Below are positions 1-64,000 of a stretch of DNA of 64,000 bases, in pieces. A program made the position numbers and the translations under genes. The DNA is from Paenibacillus kyungheensis (lineage in GTDB: Bacteria; Bacillota; Bacilli; Paenibacillales; Paenibacillaceae). The stretch is from NCBI RefSeq assembly GCF_028606985.1, contig NZ_CP117416.1:2580001-2644000 (forward strand). Direction: 5' to 3'. Every line of letters begins with the position of its first letter. Within the stretch, counting starts at the first letter, position 1. Under the pieces are notes generated by a model. It did no database searches. It saw nothing but the letters and a program-made list of their open reading frames with translations, and was not told where the DNA came from.

Positions 1-2
1 TA

Positions 3-383
3 CACATTACGTTGAAAGGCAAGGAAGAAGGAGATTTCAGCGACAATGAGCAGCAACTGGCTGCGATCTGGTCCAATCTGCTGGGCATGGAATCAATCAG
101 CGTACATGATAATTTTTATGACATTGGCGGGAACTCGATCTTAGCAACGCATTTGCTTAGGGCACTGGATGAGGCGTATCCGAATCATTTTGATATTACG
201 GATATTTTCTCATATCCTACTGTGTCCTTGATGGCTGAATACTTGGAACGACGATTGGATGACGTCGAACAGTCTGGATCATCTCTAGATGAACTGCTGG
301 ATCGTTTATCCGAGGGAGATCTTTCAGTTGAAGAAGCGTCCGAACTAATGAAATCGGTAGGTGAAGACCAGTGGAAAACATAA
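3..383 (+). CDS. C-terminal end of an upstream PKS/NRPS: carrier protein domain plus docking helices (5' truncated)
   Basis: The reading frame is open to the left edge, so this is the 3' end of a gene that begins before the window; the TTG at 12 is not a convincing start. It encodes a peptidyl/acyl carrier domain with the motif DNFYDIGGNSI. The Ser of GGNS (codon at 135-137) would carry phosphopantetheine and hold the growing chain. The last ~40 residues are acidic and helical (LDELLDRLSEGDLSVEEA), like the C-terminal docking segments of the other synthetases here, and should pair with the helical N-terminus of the next protein. It overlaps the next gene by 13 bp, which implies translational coupling. 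Whether the carrier belongs to an NRPS or a PKS module cannot be decided; the ITDIFSYPT segment matches the PCP at the end of the next gene. Confidence 0.85.
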   Translation, partial: HITLKGKEEGDFSDNEQQLAAIWSNLLGMESISVHDNFYDIGGNSILATHLLRALDEAYPNHFDITDIFSYPTVSLMAEYLERRLDDVEQSGSSLDELLDRLSEGDLSVEEASELMKSVGEDQWKT

Positions 384-3300
384 AGAATTTTATTTTTCAG
401 CAGGTTGCTACAAATAAGTTGACTAAAGATGAAGCTAAAGTGCTTCTCAAAGAACTTTATCAATCGAATGTAAAAGAGGAACAAAATTCCAGCCATGATA
501 TAGCTATTGTTGGGATGGCTTGCAAATTGCCCGGTGCAGAAAATACTGAAGCTTACTGGAGTATTTTGGAGAAGGGCGTACGTACGATGGGAGAATTCCC
601 TTTTAATCGCCGTCGGGACACCGATCCATTTGTAAGCGGCGGTGCGGAGTATCGTAAGGGCGGATATCTGGATCAGATTGATCGGTTCGATGCTCCCTTT
701 TTTCGTATTTCGCGCCGGGAAGCAGAAGCGATGGATCCGATGCAACGACTATTTCTGGAAACCGCTTGGGAAGCGATGGAAGATTCGGGTATCGGTAGTG
801 AGAAGTTAAAGGACACGAAAACGGCTGTATACGTTGGGCAAGAGACGAACTACAACAACGAATACAGAAAGTTGCTGGCCGAGGAAGACGAACTGTCGAT
901 GACGGGTTCCCATACAGGCATAATCGCTAGTCGTATTCAGTATTTACTTAACTTACGTGGACCTAGTCTTGTGCTGGATACAGCTTGTTCATCTTCGCTT
1001 GTAGCACTGCATCTCGCTTGCCAAGGGCTACGCAACAATGAATTTGACTATGCGCTTGTCGGAGGTATTTCTGCTTTTTTGTTCCCGGCAGGTCAGAGTC
1101 TTGTGATGGAATCCGGTAGTGCTGAAATTCGTGCTTTCGATAAAAATGCAAGTGGAACATGCTGGTCGGAGGGTTTCGGCGTCGTGATGCTCAAACCGTT
1201 AGATAAAGCTTTGCAGGATCAGGATCACATTCATGCTGTCATTAAAGGAAGCGCTATGAACAATGATGGAACATCGAATGGAATTACGGCACCTAATGCC
1301 GATTCACAAGCAGAGGTGCTGACAGCGGCATGGGAATCGGCAGGTATTCCGCCAGAATCGATATCTTACATCGAAACGCATGGAACAGGAACTCCGCTTG
1401 GTGATCCGATCGAGATTAAAGGATTGACAAAAGCATTTCGGCGATATACGAAAAAACGGCAATTTTGCGGTATTGGTTCGGTCAAAACGAATATCGGACA
1501 TGCGGTCGCGACTTCCGGTATTGCATCGCTGATGAAGGTTGTGCTGGCAATGCAACATCAGAAGTTACCGCAGACGCTTTCTTTTCAAGCTCCCAATCCA
1601 TATATTCATTTTGCCGATTCACCTGTGTATGTTAATGATTGCCTACGGGACTGGGAAACAGGCGATACCCCAAGAAGAGCTGGTGTTTCAGCGTTTGGCT
1701 TCAGCGGAACAAATGTACATGTGGTGCTGGAAGAAGCTCCAGCGCGTCCAGCTCGCGTTCAGACAGAACGAGGTTCGGAATTGTTCGTTGTATCTGCACG
1801 TACAGAAAATGCGCTACGAAGTTTGTTAACCAGTTATTCGGACTATTTGCGGGAGAACCCCCACGTTTCGCTAGCTGATTTATGCTACACAGCAAGCACA
1901 GGTCGAAAACATTATACGATCCGTCTGGCGTTCTTTGTTCATACGACGGAAGAACTTCTTAACAAGTTGCAGACAGCTTTAGCTGGTGAACTAGAGGATA
2001 TTCCGCAGATTATTCCGCATAGTTTTTTTGGGAAACATAAAATAATTTTTCATAAACAGGAGAAGCAAGCGGGTGAATTGACAGAGCAGGACGTTGTTGG
2101 GTTAAGCGATGGAATCAATGGAAGACTTGCCGAATTAACCGCTTCAGGTATAACCGAGAGATCCGCAGAAGACATCAGCCGTGCATACGTTTTAGGTGCA
2201 GATGTCGATTGGAACATCATCTATAAACAGTCGGCTTGCCAGTTGCTCCGCGTGCCGACTTATCCATTTGATCGAATAAGATATTGGGCAAGCGGAGAAC
2301 ATCTCCTACAACAGAATGATGCGGTGAAGCAATTGATAAACGCACCTTTGCTGGATTATTGCATCTCTCGTACACCGAATGAATCTGTCTACGAAACGAA
2401 TTTAAGCGTGGACAAGGAATGGGTTCTTAGCGAACATGTTATCGGTGGGCAAGCGGTACTTCCTGGAACCGCTTACTTGGAGATCGCACTGGAAGCAGGA
2501 GAACAGTATTTGGGCAAAATGCCGGGCGGTATCGAGGATATTCAATTCTTATCTCCGTTTGTAGTAGATAGTACTGAAACCAAGACGCTCTATACCGTTA
2601 TACGAGAAGAAGATCAGCGCTTGTATTTTACGATTGGCAACGCTAAGGGAAGTCTTGATGAGGAAGAGGGAACTGTACACGCGGTTGGTGAATTGATGCG
2701 CGCTGATGTCGCTCTAGCAGAATCCTACGACCTTGTCGAACTTATCTCCAAATTCTCAAAAACAATCACACCGGATGTTTTGAAAGCAGAGACGTCCTCT
2801 GATCGCTCCATCGTATTCGGTCGGCGTTTTCAAAATATTGATCGCTTGTATGTAGGCGAGCAAGAAGCATTGGTGGAATTGAACTTATCGTCTGAGTTTG
2901 CTGCAGAAACCAATACTTATTGGCTTCACCCCGCACTGCTGGACAAAGCGACGGGTGCTGTATCGGACTTGCTTGCTGAGGATGATGACTTGTTTCTGGC
3001 TTTCGCTTACAAACGGCTACGTATCGTTAAACGTTTGCCGGAGAAGTTATTTTCTTATGTGAAAAGGCTGAGTTCTTCCTCAAAAGAGCTACTGACGTAC
3101 CAAGTAACGATTATGGATACGAACGGGAACGTGTTAGTAGAAATCGACAAGTTTACTGTGAAAAAATTGAATCGCAAAGCGCAAAACTTATTGAACCAGG
3201 GCGAACTGGCATCAAGCTCATTTTTCTATGAAGTTGGCTGGCGGGAAATGGAGCAACCGCAGTGGGACACAACTGATTCTTTAGAAACTATTTGTGTTCT

Positions 3301-6300
3301 AAAGAACCCGAATGCATTCACCAATAAGTTGCTCGATAAACTGCTCTCCGAAGGTCATTCTGTTTTGCAGGTAGACGTTGGAGATGAGTATGTCTGCATC
3401 GACGATGAGCACTATGTTGTTAGCGGGTCAGAAGAAGATTATATGCGACTGCTCTCCGCTGTTCAGCATATACCTTTTACGAAGCTTATCCATTTCCCTG
3501 CTTGGGGAGAATCACAGGCTGCCGACTTTGATGAATTACAGAGCCGTGAAAAGAGCGGGGTATACGATTTGTATCGCCTTGTCCGCGCATTAGTCAAGAG
3601 CAAACGGCCAGAAAAAACCGAAGTGATATTGGTTGCGGACAATGCGTCGGAAGTGACTTCATGTGAGACAACGATTAAGCCGATTAATGCCGCTTTGTTC
3701 GGCTTAGGAAAGGTTGTCGAGGCGGAGCATTCATTTTTGAGTTGTCGTAGCATTGATCTTGACGAAATGACCAGTATAGAGGAGCTGTATCGCGAGCTGC
3801 AATCGAAAGATCATCCTTATGCAGTAGCTTATCGGGAAGGTAAGCGATATGCGGAAGAAATACGTCCTTTGTCTTTGGTAATAGAAGATCGACAACCGGT
3901 CGAATTGCAAAAAGAGGGAGTGTATGTATTATCTGGAGGAACGGGTGGACTTAGTCTGGAAATAGCGCGATGGCTCTCGACTTGTAATAAGGTCAAGCTG
4001 GTTCTTCTGCACCGTTCACCATTTCCTGAGCGCTCCAGATGGGAGCAATTATTGCTGTCTGAAGAAACTGATGCCAAATTGCTTGATAAATTGCGTATTC
4101 TTCTAGAAATTGAAGAAAATGGTTCACAGATTATATTTGTAGAGGCAGATGTGACCCAGCGTGAACTGCTGAAAGAAGCGCTAGATGTAGTTCGTCGACA
4201 GCATGGAGCCATCAAGGGGATTATTCACAGTGCAGGCGTGGCAGGGGATGGATTCCTTATTCGCAAGGAGGAAGAAACTTTCCGCAATGTTATAGCTCCT
4301 AAAGTCGAGGGCGCATGGTTGCTCGATGAACTGACGCGAGAAGATAAGCCTGATTTTTTTGTATTGTTCTCATCTGTAACTTCAATCTTAGGTGGACCAG
4401 GACAAGGCGATTATACAGCTGCCAACGCGTTTCTTGATTCATTCGCCGCGTATCGAACCAAACGGGGTGGCGGCACTACGTTGACGATTAATTGGCCTGC
4501 TTGGAAAGAGACCGGAATGGCGAAAGACTATGAAGTTAATCAAGATGGAATCTTTAAAGCATTATCCACTGCCGATGCATTGTTAGGCTTTGAAACGGCG
4601 TTAACATCTTCAATAAGCAAAATTATCATCGGTGAGTTGAACTATGATGTAATCCAGACCGAGGAGCAAGCTCCACTGCAACTTTCCGAAGAAATTAAGA
4701 TCGAAATCAAACGACGTGCTTTAAAAAGGAAACGAGTATTACATGTGAATGAAAAAGCACATATCTCCATACCCGTTGTGCTAGAGGGAAGATCTTCGGG
4801 GATCTACTCGGAGAAAGAACAACAGCTTTCGACAATTTGGGGAGAAGTGCTCGGCGTTGAACGAATGAGCATTCAGGATAGCTTCTACGATCTTGGAGGC
4901 GATTCGTTATTAGCAATCAAAATATCGAATTTGATCGAGAAAAAAATAGGGCAAAAAGTCGATATCGGCGATTTATTCGAATACTTGACGATTTTTGAGC
5001 TGGCTCAGGCATTAGGCGGAGAAGCGCCGGAGTCAACTGATGCCGTGTCACTAGAAGCAGATGAGTCGCTACGCATAAAGTCTACAAGGGAGTTCGTTTT
5101 CGATCTTTCTAACGCCCAACAACGTATCTGGTTTTTGCATAAGCTGAATCCGGAGTTGCACGCTTATCATTTACCCCTTACGTTCGAAACGGATTTTGAA
5201 CTGGATCAGAAAACCTTTGAAGCAGCTTTGATGTATATGACCGCAAGACACAGCTCGCTACGCACCGTGATTCGTGAGGAAGATGGCGAGCCTATACAGA
5301 TTGTACTGCCGCACATAGATTTGCAGTTGGTATGGCAAGATTCGCTATCTACTGTGTACGAAAGCAATGGGTATGACGAAGAACTTCGGGAAGAAATTGA
5401 GCGTTCATTCGACTTCAGCCAATGCTTGTGGCGGATTAAAGTAATCCGTAAAAATGACGGTCGCTGCCTTATTTGTCTGACGGTTCACCATTTAATTTCT
5501 GACGGCTGGAGTATGATGATTCTGAAAGATGAGCTTTTGCATGTGTACGCTTCGCTTCTGGCAGGTGGTCATCCCGAACTACCGCCACTTCAGGCGGAAT
5601 ATAGAGATTGGCTGAAGCAGCTACAGGTACGAAAAAAGAGTGAAGCATTCTATCAAATGGAGCGCTTTTGGCTAGAAGAGTTGAGCAGTCCATTGCCTGT
5701 GCTTCAACTTCCGCTAGACTATTCAAGACCGACAATGCAAACCTATAATGGTAGCTATCTAGTTTTTGAGATGGATGAAGAACAGACAGGCCGCATCAAG
5801 GAACTGGCGAGACAAAACAAAGCGTCTATGCACATGTTCATGCTGTCTGCTTATTTTCTATTTCTAAAAAAACTTACACATCAGGACGAATTCATCATTG
5901 GTTACCCAGTTGCAGGACGAGAATCAAAGGAATGGGAACCTTTATTGGGATTGTTTATGAATATCGTCTGTATGCGTATCTCTTTGTCAGAAGACTGGAC
6001 TTTTGAGAGTCTCGTTGCTGAAGTCAGACGCAAAAGCTCACAGTCCTATAAAAATAGTAGCTATCCTTTTGACTTACTTGTATCCAAGCTTAATCCAGAA
6101 CGAGATATGAGTAGAAATCCGATTTTCCAAACGTTTTTCCAATTTTATGAAAATTATCAGCAGAATGAGCATAACAGTTTGTATGATCTATCGTTCCTTT
6201 GTAGAGAAGCAAATCACAAGCTTGAGATCAGACTGGAATACAACACTGACTTGTTTGACAAGACTACAGTGGAACGCTTCGCACGGCAATTCCAGTTTAT

Positions 6301-8380
6301 GCTTGGCGATATTGCGACAGATATTCAGCGGCCGCTAGCCGAGTTCAACCTCCATAATGAGCAAGATGAGGCGGAACTTCTAAAACAATTCTCTTCTACG
6401 TGCTCGGATGTGATTCCGGACAGAACGGTTGTCGAATGGTTTGAGCAGACAGTAGCACGGCAATCAGAAGCAATCGCTATTACTTGTGGAGCAGAAAGTT
6501 TCACTTATAGTGAACTTGAACAGCGATCTAATCAAATCGCCCATCTACTTGCGAGCACCGGTTTAAAAGCTAACCAGCCAGTCGGACTAATGTTAGATCG
6601 TGGTGTTCCACTTATTGCAGGAATGATCGGCATCTTGAAAGCCGGAGGAGCATATGTGCCTCTTGATCCGGATTATCCTAAAGAGCGCATCAGTTACATG
6701 CTCAGTCATAGTGAAGCGCGGGTGCTTCTCACAGAGACCAAGTATGTAGATACTATTGTCGACCTGTTGGAGCCGGGTAGCACTTTGTCTACAATCGTTG
6801 ACGTGAAAGGGCGCGAAAGCTTTCAACGGGCTGGCATTGGGCACATCATTCATCTAAAAAATGTGGAAAGTCAATCTGATAAGCCTTTACCTGTACAAGC
6901 CGATCTGGATGATCTCATGTATCTGATTTATACGTCCGGTTCCACAGGACAGCCCAAGGGTGTCGCTGTTTCGCATCGAAATGTGGCAAACTTTCTTCAA
7001 TGGAGCATTGCCGATGGAAAAATAGGGTCTGACGACCGCATGGTCTTGCTCACATCAGTAAGCTTCGATATTTCCGTATTTGAAATTTTCGGAGCCCTTT
7101 TGAGCGGAGCTACGCTTCATATCGTTACAAAGGAGCAATTACAGAACCCGGAAGCTATATTCAGTTTGCTGTGCGAGAAAAAAATAACGTTGTGGCACTC
7201 TGTTCCAGCACTGATGCGCCAGTTGCTCGTGTACATGCGTCAACTAACGGATTCAAAAAAACAAATGGGATCGGCTCATATTCGCAGAATCATGCTTGGT
7301 GGCGAAGCATGGAATACCGAAGTTGCAGAAGAAATACGCAATATATTCCCCCAAACAGAGCTACTTAATATGTACGGTCCAACCGAAACGACCATTTGGG
7401 TATCAAGTAGCCGCATTGAAGACAGTTTGTCATATCGGGGTGATCTGCCGATTGGTCGACCTATCGCAAATACCCAACTGCTTATCCTTGATACAAATGG
7501 ACGACTTTGTCCGGTAGGCATCCCAGGAGAAATCGCGATTGGTGGCTTAAATGTAGCACAAGGGTATTACAAGGATTTGGAAAAAAGCGATAAATCTTTT
7601 GTCTTTTACGGAGCTACAAAAGAACGCATCTATTTGACCGGAGATACGGGGATGTATTTGTCTTCCGGTGAAGTTCGGTTTCTCGGACGCAACGACGGAA
7701 TGATTAAAGTACGTGGCTATCGTATCGAAACCGGAGAAATTGAGAGTGTTTTGCTACGTAACCACTCCATAGCAGAAGCAGCTGTTATTGCTCGACCAGA
7801 GGCTGGGACGCATCATTTAGTCTGTTATTACGTCTCCGATGCAGGGCAGATCACAGAACAACTGCGGGAGCAACTGCGACAAAGCTTGCCGGAATATATG
7901 TTGCCTGCACATTACGTGTTGCTAGATAAACTCCCCAAAACAGCTAATGGAAAAACGGATCGTAAACAGTTAGCTATGCGTTCGTTGCAAGAAACGCTTG
8001 CAACACCTAATCATTACGTCGAACCCATTACCGAGGTTGAACAGCAGTTGGGAGCTATCTGGTGCGAGTTACTCGGTATCGGACAGGTAGGCATCCATAA
8101 TAACTTCTTTGAAGTGGGTGGGAATTCGTTTTTGATTAGTCAGATGCATTATCAGATTGAACAGTTATACCCAAATCGTATTAGCATCACAGATATATTT
8201 TCGTATCCAACGATCAACACTATTGCTCAAAGAATCGAAGGAATGACAATGCAGGAGGAAGCTTTCGATGAGCAAGAGAATACAAGCGATGAGGACTTGG
8301 AGAAAGAGCTTTACGAAATGTTTGATGAAATCGCTACCGGTAACGTATCTGTAGAAGACGCAGTCAAAAAGCTGTTGTAA
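371..8380 (+). CDS. Hybrid trans-AT PKS/NRPS, KS-DH-KR-ACP-C-A-PCP
   Basis: This 2669-residue protein extends the chain by one ketide and then one amino acid. Residues ~1-40 are helical docking. The KS has C206 (DTACSSSL), H337 (HGTGT) and H377 (NIGH). Only the flanking linker follows, with no acyltransferase, so malonyl must come from a trans-acting AT. The DH has H689 in HxxxGxxxxP and D858, but the usual Gln/His four residues after the Asp is Gly. The KR has its nucleotide motif at ~1189-1193 and Y1348. The ACP Ser is S1512. The C domain has HHLISDG at 1706-1712. The A domain has its A3 motif from Y2187; the pocket read by eye is D-I-F-H-M-G-M-I-W-K, nearest to glycine codes but with F and H where L and Q are usual. 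The PCP Ser is S2586. The GTG start at 371 lies inside the upstream gene. The C-terminus is acidic and helical, suited to docking onto the next PKS. Confidence 0.95.
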   Translation: MENIKNFIFQQVATNKLTKDEAKVLLKELYQSNVKEEQNSSHDIAIVGMACKLPGAENTEAYWSILEKGVRTMGEFPFNRRRDTDPFVSGGAEYRKGGYLDQIDRFDAPFFRISRREAEAMDPMQRLFLETAWEAMEDSGIGSEKLKDTKTAVYVGQETNYNNEYRKLLAEEDELSMTGSHTGIIASRIQYLLNLRGPSLVLDTACSSSLVALHLACQGLRNNEFDYALVGGISAFLFPAGQSLVMESGSAEIRAFDKNASGTCWSEGFGVVMLKPLDKALQDQDHIHAVIKGSAMNNDGTSNGITAPNADSQAEVLTAAWESAGIPPESISYIETHGTGTPLGDPIEIKGLTKAFRRYTKKRQFCGIGSVKTNIGHAVATSGIASLMKVVLAMQHQKLPQTLSFQAPNPYIHFADSPVYVNDCLRDWETGDTPRRAGVSAFGFSGTNVHVVLEEAPARPARVQTERGSELFVVSARTENALRSLLTSYSDYLRENPHVSLADLCYTASTGRKHYTIRLAFFVHTTEELLNKLQTALAGELEDIPQIIPHSFFGKHKIIFHKQEKQAGELTEQDVVGLSDGINGRLAELTASGITERSAEDISRAYVLGADVDWNIIYKQSACQLLRVPTYPFDRIRYWASGEHLLQQNDAVKQLINAPLLDYCISRTPNESVYETNLSVDKEWVLSEHVIGGQAVLPGTAYLEIALEAGEQYLGKMPGGIEDIQFLSPFVVDSTETKTLYTVIREEDQRLYFTIGNAKGSLDEEEGTVHAVGELMRADVALAESYDLVELISKFSKTITPDVLKAETSSDRSIVFGRRFQNIDRLYVGEQEALVELNLSSEFAAETNTYWLHPALLDKATGAVSDLLAEDDDLFLAFAYKRLRIVKRLPEKLFSYVKRLSSSSKELLTYQVTIMDTNGNVLVEIDKFTVKKLNRKAQNLLNQGELASSSFFYEVGWREMEQPQWDTTDSLETICVLKNPNAFTNKLLDKLLSEGHSVLQVDVGDEYVCIDDEHYVVSGSEEDYMRLLSAVQHIPFTKLIHFPAWGESQAADFDELQSREKSGVYDLYRLVRALVKSKRPEKTEVILVADNASEVTSCETTIKPINAALFGLGKVVEAEHSFLSCRSIDLDEMTSIEELYRELQSKDHPYAVAYREGKRYAEEIRPLSLVIEDRQPVELQKEGVYVLSGGTGGLSLEIARWLSTCNKVKLVLLHRSPFPERSRWEQLLLSEETDAKLLDKLRILLEIEENGSQIIFVEADVTQRELLKEALDVVRRQHGAIKGIIHSAGVAGDGFLIRKEEETFRNVIAPKVEGAWLLDELTREDKPDFFVLFSSVTSILGGPGQGDYTAANAFLDSFAAYRTKRGGGTTLTINWPAWKETGMAKDYEVNQDGIFKALSTADALLGFETALTSSISKIIIGELNYDVIQTEEQAPLQLSEEIKIEIKRRALKRKRVLHVNEKAHISIPVVLEGRSSGIYSEKEQQLSTIWGEVLGVERMSIQDSFYDLGGDSLLAIKISNLIEKKIGQKVDIGDLFEYLTIFELAQALGGEAPESTDAVSLEADESLRIKSTREFVFDLSNAQQRIWFLHKLNPELHAYHLPLTFETDFELDQKTFEAALMYMTARHSSLRTVIREEDGEPIQIVLPHIDLQLVWQDSLSTVYESNGYDEELREEIERSFDFSQCLWRIKVIRKNDGRCLICLTVHHLISDGWSMMILKDELLHVYASLLAGGHPELPPLQAEYRDWLKQLQVRKKSEAFYQMERFWLEELSSPLPVLQLPLDYSRPTMQTYNGSYLVFEMDEEQTGRIKELARQNKASMHMFMLSAYFLFLKKLTHQDEFIIGYPVAGRESKEWEPLLGLFMNIVCMRISLSEDWTFESLVAEVRRKSSQSYKNSSYPFDLLVSKLNPERDMSRNPIFQTFFQFYENYQQNEHNSLYDLSFLCREANHKLEIRLEYNTDLFDKTTVERFARQFQFMLGDIATDIQRPLAEFNLHNEQDEAELLKQFSSTCSDVIPDRTVVEWFEQTVARQSEAIAITCGAESFTYSELEQRSNQIAHLLASTGLKANQPVGLMLDRGVPLIAGMIGILKAGGAYVPLDPDYPKERISYMLSHSEARVLLTETKYVDTIVDLLEPGSTLSTIVDVKGRESFQRAGIGHIIHLKNVESQSDKPLPVQADLDDLMYLIYTSGSTGQPKGVAVSHRNVANFLQWSIADGKIGSDDRMVLLTSVSFDISVFEIFGALLSGATLHIVTKEQLQNPEAIFSLLCEKKITLWHSVPALMRQLLVYMRQLTDSKKQMGSAHIRRIMLGGEAWNTEVAEEIRNIFPQTELLNMYGPTETTIWVSSSRIEDSLSYRGDLPIGRPIANTQLLILDTNGRLCPVGIPGEIAIGGLNVAQGYYKDLEKSDKSFVFYGATKERIYLTGDTGMYLSSGEVRFLGRNDGMIKVRGYRIETGEIESVLLRNHSIAEAAVIARPEAGTHHLVCYYVSDAGQITEQLREQLRQSLPEYMLPAHYVLLDKLPKTANGKTDRKQLAMRSLQETLATPNHYVEPITEVEQQLGAIWCELLGIGQVGIHNNFFEVGGNSFLISQMHYQIEQLYPNRISITDIFSYPTINTIAQRIEGMTMQEEAFDEQENTSDEDLEKELYEMFDEIATGNVSVEDAVKKLL

Positions 8381-8393
8381 TTAGGAGGTACAA

Positions 8394-11300
8394 ATGAACA
8401 GCATATATCAATATGTCGTTGAGAAAACGGCCACAGGTAGTATCAATAAAGCAATTGGTGTTGAAATTTTGAAACAGTTAAAACGGGAAGATAATGAAAA
8501 ACCACATCAAGATATCGCTATCATCGGAATTGCAATTGAAATGCCGAATGCAAACGATCTGGATCAATTCTGGAGTAATCTACGACAAGGAATCGATTGC
8601 GTAGCTCCATTTTCTGAAAAGCGGAAAGCGGATCTTCAAGCTCTTTGGCCAATGGGTCAAATGAGCGATGCCGCTCCCAAATATGCCGACGGTGCTTATT
8701 TATCGGATATAGCGCACTTTGATCCGTCTTATTTCAATATTTCGCCTGTAGAAGCAAAACTGATGGATCCACAGCAACGACTTTTCCTACAGCATGCCTG
8801 GAGAGCTATCGCAGATGCAGGATACAGCGAGGAACAGTTGTCTAGATCACGCACTGGGGTCTACGTTGGATTCACTGGCGATTTTAGCGAGAGTTATCAA
8901 AATTTTATTGCTGAAGTCAATCCTGAGCAACTTCCTCTTTCTGTTACGGGGAACATTAATTCCATCATTGCTAGTCGCATTTCGTATTGTCTCAACCTGA
9001 AAGGGCCAGCGATGCTTGTCGACACGGCCTGTTCTTCGGCTCTGGTAGCTGTTCATTTAGCAGCCCTTGGAATGCGAAATGGGGACTGCGAAATGGCTAT
9101 TGCAGGAGGAGTCAAGCTAAACATGTTGCCGCTGAAGGATAAATTGCAGTCACTGGATATTGCTTCTTCTACCGGAAAAGCCAGAACGTTCGACGATGAG
9201 TCGGATGGTACGGGCTTTGGCGAAGGGGTAGCAGCAATTTTGATGAAACCTTTGGCAAAGGCCCAAAAAGACGGCGATCGTATTTATGCTGTCATTAAGG
9301 GGAGTGCAGTCAACCAAGATGGTAGTTCGATCGGTATTACAGCACCAAATGCTTTGGCACAAGAAGATGTCATTGTCCGAGCCTGGAAAAATGCAGGGAT
9401 CGATCCAGAAACGATCAGCTATATGGAAGCACATGGTACTGGCACCAAGCTAGGTGATCCGATCGAAATCGACGGAATTGCGAAAGCATTCTCACGATTT
9501 ACTGACAAAAAACAATTTTGCGCAGTGGGCTCAATCAAAACGAATATCGGTCATCTTGATCATTTAGCTGGTTTGGCTGGTTTGGTAAAAGCTGTTTTGG
9601 CGATGCAACATGCTGAGATACCACCCTCGCTGCATTTTCGTCGTCCGAATCGAAATATTCGGTTCGAGAGTTCACCTGTATTTGTCAGCGATCGCCTGAT
9701 TCCGTGGAGTGTAGAGCATGGGCCTCGTCGTTGTGGTGTTAGCTCGTTTGGACTAAGCGGCACCAACTGTCATGTAGTGCTAGAAGAAGCACCTCCAGTC
9801 AAGACGGAGCCTGCTACTTTGGATCATTTGCGCGTGCTTACACTTTCTGCGGAATCCAAAGAGGCACTGATTGAATTGGTACAAAGCTACCGATTTTATG
9901 TAGGTAGTAAGCTTTATAGAAATTTGGATGATTTGTGCTATACAGCCAATACAGGAAGAGGACATTATAGTCATCGGCTTGTACTGCTATTTATTGATGA
10001 AAACAAACTCCAACAGCAGATGCTACGTCTTGTGCAGGATGAAGCTTGGGACGTGCTCGAAGCGGAAGAAATATATTATGGAGAAAATAAGGTCATATCC
10101 GCCCCAAAAGTTAATAAGCGATTGGGAGAACTGACGGAGGACGATAAACGCCAGCTTACTGCAAAAGCTCACTCGCTACTAGAGAGCGGAGAACAACTTG
10201 CGGCATTGGCTAAGCTATATACTAGCGGAGCAGATGTAGCATGGTCCACTCTTTATCGAGGGCATAAGTATAGTAAAGTTCAACTTCCACCCGTGCCTTT
10301 TGCAAGAAAGCGTTTCTGGGTAGAAGCTGTAACAGACAAGCGCAAGATTGAGCACGTTACGCATGAACAGCCACTAAATTCCTTAATCGATAAGCAATTA
10401 GTAGACACGATGGGTCTTCAGGTTTATGCGAGCGACTTTCGTTTGGAAGAACGATGGGTGCTGTCTCAACATCGAATAATGGGAAATGGAGTCGTGCCAG
10501 GAACTACTTTTATTGACATGGTTCGGCAACTTTTACTGTTGGATGGTTCGGAGAACGAGAGCCATTTCGAGCAAGTAACATTTCTATCGCCATTTATCGT
10601 ATCTGAGGGTGAAGTAAGACAGATGCACCTGTCTTTTGAAAATGATAAAGACACACGACTTCGATTTGCTATAGTTAGCCGGGGTGAAGACGAGAAAGAG
10701 TGGATTGAGCACTGCAAAGGCACTGTTGATCTGATCAAGCCACAAAAGAATCGAACATTTCCTTTCCGAGAATTACTCGATCGGTTCGCGTCATACGAGA
10801 CCATTGAGGTAGAACAGGGGCAAGGAGATATAGAGTTCGGGCCACGTTGGAACAATGTTAGACAAATTCAGGTTAACAAAACGGAAATGCTTGCCCACAT
10901 TGAGCTTCCCGAAGATTTTGCAGCCGACATCTACGATCATCAATTGCATCCAGCAATGATGGATAATGCTATGAACATCGCCATTAACCAAATCGGAGAT
11001 GGATTTTATCTCCCTTGGATGTATAAGAAACTTCGGGTATATGGCAAGATGCCACAGCAATTTTTCAGTTTTGTTTTATTAAAACAGGACGTACAGCCAG
11101 GTGGAGAAACGGCAGTATTTGACGTTATGTTAATGGACAAACACGGGCGTGTATTTGCTGAAGCAGAGGACTATATCATCAAACGAGTGAACAAGGACGG
11201 AGAGTCATATCAGAGACTGAAATCTTCTGATTGTTTCCAATTGGAATGGTTACCTGAACCATGTGTGACTGACGAGCCAGCAACCAGCATATCCGGTTCA

Positions 11301-14147
11301 GTTCTTCTGCTAGGCAATCACGAAGCAGATATGCAATCACTCAAAGCTCGCTTCGGTCAGGAGGGATGCCGGGTCATCGAAGTCGAACTAGGTCAAGAGT
11401 TTTGTGAGCGTGGACCGGATCAATACATCTCATCTGCAGCAAGCAATGATTTTGACCGGATACTGCAAACGGCAGATCGGGAACAGATCGGGCAAATTGT
11501 TTATATGCTACGCACTCCGGAAGAATCGGATAGCTACGAGCGTTTGGAAGACCTTCGTAAAAAAAGCGCTGATGGACTGTTCTTGCTTATTCAGTCTTTA
11601 CTGCGCCACAAACTAAAGCAAACACTGAACCTGACGCTGATAGCTTCAAATGCGCAGAACATATCCAACGCTGAGAGCGAGCTTCAACCGCTATTCTCAG
11701 CGTTTTTTGGCTTGGGAAAAGTGATAAATGAAGAATATCCTGATTTACATGTTCGTTGTATCGATGTTGATGAGCATATATCGATTGATACTTTGTGGGA
11801 AGAGATGTCATTTAAACCGTCCACTTATTGTATCGGGTATCGAAGAAACGTTCGCTATGCGCCTAAGTTGGTATCGCTGCATAAGATCTCTACGGACGTC
11901 CGTCCGGTACCGCTAAAACAAGAAGGATTTTACCTCATTACAGGCGGACTAGGAGGCTTGGGACTGGAGGTAGGCAAACATTTGGCTGCTTCTCTCTCTG
12001 GTATTAAGCTGGTGTTTATGAACCGTACGGCATTGCCTCCGCGCGAGATATGGGCCCGTATAATTGATGATTCGGTCGATGAGAAGACGATACGTGCTAT
12101 ACAAGCATTGCTGGAAATGGAACGTCGAGGGGCAAGCGTACAGAGCTATTCGGCTGACGTCTCCAAAGCAGACGAACTTGAAGCGGCACTTTGCCAGTTG
12201 CGCGCGCAGTATGGAAAAGTTAACGGGATCGTGCATGCTGCTGGTGTCGCAGGCAAAGGGTATTTATTTCAAAAGCAACCTCTAGATTTTCAGAGTGTAA
12301 TGGCACCAAAAGTTAAAGGAACCTGGCTACTCGATAAGCTAACTGAGAACGAACCTCCCGACTTTTTTGTACTGTTTTCTTCGATCACTGCGCTTATAGG
12401 AGGGGTCGGGCAAGGTGATTATACAGCAGCTAATGCTTATATGGATACGTTTGCAGCTAAGCGAAACCAAAGCGGCAAACGTACGTTGTCGATCAATTGG
12501 CCAATCTGGAAAGAAACAGGAATGGGTGTCGATTATGAGATTCAGGATAACGGAATATTGCAAGCGATTCGTACTACTTCTGCTATGCAAATGCTAGACT
12601 TTTTGCTACCGCAGAGCCATGCCAATGTCATTGTTGGAAAATGGAATCAAGAGGCGGCTGGCAAACGGTTGATCGGTTCTTTTCTGTTTGGCTTATCTCA
12701 GGAACTGGAGCGCAAAATCCTCAAGCTTGCTTCGAGCCGTGAGCGCACGTTGCAGAAGGAGAATCCGTATCTCTATGCTGAAGTGGAAGTACATGGTAAA
12801 GAGAATTATAGCGAGATGGAAGTAAAGCTAGCTCAGATTTGGTCTGGCATTCTAGAGCTTGAGCAGATTAATGTCTACGACAGTTTTTATAGTTTAGGTG
12901 GAGATTCCATTATTGCGGTGCGGCTGGTGAGCGCTATGTCAGATCTTCTTCAAGTAGAAATCGGAGTGAACGATTTACTTGATCTCGCAACGATAGAGGC
13001 ACTAGCCGGTTATATCGATAAGTTACCTGGACAGGAATCGACTGCCAAACCGAATGCTGTGACAAAAGTGGCTAGCAAACAAGCCCCTGAGGAATTAAGA
13101 GCAATCGTTTCCGACCAAGCTTCATCATTGCCTGATCAGACGATCATAAGTCTTGATACATTCAACCAGACCCAAGAATTGTCTTGGCGGCAGTTTAATT
13201 GCTACGACAGAGGATTTGCTATCCAATTTGGTGATGAGAATGCTTCGTTGATTCCGTTTTTTAAACTGTTTTTAGGTTTGAAACGAGGATACAATCTTTC
13301 TGCACACGGGTATCCATATTCACTTCAAGATCAGGAGAAAGTGTTCGGCTACGAAACTGATCACCAGATGTTAACAAAATTCGGTTACGCTCTTCAGCAA
13401 GTGAATGTTGGGTCAGAGTCGAACTTTCATGAAACGATTTGTCAGTTAGTAGCGCAAAAAAAACTTGTCATGGTTTCGTTTGACGAATTTTATTCTTTTT
13501 ATACTCCATACTATCGTAAAGAGCATACAGATCATCTTACAATCATCAATGGGTATGACAGAAGAAAAGAGATTTACCATATCGTCAATCATAATCATCT
13601 TCAACAACAAGCTGTAAGCACTGTTTCTTATGGTCCATTTACAACACCGTTTGCTACGCTGGAAGAAGTATACGAAGCTATTCCAATAGAATTGAGAACA
13701 ATTATTATATTGGATCGATTGCCAGACTCGATTATACATGTGGAGTCGTTACGTACAGAACTTCTTCATCTTTTACGCATTTTAAGTGTGGAGGGTCAGG
13801 CAGGAAGCGAAATCGAACGAATGATCACCTGGGACGGGCAGAGTACAGAAAGCGTAGACGAGAAGATTAGGGAACTATATCTTAAGCTCGGAGGCAAAGA
13901 ATTATTTGTGGATACACTGATGAGAGATTTTATAGAAGAACCTTGGCAGACAGAAATCGAAGCAGCGGCAGATGTCATTATCACAAGTTCAAAACAGTTT
14001 ATCACCCAATTTGTTACTGGTATTTTTCGCAAACGTCCTGTGGATATACAGGATGTGATTCATTTTGAGGCAGAAGTACGTGATCATACACAACAATGGC
14101 TTAACTTGGCTATAACAGTATTGGAACAAAAGTGGCAGAAAAGTTGA
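8394..14147 (+). CDS. Trans-AT PKS, KS-DH-KR-ACP with C-terminal papain/BtrH-like domain
   Basis: The protein has 1917 residues and starts at an ATG preceded by TTAGGAGG. An N-terminal helical docking segment (IYQYVVEKTATG) is followed by a KS with C213, H347 and H387. There is no AT. The DH has H693 and D857, with Asn instead of Gln/His at the +4 position. The KR has TGGLGGLG at ~1183-1190 and Y1343. The ACP serine is S1505. After a Pro/Ala-rich linker, residues ~1590-1917 form an extra domain that is not a thioesterase. It has C1603 in NCYDRGF and H1714 in DHLTIINGYD, followed by a VNHNH segment. That pattern resembles C39/BtrH_N cysteine-peptidase-fold proteins. The gene lies 13 bp after the previous one and very probably accepts its chain. 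The terminal domain could transfer the acyl chain to an amine or hydroxyl, but this is inference. Confidence 0.93.
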   Translation: MNSIYQYVVEKTATGSINKAIGVEILKQLKREDNEKPHQDIAIIGIAIEMPNANDLDQFWSNLRQGIDCVAPFSEKRKADLQALWPMGQMSDAAPKYADGAYLSDIAHFDPSYFNISPVEAKLMDPQQRLFLQHAWRAIADAGYSEEQLSRSRTGVYVGFTGDFSESYQNFIAEVNPEQLPLSVTGNINSIIASRISYCLNLKGPAMLVDTACSSALVAVHLAALGMRNGDCEMAIAGGVKLNMLPLKDKLQSLDIASSTGKARTFDDESDGTGFGEGVAAILMKPLAKAQKDGDRIYAVIKGSAVNQDGSSIGITAPNALAQEDVIVRAWKNAGIDPETISYMEAHGTGTKLGDPIEIDGIAKAFSRFTDKKQFCAVGSIKTNIGHLDHLAGLAGLVKAVLAMQHAEIPPSLHFRRPNRNIRFESSPVFVSDRLIPWSVEHGPRRCGVSSFGLSGTNCHVVLEEAPPVKTEPATLDHLRVLTLSAESKEALIELVQSYRFYVGSKLYRNLDDLCYTANTGRGHYSHRLVLLFIDENKLQQQMLRLVQDEAWDVLEAEEIYYGENKVISAPKVNKRLGELTEDDKRQLTAKAHSLLESGEQLAALAKLYTSGADVAWSTLYRGHKYSKVQLPPVPFARKRFWVEAVTDKRKIEHVTHEQPLNSLIDKQLVDTMGLQVYASDFRLEERWVLSQHRIMGNGVVPGTTFIDMVRQLLLLDGSENESHFEQVTFLSPFIVSEGEVRQMHLSFENDKDTRLRFAIVSRGEDEKEWIEHCKGTVDLIKPQKNRTFPFRELLDRFASYETIEVEQGQGDIEFGPRWNNVRQIQVNKTEMLAHIELPEDFAADIYDHQLHPAMMDNAMNIAINQIGDGFYLPWMYKKLRVYGKMPQQFFSFVLLKQDVQPGGETAVFDVMLMDKHGRVFAEAEDYIIKRVNKDGESYQRLKSSDCFQLEWLPEPCVTDEPATSISGSVLLLGNHEADMQSLKARFGQEGCRVIEVELGQEFCERGPDQYISSAASNDFDRILQTADREQIGQIVYMLRTPEESDSYERLEDLRKKSADGLFLLIQSLLRHKLKQTLNLTLIASNAQNISNAESELQPLFSAFFGLGKVINEEYPDLHVRCIDVDEHISIDTLWEEMSFKPSTYCIGYRRNVRYAPKLVSLHKISTDVRPVPLKQEGFYLITGGLGGLGLEVGKHLAASLSGIKLVFMNRTALPPREIWARIIDDSVDEKTIRAIQALLEMERRGASVQSYSADVSKADELEAALCQLRAQYGKVNGIVHAAGVAGKGYLFQKQPLDFQSVMAPKVKGTWLLDKLTENEPPDFFVLFSSITALIGGVGQGDYTAANAYMDTFAAKRNQSGKRTLSINWPIWKETGMGVDYEIQDNGILQAIRTTSAMQMLDFLLPQSHANVIVGKWNQEAAGKRLIGSFLFGLSQELERKILKLASSRERTLQKENPYLYAEVEVHGKENYSEMEVKLAQIWSGILELEQINVYDSFYSLGGDSIIAVRLVSAMSDLLQVEIGVNDLLDLATIEALAGYIDKLPGQESTAKPNAVTKVASKQAPEELRAIVSDQASSLPDQTIISLDTFNQTQELSWRQFNCYDRGFAIQFGDENASLIPFFKLFLGLKRGYNLSAHGYPYSLQDQEKVFGYETDHQMLTKFGYALQQVNVGSESNFHETICQLVAQKKLVMVSFDEFYSFYTPYYRKEHTDHLTIINGYDRRKEIYHIVNHNHLQQQAVSTVSYGPFTTPFATLEEVYEAIPIELRTIIILDRLPDSIIHVESLRTELLHLLRILSVEGQAGSEIERMITWDGQSTESVDEKIRELYLKLGGKELFVDTLMRDFIEEPWQTEIEAAADVIITSSKQFITQFVTGIFRKRPVDIQDVIHFEAEVRDHTQQWLNLAITVLEQKWQKS
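13161..13703 (+). other. C-terminal C39/BtrH_N-like domain within the PKS
   Basis: Protein residues ~1590-1770 show a candidate Cys-His-Asn triad: C1603, H1714 and an Asn or Asp in VNHNH near 1733. Between them lie conserved-looking hydrophobic strands (LVMVSFDEFY). In the butirosin pathway BtrH moves an acyl side chain from an acyl carrier protein to an aminoglycoside amine, using this kind of fold. The position right after an ACP fits acyl transfer or off-loading. The family call is by eye and the catalytic assignments are tentative. Confidence 0.55.
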
Positions 14148-14184
14148 GTCGATCTAACGCTATCTGCTGACAAGGCACATACTC

Positions 14185-14189
14185 GGAGG
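14185..14189 (+). promoter_or_regulatory. Ribosome binding site that selects the start of the carbamoyltransferase
   Basis: GGAGG directly abuts the first ATG (14190), leaving no spacer. The second ATG at 14196 is 6 nt downstream, which is normal spacing, so translation probably begins there. Confidence 0.7.
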
Positions 14190-14195
14190 ATGCAT

Positions 14196-15869
14196 ATGTA
14201 TATCTTAGGAATTACCGGACCGTTAGGACATGATGCAGCGGCATGTCTTATGAAAGAAGGACGTATCGTGGCTATGGTTGAAGAGGAGCGTCTATCGCGC
14301 ATACCGCATTCACCTGGTGGATTAATGCCTTACTTGGCTATTGAGCATTGTTTGAATAAGGAAGAAATATCTCTGGATCAAGTCGATTATATCGTGCTTA
14401 GCTGGGATAAGGGACTTATTCCCCAAACCAAAATTCCGCTACCCGATATTTTTGATGATGTAGGAAGCTTATTTCCAAAAAGTAAGTTTCCTCATTCTAA
14501 GCTTCCTAAAATTGAAGTTATAGATCATCATTTGGCACATGCAGCGAGCGCGTATTACTTTTCTCCGTTCGAAGAAGCTGGCGTTCTGGTTGTAGACGGC
14601 GCAGGTGAAGATTGCAGTACAACACTTTATCACGGGAAAAATGGGCGCTTGAACAAACTCGATTCTATCCATCATAACGAATCGTTGGGGGAATTCTATG
14701 CGACAGTAACAGAATATGTCGGGTTTGACTGGAACGATCCGGGCAAAACAATGGGACTGGCTTCTTTCGGAGAGCCTGTTTATGAATTTCCTCGTATCGC
14801 TCTTGACGATGTTAAAGGATACTCGATGAAAATCGATCAATCCTTACATATGTCCAAAGTGGAAAATGTTTGGAAAAAGGAATTTGTTCGTCTTGGTATC
14901 ATGCCAAATATCAGCACTCGCCGGTATAACCCGGTGACTTATCGGATGTCTGAGCATTTGGAGTTCGATGCTGTTCATTATAATCTCGCTGCTTCAGCGC
15001 AACGCAAGCTTGAAGAATGCTATATGAATCTCGCCAAAGTGTTGATGGAGCGAACAGGCTCCCGTAATCTTTGTTTAGCGGGTGGGGTAGCGCTGAATTG
15101 TGTGGCTAATGGTCAATTAAGACGATCTGGTCATGTAGACGGTCTGTTTATACAACCTGCCGCCAACGATGCTGGCGCCGCGATTGGAGCGGCGGCGGAA
15201 GTTGCGGCAAGACTGGGCTTTGCGATTGAGAAGCTTGTAAGCAACTACTCCGGTCCTTCGTTTACCAATGATCAAATTCGCGCAACACTGGATCACCTGG
15301 GATTGAGATATAAAGCGGTCAACGATGCAACAGAAACGGCTAGCCAATTGCTTACAGAAGGGCAGACTGTTGGTTGGTTTCAGGGAGGGGCAGAATACGG
15401 TCCACGGGCGCTGGGCAACCGTAGCATGCTCGCCAACCCATCCGTTCCTGATATACAAAATCATATGAATAATAATGTAAAATTTCGTGAAGGATTTCGT
15501 CCTTTTGGTCCCTCTGTTCTGGAAGAAGAGGCTGGAGAGTGGTTCGAAGATATGCACTCTTCACGTTTTATGCTTCAATCCTTTGACGTGAAACCTAATA
15601 AGCGTAGCGCTGTTGAAGGCGTTGTACATGTAGACGGTTCTTCGCGGCCACAGACAGTCACAAAGGAAACAAATGCTCGTTACTATAAGCTAATTAGCGA
15701 ATTTCGAAAGAATACAGGCATTCCTATGGTGCTGAATACTTCGTTCAATTTGCGAGGAGAACCGATGGTAAATACACCGTATGATGCTATTCGGACGTAT
15801 ATCATGGGAGCTCTAGATGTGCTGGTTATGGAAGATATCGTTCTGGTCAAAGCAGACTCCAATCTTTGA
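14196..15869 (+). CDS. NodU/CmcH-family O-carbamoyltransferase
   Basis: This 557-residue protein is of normal length for the NodU/CmcH family, whose members move a carbamoyl group from carbamoyl phosphate, via carbamoyl-AMP, onto a substrate hydroxyl. The N-terminal metal/nucleotide region carries DHHLAHAASAY (residues 110-120) and a following DGAGED. The C-terminal YrdC-like region has GAEYGPRALGNRS around 402-410 and NTSFNLRGEP. The start is placed at the second ATG because of the ribosome-site spacing. The gene sits inside the synthetase operon, so its substrate is probably a hydroxyl made by a KR, or the Ser/Thr of the peptide. Whether it acts on the carrier-bound chain or on the free product cannot be seen. 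Confidence 0.93.
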   Translation: MYILGITGPLGHDAAACLMKEGRIVAMVEEERLSRIPHSPGGLMPYLAIEHCLNKEEISLDQVDYIVLSWDKGLIPQTKIPLPDIFDDVGSLFPKSKFPHSKLPKIEVIDHHLAHAASAYYFSPFEEAGVLVVDGAGEDCSTTLYHGKNGRLNKLDSIHHNESLGEFYATVTEYVGFDWNDPGKTMGLASFGEPVYEFPRIALDDVKGYSMKIDQSLHMSKVENVWKKEFVRLGIMPNISTRRYNPVTYRMSEHLEFDAVHYNLAASAQRKLEECYMNLAKVLMERTGSRNLCLAGGVALNCVANGQLRRSGHVDGLFIQPAANDAGAAIGAAAEVAARLGFAIEKLVSNYSGPSFTNDQIRATLDHLGLRYKAVNDATETASQLLTEGQTVGWFQGGAEYGPRALGNRSMLANPSVPDIQNHMNNNVKFREGFRPFGPSVLEEEAGEWFEDMHSSRFMLQSFDVKPNKRSAVEGVVHVDGSSRPQTVTKETNARYYKLISEFRKNTGIPMVLNTSFNLRGEPMVNTPYDAIRTYIMGALDVLVMEDIVLVKADSNL

Positions 15870-15900
15870 TAATTTGATGAACGAAGGAGGAGTAATCTAT

Positions 15901-16839
15901 ATGTCAGTAGTAATCAAGCCTTTTGAGATAGGTATGCTGGAAAGTTTGAAATATATCGAAAATCGAGTTAGAGAATCAGAGTCTGATTTTCCTTCTTGGG
16001 CAAACTGGGCTTATTTAAACAATCCGGAGTTAAAAAAATCAAATATGTTTGTAGCACTGATCGACAACGAATTCAAAGGGTATGGGCATTTGCTTCCCCG
16101 TCCTGCTTTTGACGATGATCCTCCGAAAGTAGCGCATACGCTTTACTTTGACTTTAATGTTCTACCAGATATACCGGAATCACGGATGGTGCTGAAGGCG
16201 CTTTACACTGCTTTGCATAAAAGAGGGCAAGAATTGCTTGCGGAATTGCCGTCTCGACAAGCCGAATGGTGCATTCAGCATTATGGCTCCGTAAAGCGGC
16301 AACTGGATTTTGTTCAAAGTCTTGGATTTAAGAAAATCGAAAGCTATATGCTTCTTGAACGTAGCTTCGAGCAGTCAGTGTCTTATAATGCGCTACCAGA
16401 AGAACTCTCTTTATTTCAGTGGGAAATGGATACTCAGCAAGACCAGAATACTTTTCTAGAGCTTGAAAAGTTATGCTTTCCGGAGGAAACACCTACGTTA
16501 GATAAATTGAGTGCATTAAAGGGATTGCCAGCGTGGAGAACGTATGCTGCTGCGGAGTCAGACGGCACCGTTGTCGGCCTGATTATGGTGCATATGGACT
16601 TAAATAGAAAAAAAGGATATATCGACGATCTATTCACTGTTCCCGCTTATCGCAGTCGAGGAGTTGCCCGGGCGCTGTTGGGAGCAGGGATTCAATATTT
16701 ATCTGATCTTGGTTCAATTGCAGTACAGCTTCACGTATCGGACTCGAATTTATCGGCTTTCCGTCTATACCGTCAAATAGGATTTGAGATCATAAAGGAG
16801 CAATTAGAATTTAGAAAGTCTTTTGCGGAACAGGAATAG
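15901..16839 (+). CDS. Tandem GNAT-type N-acetyltransferase
   Basis: The open frame extends upstream into the carbamoyltransferase gene, but the ATG at 15901 follows a strong site (AAGGAGG, 15884-15890) at ideal spacing, giving 312 residues. The C-terminal half is a clear GNAT fold with the acetyl-CoA loop RSRGVARALLG at 251-261 and a SNLSAFRLYRQIGF signature. The N-terminal half has the weaker look of a second GNAT repeat, an arrangement also known from mycothiol synthase-like enzymes. In this operon it may acylate an amine of the product or of a precursor, for tailoring or self-protection. The substrate is unknown. Confidence 0.85.
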   Translation: MSVVIKPFEIGMLESLKYIENRVRESESDFPSWANWAYLNNPELKKSNMFVALIDNEFKGYGHLLPRPAFDDDPPKVAHTLYFDFNVLPDIPESRMVLKALYTALHKRGQELLAELPSRQAEWCIQHYGSVKRQLDFVQSLGFKKIESYMLLERSFEQSVSYNALPEELSLFQWEMDTQQDQNTFLELEKLCFPEETPTLDKLSALKGLPAWRTYAAAESDGTVVGLIMVHMDLNRKKGYIDDLFTVPAYRSRGVARALLGAGIQYLSDLGSIAVQLHVSDSNLSAFRLYRQIGFEIIKEQLEFRKSFAEQE

Positions 16840-16855
16840 GAAGGGGCGGTGGTAA

Positions 16856-19800
16856 ATGAGTACATCTGAAAAGCTGAACAAAGATCAAGTAGAAACGATT
16901 CTAGCGCTCAGTCCACCACAAGAAGGAATGCTGTTTCATTACTTGAGTGACCCAAGCAAGCACGTTGAGCAACTGACGTTTAGATTAAACAATTGTGGAC
17001 ATAATGTTCGGCAAGCATGGGAAACAGTGACAAAGGCTAATCAGGCATTGCGAACGGTTTTTAGATGGGAAGGGCTCGAAGCACCGATACAAATTATTTT
17101 GAAAGATCAGAAATTGTCTTATTCGGAGTACGATTTGACTTCAGAGTCACCTGAACAGCAAGAAGTGTTGCTGAAAAGTTATCGTGCTACCCAAAGGGAG
17201 AAGGAGTTTGATCTTCAACTGCATTCGTTTCGTGTACTGCTTTGCCGCTTATCGGAAGATGAGATTGAAATGACGCTTACGTATCATCACATTATTATGG
17301 ATGGTTGGAGTACAGGGGTGCTTCTTCGTGAGTTCGTCTATGTGTATCAGGCTTTAAATGAAGGAAAGGAAGTCCATTTGCTACCGAAGACATCCTACAA
17401 AGCATTCGTTCTCTGGCATCAGGAGAAGTCGCACGAAAATAAAACAGATTACTGGCAAGGTGTTCTTTCAGACTTTGAATGGAAACCAGGCATATCCTCT
17501 CGAAATCTAATGCCAGAAGGGAGTAGCAAAGCTGAAAAGAAGGAGCATGCAACCGTTCGAAATAGACCTTCGGATCATATCTATGCTGCTGTACGAAAGA
17601 TCGCAGAGCGATTAAAGACGACACCGGCAACTTTTTTTTATGCCGCTTGGGCATTCGTATTGCAACGTTATGGAAATACGGAAGATATCGTTTTTGGGAC
17701 GGCTGTTTCTGGACGAAAGGCCACTATTGTCGGTATTGATCAAATGGTAGGTTTGTTCAGCTCTGTGATTCCTTTGCGGGTTCGAACTGCTACGAAAAAG
17801 GACTGTGTTCGCGAGTTGTTACTTCGTATCGATGCCAGCCTGAAAGAACGGGAGCCGTTTGAGCACGTTCCTCTGGCAGATATTCAACAGGTCGGTCAGG
17901 TGCCACCGGGTATGTCACTTTTCGATTCTATTGTAGTTATCGAAAATTATCCGTTAGATCATACAGTGCTAGCTCAAAGCACGTTGCGATTAACCGAAAC
18001 GTTCAAACAAATGACGTACCCGTTGGTGCTTATCGTATATCCTTTTGAGCAATTGGAATTCGAGTTGCAGTTTCATTCTCAAACCTTGGAACAAGCAGAA
18101 GCATTGATGAATCGTTACATTCACATACTTGAGGAAATAACGTTTGATGAAGAGCAGCTGATTTCAGAACTTGGCTTGTTATCAAAGTCGGAACTGAATC
18201 AGATGGAGAGCTGGCAAGGAGCTATGACAGCAGATCAAATGACGGATCGCACCGTATTTGATGCGTTTGAGTGGCAAGCCGAGCGGGAGCCTGATCGAAT
18301 TGCGGTTAGTTTTGGTGAACGATCACTTACTTACGGGGAGTTAAATGACAGAGCTAATCGATTGGCACATCTGCTTCGCAGTAAGGGCGTTATTCCAGAC
18401 CAGCTTGTTGCAATCATGCTGGAGCGATCAATCGAAATGATGGTAGGCTTGCTTGCGATACTAAAGGCAGGCGGAGCTTACGTGCCGATCGATCCCAGTT
18501 ACCCGAAAGATCGTATTGCTTACTTGCTAGAGGACAGTCAGGCACATCTGCTACTGACCGACGGCCAACAGACACCTTCATTCTCTGGCGAAATCATAGA
18601 TTTGACGGATGAATCGTATTATGAAGACATACAGAGCAAGGTACAAGCAGTAAGCGGATCATGTAATTTAGCCTATGTTATTTATACATCAGGCTCTACG
18701 GGCAAACCGAAGGGAGTTATGGTCGAACATCATTCGATTGTTAACCGGCTAGAATGGATGCAGAAATGTTATCCGCTGACAAAAGCAGATGTCATTTTGC
18801 AAAAAACGTCATTTAGCTTTGACGTGTCCGTCTGGGAACTTTTTTGGTGGGGAATGTCTGGAGCATCAGTTGTATTTTTGGAACCGGGAGAAGAGAAAAA
18901 TCCTGCCGCTATCGTGCAAGCTGTCAAACAGTATGGAGTTACAGTGATGCACTTTGTTCCATCGATGTTGCAACTTTTTTTAGATCATGTGGAAGACAAT
19001 AGACAAGAAGAGAATCTTCGTTCACTTCATCATATATTTGTAAGTGGAGAAGCATTACGTGTGCAACAAGCCTATCGGTTCAAGCATCTATTCGAGCAAG
19101 TGAAACTTGTTAATTTGTACGGACCTACGGAAGCGACTGTAGATGTGTCTTTTCATGAATGTTCAGGAGACAGTCGTCTGTCCACTATCCCAATCGGTCG
19201 GCCTATTGATAATACGTCACTTTATATTATGAATCAGCATATGCAGCAACAGCCAGTTGGTGCTGTCGGTGAACTATATATCGGCGGAATCGGAGTGGCA
19301 AGAGGCTACTGGGGTCGTCCAGAATTAACTGCAGAAAAATTTATCAGTAATCCCTTCAAATCCGAAGAACGGATCTACAAGACGGGGGATCTAGCTCGCC
19401 GACTTCCGAATGGAGAAATTGATTATTTAGGTCGAACCGATTATCAAGTCAAAATACGCGGTTACCGTATCGAACGTGGAGAGATCGAGCACGTTCTGGC
19501 TAATCATCCGGCAGTGCTTCATGCCATAGTTGTAGTTAAGCAGCTTGGAGAGAGCGACAGTCTTGTTGCTTATGTGCAATTACATGGCGGAGAACAACGA
19601 CTAGATGAAGTCAAAACGCATGCAGCGTCTATACTTGCGCCTTACATGATTCCGTCTCTCTATGTCGTTCTTGAGCAATTGCCGCTTACTAGCAACCAAA
19701 AGATCGATCTAAAAAATCTACCAGAACCTGATTCGTACAGATCAAGTCGCTCGCCGTATACTCCTGCTCGGAACGATGTCGAGCACAAACTTGTCAATAT

Positions 19801-20614
19801 TTGGCGCGATGTCCTTAACATCGAACAGATCGGTATTACCGATCATTTTTTTGAGCTGGGTGGCAATTCTATTCTTCTAATGCGGTTGTACAATAAGTGC
19901 CGGAAAGAAATTTCGGATACGTTGCTCATAACCGATTTGTTTGCTTATCCGACAATTCGTCAATTGGCTGAGTTTGTGTCACAACATGGAGATGGACATT
20001 CGAGAAGTAAACGAAAAGGGATTCATTTGGAAACAGGCTTGACTGGGCGAGCTAGAGGTAAAGTGAAGCCCGGAGGATTGGAAGCGATCATCGATGGCGA
20101 GTTGCTGAAGTTCCTCCGCACTATTGCAGATATGGAGCAGACAAGCACCGATGCTATTTTGCTGGCAATGTTTTTGTACCAGCTCTCTGAATATGCTGTA
20201 ACGTCTACGGTAGAGTTCGATATGATGTTTTCCTCTTACAACGAGGTCGCTTCTGCACAGATTTCGATGGATGGATTTCAATCCTTCTCTCCGCTGTTTT
20301 ACGAAGTGAATCAACAGATATCATCTAATTTCGAAACGTATTCAATCGATAACTGGAAGAATTGGGAACAAGATCCAAATGGTGCGCATTTGCTAGTTAG
20401 CCGGCGAGAATTACTGACATCCACGATCAATCTGCTAGACGTGTATGACATTGTGTTCCGTATCGCAGATGGGAAAGAAGCAAGCATGCGTCTAACTGTA
20501 GATTTTAATATCGCTTTTCTCAGAGAGGATCGAATCGAGTCACTGGTTGGAGAGTATCTCGAATCGTTACATTTGCTTGTTGCACACTATCAAAAAATTC
20601 ACAGCGCTTTTTAG
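16856..20614 (+). CDS. NRPS module C-A(Ser)-PCP with half-condensation tail
   Basis: A 1252-residue single-module NRPS. The C domain opens with the LSPPQEGMLFH-type start seen in condensation domains that accept D-configured or docked partners, and has HHIIMDG at 144-150. The A domain has A3 from Y610 (YTSGSTGKPKG); its pocket residues read D-V-W-H-F-S-L-V-D-K, the EntF-type serine code. The PCP attachment is S1005 in GGNSI. Residues ~1073-1252 resemble the C-terminal lobe of a condensation domain without the HHxxxDG lobe. The gene follows the GNAT by 16 bp and precedes a KS-KR-ACP protein. Serine activation is well supported by the code. The acceptor or donor partners are inferred only from gene order. 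Confidence 0.93.
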   Translation: MSTSEKLNKDQVETILALSPPQEGMLFHYLSDPSKHVEQLTFRLNNCGHNVRQAWETVTKANQALRTVFRWEGLEAPIQIILKDQKLSYSEYDLTSESPEQQEVLLKSYRATQREKEFDLQLHSFRVLLCRLSEDEIEMTLTYHHIIMDGWSTGVLLREFVYVYQALNEGKEVHLLPKTSYKAFVLWHQEKSHENKTDYWQGVLSDFEWKPGISSRNLMPEGSSKAEKKEHATVRNRPSDHIYAAVRKIAERLKTTPATFFYAAWAFVLQRYGNTEDIVFGTAVSGRKATIVGIDQMVGLFSSVIPLRVRTATKKDCVRELLLRIDASLKEREPFEHVPLADIQQVGQVPPGMSLFDSIVVIENYPLDHTVLAQSTLRLTETFKQMTYPLVLIVYPFEQLEFELQFHSQTLEQAEALMNRYIHILEEITFDEEQLISELGLLSKSELNQMESWQGAMTADQMTDRTVFDAFEWQAEREPDRIAVSFGERSLTYGELNDRANRLAHLLRSKGVIPDQLVAIMLERSIEMMVGLLAILKAGGAYVPIDPSYPKDRIAYLLEDSQAHLLLTDGQQTPSFSGEIIDLTDESYYEDIQSKVQAVSGSCNLAYVIYTSGSTGKPKGVMVEHHSIVNRLEWMQKCYPLTKADVILQKTSFSFDVSVWELFWWGMSGASVVFLEPGEEKNPAAIVQAVKQYGVTVMHFVPSMLQLFLDHVEDNRQEENLRSLHHIFVSGEALRVQQAYRFKHLFEQVKLVNLYGPTEATVDVSFHECSGDSRLSTIPIGRPIDNTSLYIMNQHMQQQPVGAVGELYIGGIGVARGYWGRPELTAEKFISNPFKSEERIYKTGDLARRLPNGEIDYLGRTDYQVKIRGYRIERGEIEHVLANHPAVLHAIVVVKQLGESDSLVAYVQLHGGEQRLDEVKTHAASILAPYMIPSLYVVLEQLPLTSNQKIDLKNLPEPDSYRSSRSPYTPARNDVEHKLVNIWRDVLNIEQIGITDHFFELGGNSILLMRLYNKCRKEISDTLLITDLFAYPTIRQLAEFVSQHGDGHSRSKRKGIHLETGLTGRARGKVKPGGLEAIIDGELLKFLRTIADMEQTSTDAILLAMFLYQLSEYAVTSTVEFDMMFSSYNEVASAQISMDGFQSFSPLFYEVNQQISSNFETYSIDNWKNWEQDPNGAHLLVSRRELLTSTINLLDVYDIVFRIADGKEASMRLTVDFNIAFLREDRIESLVGEYLESLHLLVAHYQKIHSAF
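20072..20611 (+). other. Half-condensation-like tail after the serine PCP
   Basis: About 180 residues follow the PCP. They contain a segment like the C-domain latch region (LLKFLRTIADMEQTSTDAIL) and an end like the last strand and helix of C domains (LTVDFNIAFLREDRIESLV). No HHxxxDG is present, so it should not catalyse condensation by itself. A similar tail ends the Thr NRPS at 42,497. It may be a docking or chain-presentation element. Confidence 0.5.
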
Positions 20615-20656
20615 TCCTATTGAAGATAAGCTGATGTATTCGGAGGCTCTTTCTGA

Positions 20657-20663
20657 AAGGAGG
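20657..20663 (+). promoter_or_regulatory. Ribosome binding site supporting a TTG start
   Basis: AAAGGAGG sits 7 nt before the TTG at 20671. The next in-frame ATG (20719) has no comparable site, so the TTG is the likely start of the KS-KR-ACP protein. Confidence 0.7.
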
Positions 20664-20670
20664 TTTCTAT

Positions 20671-23600
20671 TTGTTAAAACAATTGCTTCATACCAATTCA
20701 TCAACAAACACAACACCAATGTCCGAAGCAACAAAATTTCAAAAGATCAAGTATGGAGACATTGCCGTCATCGGTCTTGCTTTGGACTTCCCTTGCGCTT
20801 CAGATCCTGATACCTTTTGGGAGCTTCTACGCTCTGGTAAAGATGCTGTCCGCAAGCTACCTTACGGAAGAATGAACGATGCAAGTCGTTATATAGCATA
20901 TCAAAATAAAAGCGATCACGAGCCAGCTTTAAGTCATGGGGAAGCTGCCTTTTTGGATGAAATTGATAAATTTGACTATAGATTTTTTCGTATGTCACCC
21001 AAAGAGGCTTCTTTAACAGACCCTAATCACCGACTTTTTCTACAAACTGCATGGAAAGCACTGGAAGAGGCAGGTTACGGCGGTAATCGTCTAAAAGGTT
21101 CTCGCACAGGAGTTTTTGTCGGATCAAGTTCAGAAGCAGTATACAAAAATATGATTGCCGAGCTACACGCTTCCGAATTGTCTATGGCTCTGACAGGCAA
21201 TATTCACGCCGTATTGCCAAGCAGACTTGCTTATCTTTTGGATTTGCGCGGTCCTAGTCTCGTCGTCGATACTTCATGCTCTTCATCGCTTGTTGCAGTC
21301 CATCTAGCTTGTCAGTCGATTCGCAACGGCGAATGCGATACAGCATTGGTAGGAGGGATTCAACTTCATATTCTGCCGATTCGTAAAACGAAGGTTGGAA
21401 TAGAATCATCCAACGGACGGACGAGAGCGTTCGATGATCAGTCAGATGGTACAGGTACTGGCGAAGGAGTAGGCGTTGTTTTGCTTAAGCCACTGGAAGC
21501 CGCATTAGCCGATAGAGATCATATTCATGCAGTCATTAAAGGAAGCGCCATTAATCAAGACGGCAAATCAATGGGGCTAACTGCCCCTAATGCTGTTGCA
21601 CAGGAGGAAGTTCTTATCCGTGCATGGAAAGAAGCGGGGATCGATCCGAAGAACATCGATTACATCGAAGCTCACGGTACAGGAACCAAACTGGGCGATC
21701 CGATCGAAATCGATGGCATTCGTCGCGCATTTGCCCGTGTAACGGATCGCAAGCAATTTTGTGCTATAGGTTCTGTAAAATCAAATTTGGGTCATCTTGA
21801 CAATGCAGCCGGGATCGCTGGAATGATCAAATCTATACTGGCTTTGAAATATAAGCAAATTCCTCCAACCCTGCATGTCCGCAGAGCGAACAGAAGCATA
21901 CCGTTTGAGGACTCTCCAGTGTATATTAATGACCAGTTGCAGGAATGGGAGAGTGATAATTCAAGATTATGTGGGGTTAGTTCTTTCGGCATCAGCGGTA
22001 CGAACTGCCATATCGTCATGGAAGAAGCTCCTATTCCAAGTCTGGTTGAAGAAACAGGGAGTCCACATCTGTTTACACTCTCGGCTCGCAGTATAACAGC
22101 GTTGAAGAGAGCGGTATCAGACTATGCTGTATTTACCGAACGTAATCCGGATGTCTTGCTGATGAACCTTTGTTACACTGCAAATACAGGTCGTCATCAT
22201 TGGGAACACCGATTGGCCGCGGTCGTTGAAAGCATGGCTGAACTTAGCAGCCTGTTGCAGCTTGCTTCTAGAGACTGGGAAGCTGCCTGTATGAACGGAG
22301 TATTTTATGCGGAATGTACACCGGATGACATGCCCGCTAGATCACTTGTTCTTGCTAGTCAACAACGGGCAGAGCTTGAACAAGTATGTGCACAATATGT
22401 TTCCGGTTCTATGTTTGAATGGGAGACATCCTATTCCGGGCACAGAGCACATCGAATAACGTTACCGACATACTCATTCGATAAATCTCGATGTTGGCTA
22501 GAGATTCCGGATACAACAGAACAAATGTTTTATACGACACGTTGGGAGAAAAGCTTCTCTATTGATCACAACTATGCTGTGCACGGAACAACATTGCTAT
22601 TACACAACTGTTCTCCAGCAGCAATAAATATAGTGAATCTACTCCGAACTCAAGGCGGCAGGGTGATAGAAGTAATAATAGGTTCCCGATACGAAATGCT
22701 AGATGACGAGGATCGGTATTTCATAGGTTATACAGAAGAGGACTACAGAAAGCTGATTGAACATCTACAGGAAGTCCAGTTGGATCGGATTTTGCATGCG
22801 ACCGCACTAAATCCTGATCCAACGATAGAAAGCGTCAGCGATTTGATGTCGGAGCAACAGTCCGGATTGTATAGTTTGTTTCATCTGGTGAGCGCATTAT
22901 CACTACAAATTTCAGACAGACCGACAGAGCTCATAGTACTAACGTGTTATGGAACCCGAACAACGGTGAATCAAGAAATAGTCCACCCGCTTCGTACAGC
23001 CTTGTTAGGTCTGGCTAAGGTCGTACACTGGGAAAATCCACAATTGCGGTGTCGTTGTATTGATTTAGATGAGAATACGGACTCGCTTCATATTTTGAAA
23101 GAAATCAGTGCATCGCAGACAGAATTTCAGATCGCTTACCGTGGAGAGCAACGTTGGGTTGAGCGTCTTGCTCACCTAGAAATAGCTCAAGCGACAACAA
23201 GCGAGGCGTATATACGAACAAATGGTGTTTATGTTATCACAGGAGGACTTGGACGTTTAGGTTTGCAGATGGCTCGTTATTTGGCATCTAAAACCAGGGT
23301 GCATCTGATTTTACTTAATCGTACTGCCTTTTCATCCCGATCCGAATGGGACGAATTGAACAAGCACGGCGAAAATGATGAGATGCACCGACAAATTCAA
23401 GCTATACAAGAAATTGAAGCGACGGGTTCGCACGTTCATATATATCAAGTCGATCTAACAGATGTTGATCGATTAAATAACGTATTGATTGATGTGCGCA
23501 ATCAGTATGGTAGTTTAAATGGAATTATGCATTGTGCAGGGGTTGGCGTCGGCATGATGGGAGAAATGATACCGAACGATCGTCTTGAAACATTTGAAGC

Positions 23601-24459
23601 GGTGATTGCTCCCAAAATTTTAGGAACTTGGAATATTGCGCAAGCCACAAAACAGGATGATATGGATTTCATGATTCTATTTTCTTCTGTGATTACATTG
23701 ATTGGGGCTGTAGGAAGCGGTAGTTATACAGCTGCTAATGCTTATTTGGATTCTTTCGCTGCCGATGCCCGCTTACATGGAAGACCCGTGACAACTATCA
23801 ATTGGCCCTATTGGCTTAAAGAAGATGAGGAAGAGGAAATCGGCAACCAGGCGAAAGAGATATTTCGTTTTCTAGCGCCCGAAAAAGCGTTCAGTGCGCT
23901 GGATGATCTACTTGGTTTGCCGCTAGATCGTGTTATTATTGGTCAGCTCCATCGTCAAAGTCCTGTCTTACAGTTGGGAGATCATCTGCCTTTAAAATTA
24001 TCAGACGAGTTACTTGATTCTTTTCCCGATACAAGAAAGGCGCAAAGCGTACCCTTATCTGTCAAAAGAAAAAATGTGAAATTGAAAGGGACGAAAGATG
24101 CAAACGTATCGGAAGTTGAGCAATTTGTCGCAACTACCTGGAATGAGGTGTTGGGATTTTCTGAATTGAGTATAGATGACAATTTTTTTGATCTTGGTGG
24201 TGATTCTATTATGGTTACAAAAGTGTTTTCGTTGCTTCAAGAGCGTTATGCAGACCGTATTCGAATGGCGGATTTATTCACTTACCCGACCATTTCTAAA
24301 ATCGCTGCCCACCTAGCATATCGGCCAGATAAACCTTTTAACAAAGAGCAAGGAAATATCGGAGATGGCATTCTGCGTCTTGTGAGTGAACTGGAGCAAG
24401 GTAACATGACGTTGGAGCAAGTTGTAGAACAATATCAATTATTAGAGGTAGAACGATGA
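20671..24459 (+). CDS. Trans-AT PKS module KS-KR-ACP
   Basis: A 1262-residue monomodule PKS that should add a malonyl-type unit and reduce it to a beta-hydroxy group. The KS has C203 (DTSCSSSL), H335 (HGTGT) and H375 (NLGH). There is neither AT nor DH. The KR has TGGLGRLG at 857-864 and Y1019 (GSYTAANAY). The ACP serine is S1179. The N-terminus is short and lacks the helical docking motif seen on the other KS proteins. The C-terminus (ILRLVSELEQGNMTLEQVV) is a docking tail. Its stop overlaps the next start (ATGA), which implies tight coupling. The retained hydroxyl is one candidate site for the carbamoyltransferase. Confidence 0.93.
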   Translation: MLKQLLHTNSSTNTTPMSEATKFQKIKYGDIAVIGLALDFPCASDPDTFWELLRSGKDAVRKLPYGRMNDASRYIAYQNKSDHEPALSHGEAAFLDEIDKFDYRFFRMSPKEASLTDPNHRLFLQTAWKALEEAGYGGNRLKGSRTGVFVGSSSEAVYKNMIAELHASELSMALTGNIHAVLPSRLAYLLDLRGPSLVVDTSCSSSLVAVHLACQSIRNGECDTALVGGIQLHILPIRKTKVGIESSNGRTRAFDDQSDGTGTGEGVGVVLLKPLEAALADRDHIHAVIKGSAINQDGKSMGLTAPNAVAQEEVLIRAWKEAGIDPKNIDYIEAHGTGTKLGDPIEIDGIRRAFARVTDRKQFCAIGSVKSNLGHLDNAAGIAGMIKSILALKYKQIPPTLHVRRANRSIPFEDSPVYINDQLQEWESDNSRLCGVSSFGISGTNCHIVMEEAPIPSLVEETGSPHLFTLSARSITALKRAVSDYAVFTERNPDVLLMNLCYTANTGRHHWEHRLAAVVESMAELSSLLQLASRDWEAACMNGVFYAECTPDDMPARSLVLASQQRAELEQVCAQYVSGSMFEWETSYSGHRAHRITLPTYSFDKSRCWLEIPDTTEQMFYTTRWEKSFSIDHNYAVHGTTLLLHNCSPAAINIVNLLRTQGGRVIEVIIGSRYEMLDDEDRYFIGYTEEDYRKLIEHLQEVQLDRILHATALNPDPTIESVSDLMSEQQSGLYSLFHLVSALSLQISDRPTELIVLTCYGTRTTVNQEIVHPLRTALLGLAKVVHWENPQLRCRCIDLDENTDSLHILKEISASQTEFQIAYRGEQRWVERLAHLEIAQATTSEAYIRTNGVYVITGGLGRLGLQMARYLASKTRVHLILLNRTAFSSRSEWDELNKHGENDEMHRQIQAIQEIEATGSHVHIYQVDLTDVDRLNNVLIDVRNQYGSLNGIMHCAGVGVGMMGEMIPNDRLETFEAVIAPKILGTWNIAQATKQDDMDFMILFSSVITLIGAVGSGSYTAANAYLDSFAADARLHGRPVTTINWPYWLKEDEEEEIGNQAKEIFRFLAPEKAFSALDDLLGLPLDRVIIGQLHRQSPVLQLGDHLPLKLSDELLDSFPDTRKAQSVPLSVKRKNVKLKGTKDANVSEVEQFVATTWNEVLGFSELSIDDNFFDLGGDSIMVTKVFSLLQERYADRIRMADLFTYPTISKIAAHLAYRPDKPFNKEQGNIGDGILRLVSELEQGNMTLEQVVEQYQLLEVER

Positions 24460-27400
24460 AAGATACAATATCTTTAATATTCGAACAAATTGCAGCGGGT
24501 AAAATAGAGCGAAATACAGGCGTAGAATTGTTAAAGCAAATGAAAAAGGATCATTCTACAGTATCAGATGAGATGGCTATCATTGGAGTCGCCGTCAAGT
24601 TACCACAAATATCCGGATTGGATCAGTTATGGAATCATCTGAAGCATGGCGTAAACAGCATCGGGGAGTTTCCTACATCCCGGCGTGCTGATACTGACCG
24701 CTATTTATCTTACATGGATCAGTGGACTCCGAATACCACTTACCTGCCTGGTGCATATTTGGATGAAATCGATAAATTCGATTATAAGTTTTTTCGATTG
24801 ACTCCCAGAGAAGCGGGACTTATGAGCCCTGCACAAAGACTATTTCTCGAAACTGCTTGGGAAACGTTTGAAGAAGCTGGTTACGGCGGGGATAAGCTAT
24901 CGGGAAGCCGGACAGGCGTTTATATCGGTTATGGATCGGATTCGTTGTTCGAATATGTTCGTTTCATCCAGGATGTAGAACCATCTGCTCTTTCGATGTC
25001 GGTGCCCGGGAATTTAAGTCCGATTGTTGCCAGCCGGATTTCTCATTTGCTGGATCTGCGAGGCCCTGCACTAGCGATTGATACCTCTTGTTCTTCTTCT
25101 CTGGTCGCTCTGCATGAAGCATGTCAAGCAATACGTAATGGCGAATGCGATCAGGCCCTAGTCGGTGGAATTCGCATCAACTATATGAGACTGTCGAATC
25201 AGATAAATATGGGTATTCAAGCTTCCGATGGTAGAACACGAACGTTCGATGACTCCTCCGAAGGAACAGGAAGCGGAGAAGGTGTCATTACGGTATTGAT
25301 AAAGCCTGTTCGAAAAGCGATAAGCGACGGTGATCACATTCATGCCATTATCAAAGGGAGCTCGATTAATCAGGACGGTAATTCTCTTGGATTGACCGCT
25401 CCTAATGTACGTGCACAGGAAGAAGTCATTCTTCAGGCGTGGAAAGCAGCTGGTATTGATCCGCAGACGATATCCTACATAGAGGCACATGGAACAGGCA
25501 CAAAATTAGGAGATCCGATCGAAATCGAAGCCATTAGACAAGCCTTTCTACGTCATACGTCAAAAAAACAATTTTGTGGTGTTGGCTCAGTGAAAAGTAA
25601 CTTTGGGCATTTAGACAATGCCGCAGGGCTTCTTGGATTGGTCAAGACAATATTAGCGCTCAAACATCATGAAATACCGGCTACGCTTCATTTTCAAAGT
25701 GCAAATCGACAAATTTCGTTTGAGGATTCTCCGGTCTATGTGGTTGACCGTTTGACTCCATGGCAAACGAGTGATCATCCGCGAAGAGCTGGTGTCAGCT
25801 CATTTGGTCTCAGCGGCACGAACTGCCATGTCGTTCTGGAAGAAGCGCCTGCACTCATATTGTCCGAACTGGAAAATTTGGAAGGATATTTATTGCCATT
25901 ATCGGCCAAAACGATGCAAGCACTCCGAACGACGGTTGAGCAGTATTTAACACAATTACGAGAAAACCCATCTTGGTCTCTTGCCGACATTTGTTATACA
26001 GCCGGAACATGCAGAGGTCATTATGCCTATCGATTAGCTATTCACGCTTATGACCTTCAGGAAATGCAAATTAAGCTAGATCGGCTGATTAAAGAATGGC
26101 CTTCTAACGATTGCACTACCGAAGGTGTTTTTTACGGAGAAAAGGATTCTACGCGACAGCCAGAAGACGTTGCGCTTGTGACTGCTGTTTTTGAAAAGCT
26201 GAACCAATTGTCCGAGTCGGATGATAAAACAGAGCGTTTGGATATGCTGATGGAGCTAGGCTATCTGTACACTAAATTTACGGACATTCCCTGGGATGTA
26301 CTTTATCAGGGAGAACATCGTCAGAAATTATCGTTGCCTACCTATCCATTTGAACGAACTCGTTGCTGGATTTCGATAACACCTCGACAACATCAAGCAA
26401 AGGAGCAAACGATTTCTATGAATATAGCGCTAGATAAAGGATCGTCCGCTCACAGAAAGCTTATTTTTGAATTTGTTATGCAGACGCTAGAAGATATTTC
26501 TGGTATTCCACAACAAGAAATTCAGGATGAAGTTAACTTTTTCGAACTTGGTCTTGACTCGATTCTTCTGTTTCAAGTGAGCGAAAAAATAAAAGACCGT
26601 TATACATTAGAATTGTCGTTAAGCCGATTTTATGATGAATTGTCTACGCCTAAAGCATTGATCGATCATCTTGCGACTCATATACCTCAAGAGTCGGAGG
26701 TATCGACATTGAATTTACAGACTGCTCAAGCGGCGCAGACCCCGACAAGAAACGATGAGCCGACTCAGGACGATTTGCCAACGAGTGATCTTACGAGTAT
26801 GCAGCCGTCTGGGCAAAGATCGGAGTTAAAAGATCTATTCTCCAAGCAATTGGATATTATATCGCGACAGCTAGATCTGCTACATGAAGATCAACATGTC
26901 ACTACGAGTGGTTCGCATAATTCATCTTCTGACGAACTAGGAAGAGCGGCGCAGACGAACATCGTTCTTAAAGAAGGAACGGAGCTACCACTTACAACGA
27001 GTTCAGAGTTGTCTAGAGCTTTTCCCAAGACGGGCAAGCAAGAAGCGGAAGTATTCATGCCCTATCGCAAATTAAATTTGTCAACAGCGAAAAATTTATC
27101 AGACAAACAGGCGCGTCATACAGAAGCACTAATCGGTCGTTTGAGTGAACGATTTAAGGTCACCAAAGAGTTCACGCAAAAATATCGCGCTGTATTGGCG
27201 AACAATCGTAATGTAGCTGGCTTTCGGCCAGCATGGAAGGAAATTATTTTTCAGGTTATTGCAAAGCAAGCACAAGGTGCAAGGATTTGGGATATTGACG
27301 ATCATGAGTATATAGACATCTCCATGGGTTTTGGTGCTTATTTACTCGGTCATGCGCCAACTTTTATTACCGATACTATTCGTACAGAGTTAGAAAAAGG

Positions 27401-30400
27401 GATGGCGATCGGTCCAATGAATCCGCTTGCAGGCGAAGTCGCCGATCAGATTGCGAAGTTTACTGGCTCCGAACGTGTCGCCTTTTTTAATTCTGGAACG
27501 GAAGCGGTCATGGTTGCACTTCGATTGGCACGAGCTGTCACAGGTAGATCGAAAGTTGTATTGTTTGAAGGCGCGTTTCATGGAACATTCGACGGTGTGC
27601 TGGCGAGACGACATACAGCTGAACCGGATGGACGTTCAGCGCCTATGGCTCCAGGTATTACCGATCATCTCGTAGGAGATGTGGTTGTGCTGAAATATGG
27701 TGATCCGCAAGCACTAGAGATAATCAACCGTCTTGCTGGAGAACTGGCAGCCGTACTCGTTGAACCTGTACAGAGCCGTCGTCCAGACTTGCAACCACAA
27801 TCGTTTTTGCACGAACTGCGTAAGATAACAGAGAATCATGGCGCGGCGCTCATTTTCGATGAGGTCATTACAGGGTTCCGGATCGGGCAGGGCGGTGCTC
27901 AAGAATGGTTCGACGTCCGTGCAGACATTGCCACTTACGGAAAAGTTATCGGCGCGGGCATGCCTGTCGGTGTCGTTGCAGGCAAAGCAAGGTTTCTAAA
28001 CGCAATCGATGGGGGTTGGTGGGAGTATGGAGATGCTTCTTACCCGACCAGTGACGGTAATCGTACGCTAGTCGGAGGGACGTTCTGTCACCATCCATTG
28101 ACAATGGCTTCAATTCTGGCCATGCTTACCCATTTGCGAACAGAAGGGCCAATGCTTCAGAAACGGCTAAATGAGCGAACTGAACGATTGGTCAGCAAAT
28201 TGAATCGTTATTTCTCAGAGCGGCAATTACCGATTTCGATGGTTCATTTTGGTTCCCTCTTCCGGTTTGTATTGCAAGGAGATTTGGAGTTATTGTTCTA
28301 TCATTTGCTTGAGAAAGGAATCTATGTATGGGAAGGACGAAACTGCTTTTTATCGACAGCACACACGGATGAGGATATCGACAAGATTATCCATGCCGTA
28401 ATAGAAAGCGTAGAAGAAATGCAGGCCGGTGGTTTTTTTTCGGAGAAGCGTGAAGAAAAAGCATCCATTACCAGAGCTGAACGCAACAAATATTATCCGA
28501 TATCGTCCGCACAAAGACGACAATATGCTTTGCAACAAATTGATCCTGCAAGTACTGCTTACCATTTGACATCTTCCTTTATGTTAAAAGGTCCAATGGA
28601 TCGACAAATGATGGAAAAAGCTCTGCAACGACTTGCTAATCGCCATGAGTCACTTCGAACTTCATTTGCATTTGTAGAAGGTGAGGTTGTGCAAATTGTT
28701 CATGAAGATGTGCGACTACCATTAGTTTCAGTGCAATCAGACGATCTGCTCGCTAGCGAACGTTTCAGTCAACCATTCGATCTCGGTCAAGCTCCATTAC
28801 TGCGGGTGCATTTGCGAGAAGAATCTCCCGAAAAACATGTCATTGAATTTAACATGCATCACATTGTTACAGACGGAATTTCGATGGACATTTTGTTCCG
28901 CGATCTAGCTGCTCTTTATCAAGAACAAGATTATATTCTTCCCAAGCTGGAGATTCATTACAAAGACTATGCTAAATGGGAACTCGAACAGTTCAGTTCT
29001 GATGCGATGCAGCAGCATGAGTCCTACTGGCTTGAACAGTTCACAGAGGAACCACCCAAGTTACAGTTGCCAACCGATTACCCGCATCCAGCCGTCAAAA
29101 GCTTTGAAGGGGGGAGTCTCTCGTTCGTAGTCGATGAATCGTTGCGACAGGATTTGAACGTGTTGGCTCGAAAATCAGGGGCTACATTGTATATGGTTCT
29201 TCTGACTGCCTATCATCTTTTTCTTAGCAAATATACGAGTCAACAAGATATCGTTATAGGTTCTCCAGCAACTGGTCGTCCGGGCTTGGGGACAGAAAAT
29301 GTCATCGGCATGTTCGTTAATACGTTGGCATTACGCATTCGGTCGAACGGGAACCAAACGTTTTCAGAACTTTTACGACAGGTTAAAGCAAGTACCTTAG
29401 CTGCCGTGGAGCACCAGTCCTACCCTCTCGACCGTTTAATCGCTAAATTACCATTAGAACGGGATACGAGTCGCAATCCATTGTTTGACACTTTGTTGGT
29501 GTTTGACAAAGATATGAGTTCTAATTTTGCGCATACAATCAAAGACATAGAAATCGAACGAATTCGTCAAGAACTACAAACTGCGCAATTCGATCTTGCT
29601 CTTCATGCAGTGGAAGAAAGTCAGACGCTTCGTTTCACATTGGTGTATGCACGTAAATTGTTTGCAAAAGAAACAGCAGAAAGAATGCTGAAACATTTTG
29701 AAAGGATTGTCCAACAAGTCGTCCTTTATCCAATGTCTAAACTGAGCGAATTCGACCTTAGTACAGAGGAAGAACTTAAACAAATAAAAACCATTTTTAA
29801 CAATACGCAAGCCGAATACGACAAGGAAGCGACCCTGCCTCACCTGTTCGAGGAACAGACTGCGCGAACGCCAGACCAAACAGCCGCGGTGTTCAGCACC
29901 GGATCGTGGACGTACAGCGAGCTGAACAAGCGCGCGAATCAACTGGCCCGAACGCTACAAGCCAAAGCGGTGAAGCCAGATCAGTTGGTGGGGGTATTGC
30001 TGGAGCGATCCCCTGAAATGATGTTGGGTCTGCTCGCCATTTTGAAAGCCGGCGGGGCGTACGTGCCGATCGATCCCACCTATCCTAAGGAGCGAATCAG
30101 CTATATGCTGCAAGACAGTGGCGCTTCGCTACTGCTGACACGCGGAAAAGAGACCACCCTCGACGTGCCCTTCGAGGGAGAGGTGCTTGACTTGACCGAC
30201 GAGGCGCTGTACGCCAACGATGACACTGATTTACCTGGTGGAGCAGGGGCGAATGATATGGCCTATGTCATTTATACCTCCGGTTCAACCGGCGAACCCA
30301 AAGGAGTGATGATCGAGCATCAGGCGGTGATCAACCGGTTGCAGTGGATGCAAAAGCAGTTTCCGTTGACCACTCGCGACGTCATCTTGCAAAAAACACC

Positions 30401-33011
30401 GTTTAGCTTTGATGTCTCGGTGTGGGAGTTGTTCTGGTGGAGCTTGTCCGGCGCGTCGGTCGTGTTTGCCGAGCCAGGAGCCGAGAAAGATCCGGAAGCT
30501 CTTGCGCAAAGTGTCCATGAACACCAGGTGACCGTGATGCACTTCGTGCCTTCGATGCTTCAGCTGTTTTTGGAGCATGTGGAGGCAACCGGACAGGATA
30601 AGCTGCGCTCCTTACGCCGCGTCTTCGTCAGTGGAGAAACGCTGCAAGCGAGTCAAGCCAGTCGGTTCGGACGGTTGCTCAAAGACAGATGGGGAACAGA
30701 ACTGATCAATTTGTATGGCCCGACGGAGGCGACCGTCGATGTGTCGTACCATGAATGCTCGTGTGAAGATCATGTCACGCACATTCCGATTGGGCAACCG
30801 ATCGACAACATGTCCCTGTATATTTTGGACCGCGAAGGACGGGTGCAACCGGTGGGGGTACCCGGCGAGTTGTACATCGGGGGCGTGGGTCTAGCCCGCG
30901 GGTATTGGAACCGTCCGGAGCTCACCGAGGAGCGGTTTACGACGCAGAAAGCCGTACCAGGGATACGGTTGTACCGGACCGGGGATATCGGGAAGTGGCT
31001 ATCGAACGGGGAAATGGCCTACGGGGGACGGATCGACCATCAGGTCAAAATTCGAGGAAACCGTATTGAGCTAGGGGAAATTGAGACACAGTTATTACGG
31101 CATCCTCAGATTCAGGAAGCGGTGGTGACGGTACACGAAGCCGAAGCAGGGCGGAAGGAACTGAGCGCGTATTACGTCTCGGAAGGGGTGCTGGGAATCG
31201 GGGCGATTCAAGCGTATGTGGGCGAGCGGTTGCCCGCTTACATGGTACCCACCTATGGGAGACAACTGGAGGCGATGCCGCTAACGGCGAACGGGAAGCT
31301 GGATCGGAAGCGTCTACCGGCTCCTCAGAGGCAAGCGGAGCAGAGGAGATATGTCGCTCCACGCAACGAGGTCGAGGAGCAGCTGGTAAGCGTCTGGCAG
31401 GAGGTGCTCGGGGTCGAACGAATTGGCATTGATGAGCATTTCTTTCATATGGGAGGCGACTCAATCAAAGCAATTCAGATTAGCGCCAAGCTCATGTCTA
31501 CTGGTCTTGTTATGCAGGTCAAAGAGTTGTTTGAAAAACCAACGATTCGATCCATATCACCGCTGATTAGACAACAGGTTCATAATAGAGATCAAGGATC
31601 TGTTGAAGGAGCAGTTATATTAACGCCTATTCAACATTGGTTTTTCGATAAGCACTCATCTGATCTACAACACTTCAATCAATCTTTGTTAATGCGAGCT
31701 GCTCACATGTTGGATGCCGAACTAGTGAAAAAGGTCATTGCCAAGCTGGTGGAGCACCATGACGCTTTGCGTCTGGTATTTGAAGAGTCAGAGGGAAAAT
31801 GGATTTCGTTTAATCGGGGTCTTAGCGATAAGCCGAATTTCGAATTTCAAGTTCATAATTATCGTGATCTTCCACAAGTCAACATGGCGAGCCAGATCGA
31901 AGAAGAAGCAGCAAAGTATCAGGCTTCTATTCATCTAAACGAAGGCCCATTATGTAAAGTTGTTTTGTTCCAGACCGCTGATAAAGATTATTTACTTTTT
32001 ATCATTCATCATTTGGCGGTAGACGGCTTATCTTGGCGCATATTGCTGGAAGATTTCCAAACTAGTTATGCACAGTTGTGCCAAAACAAGACGATTCAAT
32101 TGCCAGATAAGACAGATTCTTATTTGTTGTGGGCCAATCGATTGCAAAACTATGCGAATATGCCAAACAAAATGCATGAAAGTTTTGAATATTGGAAAGG
32201 TTTTGCATCACACCCGGTCGACTCTTTACCCGTCGATCGCTCGGTCACAGGTCGGTGTGAAGCAAGGATGCAGTCTAAGACGCTGAATTTTCCCGAACCG
32301 TTCACAGAACTTTTGTTGACGACGGCACATCGTGCTTATCATACAGAAACGAATGACTTATTGTTGGCTGCCCTTGGATTGACTATACATGAATGGGCAG
32401 GACTGGAACACATATGGATTCAGCTTGAAGGACACGGTCGCGAGTCAATTATGCCAGAAATCAACATTAACCGGACTGTAGGATGGTTTACCTCCCTGTT
32501 TCCTGTACTGCTATCTTCGCATAGTCCGTCCGGCAACTTGTCCGATATTATAAAATCGGTGAAAGAGAGCATTAGAGGCATTCCGGACAAAGGGCTAAGT
32601 TATGGAATGTTGCGATATCTTACCGATCAAAATTTACCTGAGATTGAGCCCGAGATTTGTTTTAATTACTTAGGCCAGTTCGACCAAAGACAATCGTCGG
32701 ACGTGTTGATCTTGTCAGAGCTTCCTATCGGTCGTGTAGTGAGTCCAAATATAGAATGCCCTTTCAAAATCGATATTAACGGCATCGTCAAAGACGGACA
32801 ACTTATACTAACCTTCCGATTTGATCGTGAGGAGTTTTTAGAATCCACGATTCAGCGCTTTATAAGTACTTATGAAAGACACCTTAACTGTCTTGTTTCT
32901 CACTGTGTCGACAAGCCAGATTTGGATTTTACACCAAGTGATTTCAGCGCGGCCGGACTAGACATGGAAGATTTAGACGATGTGTTTAGAGCGATAGAAG
33001 AGAAATTTTAA
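24456..33011 (+). CDS. Hybrid PKS/NRPS, KS-ACP-aminotransferase-C-A(Ser)-PCP-E
   Basis: This 2851-residue protein elongates the chain, converts the beta-keto group to a beta-amine in-line, and couples it to serine, which is then epimerised. A helical docking segment leads into the KS (C212, H345, H385). The ACP serine is S702 (FFELGLDSI). After a coiled-coil-like linker comes a class III PLP aminotransferase with NSGTEA at 1012-1017, D1135 and the Schiff-base K1163 (TYGKVIGAG), as in iturin/mycosubtilin ItuA/MycA. The C domain has HHIVTDG at 1468-1474. The A domain has A3 from Y1940 and a serine code (D-V-W-H-F-S-L-V-D). The PCP is S2336. The E domain has HHLAVDG from 2518 and NRTVGWFT. No AT and no KR are present, which fits the need for a ketone at the transaminase. 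The C-terminal helix is donor-like, and the next protein starts with a matching C domain. Confidence 0.95.
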   Translation: MKDTISLIFEQIAAGKIERNTGVELLKQMKKDHSTVSDEMAIIGVAVKLPQISGLDQLWNHLKHGVNSIGEFPTSRRADTDRYLSYMDQWTPNTTYLPGAYLDEIDKFDYKFFRLTPREAGLMSPAQRLFLETAWETFEEAGYGGDKLSGSRTGVYIGYGSDSLFEYVRFIQDVEPSALSMSVPGNLSPIVASRISHLLDLRGPALAIDTSCSSSLVALHEACQAIRNGECDQALVGGIRINYMRLSNQINMGIQASDGRTRTFDDSSEGTGSGEGVITVLIKPVRKAISDGDHIHAIIKGSSINQDGNSLGLTAPNVRAQEEVILQAWKAAGIDPQTISYIEAHGTGTKLGDPIEIEAIRQAFLRHTSKKQFCGVGSVKSNFGHLDNAAGLLGLVKTILALKHHEIPATLHFQSANRQISFEDSPVYVVDRLTPWQTSDHPRRAGVSSFGLSGTNCHVVLEEAPALILSELENLEGYLLPLSAKTMQALRTTVEQYLTQLRENPSWSLADICYTAGTCRGHYAYRLAIHAYDLQEMQIKLDRLIKEWPSNDCTTEGVFYGEKDSTRQPEDVALVTAVFEKLNQLSESDDKTERLDMLMELGYLYTKFTDIPWDVLYQGEHRQKLSLPTYPFERTRCWISITPRQHQAKEQTISMNIALDKGSSAHRKLIFEFVMQTLEDISGIPQQEIQDEVNFFELGLDSILLFQVSEKIKDRYTLELSLSRFYDELSTPKALIDHLATHIPQESEVSTLNLQTAQAAQTPTRNDEPTQDDLPTSDLTSMQPSGQRSELKDLFSKQLDIISRQLDLLHEDQHVTTSGSHNSSSDELGRAAQTNIVLKEGTELPLTTSSELSRAFPKTGKQEAEVFMPYRKLNLSTAKNLSDKQARHTEALIGRLSERFKVTKEFTQKYRAVLANNRNVAGFRPAWKEIIFQVIAKQAQGARIWDIDDHEYIDISMGFGAYLLGHAPTFITDTIRTELEKGMAIGPMNPLAGEVADQIAKFTGSERVAFFNSGTEAVMVALRLARAVTGRSKVVLFEGAFHGTFDGVLARRHTAEPDGRSAPMAPGITDHLVGDVVVLKYGDPQALEIINRLAGELAAVLVEPVQSRRPDLQPQSFLHELRKITENHGAALIFDEVITGFRIGQGGAQEWFDVRADIATYGKVIGAGMPVGVVAGKARFLNAIDGGWWEYGDASYPTSDGNRTLVGGTFCHHPLTMASILAMLTHLRTEGPMLQKRLNERTERLVSKLNRYFSERQLPISMVHFGSLFRFVLQGDLELLFYHLLEKGIYVWEGRNCFLSTAHTDEDIDKIIHAVIESVEEMQAGGFFSEKREEKASITRAERNKYYPISSAQRRQYALQQIDPASTAYHLTSSFMLKGPMDRQMMEKALQRLANRHESLRTSFAFVEGEVVQIVHEDVRLPLVSVQSDDLLASERFSQPFDLGQAPLLRVHLREESPEKHVIEFNMHHIVTDGISMDILFRDLAALYQEQDYILPKLEIHYKDYAKWELEQFSSDAMQQHESYWLEQFTEEPPKLQLPTDYPHPAVKSFEGGSLSFVVDESLRQDLNVLARKSGATLYMVLLTAYHLFLSKYTSQQDIVIGSPATGRPGLGTENVIGMFVNTLALRIRSNGNQTFSELLRQVKASTLAAVEHQSYPLDRLIAKLPLERDTSRNPLFDTLLVFDKDMSSNFAHTIKDIEIERIRQELQTAQFDLALHAVEESQTLRFTLVYARKLFAKETAERMLKHFERIVQQVVLYPMSKLSEFDLSTEEELKQIKTIFNNTQAEYDKEATLPHLFEEQTARTPDQTAAVFSTGSWTYSELNKRANQLARTLQAKAVKPDQLVGVLLERSPEMMLGLLAILKAGGAYVPIDPTYPKERISYMLQDSGASLLLTRGKETTLDVPFEGEVLDLTDEALYANDDTDLPGGAGANDMAYVIYTSGSTGEPKGVMIEHQAVINRLQWMQKQFPLTTRDVILQKTPFSFDVSVWELFWWSLSGASVVFAEPGAEKDPEALAQSVHEHQVTVMHFVPSMLQLFLEHVEATGQDKLRSLRRVFVSGETLQASQASRFGRLLKDRWGTELINLYGPTEATVDVSYHECSCEDHVTHIPIGQPIDNMSLYILDREGRVQPVGVPGELYIGGVGLARGYWNRPELTEERFTTQKAVPGIRLYRTGDIGKWLSNGEMAYGGRIDHQVKIRGNRIELGEIETQLLRHPQIQEAVVTVHEAEAGRKELSAYYVSEGVLGIGAIQAYVGERLPAYMVPTYGRQLEAMPLTANGKLDRKRLPAPQRQAEQRRYVAPRNEVEEQLVSVWQEVLGVERIGIDEHFFHMGGDSIKAIQISAKLMSTGLVMQVKELFEKPTIRSISPLIRQQVHNRDQGSVEGAVILTPIQHWFFDKHSSDLQHFNQSLLMRAAHMLDAELVKKVIAKLVEHHDALRLVFEESEGKWISFNRGLSDKPNFEFQVHNYRDLPQVNMASQIEEEAAKYQASIHLNEGPLCKVVLFQTADKDYLLFIIHHLAVDGLSWRILLEDFQTSYAQLCQNKTIQLPDKTDSYLLWANRLQNYANMPNKMHESFEYWKGFASHPVDSLPVDRSVTGRCEARMQSKTLNFPEPFTELLLTTAHRAYHTETNDLLLAALGLTIHEWAGLEHIWIQLEGHGRESIMPEININRTVGWFTSLFPVLLSSHSPSGNLSDIIKSVKESIRGIPDKGLSYGMLRYLTDQNLPEIEPEICFNYLGQFDQRQSSDVLILSELPIGRVVSPNIECPFKIDINGIVKDGQLILTFRFDREEFLESTIQRFISTYERHLNCLVSHCVDKPDLDFTPSDFSAAGLDMEDLDDVFRAIEEKF
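29815..31440 (+). other. GC-rich island covering the serine A domain
   Basis: Base composition jumps at the C-A border. My hand counts per 60-base line are 20 G+C in 29761-29820, 35 in 29821-29880, 38 in 30421-30480, 33 in 31381-31440 and 24 in 31501-31560. The rich block coincides with the A domain up to the PCP core, which suggests a recombinational A-domain replacement. Confidence 0.7.
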
Positions 33012-33060
33012 ATATTGTATACTGTGGCGGACATCTATATTAAAGGTGGGATAGCTCGCA

Positions 33061-36000
33061 ATGAACATTAAGAAAGAAAACATCAAGAACATGTACCCCC
33101 TATCCCCAATGCAGGAAGGGATACTGTTCCACACTTCACTTGACTCAAAAACAAATGCTTATTTTCAGCAATTTGAAATCAAGATTGAGGGAAAGCTAGA
33201 CATTGCTTTGTTCCAGAAAAGCTTTGAATGGTTGGTTGAAAGGCACGATGTGCTACGTACGACATTCGTCTATGAAAAGGTAAAGCGCCCGCTACAGGTC
33301 GTTTTCAAAAGTTGGCCGAAAGAATTAAAAGTTATCGATCTTTGTAGCGTACCCGAAGCAGATAAAGAAATCCAAATCCAGAAAGTGAAACAAGAAGATT
33401 TGGAAAATCGTTTTGATTTGTCTCAAGATCATTTAATTCGCATTACGGTATTGCGTATACATCCTGAGCAGTATTCGATTTTTATTTCGTACCATCACAT
33501 TCTGATGGATGGCTGGTGTATTGGCATACTATCGCGAGAGTTGTTTGCCGCTTACGAGGCTTTGAGGCACGATCGAGAAATAAACTTGGATGAGCCTTAT
33601 CCGTTCCATGGATATATCAGCTGGCTAGATCAGCAAGATATGACGGAAGCAACATCGTTCTGGAGCGAATATGTTGAAGGTTATGACACAACTGCGATCG
33701 TTCCACAGCAGCGATCGTCTCAACAGCAACGTTACTTGTTGAAAGAACATCGATTCACGCTAGACGCGACCCAAACGAATCAGTTAAATGATAGGGTTCG
33801 AAGATACGGAGTTACGCTCAGTACATGGATACAAACGGTTTGGGGGATTTTGCTCCAGAAGTATAATCAGACGGAAGATGTTGTTTTTGGTGCTGTCGTT
33901 TCGGGTCGTCCGGCTGAACTACCCGGCATTGAACGAACAGTTGGATTGTTTATCAACACAGTACCTATTCGAATTCGTTGTGATGAGAAAGCTTCTTTTG
34001 AGGAGGTGTTGCTTCACGTTCATCGTTCATCCATTGCGATGAAACCACACGAGCATTTCCCTCTTCATAAGACGCAACAATTAAGCGAGCTAAAGCAACA
34101 GTTGATTCAACACATTGTTTTATTTCAAAATTTTCCGGTTAGTGAAATTGCTAAAACAACAGCAGATGTCGATTTCCGTGTTTCTGAAGTTCATTTGTTC
34201 GAGCAGACCAATTACGATTTTGAGCTTATTGTTGAGCCAGGAGATGCTCTAGGGTTCATGATCAGATACAATGAAGCTGTATACGAGACAATGTTCATCG
34301 AATGTGTTGCACAACACATTATTCAAATGATCGGTACAGTACTGGAAATGCCTGCTTGCCCATTAAAAGATCTGCAACTGCTTTCTCCAGAGCAAATGGA
34401 TCATATTCTTATTGATTTCAATCGTACGCAACAACCACTTGTGGATAATGTACTCATTCACCAAGTATTTGAACAACAGGCAGCACGAACTCCTAACGAT
34501 ATCGCGTTAGAAGGCCGAAATCGTATAAGCTTTGGAGAGCTGAATAAAAAAGCAAATCAGCTTGCCCGACGCTTACGTCAGGAAGGAGTGGCTCCGGGTG
34601 TGCTTGTTGGACTACTGATCGACGCTACAGAAGAACTTGTCATTGGGTTACTTGCTATTTTGAAGGCAGGAGGGGCATACGTGCCGTTGGATCCACAGTT
34701 TCCGCCCGATCGTATTGCCTATATGCTTGCAGACAGCGGAGCAAAATTGCTTTTGACCCAAAGCGAACATTCGGTGAACACCACTACTCAGGCGAAAGTT
34801 ATCGAAGTTGATCGCCAAGAATATGATGATGAAGATGGAGACAATTTGCTACCTTTGCAGCAAGAAAGCGATCTGGCTTATGTTATCTATACTTCTGGTT
34901 CAACCGGACAGCCAAAAGGTGTCATGGTGACCCATCGTAATGTCATCAACTTTTTTGTAGGCATGGATGAGCGGATTCAGCCTGACAGTAACGATGTGCT
35001 ACTTGCGGTGACAACTATCTCGTTTGACATTTCTGTATTGGAAATGGTATGGACGCTAACTCGCGGAATTTCAGTCGTATTGCATGAAAAAACAGGGCTA
35101 CAATTCGAACACTTTGATCGTTACACAGCTGATGATTACGATAAAGGTGTAGAATTTAGTCTCTTTTTCTTTTCTAGTTACGACAACAATGATCAAGAGC
35201 ACACAAACAAATATCAATTGTTACTGGACACAGCAAAGTATGCGGATCAGAACGGATTTTCCGCTGTGTGGACTCCAGAGCGACATTTCCATCAATTTGG
35301 AGGCTTGTATCCAAATCCTTCCGTAACATCGGCTGCACTGGCTATGGTCACTGAACGTCTTCAATTGCGTTCAGGAAGCGTGGTCACTCCGTTACACCAG
35401 TCGCTTCGGATTGCGGAGGAGTGGGCTGTTGTCGACAATCTTTCGGGAGGAAGAGTAGGGCTCTCTTTCACATCTGGCTGGCATCCGGATGATTTTGTGT
35501 TAAATCCGGCGTTATATGCGAATCGGCACGAGGCGATGTTTCGCAAGGTAGACGAAGTGAAGCGCCTGTGGAGCAGGGAAAGCATATCGATGCCTAACGG
35601 ACTCGGCAAGGATATTGATGTTCGAGTGTATCCGGAGCCGGTTCAATCCGAACTTCCGATATGGATTACGACGTCAGGTAGCCATGATACGATTATTGAG
35701 GCTGGACGAATTGGAGCTAATCTTTTGACTCACTTGCTTGGTCAAGATGTCGACAGCCTGGCTGAAAATATTGCCCTCTATCGCAAAACATTAGTCGAGC
35801 ATGGTTTTTCTCCCGATCATGGCAAAGTATCATTAATGATTCATACTTATATTGGCGAAGACATGGAATCGGTAAAACAACGGGTCAAAGAACCTTTTTG
35901 CAACTATTTACGTTCAAGCTTGCATCTGATTCGCAATTTGGCAGATGCGCTAAATATGAATACGGAAGAACTACAGACTGAAGAAGCAATGAGCACGTTG

Positions 36001-38727
36001 CTGGATTATGGCTTTGATCGGTATTGGCAAACAGCCTCACTGATGGGTACACGCGAAAGCTGTAAGGAGATAGTGTATCGATTGCAGCATGTGGGCGTAG
36101 ATGAAATTGCATGTCTTATCGATTTCGGATTAAGTTACGATCTGGTCATGGATGGATTGGAGAAGCTGAGCGAGTTGTGTCAGTGGTTTCAGAAGTCGTC
36201 CGATTCTTTAGAGCAACAGAACAATCGCCAAATAACGATGTTTCAATGTACGCCTTCCCGATTAAGATCACTAATCAAGGATCCACATTCACAATCTTTT
36301 TTGCGCTCGCTTCGTACAATACTGGTCGGTGGAGAACCGTTTCCCGCCGATTTGGCAAAAAGTGTGAAAAGCGTGACGAATGCCCGTATTCTCAATATGT
36401 ATGGACCAACGGAAACAACCATTTGGTCCGCAACGTATGAAGTTTCAGAGCCATCTCAATCTATATGTATCGGCTTGCCTATTACAAATACACAAATGTA
36501 TTTGTTGGATTCACATGAAAGACCTGTTCCGATCGGAGTCGTCGGTGAGTTGTACATTGGTGGTGAAGGGGTATCGAACGGATATTGGGAACGTCCCGAA
36601 TTGACTACAGAGCGATTTGTGTTGAACAAGTTTACCGGTAAGGGAAAGATGTACCGGACAGGCGATATTGGCCGTTATTTTCCAGATGGCAACATCGAAC
36701 TACTCGGGCGACGTGACGACCAGTTTAAGGTGCGCGGTTACCGTATAGAAGCCGGCGAAATTGAAGCGGTTCTACTGCGTCATGGCAGTGTTAGGGAAGC
36801 AATCGTTATGCTAGAGGATGAAGGATCAGATGATAAAACTCTTGTCGCTTACGTCATATGGAAACAAGCAGGGAACGAAACAGAGCTTCGTACGTATATA
36901 GGCAACTTACTTCCATACTATATGTTACCAGGGAGATATGTTGCTTTGGCGAACATTCCGCTTACTCCTAATGGCAAAGTGGATCGCAAAGCACTTGTTG
37001 TTCTCGGGCAAGCATCGGTTAGCTCTACTCGGTTCGTTGAGCCAACAAGTGACATCGAAATAGTTATGGCCCAGATATGGCGTCAAGTGCTCGGCTTGGA
37101 GAATATAGGTGTACACGACAACTTTTTCAGACTGGGAGGCGATTCGATTAGTGCGCTTCAGATCTCATCTCAGCTGTTGAAATACAACTACAGAATGGAC
37201 ATGAAACATTTGTTCCAGCATCCTACAATTGCCGAATTAAGTCGACTCGTTCGCACGGAAGAAGTCAAAAAGCATGACAACGGTATAGTAGAAGGTTCTG
37301 TTGTGTTGACGCCAATCCAACATTGGTTTTTGGAACAAGAATTATCGGATGCTCATCATTATAACCATGCTGTCGTTCTTCGTGCTGCAAATCGATTTGA
37401 TGCTACTATCGTGCAGCGCGTGTTAGAACAATTAGCAAAGCATCATGATGCTTTGCGTATTGTTTTTCGGCAGGACAGCAGTGACGGTTCAACAATAGCT
37501 TTTAACCGTCCGCCAGAAGCGAACTTCATCGAGCTACACGTAACGGATTTGTGCGGTGATCCTCAATACATGAAAAAGGCAGAAGCGGAATTTGCGCTGC
37601 GACAATCGACACTGAATCTGGAGAATGGGCCGCTGTTCCGAGCGGTATTGATACACACAGATGAGGGAGATCATCTACTGCTCGTCATTCATCATCTCGT
37701 AGTCGATGGAGTCTCATGGAGAGTGTTACTTGAGGATTTCGCTAGTGGATACCGACAAACGTTGCAAGGAGAAGATATTCATTTTCAGAATAAAACAGAT
37801 TCATTCCAGAAGTATGCGAGAAGTCTTATCGATTATATGCAAAGCGAAGCGTTAATGGCTGAAAAGAATTACTGGAAGCAATTAGAAGATTATTCGTTCC
37901 AACCGCTACCACGATCTAGAGCCGTGACGAATCGACCGACAACGAGCACGAATTGCGTCGTGCATTTGACACTTTCAACACAGCATACGCAACAATTAAT
38001 GCAAGAAGTTCATCATGCTTACAATACAGAAATTAATGATATTTTGCTTACTGCATTAGGGTATTCGGTTAAAGAATGGATCGAGTCTCCATATGTACTA
38101 TTCGATTTAGAAGGACATGGTCGTGAGTCATTCGTTGAAAATTTAGACGTTACGCGAACTGTAGGCTGGTTTACTTCTATTTATCCGGTAGCGCTGGATA
38201 TGTCAAGTTCCGATCGTTTATCTGACCAGCTCAAAAAGGTAAAGGAAAGCTTACGAGGAATTCCTAGTAAAGGGTTAGGGTATGGTGTGCTGAAATATTT
38301 GACCCCTGCCGAAAAAAAACAAGAAATGAACTTCAACGTGCAGCCGGAAATCATGTTCAATTATCTCGGGCAATTCGACCAAAGCGTTCCAGAGGACTTA
38401 TTCGACCTATCACCATTGTCGACGGGACCGATGTTGTCGCCCCACTCGGAACGGAAATACGCTCTTCTAATCAACGGCATAGTGCGAAACAACTCGTTAC
38501 AACTTTCTTTTGACTACAGTAGCGAAGAGTTCGTAGCATCTGAAATCGAATGGTTTGCAGATCTGTATCATCGTCATTTGATACAAATTATTCATCACTG
38601 TGTGGGAAAAAATCAGACGGAATTGACGCCTAACGATTTGTTATATCAAGATTTCACGCTTGAAGAGTTGGACGAGCTTCGCGAGGAAATTACGGCATCC
38701 GTCATAGAAATGGGAGAAGAGGATTAG
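33061..38727 (+). CDS. NRPS module C-A(Gly, embedded luciferase-like monooxygenase)-PCP-E
   Basis: The protein has 1888 residues. The C domain starts with YPLSPMQEGILFH, as in TycB-like domains that accept D-residues, and has HHILMDG at 145-151. The A domain has A3 from Y610 and A4 (SFDISVLEM) at 654-662, then is interrupted by ~345 residues of a luciferase-like flavin monooxygenase (~697-1040) before A5 (MYGPTETT) near 1113. The pocket reads D-I-L-Q-L-G-M-I-W-K, which is glycine. The PCP serine is S1362. The E domain has HHLVVDG at 1544-1550, EGHGRE, a TRTVGWFTS motif and a NYLGQFD segment. Myxothiazol MtaG also combines a glycine A domain with an inserted monooxygenase and forms a terminal amide via alpha-hydroxyglycine. 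Here an epimerase follows, which makes sense only if the glycine carbon has become stereogenic. Oxidation and the fate of the residue are inference. Confidence 0.95.
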   Translation: MNIKKENIKNMYPLSPMQEGILFHTSLDSKTNAYFQQFEIKIEGKLDIALFQKSFEWLVERHDVLRTTFVYEKVKRPLQVVFKSWPKELKVIDLCSVPEADKEIQIQKVKQEDLENRFDLSQDHLIRITVLRIHPEQYSIFISYHHILMDGWCIGILSRELFAAYEALRHDREINLDEPYPFHGYISWLDQQDMTEATSFWSEYVEGYDTTAIVPQQRSSQQQRYLLKEHRFTLDATQTNQLNDRVRRYGVTLSTWIQTVWGILLQKYNQTEDVVFGAVVSGRPAELPGIERTVGLFINTVPIRIRCDEKASFEEVLLHVHRSSIAMKPHEHFPLHKTQQLSELKQQLIQHIVLFQNFPVSEIAKTTADVDFRVSEVHLFEQTNYDFELIVEPGDALGFMIRYNEAVYETMFIECVAQHIIQMIGTVLEMPACPLKDLQLLSPEQMDHILIDFNRTQQPLVDNVLIHQVFEQQAARTPNDIALEGRNRISFGELNKKANQLARRLRQEGVAPGVLVGLLIDATEELVIGLLAILKAGGAYVPLDPQFPPDRIAYMLADSGAKLLLTQSEHSVNTTTQAKVIEVDRQEYDDEDGDNLLPLQQESDLAYVIYTSGSTGQPKGVMVTHRNVINFFVGMDERIQPDSNDVLLAVTTISFDISVLEMVWTLTRGISVVLHEKTGLQFEHFDRYTADDYDKGVEFSLFFFSSYDNNDQEHTNKYQLLLDTAKYADQNGFSAVWTPERHFHQFGGLYPNPSVTSAALAMVTERLQLRSGSVVTPLHQSLRIAEEWAVVDNLSGGRVGLSFTSGWHPDDFVLNPALYANRHEAMFRKVDEVKRLWSRESISMPNGLGKDIDVRVYPEPVQSELPIWITTSGSHDTIIEAGRIGANLLTHLLGQDVDSLAENIALYRKTLVEHGFSPDHGKVSLMIHTYIGEDMESVKQRVKEPFCNYLRSSLHLIRNLADALNMNTEELQTEEAMSTLLDYGFDRYWQTASLMGTRESCKEIVYRLQHVGVDEIACLIDFGLSYDLVMDGLEKLSELCQWFQKSSDSLEQQNNRQITMFQCTPSRLRSLIKDPHSQSFLRSLRTILVGGEPFPADLAKSVKSVTNARILNMYGPTETTIWSATYEVSEPSQSICIGLPITNTQMYLLDSHERPVPIGVVGELYIGGEGVSNGYWERPELTTERFVLNKFTGKGKMYRTGDIGRYFPDGNIELLGRRDDQFKVRGYRIEAGEIEAVLLRHGSVREAIVMLEDEGSDDKTLVAYVIWKQAGNETELRTYIGNLLPYYMLPGRYVALANIPLTPNGKVDRKALVVLGQASVSSTRFVEPTSDIEIVMAQIWRQVLGLENIGVHDNFFRLGGDSISALQISSQLLKYNYRMDMKHLFQHPTIAELSRLVRTEEVKKHDNGIVEGSVVLTPIQHWFLEQELSDAHHYNHAVVLRAANRFDATIVQRVLEQLAKHHDALRIVFRQDSSDGSTIAFNRPPEANFIELHVTDLCGDPQYMKKAEAEFALRQSTLNLENGPLFRAVLIHTDEGDHLLLVIHHLVVDGVSWRVLLEDFASGYRQTLQGEDIHFQNKTDSFQKYARSLIDYMQSEALMAEKNYWKQLEDYSFQPLPRSRAVTNRPTTSTNCVVHLTLSTQHTQQLMQEVHHAYNTEINDILLTALGYSVKEWIESPYVLFDLEGHGRESFVENLDVTRTVGWFTSIYPVALDMSSSDRLSDQLKKVKESLRGIPSKGLGYGVLKYLTPAEKKQEMNFNVQPEIMFNYLGQFDQSVPEDLFDLSPLSTGPMLSPHSERKYALLINGIVRNNSLQLSFDYSSEEFVASEIEWFADLYHRHLIQIIHHCVGKNQTELTPNDLLYQDFTLEELDELREEITASVIEMGEED
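35149..36180 (+). other. Luciferase-like monooxygenase (MupA/TIGR04020-type) inserted in an A domain
   Basis: Residues ~697-1040 begin with EFSLFFFSSYDNN and contain the flavin-monooxygenase signatures FSAVWTPERHFHQFGG, SGGRVGLSFTSGWHPDDF and WITTSGSHDTI. Adenylation sequence resumes directly afterwards in frame, so this is an in-frame insertion between motifs A4 and A5, not a gene fusion at an end. Such domains use reduced flavin and oxygen; here the carrier-bound or adenylated glycine is the likely substrate. Confidence 0.9.
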
Positions 38728-38729
38728 TT

Positions 38730-41700
38730 ATGTCGAAAAAAATAGAAATCCAAAATGTATATTCGCTTTCCTCTATGCAAGAGGGCATGCTGTTTCACTC
38801 GTTGGTCCATAAGGAAAGTGGCGAGTACGTGCTACAGGCGGAGTTCGACATACACGGATCGATAAATGTAGAGACGTTTCGGAAAAGCCTTCGAATTCTT
38901 GCTAATCGTTATGATATTTTGCGTAGCATTTTTAACTACAAAAAAGCGAGCCGTCCACTGCAAATCGTATTAAAAGAGAGGTCGATTTCTGTTCAGGTAG
39001 AAGATCTTTGCCATCTGGAAGAAGTAGAAAAAACTCAGCAGTTGCAGGTATTCAAACGTGCTGATTTGATTCGCAGTTTTGATTTAACAAAAGATATGTT
39101 GATTCGAACCGCAATCATTCGTACGGAAGAAGATCGATGCAAGCTAATGTTAACATATCACCACATCCTGATGGATGGATGGTGTCTCGGAATTTTATTT
39201 AACGAGTTAACACAAATCTATGACAGTTTGAAAAACAATACAGATCTTCATCTACCTTACGTATATCCTTACTGGATGTATATCAAGTGGGTGGAAGAGC
39301 AAAATAAAGAACAGGCAGAACGTTACTGGGAGCAGTTGCTTGCGGGCTATGAGCAATCAGCTTTGCTACCCCAAGCAGAGGTTCGGCATGATCATGTTCA
39401 ATATCAGTTCCAAAAATATACGTTTAGCTTCGATTTATCTACGACACGGGAATTGACAATGCTGGCGCAACACTCGCAAGTGACGCTATATACGGTCATG
39501 CAGACATTATGGGGCGTTCTGTTGCAAAGGTATAACAATACGACAGACGTTGTATTTGGAGCTGTCGTCTCAGGACGTCCGGCGGATTTGGTGGGCTCAG
39601 AACGAATGGTGGGCTTATTTATTAATACTGTTCCCGTGCGTATTCGTAGGGAAGACAAAGAATCTTTCGCTGAATTGGTTACGAAGGTTCAGTTGCAAAT
39701 GACCGAGGGGAGCCCGTACGAGTATTTCCCGTTGCACAGCATACAAGCGAATACGATGCTAAAGCAAAATTTATTTCAGCATATCATTGTCTATGAAAAT
39801 TATCCTATTCAGCGAGAATTAAGTAGTTCCAACACTACAATAGACGAGCTAGGTTTTGCTGTGAATAATTTTGAAATGCGTGAGCAGACTAATTACGATC
39901 TGAATATCATTTTCGTGCCGGGAGAACTGATGACCGTGACAATGACTTATAACGCTGAAGTCTATTCCAAGGCAGGTGTTCAAGCGATTGAGTCACATTT
40001 AAGTCAGCTGGTTCGCTCCGTGCTGGACAACCCGTCTGCCGAGTTGTCCGATTTGGAAGTGATCACCGTGGCTGAGCGAAAAGCGCAGTTACCTTTCCAC
40101 CACCTTGCGGTCTACCCTGAGCAAGTGACATTATCCGAGCTGTTCGAACAGCAAGTGCAGCGAACCCCCGACACGATTGCCGTTGTCTATGAAGGGGAAA
40201 GCATAACCTACCGTGATCTTAATGCTCGAGCGAACCAACTTGCATATGTACTTCACAGCAAAGGAGCAAAGCCGGACAAATTTGTAGCGTTACTTTTCAG
40301 CCGCTCTATCGATATGATTGTGGCGATCCTTGCCACTTTAAAAGCAGGGAGCGCTTACGTACCCATAGATCCAGCATATCCGGAACAGCGGATACGTTAT
40401 ATGTTGGAGGATAGTCAAGCGGTTTTGTTGCTGGTAGATCCGGAACATCGTCAAGCGGCGTCCTGTTTCGAAGGAACCATCATTCAAATGAATGATCCGG
40501 AGATTACATCTGCTGCGGATTCCGATAGACGGCAAGAAGCAACCGCACAGAATTTGGCTTATGTTATATATACTTCTGGCACGACAGGTATGCCTAAAGG
40601 AGTCATGATTGAGCATCGCAACGTTGTGAGTCTGTTTTTCCATGAAGGCTGTTTATTTGATTTTGGGGCAGACGACGTTTGGACGATGTTTCATTCCTAT
40701 TGCTTCGACTTCTCTGTCTGGGAAATGTATGGGGCGCTTTTGCACGGTAGCAAACTCGTCATTGTACCGGATCAAATCGTCCGTGATCCACAAGGATTTC
40801 TGGAGTTATTACAACAAGAACAGGTGACGATTTTGAACCAGACACCAACGATGTTCTATCACATTATACAAGCGGATGAGAAGCTGTCCAATTTCGATCT
40901 TCGGCTCAGAATAGTTATTTTTGGCGGAGAAGCGCTTGCTCCTTATCAGCTTAAAGGATGGAAAAGAAGGCATCCTCAAATACGTCTGATCAATATGTAT
41001 GGTATTACTGAGACAACCGTACACGTAACCTTTAACGAAATTACGGATGCCGATATTGAGCGTAACTTAAGTAATATTGGATCACCGCTTCCGACGCTGA
41101 GGCTATACATTTTGGATGAGGGTTTGAATCTGCTTCCGCAAGGCGCGCCAGGGGAAATATACGTAGGAGGCGAAGGCGTTGCACGTGGTTATTTGAATCG
41201 GCTTGAGTGGACGAACGAGCGATTTATCTCAAATCCTTATGCCCCCGGCGATATTCTGTATAAGACGGGAGATTTGGGTAAATGGCACCACAATTGGCAA
41301 ATGGAGTATCTAGGACGTGCCGATCAACAGATTAAAGTGCGGGGTTACCGAATTGAAGTAGATGAAATCGAATTTTGTTTGCTCCAGCATGATGCTATAC
41401 AAGAAGTGGTAGTACTAAGCAAAAAAGGCGCCGGAGGCACGGTCGTTCTTTGTTCGTATATCAAGGCAAATCGGACACTCCAATTAGAGGAAATTAGGGG
41501 TTATATCGGGGATAAATTGCCATCGTATATGGTTCCTTCGTTTTTTTATCAGGTGAATACTATTCCTTTGACGACAAATGGAAAAGTTGATCGGCAGGCA
41601 TTATTAGCTTTAGAACATGCAATGGGTACTTCAATAGAGCAAAAGACGGCAGCAACGGATGAGGTTGAGCGGGAACTGTTTGCGATGTGGAAACAGGTGT

Positions 41701-42500
41701 TAGGAGTCGAGCATTTTGGGATACACGATCACTTTTTTGATGTCGGCGGCAATTCTATCCTGCTCATACAAGTTCACAATTTAATAGACAATCGTTATCC
41801 AGGGAAAATGACGATTGCCGATTTATTCACATATTCCACCATTTCCAAACAGAAAGAACTAATTTACCAAACAAGCCGTTCGGAATCATCATCGGTGAAC
41901 ATACAAGGACTGGTACTGCCTTCGAGCTACTATGCAGAGAATGATGAACGAAGAGAAGCTACTCATTACCGCTTCTCTTTGTCAGATGTTCTGTACAATC
42001 AACTTATGTCGATTTCTCGACAGGAGCAAGTGACGATTGTTGAATTGATGCAAGGATTGTTCGTATACGTCCTTTCCGAATTGCTAGAAACTCAAAACAT
42101 ATCGTTACAAATTCTGATGGAAAAAGGTATTTTGCAAATCGGGATTGACTTCCAGTCTGTATCAGATTTTTCAGAGCTGTTCCGTAAAATATCGGATCAG
42201 AAACAGCCTCAGAGCGAGCTTTACAATTACTCGCACCTTAATCAATCTAGACAACAAGCACTTCCAGAAACTGTATATCCAGTGTTCGCTCAATCGACTA
42301 AAGACGACCGTCTTTTGAATTTGACGGACTACTTTGATTTCGGGCTAGAGTGGAGAACTGGTGACAAAGGGGCAGAGTTTATCTTTCACATGGATCATCG
42401 CCGTCTGGATAAAGAAAAAATGCGATCTATATATTCCAAATATGTTGCTTTCCTCAAAGTGTTTGCTGAAAATCAGAAAGCTGTCGTTCGCAAATCCTAA
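38730..42500 (+). CDS. NRPS module C-A(Thr)-PCP with half-condensation tail
   Basis: A 1256-residue single module starting 2 bp after the previous stop. The C domain opens with YSLSSMQEGMLFH and has HHILMDG at 144-150, which suits acceptance from the upstream epimerase. The A domain has A3 from Y614 (YTSGTTGMPKG), and its pocket reads D-F-W-N-I-G-M-V-H-K, the classical threonine code. A5 is MYGITETT instead of the usual MYGPTETT. The PCP serine is S1009. Residues ~1060-1256 are a truncated condensation-like tail resembling that of the Ser NRPS upstream. It is the last synthetase before the accessory enzymes, yet has no thioesterase or reductase, so release must use another protein or chain transfer to a partner encoded elsewhere. 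Confidence 0.94.
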   Translation: MSKKIEIQNVYSLSSMQEGMLFHSLVHKESGEYVLQAEFDIHGSINVETFRKSLRILANRYDILRSIFNYKKASRPLQIVLKERSISVQVEDLCHLEEVEKTQQLQVFKRADLIRSFDLTKDMLIRTAIIRTEEDRCKLMLTYHHILMDGWCLGILFNELTQIYDSLKNNTDLHLPYVYPYWMYIKWVEEQNKEQAERYWEQLLAGYEQSALLPQAEVRHDHVQYQFQKYTFSFDLSTTRELTMLAQHSQVTLYTVMQTLWGVLLQRYNNTTDVVFGAVVSGRPADLVGSERMVGLFINTVPVRIRREDKESFAELVTKVQLQMTEGSPYEYFPLHSIQANTMLKQNLFQHIIVYENYPIQRELSSSNTTIDELGFAVNNFEMREQTNYDLNIIFVPGELMTVTMTYNAEVYSKAGVQAIESHLSQLVRSVLDNPSAELSDLEVITVAERKAQLPFHHLAVYPEQVTLSELFEQQVQRTPDTIAVVYEGESITYRDLNARANQLAYVLHSKGAKPDKFVALLFSRSIDMIVAILATLKAGSAYVPIDPAYPEQRIRYMLEDSQAVLLLVDPEHRQAASCFEGTIIQMNDPEITSAADSDRRQEATAQNLAYVIYTSGTTGMPKGVMIEHRNVVSLFFHEGCLFDFGADDVWTMFHSYCFDFSVWEMYGALLHGSKLVIVPDQIVRDPQGFLELLQQEQVTILNQTPTMFYHIIQADEKLSNFDLRLRIVIFGGEALAPYQLKGWKRRHPQIRLINMYGITETTVHVTFNEITDADIERNLSNIGSPLPTLRLYILDEGLNLLPQGAPGEIYVGGEGVARGYLNRLEWTNERFISNPYAPGDILYKTGDLGKWHHNWQMEYLGRADQQIKVRGYRIEVDEIEFCLLQHDAIQEVVVLSKKGAGGTVVLCSYIKANRTLQLEEIRGYIGDKLPSYMVPSFFYQVNTIPLTTNGKVDRQALLALEHAMGTSIEQKTAATDEVERELFAMWKQVLGVEHFGIHDHFFDVGGNSILLIQVHNLIDNRYPGKMTIADLFTYSTISKQKELIYQTSRSESSSVNIQGLVLPSSYYAENDERREATHYRFSLSDVLYNQLMSISRQEQVTIVELMQGLFVYVLSELLETQNISLQILMEKGILQIGIDFQSVSDFSELFRKISDQKQPQSELYNYSHLNQSRQQALPETVYPVFAQSTKDDRLLNLTDYFDFGLEWRTGDKGAEFIFHMDHRRLDKEKMRSIYSKYVAFLKVFAENQKAVVRKS
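41910..42497 (+). other. Half-condensation-like tail after the threonine PCP
   Basis: About 195 residues resemble the C-terminal lobe of a condensation domain (a helix like LYNQLMSISRQEQVTIVELM and a final FHMDHRRLDKEKMRSI segment) without an HHxxxDG motif. It ends the synthetase. Its resemblance to the tail at 20,072-20,611 suggests a shared docking or release function. Confidence 0.5.
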
Positions 42501-42526
42501 TTCATAAATAATGGTGGTGCTTAATC

Positions 42527-43387
42527 ATGCAAAAAATTGGAGTCATCGGTGCGGGAACGATGGGAATTGGACTTTCACAGTCGCTGGCCCAAGCTGGCTT
42601 AGATGTCGTTCTTGTTGATATTGCAGATCATATTCTTGCTCATTCCAAGAAAGAAATTCAAAAAAATATACGCTTCTCGACTCTTTTTAAAAAAGACCCT
42701 TCGTTGGAAAGTGTAAAGACTGTACTTGGAAGAATTACTTTTACTACAGATTATCATTTACTGAGCGATATCGATTTTCTTGTCGAGAACGTGACCGAAA
42801 AATATGAAACAAAACGTGCACTTTACAAAATGATTGATCCCATTTGTTCTCCAGAATGTGTGTTTGCTATTAATACGTCTTGTATCTCGATAACTAAGCT
42901 CGCAGCTGAGACAAAACGTCCGGATCGGGTGATTGGAATGCATTTCATGAATCCGATTACAATGAAGCAAACCATTGAAGCGATTCGGGGATTTCACACT
43001 TCAGACGAGACTATCGAAAACGCTAAAGCTTTTCTTGCCCGATTTGATAAGAATATGATTCTCGTCAATGATCTACCGGGATTTGTTTCGAACCGCATTT
43101 CCCATCTATTCATGAATGAAGCCGCATTTGTGGTACAGGATCAAGTGGCCGAGCCGAAAGATGTCGATGATATTTTCAAGCAGTGCTTTAATCATGCAAT
43201 GGGCCCGTTGGAAACTGCCGATCTTATCGGTCTCGATACAGTTGTAGATTCACTTGATGTGCTTTACGAAAGTTACCAGGATCCGAAGTATCGCGTTTGT
43301 CCACTGCTACGTAAAATGGTTGAAGCTGGTCTACACGGCCGCAAGAGCGGTCACGGTTTTTACGATTACTCGAACGAGCTGAGTTAA
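42527..43387 (+). CDS. 3-hydroxyacyl-CoA/ACP dehydrogenase, FkbK-like
   Basis: 286 residues with an N-terminal NAD-binding GAGTMGIG loop, INTSCISIT and HFMNP motifs, and the C-terminal helical domain of the 3-hydroxyacyl-CoA dehydrogenase family. In methoxymalonyl- and hydroxymalonyl-ACP pathways, FkbK-type members oxidise a glyceryl-ACP hydroxyl; ZmaG-type members also act on seryl-ACP to give aminomalonate. Its neighbour is an FkbI-like acyl dehydrogenase, which makes that role more likely than fatty-acid degradation. The FkbH-type loader and the dedicated ACP are absent from the window and could lie upstream. ATG start preceded by a GGTGGTG site. Confidence 0.85.
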   Translation: MQKIGVIGAGTMGIGLSQSLAQAGLDVVLVDIADHILAHSKKEIQKNIRFSTLFKKDPSLESVKTVLGRITFTTDYHLLSDIDFLVENVTEKYETKRALYKMIDPICSPECVFAINTSCISITKLAAETKRPDRVIGMHFMNPITMKQTIEAIRGFHTSDETIENAKAFLARFDKNMILVNDLPGFVSNRISHLFMNEAAFVVQDQVAEPKDVDDIFKQCFNHAMGPLETADLIGLDTVVDSLDVLYESYQDPKYRVCPLLRKMVEAGLHGRKSGHGFYDYSNELS

Positions 43388-43426
43388 CAGAATACTTTAT
43401 CTTATTTTAGAAAGGTGTACTTCTAC

Positions 43427-44575
43427 ATGCGATTTGGGCTAAGTAAAAAGCAAGAACAGTTTCAAGAAGAATGTCGTTTGTTTGTCGATCGTGAAGTCAT
43501 GCCACTGGCTAACCAAATGGATCGGCAGGAAAATACTTCCGAAGAATTGATCGCGAGAGTAGCAGAGCAGGGATATCTAGGAGCAGTGGTTCCCAGTATA
43601 TACGGCGGAAGTGAACTTGATTACATGAGTCTCGGACTGATGCATGAACAAATCGGTCGCGGATGCTCTTCTATACGTAGCTTGCTAACCGTTCACGGCA
43701 TGGTGACATTGGCTATCCGCAAGTGGGGAACCGAGCAACAGAAGCAACAGTGGCTTCCTGATTTGGCTACGGGGAGTCTAATCGGTGCATTCGGTCTGAG
43801 CGAGCCCAATGCTGGTGCTGATGCGAAAAGCATCGAGACGACAGCAGAACTGGTAGATGGACGCTATATTCTTAATGGTCGAAAGAAATGGATTACCTAT
43901 GGTCAAATTGCCGATCTCTTTCTAATATTTGCATGCTATGAAGGACAGCCTACTGCTTTCTTGGTGGAGCGTAGCAGCAAAGGTTGCACGACTCATGCAA
44001 TTGAGGGCATTTTAGGAACAAGAGCTTCGATGCTTGCAGAGCTACACATGGAACATTGCGAAGTCCCCATGGAGAATAAGTTGGGGGGAATAGGGCTCGG
44101 GCTATCGTTTGTAGCCACTCACTGTCTAGATTACGGACGATTTTCTATTGCTTTCGGTGCAGTTGGCATTGGACAAGGATGTTTGAACGATAGTCTCGAA
44201 TATACATTAAAGCGCAAGCAGTTTGGCGTTGCTCTTCGTGAACATCAGCTGATTCAAAAAATGATCACTGAGATGACTGTCCATATTGAAGCGGCTCGGT
44301 TACTTTGTATGCAATTAGCTGATTTGGCCGATTCAGGAGATCCCGATTCTATAATTGCTGGCTGGAAAGCGAAGTATTTTGCAACGTCTATATTAGGTAA
44401 AATTACGAGCGATACGGTTCAAATTCAAGGAGCATACGGTTGTAGTATAGACAGTAACGCTCAACGGTATTTCCGTGATGCTAAAATTATGGAAATTATC
44501 GAAGGGACAACCCAAATGCATGAAATGATTATAGCTGCCAATGCCTATACGTCAAATGAATATGAGGTCAAATAA
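43427..44575 (+). CDS. Acyl-CoA/ACP dehydrogenase, FkbI-like
   Basis: 382 residues from the ATG at 43427; the upstream GTG (43415) overlaps the AAAGGTG ribosome site and is less likely. It shows family features: an RSLLTVHGM segment typical of FkbI/AsmI-type enzymes, FGLSEPNAGADA, the FAD-contact region KKWITYG, and IIEGTTQMHEM at the catalytic-loop position. In unusual-extender pathways this enzyme oxidises the aldehyde or hydroxyl stage on an ACP to yield hydroxy- or aminomalonyl-ACP. It lies 39 bp after the FkbK-like gene. General acyl-CoA dehydrogenation is the alternative, but the pairing and location argue for extender supply. Confidence 0.87.
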   Translation: MRFGLSKKQEQFQEECRLFVDREVMPLANQMDRQENTSEELIARVAEQGYLGAVVPSIYGGSELDYMSLGLMHEQIGRGCSSIRSLLTVHGMVTLAIRKWGTEQQKQQWLPDLATGSLIGAFGLSEPNAGADAKSIETTAELVDGRYILNGRKKWITYGQIADLFLIFACYEGQPTAFLVERSSKGCTTHAIEGILGTRASMLAELHMEHCEVPMENKLGGIGLGLSFVATHCLDYGRFSIAFGAVGIGQGCLNDSLEYTLKRKQFGVALREHQLIQKMITEMTVHIEAARLLCMQLADLADSGDPDSIIAGWKAKYFATSILGKITSDTVQIQGAYGCSIDSNAQRYFRDAKIMEIIEGTTQMHEMIIAANAYTSNEYEVK

Positions 44576-44577
44576 AT

Positions 44578-45279
44578 ATGAAGCTGTTTTGTTTCCCATA
44601 CGCAGGAGGATCTGCGACCGTGTATCAGAAATGGAACAAGTATTTAGCCGGCTCAGTTGACCTTTGTCCGGTAGAATTAGCGGGAAGAGGAGTAAGATCT
44701 CGGATTCCCTTGTACAATGACTTTAAAAAGATGGTAGAGGATGTATTTATAAATATAAAACCACAAATTTTAGAAGGTTCATACGCTTTTTATGGGCACA
44801 GTATGGGAGCACGGCTTTCTTTCGAACTGGCAAATCGTATTCTAGAGAGTGGATTAAGCGGTCCTAAGTTTATGTTTATGTCGGGATGCGGTGCTCCGGA
44901 CTTTGAGGCAACCCGGCGACCGTATCATTTGCTTCCATACGATGAATTTAAAGAGAAAGTCGCAGGTTTAGGTGGCATGCCTCCAGAAATATTAAATAAC
45001 GATGATATATTTAACTACTATGAGCCGATCATTCGCTCAGATTTCAAAAATTTGGAGACGCTTACTTTTCGAGCTTCTTATGTTCCTCTTGCTATCGATT
45101 TTGTTCTGATGCACGGTGATCAGGACTCAATTCCATTAGCAAATGTCGAAGCGTGGCGCAACTACACTTCACGATCTTGTCGAATCGAAACATTTAAAGG
45201 GGGTCATTTTTTTATCAATTATCACGAAGAACAAGTAACAGAAGTCATTAAAAGCGTGCTTTTAGGGTATGAAGTATAG
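44578..45279 (+). CDS. Type II (editing) thioesterase
   Basis: 233 residues, normal for stand-alone thioesterases of NRPS/PKS clusters. The N-terminal FPYAGGSA, the nucleophile elbow GHSMG (Ser), GDQDSI (Asp) and GGHFF (His) give a complete triad. It removes wrong or stalled acyl groups from phosphopantetheine arms. The start lies 2 bp after the previous stop, so it is translationally coupled. It might also assist release since no cis thioesterase is visible, but type II enzymes usually edit. Confidence 0.93.
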   Translation: MKLFCFPYAGGSATVYQKWNKYLAGSVDLCPVELAGRGVRSRIPLYNDFKKMVEDVFINIKPQILEGSYAFYGHSMGARLSFELANRILESGLSGPKFMFMSGCGAPDFEATRRPYHLLPYDEFKEKVAGLGGMPPEILNNDDIFNYYEPIIRSDFKNLETLTFRASYVPLAIDFVLMHGDQDSIPLANVEAWRNYTSRSCRIETFKGGHFFINYHEEQVTEVIKSVLLGYEV

Positions 45280-45297
45280 TCGCAAGGAGTGAGCAGA

Positions 45298-46230
45298 TTG
45301 GGACATTCTACAGATAATCTTTTTAAATGGGATAGTAGTCTATTGTCTGAAGTGTTAGTTAAAGAAAAAGTATCTGGCTGTTTGATCAGCATTGACAATG
45401 ATATCGTCTATCAATTTTTTAAAAATAAGAAGATGCAAAAAAAGCAACACAAAGTAAACTCATGTACAAAAAGTGTGACCTCCTGCTTAATCGGCATCGC
45501 ATGGGATCAGGGATATATCCCGGACTTGAGTACGCCAATTGTCGACTACTTTCCATCGTTGTTGGAAGATCGTGATCAGAGAAAACAGCTGATTACGATC
45601 GATGACTTGCTAACAATGACCGCCGGGTTCGATTGGCCGGAAATGGGAGAATGGGGAGGGTGGCCCCATATGATTCACAGTCCGAATTGGGTAAAATATG
45701 TACTTGAAAGGCCTTTAGTTACCGAACCCGGACAGACGATGAATTATAATTCAGGTTGCAGCCAGCTTTTACTCGCTATTTTACAAAAAATGACGAAGCA
45801 AAGAGCTCGTGATTACGCTGTTAATCATTTATTTTCACGGCTCGGGTTCAATGATTTTATCTGGCATGAAGACCCTCAAGGTGTCAATATTGGTGGATTT
45901 GGACTTCATATGACCATTCACGATCTGCATAAGTTCGGCATCTTGTACTTAAACAAAGGAAAATATGGGAAAAAGCGCCTGTTAAGCGAAGAATGGATTA
46001 CTCGTACAACAAAACCTGAGCATTTGACATATTCTGCTTTCGGTCATTACGGACGGCATTGGTGGGTTTCCGAAGCACCCAATATTGGTACCTATTATTT
46101 TGCCATGGGAATGGGAGGGCAGTATTGCTGTATTGTTCCATCTCTAGGGATGAATATCACCATCACAAGCGATACTTACGGCGATACTGTGAAACCGTTA
46201 CAAATCATTAAAAACGTTTTATTACAGTAG
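45298..46230 (+). CDS. Serine hydrolase of the beta-lactamase/PBP fold (class C-like), cytosolic
   Basis: The open frame starts at GTG 45289, but the AAGGAG site overlaps it; TTG 45298 has 8-nt spacing and is preferred, giving 310 residues. It has SCTK as the SxxK nucleophile motif (Ser ~55), YNS as the YxN-like motif (Tyr ~150) and GMGGQ near the end, in the place of the KTG motif, as in esterase/6-aminohexanoate-hydrolase-type members. No signal peptide or membrane helix is visible, which separates it from periplasmic prodrug peptidases such as ClbP and ZmaM. It is the last gene before the terminator. Possible jobs are peptide release or cyclisation like the PBP-type thioesterase SurE, hydrolysis of an acylated precursor, or resistance. 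Confidence 0.85.
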   Translation: MGHSTDNLFKWDSSLLSEVLVKEKVSGCLISIDNDIVYQFFKNKKMQKKQHKVNSCTKSVTSCLIGIAWDQGYIPDLSTPIVDYFPSLLEDRDQRKQLITIDDLLTMTAGFDWPEMGEWGGWPHMIHSPNWVKYVLERPLVTEPGQTMNYNSGCSQLLLAILQKMTKQRARDYAVNHLFSRLGFNDFIWHEDPQGVNIGGFGLHMTIHDLHKFGILYLNKGKYGKKRLLSEEWITRTTKPEHLTYSAFGHYGRHWWVSEAPNIGTYYFAMGMGGQYCCIVPSLGMNITITSDTYGDTVKPLQIIKNVLLQ

Positions 46231-46306
46231 ACATTCAAAGACACATAAAATAAATGAATATACAAGATGCTATCAAACAAAAAAAGGCGTCGATAATAAT
46301 AAATTG

Positions 46307-46355
46307 AACCCTACAAAATGGACGCTTTGAAAAAAGTCATATTGTAGGGTTTTAT
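46307..46355 (+). terminator. Probable terminator of the PKS/NRPS operon
   Basis: AACCCTACAA (46307-46316) pairs perfectly with TTGTAGGGTT (46342-46351), followed by TTTATTT. The 25-nt loop is long. It lies 77 bp after the last biosynthetic stop codon. Confidence 0.65.
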
Positions 46356-46487
46356 TTGTATACCCTAAAGAAAAAAATAAGTAGTGATCAAAACGCATGT
46401 TAAAAAGTTATTTTGTAAGTAAAAAATATATGAGTAACTGATTGGTCACGTATTATAAGCCTATCTAATCGGTGGGTAAAATCATAA

Positions 46488-46565
46488 TCTCGATCTAATA
46501 AAGAGATTGTAGTCATTTAAAAATGATCAAAAATTTATTGGAATCAATAAATGAATTAATGTGAT
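46488..46565 (+). pseudogene. Decayed copy of the XRE-like fragment at 54,923-55,201
   Basis: Translation gives SRSNKEIVVI, a stop, then KMIKNLLESINELM and a stop. This matches the end of the 92-residue fragment near 55,200 (SRSNKEIAVIEKMISNLLESIDELK), with one Glu codon turned into TAA at 46518. Downstream, the phrase CACAAAACTCGTATTT near 46,685 recurs near 55,441, so the duplication extends past the gene. Confidence 0.7.
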
Positions 46566-46940
46566 GCATATATTGTTTACATCTGTAATTTCTAATTCAC
46601 CATGTTCAGATGGTTTTAATATTTTAACAATACATATGAACAAATAAAACTAACTTCAAATTTCAAATCATTAAATCATATACACAAAACTCGTATTTCT
46701 TTTAGTTAAAATAAAATCATATTTAGTCTTATTACATAAGGATATAATTATAATGTGTCATATTATAATTATATTTGAAATAATAAAACAAATTTTAATA
46801 AATAGGTATCTTAAACATGGCTAAAGTATTAAGTGTGGATTTTACCGGATATACTAGCTAGTGTACGGAAAGCTATAGTGATTAATTAACAAAAATAATA
46901 TAATAAATCTCAGATGTTTACGACACTAATATAAAGAATA

Positions 46941-46994
46941 CAACTTACAGTTACAATGTAAGTTGACTTGATATGGATACAGTTTAAAGTATCC
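46941..46994 (+). promoter_or_regulatory. Two tandem palindromes, candidate regulator sites
   Basis: CAACTTACA (46941-46949) and TGTAAGTTG (46957-46965) form perfect 9-bp arms around 7 nt, a geometry like MerR-family operators. Ten bases on, GGATAC and GTATCC (46975-46994) form 6-bp arms around 8 nt. No intact gene lies close enough downstream to be an obvious target. Confidence 0.4.
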
Positions 46995-47187
46995 GTACAA
47001 AAAGAGACCAGCTACTTACGTTATGTCTGAAAGAAGTTTTGGATACGTATGCACATTTTTATTGGTCTAGTCGATTGGTAACCTCACCATTGGATGGGGA
47101 TAGTTGCTAAATCTGAATCCATGGCATGACATATAGCTAACCTATACAGAGCATGTTCAAATTTTTTGAAATACTTAAACCGTTTAA

Positions 47188-47571
47188 ATGGATGTTAGTC
47201 AAATGACGGAATATACAAGATCTGGTGTGAGAAGGTCTGGTGATTACCTACAGGATTTGGTAGCTTTAGAAAACATATTTGAAATGCTGGAGCATCCAAA
47301 AAGGTTTAAATATATCAAAGTGGAAGCGGATGAAGTTGGATACCTAGATCATGTGGTTGCTCTTAATTCAAACGGAAGATATGTTGTTAAACAAGTTAAG
47401 TTTTCAACATATCCTGAACAAGATGATGATGAATATACTTAGGATAAACTCTTAGAAGAACAGCAAGGGAACAAAAGATTGCTTCCACTATTGCTCAAGA
47501 AATGGGCAACGTCTTTCTTAGACATAAAGCAAAAAGGTTTATTACATGAAGCCAGTACCAATGATATATTC
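47188..47571 (+). pseudogene. Broken 5' part of a Cap4/DUF4297-like dsDNA nuclease gene
   Basis: The first 84 codons encode a segment like the N-terminus of Cap4-type nuclease domains of anti-phage proteins: RRSGDYLQDLVALENIFE, then VEADEVGYLDHVVAL and YVVKQVKFST. A TAG at 47440-47442 stops it where a Trp codon is expected. The same frame then continues with DKLLEEQ and LLKKWATSFLDIKQKGLLHEA, which fits the family continuation. After ~47,570 the similarity fades, so the rest of the gene has been lost or replaced. Family call by eye; intact relatives carry NTPase or other defence modules. Confidence 0.55.
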
Positions 47572-48053
47572 TACCGTCACACGATGCGTAGCGCAGGCGC
47601 CAGAAATCGAAGCGTACGGGCAAAAGTGGGCATACGTCGACACAGTAGATATCGGCACATCGACGTTAACCAAATTCACAGAAGGAGAAGGACTCTACAA
47701 AGACCAAATGTATTACTTTCCCGGAACTCCCATTCGTCCTGCTACCTCTCCTTTTATCATATGACGCAAGGCTCCCCCCTTCCACAATCAAATCAATATG
47801 ATGATCGACTGCAAATTGGATTAAAGAATGTAGTGCGATACTGCCGCTTCCGATTTCTTTACAAGACATTTGAAGATCATAGATATATATTTTTCTTTTG
47901 ATCAGCAGTATTAGAAACTCGTGATTGTAGAAAAGAGCCATAATTGAGCCGGGCGACTATTATGTAAATAGGAATCGTAGAATACGTAACCGAATGACGC
48001 TGTAAGTCTAGATATGCGCAATATAATAGAAGATATTCTTCACAAAATTGTCA
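47572..48053. other. Gene debris without a supported coding sequence
   Basis: Short frames exist on both strands. A minus-strand frame near 47,770-47,900 (IYIYDLQMSCKEIGSGSIALHSL) has the look of a GNAT acetyl-CoA loop fragment, but nothing complete can be read. I take it as remnant sequence. Confidence 0.4.
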
Positions 48054-48092
48054 CGTCAAACGCTGATTAATCAGTATTTGACGCTTTTTTTT
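48054..48092 (+). terminator. Rho-independent terminator
   Basis: CGTCAAACGCTGATT pairs with AATCAGTATTTGACG (15-bp arms, two mismatches, no loop beyond the centre), followed by eight T at 48085-48092. It closes the remnant region before the hydrolase gene. Confidence 0.8.
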
Positions 48093-48195
48093 AAAAGTTA
48101 GTACATTTAAAGGAAAAAAGGGTAATAGCATTAGAGAACTAATGTTAGAAACGATTCATTTCCAGTTTAAATGGTAAAAAAGTGAGGTTATCCTA

Positions 48196-49086
48196 ATGTT
48201 CACCCATATGGCTGCAAGGTTAATTCGTCTTTTCCCCAATCAGGCGAAAAAGATGCCCATGCTCCCCTTCGAGCCAGTGAAGGAAAAAAAAGAGATGAAA
48301 GTAGAGACATCTGTAAAACTTACGGATATTTCCTTCTACTATCCCTGGGAATCCAAACTGAAAAAACTCCCATTGTATATTAATTTTCACGGGGGAGCGT
48401 TCATCATGCACGACAAGGAGATGGACGATCCGTACTGTCGTTACCTGGCTAACCGGACAGGATGCATCATTGCGAATGTGGAGTACGCAAAAGCGCCGGA
48501 GTATCCTTTTCCTAACCCACTCGAACAAGTCTATGAAGTATTTCGCTGGATCCAGAGCAAAGCCGACGATTTGAACATCGACACGGAAAAAATGATGGTT
48601 GGCGGACAAAGTTCGGGAGCCAATCTGGCTGCTGCGCTCTGTCTCTATTTGGAGGAAAAAAAGGAAAAGCAACCGCTACTTCAAGTGCTATCATGCCCGA
48701 TGCTGGATTTTGCGACTCCGCATGCCAACAAGCCGGAAACGGACAAATGGCGGGCACGATATCCTCAGGTCGCTCACTTTTTGAACATGTGCTACGTCCC
48801 GGAAAAAGGTCAAGCAGAACATCCTCTTGCTTCTCCTGTTCGCGCTGTCATAAGCAAACATTTGGCACCTGCCCTTATTCTCATCGCAGAACATGATGCT
48901 TTCAGGCCGGAAGCGGAATGTTATGCAGAGAAATTAAAGGAAGCTGGGGTACATATTGAGGAAAAAGTATTCAAAGACTGCAAGCACGCTTTTACCCACC
49001 TGGGTCCAAAAGAAAAAGCGGAGGAAGCCTGGGAAATGATTGCACGTAAAATCAGAGAAATAGCGAATGAGCGTTATGCAGAATAA
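48196..49086 (+). CDS. Alpha/beta hydrolase of the hormone-sensitive-lipase family
   Basis: 296 residues. The HSL-family oxyanion motif HGGAF is followed by the nucleophile elbow GGQSSGAN, then an Asp in EHDAFRPE and a His in KHAFTH, giving a full triad. There is no signal peptide or membrane segment, so a cytosolic carboxylesterase on small acyl esters is likely. The ATG at 48196 follows a GTGAGG site. It lies 70 bp before the carotenoid genes on the same strand and may be co-transcribed. A role in carotenoid ester chemistry is possible but not shown. Confidence 0.88.
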   Translation: MFTHMAARLIRLFPNQAKKMPMLPFEPVKEKKEMKVETSVKLTDISFYYPWESKLKKLPLYINFHGGAFIMHDKEMDDPYCRYLANRTGCIIANVEYAKAPEYPFPNPLEQVYEVFRWIQSKADDLNIDTEKMMVGGQSSGANLAAALCLYLEEKKEKQPLLQVLSCPMLDFATPHANKPETDKWRARYPQVAHFLNMCYVPEKGQAEHPLASPVRAVISKHLAPALILIAEHDAFRPEAECYAEKLKEAGVHIEEKVFKDCKHAFTHLGPKEKAEEAWEMIARKIREIANERYAE

Positions 49087-49156
49087 AGTAAGGCATATGC
49101 TGGCTTGGCGCAACAATCAACACCATTCTTGATTGATGGAAGGAGAAACAAGACAA

Positions 49157-50665
49157 ATGAACATGACAAACAAAAACGTAGTGGTTATCGGAGGCGGACT
49201 TGGAGGACTGTCAGCTGCAATTTCGCTGGCACAGGCAGGATATGAGGTATCTTTATACGAAAAAAACGATCACATCGGAGGAAAGTTGAACCGACTGGAT
49301 CAGGACGGATTCGGTTTTGATTTGGGCCCGTCTATTCTGACAATGCCTCAAGTGTTTGAGAATTTGTTTGCTGCCAGCGGCAAATCAATGAAGGACTATG
49401 TGCAGATTGAAAAGCTGAATCATCAATGGCGTTCCTTTTTTCCTGACGGAAATATCATCGACTTATATGAAAATCTACAGGACATGCAGGAGAAGAACGA
49501 TTCTTTGAGCGAAAAAGACATGCGCGAGTATAAGGATCTGCTTGAATACTCCAAAAAGATCTACGACATGACAGATAAAACCTATTTTAAACATGGTGTA
49601 GATAGCACAAGAGAAATTATGAAGCATACGAGTCTGTTTGGTGCGTTAAAAAATTTCGATTTGTTTTCTACTGTTCATGGAGCAATCGACAAGCGGATCA
49701 GCAATAAACAATTGCGTGATATGCTGTCCTACTTCATCAAATACGTAGGTTCTTCGCCTTACGACGCACCGGCTGTTTTGAATATGATGATTTACATGCA
49801 ACATGATCAGGGATTATGGTATGTACCCGGTGGATTGAATAAACTGGCAAACGGTTTGGTAAAGCTGGCTGAAGAAGTGGGAGTTCATTTCCATCTCGGG
49901 ACACCCATCGTCAAGCTCGAAAAAAACAACAAAGAAATCACAGGAGCTTTTTTGGAAGACGGAACAAAGCTGACTGCGGATTATTACGTTTCCAATATGG
50001 AGGTCATCCCGGTTTACGAACGGTTGCTAGACGAAGACAAACGCTTTGTAGGCAAATTAAAGAAAAAATTCGAACCGGCCAGTTCTGGTCTTGTTTTGCA
50101 TTTAGGCGTGAAAAAAAGCTACCCTCAGCTTCGCCATCATAATTTCTTTTTCGCGGAAAATATGAAGCAGCAAATGCAATCCATTTTCCATGAACATACC
50201 CTGCCGGAGGATCCGGTTATTTATTTGGTTAATGTTAATAAAACCGATCCATCGCAGGCTCCTGAAGGACATGAAAATATCAAAGTATTGCCCCACATTC
50301 CTTACATACGGGATCAGAAACCATTCACTCAGCAGGACTATGAGCAATTTGCCGAGCGAGTTCTCATCAAATTGGAAAAAATGGGCTTACACGATCTGCG
50401 AGCCAACATCGTGACCAGAGATATGTGGACACCAGAAGATATCAGAAAGACGTATGGCTCTGACCGCGGTGCTATTTACGGAACGGTATCCAATCGTAAA
50501 AAAAATAAAGGATTCAAGCATGCCAAACAAAGCGAACGCTATAACAATCTCTATTTTGTAGGCGGAACGGTAAACCCGGGCGGCGGAATGCCGATGGTTA
50601 CGTTAAGCGGCCAGCTGGTCAGCAAAAAAATTGTGCAGAGGGATGTTTCACATGCCGGACAATGA
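49157..50665 (+). CDS. crtP: 4,4'-diaponeurosporene oxidase (CrtP/CrtNb-like)
   Basis: 502 residues from the ATG at 49157; earlier TTG/ATG codons at 49133-49136 lie before the GGAAGGAG site. The N-terminal FAD motif is VVVIGGGLGGLSAA. It carries markers I recognise from staphylococcal CrtP rather than CrtN: HQWRSFFPDG, KYVGSSPYDAPAVL, SNMEVIPVYE and HHNFFF, ending with VGGTVNPGGGMPMV. CrtP oxidises the terminal methyl of 4,4'-diaponeurosporene to an aldehyde or acid. The gene overlaps the aldehyde dehydrogenase gene that follows, fitting consecutive steps. It is a membrane-associated FAD enzyme. Confidence 0.9.
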   Translation: MNMTNKNVVVIGGGLGGLSAAISLAQAGYEVSLYEKNDHIGGKLNRLDQDGFGFDLGPSILTMPQVFENLFAASGKSMKDYVQIEKLNHQWRSFFPDGNIIDLYENLQDMQEKNDSLSEKDMREYKDLLEYSKKIYDMTDKTYFKHGVDSTREIMKHTSLFGALKNFDLFSTVHGAIDKRISNKQLRDMLSYFIKYVGSSPYDAPAVLNMMIYMQHDQGLWYVPGGLNKLANGLVKLAEEVGVHFHLGTPIVKLEKNNKEITGAFLEDGTKLTADYYVSNMEVIPVYERLLDEDKRFVGKLKKKFEPASSGLVLHLGVKKSYPQLRHHNFFFAENMKQQMQSIFHEHTLPEDPVIYLVNVNKTDPSQAPEGHENIKVLPHIPYIRDQKPFTQQDYEQFAERVLIKLEKMGLHDLRANIVTRDMWTPEDIRKTYGSDRGAIYGTVSNRKKNKGFKHAKQSERYNNLYFVGGTVNPGGGMPMVTLSGQLVSKKIVQRDVSHAGQ

Positions 50666-52049
50666 GAATCATTTTCTGAAGACCTTGCCTGAAAAGCAGC
50701 GTGAAGATTTACTGCGCCAAGGCAGCCCTTCAAATGAGATGCGTAAAAAACAGCTTTTAAAGCTGAAAAATATTCTTGTGGAACGCGAAAAAGAATTAAC
50801 GGATGCACTTTATTCCGATTTGGGTAAACCGGCATTTGAATCTTTTTCATCGGAGATTGCCGTTCTGTTGAACGAAATCGATTACGTCTGCAAGCATATC
50901 AGTAAATGGAATCGTACCCGAGGTTCCCGGTACTTGAAATTAGGCTATATCGAATCACTACGAAAAAAGAGACATCCGTACGGAAGCGTACTGGTTATCG
51001 GTTCATGGAATTATCCGGTCCAGCTTACCCTAATGCCTGTGATCGGAGCTATCGCTGGAGGGAACTCTTGTATTATCAAGCCGTCCGAATATGCGCCGGT
51101 AGTAGCCGAGCTGCTAAAAGAAATCATCAATCAGGCATTTCCGCTTGAACAACTGCACGTGGTAACAGGAGATTCGCAAACCGCTAGCCTGCTGACTGCA
51201 GCACCGTTTGATTTGATTTTTTTTACAGGCAGCGGGCAAACTGGTAAGCGAGTGGCGGATCAAGCAGCCAAGCAGCTTACGCCGGTAATTCTGGAACTCG
51301 GCGGGAAAAACCCGTGTATCCTTGACGAAACGGGCTTTTCGGCAGCCGCTGTTAAGGACATTGTGTGGGGAAAATTCATCAATGCTGGCCAAACTTGTAT
51401 TGCGCCGGATACCCTTTTTGTTCAGCGCTCCGTTTACGAAAAAACGCTGGCTGAAATTTCTACGGTGCTTTCTGATTTCTATGGGGAGCAACCTCAGACA
51501 AGCAGAGATTATGGTCGAATCTGTACCGAAGCCCATTTTCAAAAAGTGATAAATTTTATCGAACAGGGCACAGTTCAGTATGGCGGTGCGTATGATCAAG
51601 CCGACCGATTTATCGCTCCAACCGTGTTAACGGATATCGAGCCGAGAAGCCCAGTCCTGGAAGAAGAAATTTTCGGTCCGGTTCTTCCGGTCATTCCCTA
51701 TACCGATTTGAATTCATTATTATCCAGTGGCAGTCTGCAGCGTGATGCGCTTACCGGATACATATTCAGCACCGATAAACATCGAATTGAGCAGTTTAAC
51801 GAATACATGCGTTCCTCGACGATCAGCGTCAATCAAGTAATTCATCATGCAGCGAGTCCCCATATTGCGTTTGGCGGAGTTGGCCAAAGCGGATACGGGG
51901 CTTATCATGGCAAAGCCGGGTTTCTGGCTTTTAGCTATGAAAAAACGAGCGTTCGAACGTATCATTATCTACGCTTTTCGGGCAAATTCCCGCCTTATTC
52001 GGAACGAAACATGAAAGCTTTGAAGAAGTTGAGAAAGAGGATTCTGTAA
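50652..52049 (+). CDS. Aldehyde dehydrogenase, probably diaponeurosporenal dehydrogenase (AldH/CrtNc-like)
   Basis: 466 residues from ATG 50652, which follows AGAGGG; the longer frame from TTG 50631 lacks a site. Class 3-like aldehyde dehydrogenase: GSWNYPVQL, FTGSGQTGK for NAD, catalytic-base Glu in ELGGKNP and nucleophile Cys in FINAGQTCIAPD. The C-terminus has HIAFGGVGQSGYGAYHG, as in fatty-aldehyde-type members. It overlaps crtP by 14 bp and lies between two carotenoid oxidoreductases, so conversion of the terminal carotenoid aldehyde to the carboxylate is the natural role. General fatty aldehyde oxidation is the alternative. Confidence 0.88.
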   Translation: MPDNENHFLKTLPEKQREDLLRQGSPSNEMRKKQLLKLKNILVEREKELTDALYSDLGKPAFESFSSEIAVLLNEIDYVCKHISKWNRTRGSRYLKLGYIESLRKKRHPYGSVLVIGSWNYPVQLTLMPVIGAIAGGNSCIIKPSEYAPVVAELLKEIINQAFPLEQLHVVTGDSQTASLLTAAPFDLIFFTGSGQTGKRVADQAAKQLTPVILELGGKNPCILDETGFSAAAVKDIVWGKFINAGQTCIAPDTLFVQRSVYEKTLAEISTVLSDFYGEQPQTSRDYGRICTEAHFQKVINFIEQGTVQYGGAYDQADRFIAPTVLTDIEPRSPVLEEEIFGPVLPVIPYTDLNSLLSSGSLQRDALTGYIFSTDKHRIEQFNEYMRSSTISVNQVIHHAASPHIAFGGVGQSGYGAYHGKAGFLAFSYEKTSVRTYHYLRFSGKFPPYSERNMKALKKLRKRIL

Positions 52050-52099
52050 ACAACCGGTATCGCAACAAAGAAAACAGGATGCGGAAATGAGGATTTTGT

Positions 52100-53629
52100 A
52101 TGAGTAAAAAGGTAATAGTCATCGGAAGCGGGGTGGCGGGTCTTGCCTCTGCCATAAGGCTTCAGGCTGCTGGCTACCAAGTAGAAATCTATGAAAAAGG
52201 TTTGACACCCGGTGGTAAAATGAACCGGATCGAACTGGACGGAGGATACAAATTCGATTTGGGACCTAGTATCGTGATGATGCCAGAAATCTATCGGGAA
52301 CTATTCGAAGTGTGCGGCCGTGACCCGGACGATTATATTCCCATGGAAAAACTAGATCCGATTTATCGGGCTTATTTTAGTGATATTCCTGATGAGCCTT
52401 TTGACATTTCCTCCGATATGACCAAGCTGACCAAAACGATCGAAGCGATCAGTGAAGAAGATACAGCAGGCTTTTTTCGGTATCTGCATGAGATTTATCA
52501 AAAATTTATCATTGCTAAAAATTATATTCTTCCCAGGCCTTTCCGTAAAAGGAGTGACTTTTATAACCTCCCAATGCTGAAAAAGGCAATAAAATTAAAA
52601 CCTTACGATACTGCGGATAAATTTGTCGGTCGGTATATCAAGAACAAAAGGCTGAGACAGATGATCAGCTTTCAAACGTTATATATCGGCATTTCACCTC
52701 TGACTAGCCCTTCTTTTTATACAATGATTCCGATGCTTCAATTTTTATATGGAGTATGGTTTATTAAGGGCGGGATGTATACGATGGCTTTGTCGATGGA
52801 AAGACTCTTCAAAGAGCTTGGAGGAATCATTCATTACGGCCAAGATGTACAGCAGATATCTATTCAAAATCAAAAAGCAGAAGGGATTGTCGTGGACGGG
52901 CAAAACATTTCTTCGGATTATGTCGTTTGCAACGCAGACTTTCCTTATGCGATCAAACATCTGGTACAAGACAAGTCTGCTAAAGGACAGTATACCGACG
53001 AGAAAGTCGACAGCATGAAATATTCTTGCTCCTGTTTTTTGTTGTACCTCGGTATGAACCGCAAGTATGAAGAAACTGACCATGTGCATAATTTTATTTT
53101 CAATGAGGATCTGGACCAGAATCTCAATGATATTTTTGATGGAAAAAAACTGACGAATGCTTCTTTTTACGTGTATATCGCTTCAAAAGCAGATCCTTCC
53201 ATGGCTCCTGAAGGAACAGATGGATTGTATATTCTGATGCCTGTATCAAATGCAGTCGAATCCAACTATGAGTGGGACGAAGAGACGGTTGCTTATTATC
53301 GCAGTTACATCTTAAATGAATTGAAAAAGATTCGTGGTTTTGAAAATGTGGATAATGAGATTGTGACCGAAACGCATATCACACCACTGGATTTCAGTTC
53401 CAAGTTCAATGCGTATAATGGTGCTTCGTTTGGTTTGCAGCCTATTTTAAAACAAAGCAACCACTACCGTCCCCAAAGCAAAGCGAGCGATTGCGAAAAT
53501 TTGTACTTTACTGGAAGCAGTACACATCCCGGCGCTGGCGTTCCAATCGTACTTCTATCTGCCAAAATTGCCGCTCAAGAATTGATCCAAGATGATACAG
53601 GTAATCTGTTTGATTATTCGGTGAAATAA
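52100..53629 (+). CDS. crtN: Dehydrosqualene (diapophytoene) desaturase
   Basis: 509 residues. The FAD motif VIVIGSGVAGLASA is followed by CrtN hallmarks: DLGPSIVMMPEIY, RKRSDFYNL, SFQTLYIGI, GVWFIKGGMYTMA and the C-terminal TGSSTHPGAGVPIVL. CrtN removes hydrogen stepwise from 4,4'-diapophytoene to give yellow diaponeurosporene, the substrate of CrtP. It starts 50 bp after the aldehyde dehydrogenase with an ATGAGGA-type site. In its context it is the earliest pathway step encoded here, as no crtM is visible. Confidence 0.92.
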   Translation: MSKKVIVIGSGVAGLASAIRLQAAGYQVEIYEKGLTPGGKMNRIELDGGYKFDLGPSIVMMPEIYRELFEVCGRDPDDYIPMEKLDPIYRAYFSDIPDEPFDISSDMTKLTKTIEAISEEDTAGFFRYLHEIYQKFIIAKNYILPRPFRKRSDFYNLPMLKKAIKLKPYDTADKFVGRYIKNKRLRQMISFQTLYIGISPLTSPSFYTMIPMLQFLYGVWFIKGGMYTMALSMERLFKELGGIIHYGQDVQQISIQNQKAEGIVVDGQNISSDYVVCNADFPYAIKHLVQDKSAKGQYTDEKVDSMKYSCSCFLLYLGMNRKYEETDHVHNFIFNEDLDQNLNDIFDGKKLTNASFYVYIASKADPSMAPEGTDGLYILMPVSNAVESNYEWDEETVAYYRSYILNELKKIRGFENVDNEIVTETHITPLDFSSKFNAYNGASFGLQPILKQSNHYRPQSKASDCENLYFTGSSTHPGAGVPIVLLSAKIAAQELIQDDTGNLFDYSVK

Positions 53630-53656
53630 AGAAAGGGGGCGAATGTTATAACGGCT

Positions 53657-54754
53657 TTGGACATTATCAAACTGGCGATTGGATTTGGGACAGTGATAGT
53701 CGGCTTCCTCATGTTCTGGTCGCTACCTGTGCCCCGTGCCTCCTCCAGCGGGGCAACCAATCTACCGTTTCTGTCTATTATTATTCCTGCTAGAAATGAA
53801 GAAAGTAGGATCGTGCCTTTGCTGCAGTCCCTACAGGAACAGCGGTTTACCTCATTCGAAATTCTGGTTGTGGATGACGATTCATCGGACAAGACCGCTA
53901 CTGTAGCGGAAAGTTTCGGTGCAAAGGTGTTGCAGAACGAAGGAGTAGGGAAATCCTCAGCCTGCTGGCACGGCGCCGAACAAGCTAAAGGAAGCTGGTT
54001 ATTATTTTTGGACGCGGATACCAAATTCGAAAGCACAGAGGGGCTAAACAATCTGCTGCAGTTTTATCAGGAAAAGGGAGCCAGAGGTATTACAGCACTG
54101 CAACCTTTTCATACGGTAGAGCGCTTGTATGAACATCTTTCTGTTATTTTTAACATTATCGTTGTAACCGGAATGAATCTGTTTACCATTTGGGGTTCGC
54201 GTTTTAAAACGGCCGGTTCGTTCGGTCCGTGTATTTTATGCAATCGCGATGATTATTTTTTGTCTGGAGGGCATAAAAAAATCGAGGGAGCCATCATGGA
54301 TGATTTGGCACTAGGAGAGGCGTTTCTTGAACAAAATCTTCCTGTACACTGCCTGGGGGGTAAAGGTATTATATCTCTGCGCATGTATCCCGAAGGCATT
54401 GGCAGTCTGATCGAGGGCTGGTGTAAAAGTTTTGCCGTCGGTTCCAAATCGACGCATCCGGTTGTCATGTTCATGGTCATCTTATGGATATCCGGTAGTT
54501 TCATTGCTGCATCCGCTCTAGTTTCTTCCCTGATAGCATGGAATCCTGCTACCATCCTGTTGAGCGGGATATTATATGTCCTGTATGCTATTCAGACAGG
54601 ATGGTTTGCCGGCAGAGTCGGGGACTTCAAAAAAGCGATTTTTCTTGTTTACCCGATATGGTTTGCGTTTTTTATAGGCATTTATTTATATTCCTTTATC
54701 AGGGTGAATGTTTTCCGTTCCGTAAGCTGGAAAGGTCGCAAAATCAAAGTCTGA
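53657..54754 (+). CDS. crtQ: Family 2 glycosyltransferase, CrtQ-like
   Basis: About 365 residues with an N-terminal membrane helix, then a GT-A core: SIIIPARNEE, VVDDDSSDKT, the DxD-like FLDADTKF and later DDLALGEA. Two or three C-terminal helices follow (around residues 270-345). In staphyloxanthin synthesis CrtQ glucosylates the carotenoid carboxylate. The start is uncertain: AAAGGGGG (53632-53639) precedes an out-of-frame ATG, and the first plausible in-frame start is TTG 53657 at an unusually long spacing. It is the last gene before a strong terminator. A CrtO-like acyltransferase is not present. Confidence 0.85.
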   Translation: MDIIKLAIGFGTVIVGFLMFWSLPVPRASSSGATNLPFLSIIIPARNEESRIVPLLQSLQEQRFTSFEILVVDDDSSDKTATVAESFGAKVLQNEGVGKSSACWHGAEQAKGSWLLFLDADTKFESTEGLNNLLQFYQEKGARGITALQPFHTVERLYEHLSVIFNIIVVTGMNLFTIWGSRFKTAGSFGPCILCNRDDYFLSGGHKKIEGAIMDDLALGEAFLEQNLPVHCLGGKGIISLRMYPEGIGSLIEGWCKSFAVGSKSTHPVVMFMVILWISGSFIAASALVSSLIAWNPATILLSGILYVLYAIQTGWFAGRVGDFKKAIFLVYPIWFAFFIGIYLYSFIRVNVFRSVSWKGRKIKV

Positions 54755-54796
54755 ATACTGCGTGATATAAGCTAATTATTAAATCAAGTTTTTGGG

Positions 54797-54836
54797 AGAC
54801 CTCTTGTACATGTTTTGAACTCACAAGAGGTCTTTT
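54797..54836 (+). terminator. Terminator of the carotenoid operon
   Basis: AGACCTCTTGT (54797-54807) pairs perfectly with ACAAGAGGTCT (54823-54833), followed by a short T run. It lies 43 bp after the crtQ-like stop codon. Confidence 0.85.
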
Positions 54837-54922
54837 CATATCATGAACATAATCATTGAATATCAAGCTTCACCAAAGTCTAACGAGCATTACCCAAATC
54901 ATACGGTGATAACTATGTTGGA

Positions 54923-55201
54923 TTGGATGTGGAGCAGGATGGAATAATAGTAATATCCATTGAAAAGTACAAAATTGAGCGTAGAGAGCGTAATATCTCT
55001 TTAGGTACTTTACAAAAATTTCTAGTATTACAAATTAAGCCTTCACAGTTATTTGAAAACTATGATAATAAACAAACTAAGGAATTGGCAGACATGTTAA
55101 ATCTCGTTCAATTTTTATTAGAATCTAGGTCTAATAAAGAGATCGCGGTCATCGAAAAAATGATCAGTAATTTGCTAGAATCAATAGACGAATTAAAATA
55201 A
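54923..55201 (+). pseudogene. Truncated XRE-type regulator remnant
   Basis: A 92-codon frame whose start (TTG) has no ribosome site. The segment KIERRERNISLGTLQKF followed by IKPSQLFENY fits the last helices of an XRE/Cro-type DNA-binding domain, and a helical C-terminal tail follows. The part that should hold the recognition helix is missing, because a stop codon lies upstream at 54881. A more decayed copy of its end is at 46,488-46,565. It could still be translated as a small protein, but I judge it a relic. Confidence 0.5.
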
Positions 55202-55607
55202 AGAATAAATATTCAAATATAATAATTGTACTAACGCATACAATTAAATAAATCCTATGTAGTGATTATAAAAGTAAATTGCATAGAGTTTATTTAATTA
55301 AGATATTAAAAGTATAAAATAGCGGCGCTAAGAGAATTAAGGTTGGTAATTATTAAATAATAAAAGTTATCTAAATGTATAATATATGAGTAATAATTAT
55401 GGATATAAAATATAACTAAATTCAAATCTTGTATACATAATCACAAAACTCGTATTTTGTACATATGTATATAAGATTGATATGACTCTGTTTTCTTATC
55501 TATTACTGTTGTTATTTGATATAATAGTCTTCTCCTTTCATATTTGCACCACAAAATAAAAAAGTAACAGGTTTTTTAACTAGATAAATTAATTGGAGTA
55601 AACTATT

Positions 55608-55739
55608 ATGTTGAGTAATTTTTTCTTAGATGATTTACACTCCTTATTGTGGCTAGATCGCTTACTCTTTTTGATAGTATATAATAGTGAGCAATTATTT
55701 TATATATTGGTTCAATCCTCGAATCATTATAGGTATTGA
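55608..55739 (+). CDS. Possible 43-residue hydrophobic peptide
   Basis: An ATG at 55608 follows GGAG (55595-55598) at 9-nt spacing and opens 43 codons rich in Leu, Phe and Tyr (start MLSNFFLDDLHSLLWLDRLL). The last third lies in the arm and loop of the inverted repeat at 55,694-55,756. It is unlike anything I recognise. The frame may be chance in AT-rich DNA, or a small membrane peptide or leader. Confidence 0.2.
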   Translation: MLSNFFLDDLHSLLWLDRLLFLIVYNSEQLFYILVQSSNHYRY

Positions 55740-55756
55740 CCAATATATAAAATAAT
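55694..55756. repeat. Long inverted repeat (18-bp perfect arms), MITE-like hairpin
   Basis: ATTATTTTATATATTGGT (55694-55711) pairs perfectly with its complement at 55739-55756 around a 27-nt loop. Outside, AATAGTGAG (55682-55690) and CTCACACTATT (55764-55774) extend the symmetry imperfectly. There is no flanking T run, so it is a weak candidate for a terminator and a better one for a mobile-element relic or cruciform. Confidence 0.65.
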
Positions 55757-55906
55757 CCTGCAACTCACACTATTGTTAACTATTACTTTACTACCCAAAG
55801 AAATAAAATTAGAAAGCCGATTAACTAACCTGCCAATGCATAATTAAATACCTCTAAGATAAACCAACTGCTAAATGATATAAAAATGAGATTCTCTTTC
55901 TTTATG

Positions 55907-56386
55907 TCATAGTTCTAATAGAAATATAATTGAATCGCGGTCAGGATAATCATATTTAATTGGTAAGTTCTGTTTATCAGTCTCTTTAAAGCCCACCTTT
56001 TTATAAAAACTGTGCGATCTTGTTGCTTTAGATGGAGTATCTAAAATGATCTTAGAAAAACCTTGTTTTTTAGCAAAATCAAGTAAAGCTTCAAAGAGCT
56101 TTTTGCCTGTCCCAAATTCTTTGCCTCGATAGTCTTTATAAACGAAAAATTTCTTTAATACAGCAATCTCTTTATTTTTCTTTTGCAAACCAATTGAACC
56201 GATAACCTCTTCTTTATCATTTAAGGCTATCCAAAAATTACCGCCGTCATTTATATAATTTGAATGAATATCTAGAATATCTGGTTGTTCTTCAACACCA
56301 ATACCCACTCCATATTCGACATTTTGTACATGCAATATTAATGTAATAACTTCTTCTTTATATCTATCATTATAAACTGTAATCAT
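55907..56386 (-). CDS. GNAT-family N-acetyltransferase
   Basis: 159 residues, the usual length for a single GNAT domain. Motif A includes KKFFVYKDYRGKEFGTGKKL, the acetyl-CoA pyrophosphate loop, and the C-terminal part has SHSFYKKVGF. The ATG is preceded by TAGGAGGAT at good spacing. It stands alone between AT-rich gaps. The acceptor substrate cannot be inferred. Confidence 0.85.
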   Translation of the reverse strand: MITVYNDRYKEEVITLILHVQNVEYGVGIGVEEQPDILDIHSNYINDGGNFWIALNDKEEVIGSIGLQKKNKEIAVLKKFFVYKDYRGKEFGTGKKLFEALLDFAKKQGFSKIILDTPSKATRSHSFYKKVGFKETDKQNLPIKYDYPDRDSIIFLLEL

Positions 56387-56713
56387 TGAGTAGATCCTCC
56401 TAACGTTTTATTAAAAGAATTCTATTATATATCCTTTTTAAAATTCCTCTGCTTTACTACTCTCCAAAATACACTTAGATTAGCTTTATTTGGGTAGAGT
56501 TACTGCGCTGTTTTCATTATCTCATTAAAGCGTTCAAAATCTTGGAGGTAATTTTATTTCTCGTTAATAATTCTGAATTTATCTTCATCTTCAGGTTTCT
56601 TATATCTAGTAACCACTGAATATAACTTTGGCATGTCAATTTTGTCGAGCGTCTCTATCCACTCCACTCAATTTTCGTTATTTCTTTCTGCTGATAGATT
56701 ATTGATGTCTGGC
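56387..56713. other. Gap between two minus-strand genes
   Basis: It holds a decayed EthD-like fragment (56,554-56,634) and upstream AT-rich sequence of the acetyltransferase. I see no complete gene. Confidence 0.55.
56554..56634 (-). pseudogene. Remnant resembling the N-terminus of an EthD-family small protein
   Basis: A 26-codon minus-strand frame starts MPKLYSVVTRYKKPEDEDKF and then stops at TAA (56554-56556). The pattern of a short strand, then YKKPED, is typical of EthD/dimeric ferredoxin-like proteins. It is far shorter than the ~100 residues expected. Low-confidence family call. Confidence 0.3.
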
Positions 56714-57397
56714 TTAAAGGTTGATCATTTCTCCAGGGTTAAGCACAATGCCTACCCCTTCTTTAAGCAGAGAAGCGAAGTAATGTGGATCTTGTTCAAT
56801 AAATGGGAATGTGTTGAAATGAATCGGCACAACTTGTTTGGCTTGAAGCCAATCTGTGGCTACAGCGGCGTCTTCTGGTCCCATGGTATGGTTGTCTCCG
56901 ATTGGGAGAAAAGCGATATCGATATCGTTGCGTTCCCCGATCACTTTCATATCGTAGAAAAGGCCTGTATCACCTGCATGATATATCGTTTTACCTTCAG
57001 CTGTGAATAGAATTCCGGTAGGCATTCCCGTGTAGGTGATGGTTCGGGTCTCCGGGTTAATATAACTAGAACTATGAAAAGCCTGAGTCAGTTTTACTCG
57101 TCCAAAGTCGAAGGTGTGCGCTCCACCAATACTCATAGCATGGGTTCTCACGCCTTCCCAGCCGATCACATCTGCCAGCTCTGCCGAGGCAACAACCAAT
57201 GCGTTGTTGCGTTTCGCAATGTCTACAGTATCGCCTACATGATCACCATGACCGTGAGTTAACAAGATGATGTCTGCTTGTATGGTGGTTGCATCCAGAT
57301 CTGTAGTAGTGTTGCCTGTAATAAATGGATCGATCAGAATAATAATTCCATTCGTTTCAATTTTTACAACGGAATGTCCATGATAGGATACTTTCAT
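56714..57397 (-). CDS. Metal-dependent hydrolase, metallo-beta-lactamase fold (UPF0173)
   Basis: 227 residues, full length for the UPF0173 (YtkL-like) group. It starts [14 protein letters not shown] and has the metal motif [11 protein letters not shown], a further AGDTGLF Asp region, and a C-terminal VPIHFNTFP histidine. Two metal ions are expected. The substrate is unknown. The ATG is preceded by AGGAG. It is the last gene of a three-gene minus-strand group with the azoreductase and the tautomerase, so it may share their promoter. Confidence 0.9.
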
Positions 57398-57509
57398 TTG
57401 TATTTCTCCTTTAATTAATTGGCTATTTCTGCATAGCGAGAGGAAAACCTGTTAACGTATACCCATTTATTTTGCTGGACAGCCGACCCGTAATTTGTCC
57501 AATGTAATC

Positions 57510-58145
57510 TTAAAAGGTTTTGGCGGCTATGCGTGCTTTCTCCACTCCATCAGCTTTAATCTGTAAAGCGCGGTCTCCTGCAGTGGATACTCCTTCTATA
57601 AACAAATTATCGAAGTCGGTGATACCTACGAAGTTCAATACGGTTTTCAAATGACGGCTTCCATTCTCCCGATCTGCTACAGGTCCTTCCGAGTAAATGC
57701 CGCCAGTAGCTTGGATGTGGAACGCTTTTTTATTTTTAAGCAGACCCACTGGACCATTCTCTGTATATTTAAAAGTTTTGGCTCTAACACAGAAAGAATC
57801 AATATACGCCTTCATTATAGGAGGATAAGAGAAATTCCACATCGGTGTTACAAACACATACTTGTCTGCAGCAATGAATTCATCCAGCAAAGTACTGAGC
57901 AGAGTTAATTTTTGTTGTTGTGCGGCAGACAATTGATCGAATGAACCACCATTCTGAATGGTTCCCCATGCTTCCCATACGTCAACATCAATTTGTGGAA
58001 TATCGCGTTGATACAGGTCTACATGAACTACTTCATCTTCTGGATTAGTTTCTTTGTATGCTTGTATGAATTGTTCTCCGACAGAAAGGCTGTAAGATGC
58101 GTCAAGGTGACCAGGATGTGCCGTAATATAAAGTACAGTTGACAT
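57510..58145 (-). CDS. azoR: FMN-dependent NADH-azoreductase/quinone reductase
   Basis: 211 residues of the AzoR flavodoxin-like family. The FMN phosphate-binding start (ITAHPGHLDASYS), the flavin-ring loop PMWNFSYPPIMKAYID and the ATGGIYSEGP loop are all present. It performs two-electron reduction of quinones, azo dyes and similar electrophiles, acting in the cytosol. An AAAGGGG site precedes the ATG. It sits 33 bp after the tautomerase stop codon, in one probable operon controlled from the shared divergent region with the STAND regulator. Confidence 0.92.
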   Translation of the reverse strand: MSTVLYITAHPGHLDASYSLSVGEQFIQAYKETNPEDEVVHVDLYQRDIPQIDVDVWEAWGTIQNGGSFDQLSAAQQQKLTLLSTLLDEFIAADKYVFVTPMWNFSYPPIMKAYIDSFCVRAKTFKYTENGPVGLLKNKKAFHIQATGGIYSEGPVADRENGSRHLKTVLNFVGITDFDNLFIEGVSTAGDRALQIKADGVEKARIAAKTF

Positions 58146-58178
58146 AATTAAAATTTCCCCTTTAATTGAATATATTTT

Positions 58179-58562
58179 TTATACAATAAACGGAGCGAAT
58201 CCGTTACCATAAGACCAGTTTTCTTTATTGACTTCGACCAAATTGATGAATACATCTTCCATTCTAATATCGCACTGCTGATGTAGTTGCTGAGCTAAAG
58301 CCTCATAGAACTCTTTCTTCACTTCAGCTGAACGGCCGGCATTTAAAGTGATCTGAACGATGAGAAAACCGTCACTTCTATCCATATCCAGAAAATTCCG
58401 ATCAAAGTTGAAATTCTCATGATCAAGTTCTTCTATAATCAGAAAGCGATCGTTCTGGGGAACGTGAAGCTTGTCTACAATCGTCTGTAAGACAACCTCG
58501 ACAATAAGTGCTTTTTCTTCACTAAAGCGCCCTTTTAATGTGGTAATACGAGTTAATGGCAT
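58179..58562 (-). CDS. Tautomerase-family protein (4-oxalocrotonate tautomerase-like)
   Basis: 127 residues beginning Met-Pro, so Pro1 can act as the catalytic base after Met removal. The length and the EVNKENWSYGNG end resemble the Tautomerase_2 (YusQ-like) group. Such enzymes act on enols or halogenated acrylates; the substrate here is unknown. A strong AAAAGGAG site precedes the ATG. It is the first gene of the minus-strand group with the azoreductase and the metallo-hydrolase, and is divergent from the regulator. Confidence 0.85.
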   Translation of the reverse strand: MPLTRITTLKGRFSEEKALIVEVVLQTIVDKLHVPQNDRFLIIEELDHENFNFDRNFLDMDRSDGFLIVQITLNAGRSAEVKKEFYEALAQQLHQQCDIRMEDVFINLVEVNKENWSYGNGFAPFIV

Positions 58563-58616
58563 GTGTGTTATCTCCTTTTATTGTTGATATGGCTAATTAT
58601 ATCTGTTAGAATCCAG

Positions 58617-58642
58617 AACACGAATGTACATAAGTTCGTGTT
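58617..58642. promoter_or_regulatory. Candidate operator in the divergent region
   Basis: AACACGAA (58617-58624) and TTCGTGTT (58635-58642) form perfect 8-bp arms around 10 nt centred on a TGTACA-like core. The site lies between the divergent start codons at 58,562 and 58,686, so one regulator bound here could control both directions. Confidence 0.55.
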
Positions 58643-58685
58643 TGTTCGTTTAAAGAAACGGAAACTATGGAATTCAGGTGATAGG

Positions 58686-61214
58686 ATGGAAGACGAGAAA
58701 TTGTCAAAAGATTGGCCTCATGAATGGATTAAAAAAATTCGTTCTAGACCTTCCAAGTACGGTTTGTCCAAGCGAATGCGGCAAGTGGACTTGGCACAGC
58801 GGGTCGGTGTGGATCCGCGAACTGTGCAGCAATGGGAAAATGGAGACCGACTTCCTAGTGTAGGCAGTCTCAAGCGAATAATCCAAGCGTTTTACGAAGA
58901 AGGAATTCTCTTAGAAGCAGATCCGCGTCAAGAGGCGGAAGAGCTTTGGAATACTATAAAACGCTTCTCGGAAGCACGATCAGCGACCTCAAGAGAGTTT
59001 CCAGATTTCGATAGTGCCTGGTTCGACACATTGGCTACTATAGAAGCGATCACACCGAAACCCCAAATGGCTGCGTCACGGTCTTCAATTGCGGCAGCAC
59101 AACGACTGCCAAAGATCCCTACACTCTTCGTTGGACGAAGTTTAGCTATAGCTGATTTGAAAGAACAACTGAATACTCATTCTCTAGTCTCTGTCGTGGG
59201 CCCTGGAGGAATAGGCAAAACATCTCTTGCTGTTCAGGTGGCTTCGATGCTTGAGGAGCCGGATTTGCAAGGAATATGGATGTTTGAATTCGGCTCTCTC
59301 AAAGATCCACAAGACTTGGGTCAGTTGCTATTGTCCACACTAAATCTACAGAACCAAGAGAACAGAACGGAGCTTCAAACGATACTAGAGACCATATCCG
59401 ATCAGAAAATGCTCTTTATTTTTGATAATTGTGAACATGTTATTGATGCAAGTGCATCTTTGGCTGAATCACTTCTTGCATCCGCTCCGGGACTGACGAT
59501 CCTTGTTACCAGTCGAGAACCACTCAATATTCCTGGGGAATCTGTCTATCGGTTGCCTCCTTTATCTTTTCCTACAGATGAGCATTCGCTTGAGCAACTA
59601 TCTGAAAAGGAGATTATGGCCTTTGAAGCCGTACAACTCTTTTTGGAACGGGCGCTTATGATTGCACCTCAGTTTCCACATACATTGCCTAACCTCAGGC
59701 TTGTCGGAACTATTTGCAAGAAGCTGGAAGGAATACCATTAGCTATTGAGCTAGCTGTTGCCCGAATGAATATGCTGACACTGGAACAGATCAAAGAACG
59801 TCTGGGAAATCTATTGACGTTGCTGACAGCAGGCAAGCGAACAGCTGCAAACCGACATCAAACGCTCAAATCTACAATTGATTGGAGTTATGAATTACTG
59901 AATAGCAAGGAACGTCTACTATTAAGACGGCTTAGTGTATTTACAGGTGGGTTTACTTTGGAGGCAGCAGAAGAAATCTGCATTGATGATCCTAGAATAC
60001 CTGAGGGGGAAAATTGCATCACTAGCAAAGATATGCTCGACCTATTATCAGGTCTGGTGAATAAATCACTAGTATCTATCGAGATCGGTGAGGATTATCG
60101 TTTTATCCGCTACTTTTTACTGGAGACTATCAAAGAATACGCAGGCGAGAAGTTGGAGAACGATACTGATAAGCATCCAAGCAATCCGCTTTTTGAACGA
60201 CATGCACGTTATTATAGTCAATATTTGGTTCGCGCGGAACCCAAGTTTAGGACTAACGAACGCGAAGTCTGTATTGAAGAAGTACGGCGTGAATATGCGA
60301 ATCTGCGTTCTGCTCTAGAATGGTGTTACTCCAATCCCCACGCCTATTCATTTGGACTTCATATGGTCTCTAACCTCTACTGGTTCTGGTTGCACGAAGG
60401 CAGGTTAAAGGAAGGGTTGTTCTGGCTAGATCGCTTTTTGCATAACGAAATACAAGAACTACAGTCTAGCACCGATTTCGCAAAGGCCTTACATGGAAGT
60501 GGTGTCATTCAATTTATTCGTGGAGATATTAAAGGCGCGATGGATTCGACAATCAGAAGCGTGGAACTTACTCGTGATTTGGGAGAACGTTCTCTTCTTT
60601 CCTCCTCTCTTCGTTTGCTAGCATTTCTTCACATCAAACAGAAAAACTTTGAAGAAGCCGAACCATTGGTACAGATGAGTATTGATATCGCTAGAAAAAC
60701 AGATGATTTGTGGAATTTAGCTTCTTCATTGCATGCTTACGGAAAGCTCCGATTAGAACAAAATAATTACCTTGAGGCGTCTAAACTTCTGAATGAGAGT
60801 ATACATTTCTTCGAAGCGGTTCAGGATCAATGGGAAATGTCTGGTCCATATGAAAGTCTAGGCTATTCCGCCCTAAAGCTTGACCAGCTTACGACTTCTA
60901 TTGAATATTTTAAAAAATGTATCGCTGTAAGCCAGATCTACAGAGGTTCTTGGATTTTATCACGCGGTATTGAAGGATTAGCCATTGCGGTATGTAACAA
61001 GAAAGCTTTTACCGAAGCTGCAATACTTCTCGGAGCTGCTGAGAAAGGGCGTCAAAACTCTGGCGGGGAGGATACACCTAATTTTCCCGCAGAGCACGAA
61101 AAGGTAATTGTTGATCTTAAGCATGTTTTTTCTGATCAGGAATTGCATCAATTGTGGAGTAAAGGTGCAACAATGACACGGTCACAAGCGCTTGCGTATT
61201 CACTAGAGATTTAG
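58686..61214 (+). CDS. HTH-ATPase-TPR (STAND) transcriptional regulator
   Basis: The frame is open from 58563, but the ATG at 58686 has an AGGTGAT site and begins just before the DNA-binding domain, giving 842 residues. Residues ~25-70 are an XRE-type helix-turn-helix (QVDLAQRVGVDPRTVQQWEN). An NB-ARC-like ATPase follows: Walker A GPGGIGKTS at 172-180, Walker B LFIFDNCEH and the GIPLAIEL motif. The C-terminal ~350 residues are TPR-like helical repeats. Such AfsR/MalT-style switches oligomerise on ligand and nucleotide binding. It is divergent from the tautomerase-azoreductase-hydrolase group and is its likely controller. The ligand is unknown. Confidence 0.9.
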   Translation: MEDEKLSKDWPHEWIKKIRSRPSKYGLSKRMRQVDLAQRVGVDPRTVQQWENGDRLPSVGSLKRIIQAFYEEGILLEADPRQEAEELWNTIKRFSEARSATSREFPDFDSAWFDTLATIEAITPKPQMAASRSSIAAAQRLPKIPTLFVGRSLAIADLKEQLNTHSLVSVVGPGGIGKTSLAVQVASMLEEPDLQGIWMFEFGSLKDPQDLGQLLLSTLNLQNQENRTELQTILETISDQKMLFIFDNCEHVIDASASLAESLLASAPGLTILVTSREPLNIPGESVYRLPPLSFPTDEHSLEQLSEKEIMAFEAVQLFLERALMIAPQFPHTLPNLRLVGTICKKLEGIPLAIELAVARMNMLTLEQIKERLGNLLTLLTAGKRTAANRHQTLKSTIDWSYELLNSKERLLLRRLSVFTGGFTLEAAEEICIDDPRIPEGENCITSKDMLDLLSGLVNKSLVSIEIGEDYRFIRYFLLETIKEYAGEKLENDTDKHPSNPLFERHARYYSQYLVRAEPKFRTNEREVCIEEVRREYANLRSALEWCYSNPHAYSFGLHMVSNLYWFWLHEGRLKEGLFWLDRFLHNEIQELQSSTDFAKALHGSGVIQFIRGDIKGAMDSTIRSVELTRDLGERSLLSSSLRLLAFLHIKQKNFEEAEPLVQMSIDIARKTDDLWNLASSLHAYGKLRLEQNNYLEASKLLNESIHFFEAVQDQWEMSGPYESLGYSALKLDQLTTSIEYFKKCIAVSQIYRGSWILSRGIEGLAIAVCNKKAFTEAAILLGAAEKGRQNSGGEDTPNFPAEHEKVIVDLKHVFSDQELHQLWSKGATMTRSQALAYSLEI

Positions 61215-61236
61215 ACGATAAACAGTAACAAGAGCC

Positions 61237-61269
61237 GACCGTTTTCGTTTTAATTTTCGGAAAACGGTC
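61237..61269 (+). terminator. Hairpin after the STAND regulator
   Basis: GACCGTTTTC (61237-61246) pairs perfectly with GAAAACGGTC (61260-61269), 23 bp after the stop codon. No T run follows, so it is a weak terminator call. Confidence 0.5.
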
Positions 61270-61413
61270 AGCCACTTTGCTTATAGTTGAGGCGAGTATT
61301 TTTAATTTAGGTACTCACCTATTTGTTTTTGGCTCACACAATGTATTTGGTCTAAACCGTTGAATTTTTTTATCTGCTTCATATTGTTTCTAAAGTTCAC
61401 CTAAAATCATAAT

Positions 61414-61465
61414 AAAACCTCCTATAAGAGCAATAATTCTAGCATGCTTCTACATAGGAGGTTTT
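61414..61465. terminator. Bidirectional terminator-like hairpin
   Basis: AAAACCTCCTAT (61414-61425) pairs perfectly with ATAGGAGGTTTT (61454-61465) around 28 nt. A's on the left and T's on the right allow termination in both directions between convergent genes. An insertion-element relic is the alternative. Confidence 0.55.
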
Positions 61466-61665
61466 CATTTTATAAATTGATTTAACGTTTCACGCTAGTT
61501 GCATATATTCTTTATTCAACGGTGAGGTGATGCTTTATAAGTTTCTTGCATAAAAAGAGAACAACATCGTATTAAAGTTAGAACCCACTATAAGTTGTCC
61601 CACTAAAGCAAAAAACGCAGATCGATCTAAAGTACGATCAAATAGATAGAGATTACTCCCGTATT

Positions 61666-62634
61666 TTAATTAAAGTCTTGCATTAAATTGTCTACCACTT
61701 CTTTTACAGTTATAATTTCTTTGATTGGTGTGATTCCGGTACCTACAGAAATATATCCATCGTCTGTATTTCCTTCTAGCATCCCGATACGCATGCCATC
61801 AAACAAAAATTTTGATGTTTCTTCACGGCTAGCACCTTGATTATCCATTTCTACTAATTTATTCGCTAATTTAGTAGGTAAAGAACGATAGTATGCTGGT
61901 AGAGTACGAAACATTAACAAATCTTCTGCTGTAGCATCTACAATCATTTGTTTGACGTTTTCTGCTGCTGGATTTTCTTTTGTTGGAATAAAGACACTAC
62001 CCGCAAATACACCTTCAGCGCCTAAAGCAAATGCAGCACGCACTCCTCTAACGTCTCCTATCCCACCGGCTGCCATTACAGGAATATTTATAGCATCTGC
62101 AATCATGGGTACAATCGAAAATGTTCCAATAACTCGTTCTGGAACTGTTCCCCCTTCATCAAATCCAGTCGCAACATAAATATCGATTCCAAGTGCTTCT
62201 GCAGCTTTTGCATCTTTAATAGTAGGAGTAAGCGGTCTATAAACAATTTTAATATTGTTATCTTTTAATGGTTTGAAGATTTTTTCATACGGTAAACCCG
62301 GCAAACCGTTCACAAGAACAACAGGAACTTTCTCTTCAATAACGGTTTCTATCATTCGCCACATGTAATTCAGATCACTACCTCCAATGATAACTGTTCC
62401 AAATGGCTTTTCCGTTAATGTTTTTGTTTTTTGTATTTCAGTTCTTAATCTTTCAGCAGTTAATTCGGGTGAACGATTAGGAGTCCTATCAACCTGACCG
62501 GCAGTTGCTGCTAGAAATCCTAATCCCCCCGCATTGCTAACCGCTGCAACAAATTCCGCATTCGTAAGCCAAGACATTGGGCCCTGTATAATCGGTTTTT
62601 CTATACCTAAAATTTCACATATTCTATTGTTCAT
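61666..62634 (-). CDS. Nitronate monooxygenase/FabK-family FMN enzyme
   Basis: 322 residues of the NMO/2-nitropropane dioxygenase-FabK family. The start (KPIIQGPMSWLTNAEFVAAV) is followed by the GGLGFLAA loop, phosphate-binding AAGGIGDVRGVRAA and GAEGVFAGSVF. Members oxidise nitronates or reduce enoyl-ACP with FMN. I cannot separate the two by motif alone, but the length and the lack of fab neighbours favour the detoxifying type. A GGAGGG site precedes the ATG. It follows a MarR gene on the same strand, with its own operator-bearing promoter in the gap. Confidence 0.87.
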   Translation of the reverse strand: MNNRICEILGIEKPIIQGPMSWLTNAEFVAAVSNAGGLGFLAATAGQVDRTPNRSPELTAERLRTEIQKTKTLTEKPFGTVIIGGSDLNYMWRMIETVIEEKVPVVLVNGLPGLPYEKIFKPLKDNNIKIVYRPLTPTIKDAKAAEALGIDIYVATGFDEGGTVPERVIGTFSIVPMIADAINIPVMAAGGIGDVRGVRAAFALGAEGVFAGSVFIPTKENPAAENVKQMIVDATAEDLLMFRTLPAYYRSLPTKLANKLVEMDNQGASREETSKFLFDGMRIGMLEGNTDDGYISVGTGITPIKEIITVKEVVDNLMQDFN

Positions 62635-62736
62635 TATTGAACCCTCCAGGTTTCAAATATTTCTAACACTATCTTGTCCGTAATTACTTTGTCTGCTAAA
62701 TAAATTCATTTGACTGATTAGAATATCTTGAAGTAT

Positions 62737-62772
62737 TTTGATAATTATTTAGTATACTAAGTAATTATCAAA
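62737..62772 (-). promoter_or_regulatory. Operator-promoter upstream of the nitronate monooxygenase gene
   Basis: TTTGATAATTA (62737-62747) and its complement (62762-62772) enclose TTAGTATACTAA, making a 36-bp near-perfect palindrome. On the minus strand, TTGATA (62766-62771) and TAATTA (62742-62747) with an 18-nt gap could be -35 and -10. The palindrome core TTTAGN4CTAA matches the site before the marR gene. Confidence 0.65.
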
Positions 62773-62781
62773 GAAAATAAC

Positions 62782-63207
62782 TTAGTGCAAGTTATTTTCC
62801 ATGCGTTTTAATAAATCTCGTAGTATGAGACGTTCTTCATCTGATATGGACTGAAGTAATTTATCTTGTTGTCGTTTCCATTTTAATCTAACTGGCTCTT
62901 CTAATTCTTTACCTTTGCTCGTTAGATATATTCGCATAACTCTCGCGTCTTCTTCATCACGTTTACGGTATATGACACCATTTTGCTCTAGCGTTTTAAC
63001 CATATTTGTGACTGTAGGCGGTTCGCATCTTAAATGTTCACATAGTTGCATTTGCGTTATTCCATCACCCAACCATAAACGCGCAAGTAGATTATCTTGA
63101 CCTACGTATAAATTAAGTTCTCTAAGACTTTCACTATAATCCCGACGCGTCTGGGAGGAAACCTTATCCAAAGATCCACGGATTTCACAGTCAATATTAA
63201 CCTTCAT
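62782..63207 (-). CDS. MarR-family transcriptional regulator
   Basis: 141 residues, normal for MarR. The winged helix includes the recognition region LCEHLRCEPPTVTNMVKTLE and the wing YRKRDEEDARVMRIYLTSKG. The ATG follows AGGAGG. MarR dimers bind palindromes and release them on contact with phenolic ligands or on oxidation. Matching palindromes lie over its own promoter and before the nitronate monooxygenase gene, so it probably represses both. A single Cys in LCEHLRCE-like positions (two Cys in that helix region) might sense oxidants, but that is speculative. Confidence 0.9.
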   Translation of the reverse strand: MKVNIDCEIRGSLDKVSSQTRRDYSESLRELNLYVGQDNLLARLWLGDGITQMQLCEHLRCEPPTVTNMVKTLEQNGVIYRKRDEEDARVMRIYLTSKGKELEEPVRLKWKRQQDKLLQSISDEERLILRDLLKRMENNLH

Positions 63208-63226
63208 AGATAAACCTCCTAGCCAA

Positions 63227-63273
63227 ATATATTTAGCACGCTAAATATATCATAGTCGTTTTTAAGCTGTCAA
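63227..63273 (-). promoter_or_regulatory. marR promoter with overlapping operator
   Basis: On the minus strand, TTGACA (63268-63273), an 18-nt spacer and TGA-TATATT (-10 at 63244-63249) form a good extended promoter. ATATATTTAG (63227-63236) and CTAAATATAT (63241-63250) make a palindrome with 10-bp arms across the -10, fit for autorepression. Confidence 0.7.
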
Positions 63274-63573
63274 TGGTACTTCCCAGAAAGCGAACATAAA
63301 CCCCATTTCATTCAAAGAAGGTACAACAACTTTTTTACTCTTCCTCCCTACGACTTCTAATCAGAAATAAATCTAACCAATGATAGAAAAAATTTACCCT
63401 GAACGGTATGAACTTGTTTTAAAACTTCATTAGGTGATGTAATCGGTCTTCGGTTCTATTCTGTACTAGCCTAAAGCCCCAAGCAGAGTCTAGGCTTAGG
63501 TTTATTCCTCCTAGTTCCATCCACTGCTATACTTTTTATAAAATACACCGATCCTTTAAAGGAGTGAAATCGT
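63274..63573. other. Intergenic region before the membrane protein gene
   Basis: No gene is seen. A weak stem (AGCCTA with TAGGCT near 63,470-63,495) and the AAAGGAG site at 63558-63564 are the only features I can name. Confidence 0.5.
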
Positions 63574-64000
63574 TTGGAATCTTATGGAATCAATGACAGA
63601 GTAACGAACAAGAAAGACCCGAGCATCGTTCAGAAATCTAGAAAAGGACTACTTGTTTTTTTCGCATGGCTGGTTCCTCTCACATTCCTTAGCTATGTAC
63701 TTGCGATTCATGTATCGCCTATATTTGGTCTTCTACTTATGTGGTCACCAGGATTGTCCTCTTTCTTGACTCGTCTCTTGTTACGTGAAGGATTTGCAGA
63801 TATTTCATTTCGCTTTCGAGGGAAATTAGCTTTTAAATCAATCCCGTTTGTATTGCTTTTTCCAGTGATTATTGGAACACTAGCGTACGGTTTAGCATGG
63901 ATAACAGGATTGGTTGACTTCGTACATACTGACAGCTCATATATGTGGCCATTGGTGGTAAGTATTGTTTATCAGATGTTTGTAGGTACATTACTCGGTG
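63574..64000 (+). CDS. CPBP-type intramembrane protein, N-terminal part (runs off the right edge)
   Basis: A TTG start at 63574 follows AAAGGAG (63558-63564) at 9-nt spacing and opens 142 codons to the window end. After ~25 charged residues come hydrophobic helices: around 27-45, 50-60 (ending MWSPGLSSFLTRLLLREGF), 90-110 and from ~128. The MWSPGL-helix-REGF pattern is typical of CPBP (CAAX protease and bacteriocin-processing) family N-termini. The catalytic EExxxR motif would lie beyond the edge. Function unknown: immunity, processing and general membrane roles occur in this family. Confidence 0.65.
   Translation, partial: MESYGINDRVTNKKDPSIVQKSRKGLLVFFAWLVPLTFLSYVLAIHVSPIFGLLLMWSPGLSSFLTRLLLREGFADISFRFRGKLAFKSIPFVLLFPVIIGTLAYGLAWITGLVDFVHTDSSYMWPLVVSIVYQMFVGTLLG

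Follow-up and report, generated by a model that had tools for sequence, protein, structure and literature searches.

The module encoded at positions 33061–38727 of the window (the 64,000-nucleotide stretch of the 5.26-Mb Paenibacillus kyungheensis genome analysed here) ends in an epimerisation (E) domain, and the pocket of its adenylation (A) domain is of the glycine type. On glycine itself, an active epimerase would serve no purpose. The question raised by this locus is therefore on which substrate, if any, the E domain acts, and whether the monooxygenase embedded in the A domain could provide that substrate.

Architecture of the glycine module

The module is encoded on the forward strand by a single intact open reading frame (1888 amino acids) with a plausible ribosome-binding site (aaaggtggg) upstream. 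Pfam and NCBIfam profiles resolve it into the arrangement C-A(Gly)[LLM]-PCP-E, LLM being the embedded luciferase-like monooxygenase. The condensation (C) domain (residues 9–449, positions 33085–34407; Pfam Condensation) is followed by the N-terminal part of the A domain up to motif A4 (residues 460–690, 34438–35130), the LLM (residues 699–1039, 35155–36177), the C-terminal part of the A domain with A5 onward and the remaining glycine pocket (residues 1050–1312, 36208–36996), the peptidyl carrier protein (PCP; residues 1330–1400, 37048–37260) and the E domain (residues 1412–1880, 37294–38700). In Pfam, AMP-binding is matched at residues 470–680 (the better of two stretches), AMP-binding_C at 1233–1306 and PP-binding at 1337–1397, and a second Condensation-family stretch corresponds to the E domain; NCBIfam TIGR01720 is matched at residues 1720–1873. 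No thioesterase (TE) is matched by Pfam within the reading frame, where the PCP is instead followed by the E domain. In the C-domain tree, the C domain of the module groups with those located after an E domain (D-donor type), which agrees with the E domain at the end of the upstream Ser-type module. This KS-T-aminotransferase-C-A(Ser-type code)-T-E protein (24456–33011, forward strand) is the presumed donor to the glycine module.

Motif names and specificity codes are used here in their customary sense. In an alignment with the remaining A domains encoded in the cluster, the pocket reads DILQLGMIWK, the same glycine-type code that the preliminary description had given; the larger amino acid allowed for there was not indicated, either here or in the examined insert-bearing relatives. 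The position of the monooxygenase between A4 and A5, proposed in the same description, is borne out by alignment and Pfam coordinates: the insert is located after ISFDISVLE (A4) and before MFQCTPSRL (the residue-278 stretch) and NMYGPTE (A5). It matches Pfam Bac_luciferase at residues 703–1014 (E 7.6e-42) and TIGR04020 (MupA/Atu3671 LLM) over model positions 1–340 of 341 with 493.9 bits against a cut-off of 244.45. The closest solved structure by sequence is the PuwE monooxygenase domain (6ket, E 3.4e-118).

Among 140 LLM matches, 77 records contain an LLM embedded in an A domain, and all 77 carry the code DILQxGxxW, two of them lacking the last code position and one having an X at one position. 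They represent 67 distinct loci after removal of 10 re-fetched copies, identified by hand from the locus lists. Because the code is this uniform, the insert is tied to A domains with predicted glycine specificity, and a misread A code was rejected. Five further A-embedded LLMs from plasmids have DILQ codes in four cases and DMVQLGMVWK in one. Many of the A-embedded loci were collected with a query spanning the A-LLM junctions of the window itself, which favours like architecture; the profile searches of family and Bacilli genomes are free of this bias, and in these TIGR04020 scored above cut-off in 15 of 394 genomes of the window's own family and in 17 of 299 genomes of the Bacilli class sample. 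In the 15 other genomes of the same genus, no TIGR04020 match was found at E <= 1e-40.

A codes are predictions only, and the A domain might activate another small amino acid, which would make the E domain an ordinary one. The uniform glycine-type code of the insert-bearing domains renders this explanation extremely improbable, as does a sample of 30 E-domain loci gathered by the E domain itself and ranked by similarity rather than drawn at random: it comprises 25 non-LLM modules with a readable code, none of the glycine type (0/25), three LLM-Gly modules and two loci without a readable A domain.

The scanned proteins of the window's cluster include no flavin reductase, which counts against a hydroxylation of glycine by the LLM. 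On a plasmid of Streptomyces sp. NBC_01343, a flavin reductase gene comes directly after an NRPS gene with an A-embedded LLM (L301:4781–10575), a possible partner of the LLM that is absent near the window's cluster. In 47 loci, mostly of Rhodobacteraceae and Burkholderiales, the insert occurs in an orphan A(Gly)-LLM-A-T NRPS gene with an N-terminal stretch (e.g. L040:7883–12460 and L048:7814–12457), which is a formyltransferase in both loci tested.

The epimerisation domain and its link to the monooxygenase

As described before, the E domain looks intact. All seven motifs are present (PIQHWF, HHLVVDGVSW, NDILL, EGHGRE, RTVGWFTS, GLGYG and FNYLGQ), including HHxxxDG and EGHGRE, and alignment showed none of the loss of catalytic residues that the preliminary description had considered: both His1545 (37693–37695) and Glu1684 (38110–38112) are kept. 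Full-length matches were obtained to the E domains of GrsA (5isw, E 1.1e-125) and TycA (9bfd, E 6.3e-119).

In Bacilli, an E domain directly follows the carrier domain (T) in 7 of 15 LLM-Gly modules (the window, G273, G622, G526, G462, G496 and G486). The other eight are devoid of an E domain: the reading frame of five stops after A or T, two continue into a C domain, and an unassigned tail is present in the last. This sample was likewise ranked by similarity; six of the 26 LLM rows in the module survey (L232–L237) were second copies and were dropped by hand, and the 47 orphan loci, which end after T, entered it only as L037. The 58 rows with a plain glycine code, de-duplicated only in part and made up of the best matches to two query A domains plus neighbours from LLM clusters, are followed by E in 5 cases, by C in 26, by the end of the reading frame in 13 and by no match in 14. 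All five plain Gly modules with an E domain share their cluster with an LLM-Gly module (G526, G462, G496, L028 = G007, and G315), an LLM elsewhere in the cluster having been looked for in only part of the sampled plain-Gly clusters. A point against the link is that the E-bearing label needs two changes in the LLM tree, because L027, without E, nests among the E-bearing modules.

Chance co-occurrence of LLM and E was rejected, since the pairing recurs in the seven Bacilli modules, and the comparison with relatives as a whole supports a functional link between both domains. Of the earlier argument that the E domain makes sense only with a stereogenic alpha-carbon, this association in the relatives speaks in favour, whereas the hydroxylation and the inversion themselves are steps that we infer. 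Viral origin was dismissed, as viral contigs contained no close relative and no PHROG match was found.

A trans version of the pair was also considered. Stand-alone LLMs beside C-A-T-E modules in f36 genomes were rejected as such, since in the three loci with an E domain (L292, L293 and L295) the A code is not of the glycine type. On a plasmid of Streptomyces sp. NBC_01237 (L309:19558–27702), a plain Gly-T-E module is located downstream of an apparently stand-alone LLM gene, and its E domain keeps the catalytic His and Glu (NHLVVDG and EGHGRE); this may be an independent, trans version.

The seven LLM-linked E domains group together in a single clade, with moderate bootstrap/SH-aLRT support of 91/81 in the careful tree. 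In 94% of 200 bootstrap trees a branch sets these seven apart from all other rows, and the clade has an SH-aLRT of 91 in the wider tree. It spans the family of the window and a second one, to which Brevibacillus dissolubilis belongs, although the seven modules amount to only about three lineages. HHL[VL][VI]DG[VI]SW and EGHGRE are kept in all seven. A further signature of the clade is the His of HHYNH (His1436 in the window, 37366–37368), likewise found in 7/7; 32 of 33 other compared E domains have Gln instead (HxNQ), the sole exception being the E domain of the Thr-code module L291. The careful tree omitted eight long-branch E rows that are present in the wider tree, none of which carries the HHYNH His. 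G486 deviates in having SHTVGWFT, as opposed to RTVGWFT in the other six.

Could the E domain nevertheless be catalytically idle? It might serve as a scaffold which, together with its COM donor, positions the D-donor-type C domain of the following Thr protein, irrespective of whether glycine is hydroxylated. The C-terminal segment of the E domain (38608–38724, ELTPNDLLYQDFTLEELDEL...) resembles a COM donor, the next C domain is of the D-donor type, and COM domains are described as occurring together with E domains and as serving as scaffolds (PMC12402864). Moreover, plain Gly modules with dead E domains exist: the catalytic residues are lost in L028 (SRLVIDG, DGYGRS) and in the starter module of G315 (HQWAADH, VSDDRV). 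If the domain were a mere scaffold, catalytic loss would be expected in LLM modules as well, but there both motifs are kept without exception, which argues against pure scaffolding. In addition, the eight Bacilli LLM-Gly modules described above manage without any E domain, and the E domains that could be compared have low dN/dS ratios. Overall, an idle E domain is considered unlikely. A decayed E domain (28 bits, motifs lost) is also present at L024:3622–8079, in a starter module whose code is of the Gly rather than the Asn type.

The ratios were obtained from L146–L148 (g66, one genus), where a plain Gly module with E lies directly upstream of the LLM module. The LLM-linked E domains are under purifying selection (dN/dS 0.12–0.14), similar to the A and C neighbours of the same module (C 0.09–0.13, A halves 0.09–0.17, LLM 0.06–0.08). 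The plain-Gly E domains of these loci are likewise constrained (0.14–0.24). They keep His and Glu with differing flanks (DTLSL or DSLSL, EGHGRH) and are sister to the LLM-linked clade (94/87, careful tree). Judged by their motifs, plain-Gly E domains look dead in two of three lineages; since those of L146–L148 are mostly intact and constrained, the link between an E domain on a glycine module and an embedded LLM is not a strict one. Identity of L146–L148 with a spergualin cluster was considered and dropped, as the loci contain too many modules.

Transfer to the Thr module and proposed reaction sequence

The reading frame directly downstream (38730–42500, forward strand) encodes a C-A-T-X module according to Pfam and A-domain alignment, with the Thr-type code DFWNIGMVHK; the chain thus appears to continue to a Thr module, as the preliminary description had assumed. 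Its C domain (WIN_88664_C30) falls into a clade of 38 rows, 37 of which follow an E domain (SH-aLRT 96), and is therefore of the D-donor type. The same continuation is kept in the orthologous clusters G273 and G622, whose counterpart C domains are also located inside the post-E clade. In contrast, the C domains after the E-less LLM modules of L024, L026 and L028 belong to the post-T clade (L-donor type). The exception is L029, with a D-donor-type C domain on a long branch after an LLM module without E. Hence, the C domain following the LLM module is of the D-donor type in 3/3 placed cases with E and of the L-donor type in 3/4 without E; G486, G526, G462 and G496 stand outside the C tree, having no C match of sufficient length.

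The glycine module is part of a larger assembly line, the first genes of which are counted from about 29 kb before the window. The cluster includes a protein of starter-C, A (Asn-type code), T and E domains, followed by a fusion of a beta-lactamase-fold protein with an ABC transporter, an arrangement also known from zwittermicin and colibactin, prodrug systems of the acyl-D-Asn type. Within the window, and all on the forward strand, it continues with PKS/NRPS proteins (371–8380 and 8394–14147), a carbamoyltransferase (14190–15869), a GNAT protein (15817–16839), a C-A(Ser-type)-T-X protein (16856–20614) and a PKS (20671–24459). Downstream of the Thr module are a 3-hydroxyacyl-CoA dehydrogenase, an acyl-CoA dehydrogenase, a type II thioesterase and a beta-lactamase-fold protein (42527–46230, forward strand). 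The cluster also contains an FkbH-like gene and two separate AT genes; no AT was matched in the scanned parts of its PKS proteins.

Three NRPS proteins end in an unassigned segment (X) of about 190 amino acids after the last carrier (T-X ends; window 19991–20611 and 41907–42497, and L003:9693–10262). These segments are weakly alike (22–29% identity), one of them having a sub-threshold Condensation match (E 0.0028). One T-X protein is directly followed by a KS protein, another by one after an AT gene, which suggests that the segment could be a part for the hand-off from NRPS to PKS. From the T-X ends we infer a non-collinear order, with the Asn starter followed by Ser (16856–20614), PKS (20671–24459), aminotransferase/Ser, the glycine module, Thr and the remaining PKS/NRPS proteins. 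In this predicted order the glycine unit would be internal.

Several neighbouring features were recorded in addition. At the start of the cluster (L002:857–1690), a NusG/LoaP-type antiterminator domain is joined to a C-terminal PP-binding carrier domain. The C-terminal domain of the PKS protein at 8394–14147 is BtrH_N-like and may serve for release by acyl transfer. A set resembling that for C30 carotenoids lies at 49133–54754 (two flavoproteins of the amine-oxidase family, an aldehyde dehydrogenase and a glycosyltransferase of family 2), and an HTH, NB-ARC/NACHT, TPR protein of the STAND type is encoded at 58563–61214.

With respect to the chemistry, the module would load glycine, which the C domain would join to an upstream chain whose last residue is predicted as D-Ser. 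With reduced flavin and O2, the LLM would then hydroxylate the alpha carbon of carrier-bound glycine. Since a C domain precedes, the substrate is most likely peptidyl-glycine, giving a carbinolamide and not a free amino-alcohol. The product would be an N-acyl-alpha-hydroxyglycyl thioester with a new stereocentre, whose remaining alpha proton could be moved by the E domain, thereby inverting the centre or setting it to a D-like arrangement. Due to the priority O > N > C, this arrangement corresponds to (R). Finally, the C domain of the following protein, being of the D-donor type, would pass the alpha-hydroxyglycyl unit to the Thr module. This sequence of LLM, E and D-donor C, with a D-like, probably (R), unit handed on, is on balance the probable course. 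That a distinct E lineage has evolved for N-acyl-alpha-hydroxyglycine, so that a hydroxylase and an epimerase acting in cis place such a unit into a continuing chain, appears about evenly balanced. N-acyl-alpha-hydroxyglycine can break down to an amide and a glyoxylyl unit, which counts against a retained hydroxyl group.

Alternatively, the LLM might oxidise the nitrogen of glycine to N-hydroxyglycine or an oxime. An oxygenase acting on a glycine primer is said to be used in necroxime assembly (PMC7318616). That primer has a free amine, however, whereas the nitrogen would be acylated here on account of the preceding C domain; besides, N-hydroxyglycine has no stereocentre and no need for an E domain, so that N-oxidation is very improbable.

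In L029:8300–16232, L024:3622–23954 and L028:4082–17854, the LLM-Gly module is the first to come after the starter and the ClbP-like peptidase gene that belongs to it. Cleavage of the starter would there expose an N-terminal alpha-hydroxyglycine, which might lose ammonia to give a glyoxylyl aldehyde; a masked-aldehyde prodrug is thus possible in these loci.

Comparison with known systems

Monooxygenases embedded in glycine A domains have been described before, namely for myxothiazol, melithiazol, solanimycin and corallorazine-like clusters (PMC10204066, PMC11342130), and alpha-hydroxyglycine occurs in skyllamycin, maltacine and spergualin (PMC10204066).

The Gly-monooxygenase modules of myxothiazol and melithiazol are MtaG and MelG. 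Like the module of the window, they combine a glycine A domain with a flavin monooxygenase between A4 and A5, for which alpha-hydroxylation is proposed (PMC10204066). The earlier comparison with MtaG therefore stands with regard to the insert position, but not with regard to terminal amide release, for which MtaG and MelG have a terminating TE that frees glyoxylate (PMC11342130). Given the shared insert position and glycine A domain (PMC10204066, PMC11342130), the LLM of the window could likewise generate an alpha-hydroxyglycine whose carbinolamide breaks, the upstream chain leaving as a Ser amide. This outcome is improbable: the reading frame has no TE but an intact E domain, the next one encodes a Thr module with a C domain of the D-donor type, and G273 and G622 retain this continuation. 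Without a TE, and with E followed by C-A(Thr)-T-X, the module of the window is a variant of the MtaG type and not an MtaG orthologue.

Module 4 of SolF (solanimycin) is likewise a Gly module with a flavin monooxygenase, in which hydroxyglycine is retained and the chain continues (PMC10204066). In SolF, however, the monooxygenase is located between A8 and A9, and the available part of the article mentions no E domain; the C domains of SolF and SolG are placed in the dual epimerisation/condensation clade (PMC10204066). The corallorazine-like clusters of Serratia and Pseudomonas (38 pathways) share the monooxygenase inside a glycine A domain but differ in their proposed truncated linear products, again with no E domain mentioned in the part available (PMC11342130). 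Sky39 and EpcG of skyllamycin and epoxinnamide also hydroxylate the alpha carbon of glycine stereoselectively, and the (S)-hydroxyglycine is kept in the peptide (PMC9321520, PMC10204066). In contrast to the LLM of the window, which is embedded in an A domain, accompanied by an E domain and predicted to lead to a D-like unit, they are stand-alone enzymes. Since Sky39 gives (S), the module of the window is specifically predicted to invert (S) to (R).

The monooxygenase domain of PuwE is the closest solved relative of the LLM, and for it alpha-hydroxylation beside a carrier thioester is proposed; in the puwainaphycin synthetase it was assigned to the formation of the 2-hydroxy acyl chain (PMC4219810). 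It works within a PKS/NRPS hybrid on a beta-amino fatty acyl substrate, as opposed to glycine in the window. The E domains of GrsA and TycA, which act on Phe, have the same motifs as that of the window, but Gln in HxNQ instead of the His of the LLM-linked clade.

Among the matches listed for the open-licence literature, as far as their text was available, an E domain on a glycine module with embedded monooxygenase is not described. While the glycine module with embedded monooxygenase is already known, the E-bearing variant appears to be new. If the proposed sequence is true, no earlier description exists, within the limited literature searched, of an assembly line that reaches stereodefined alpha-hydroxyglycine through epimerisation. 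The known substrate range of E domains would be widened and a sequence rule provided for predicting alpha-hydroxyglycine units. For acyclic alpha-hydroxyglycine, which occurs in spergualin, handedness would become testable with one excised module.
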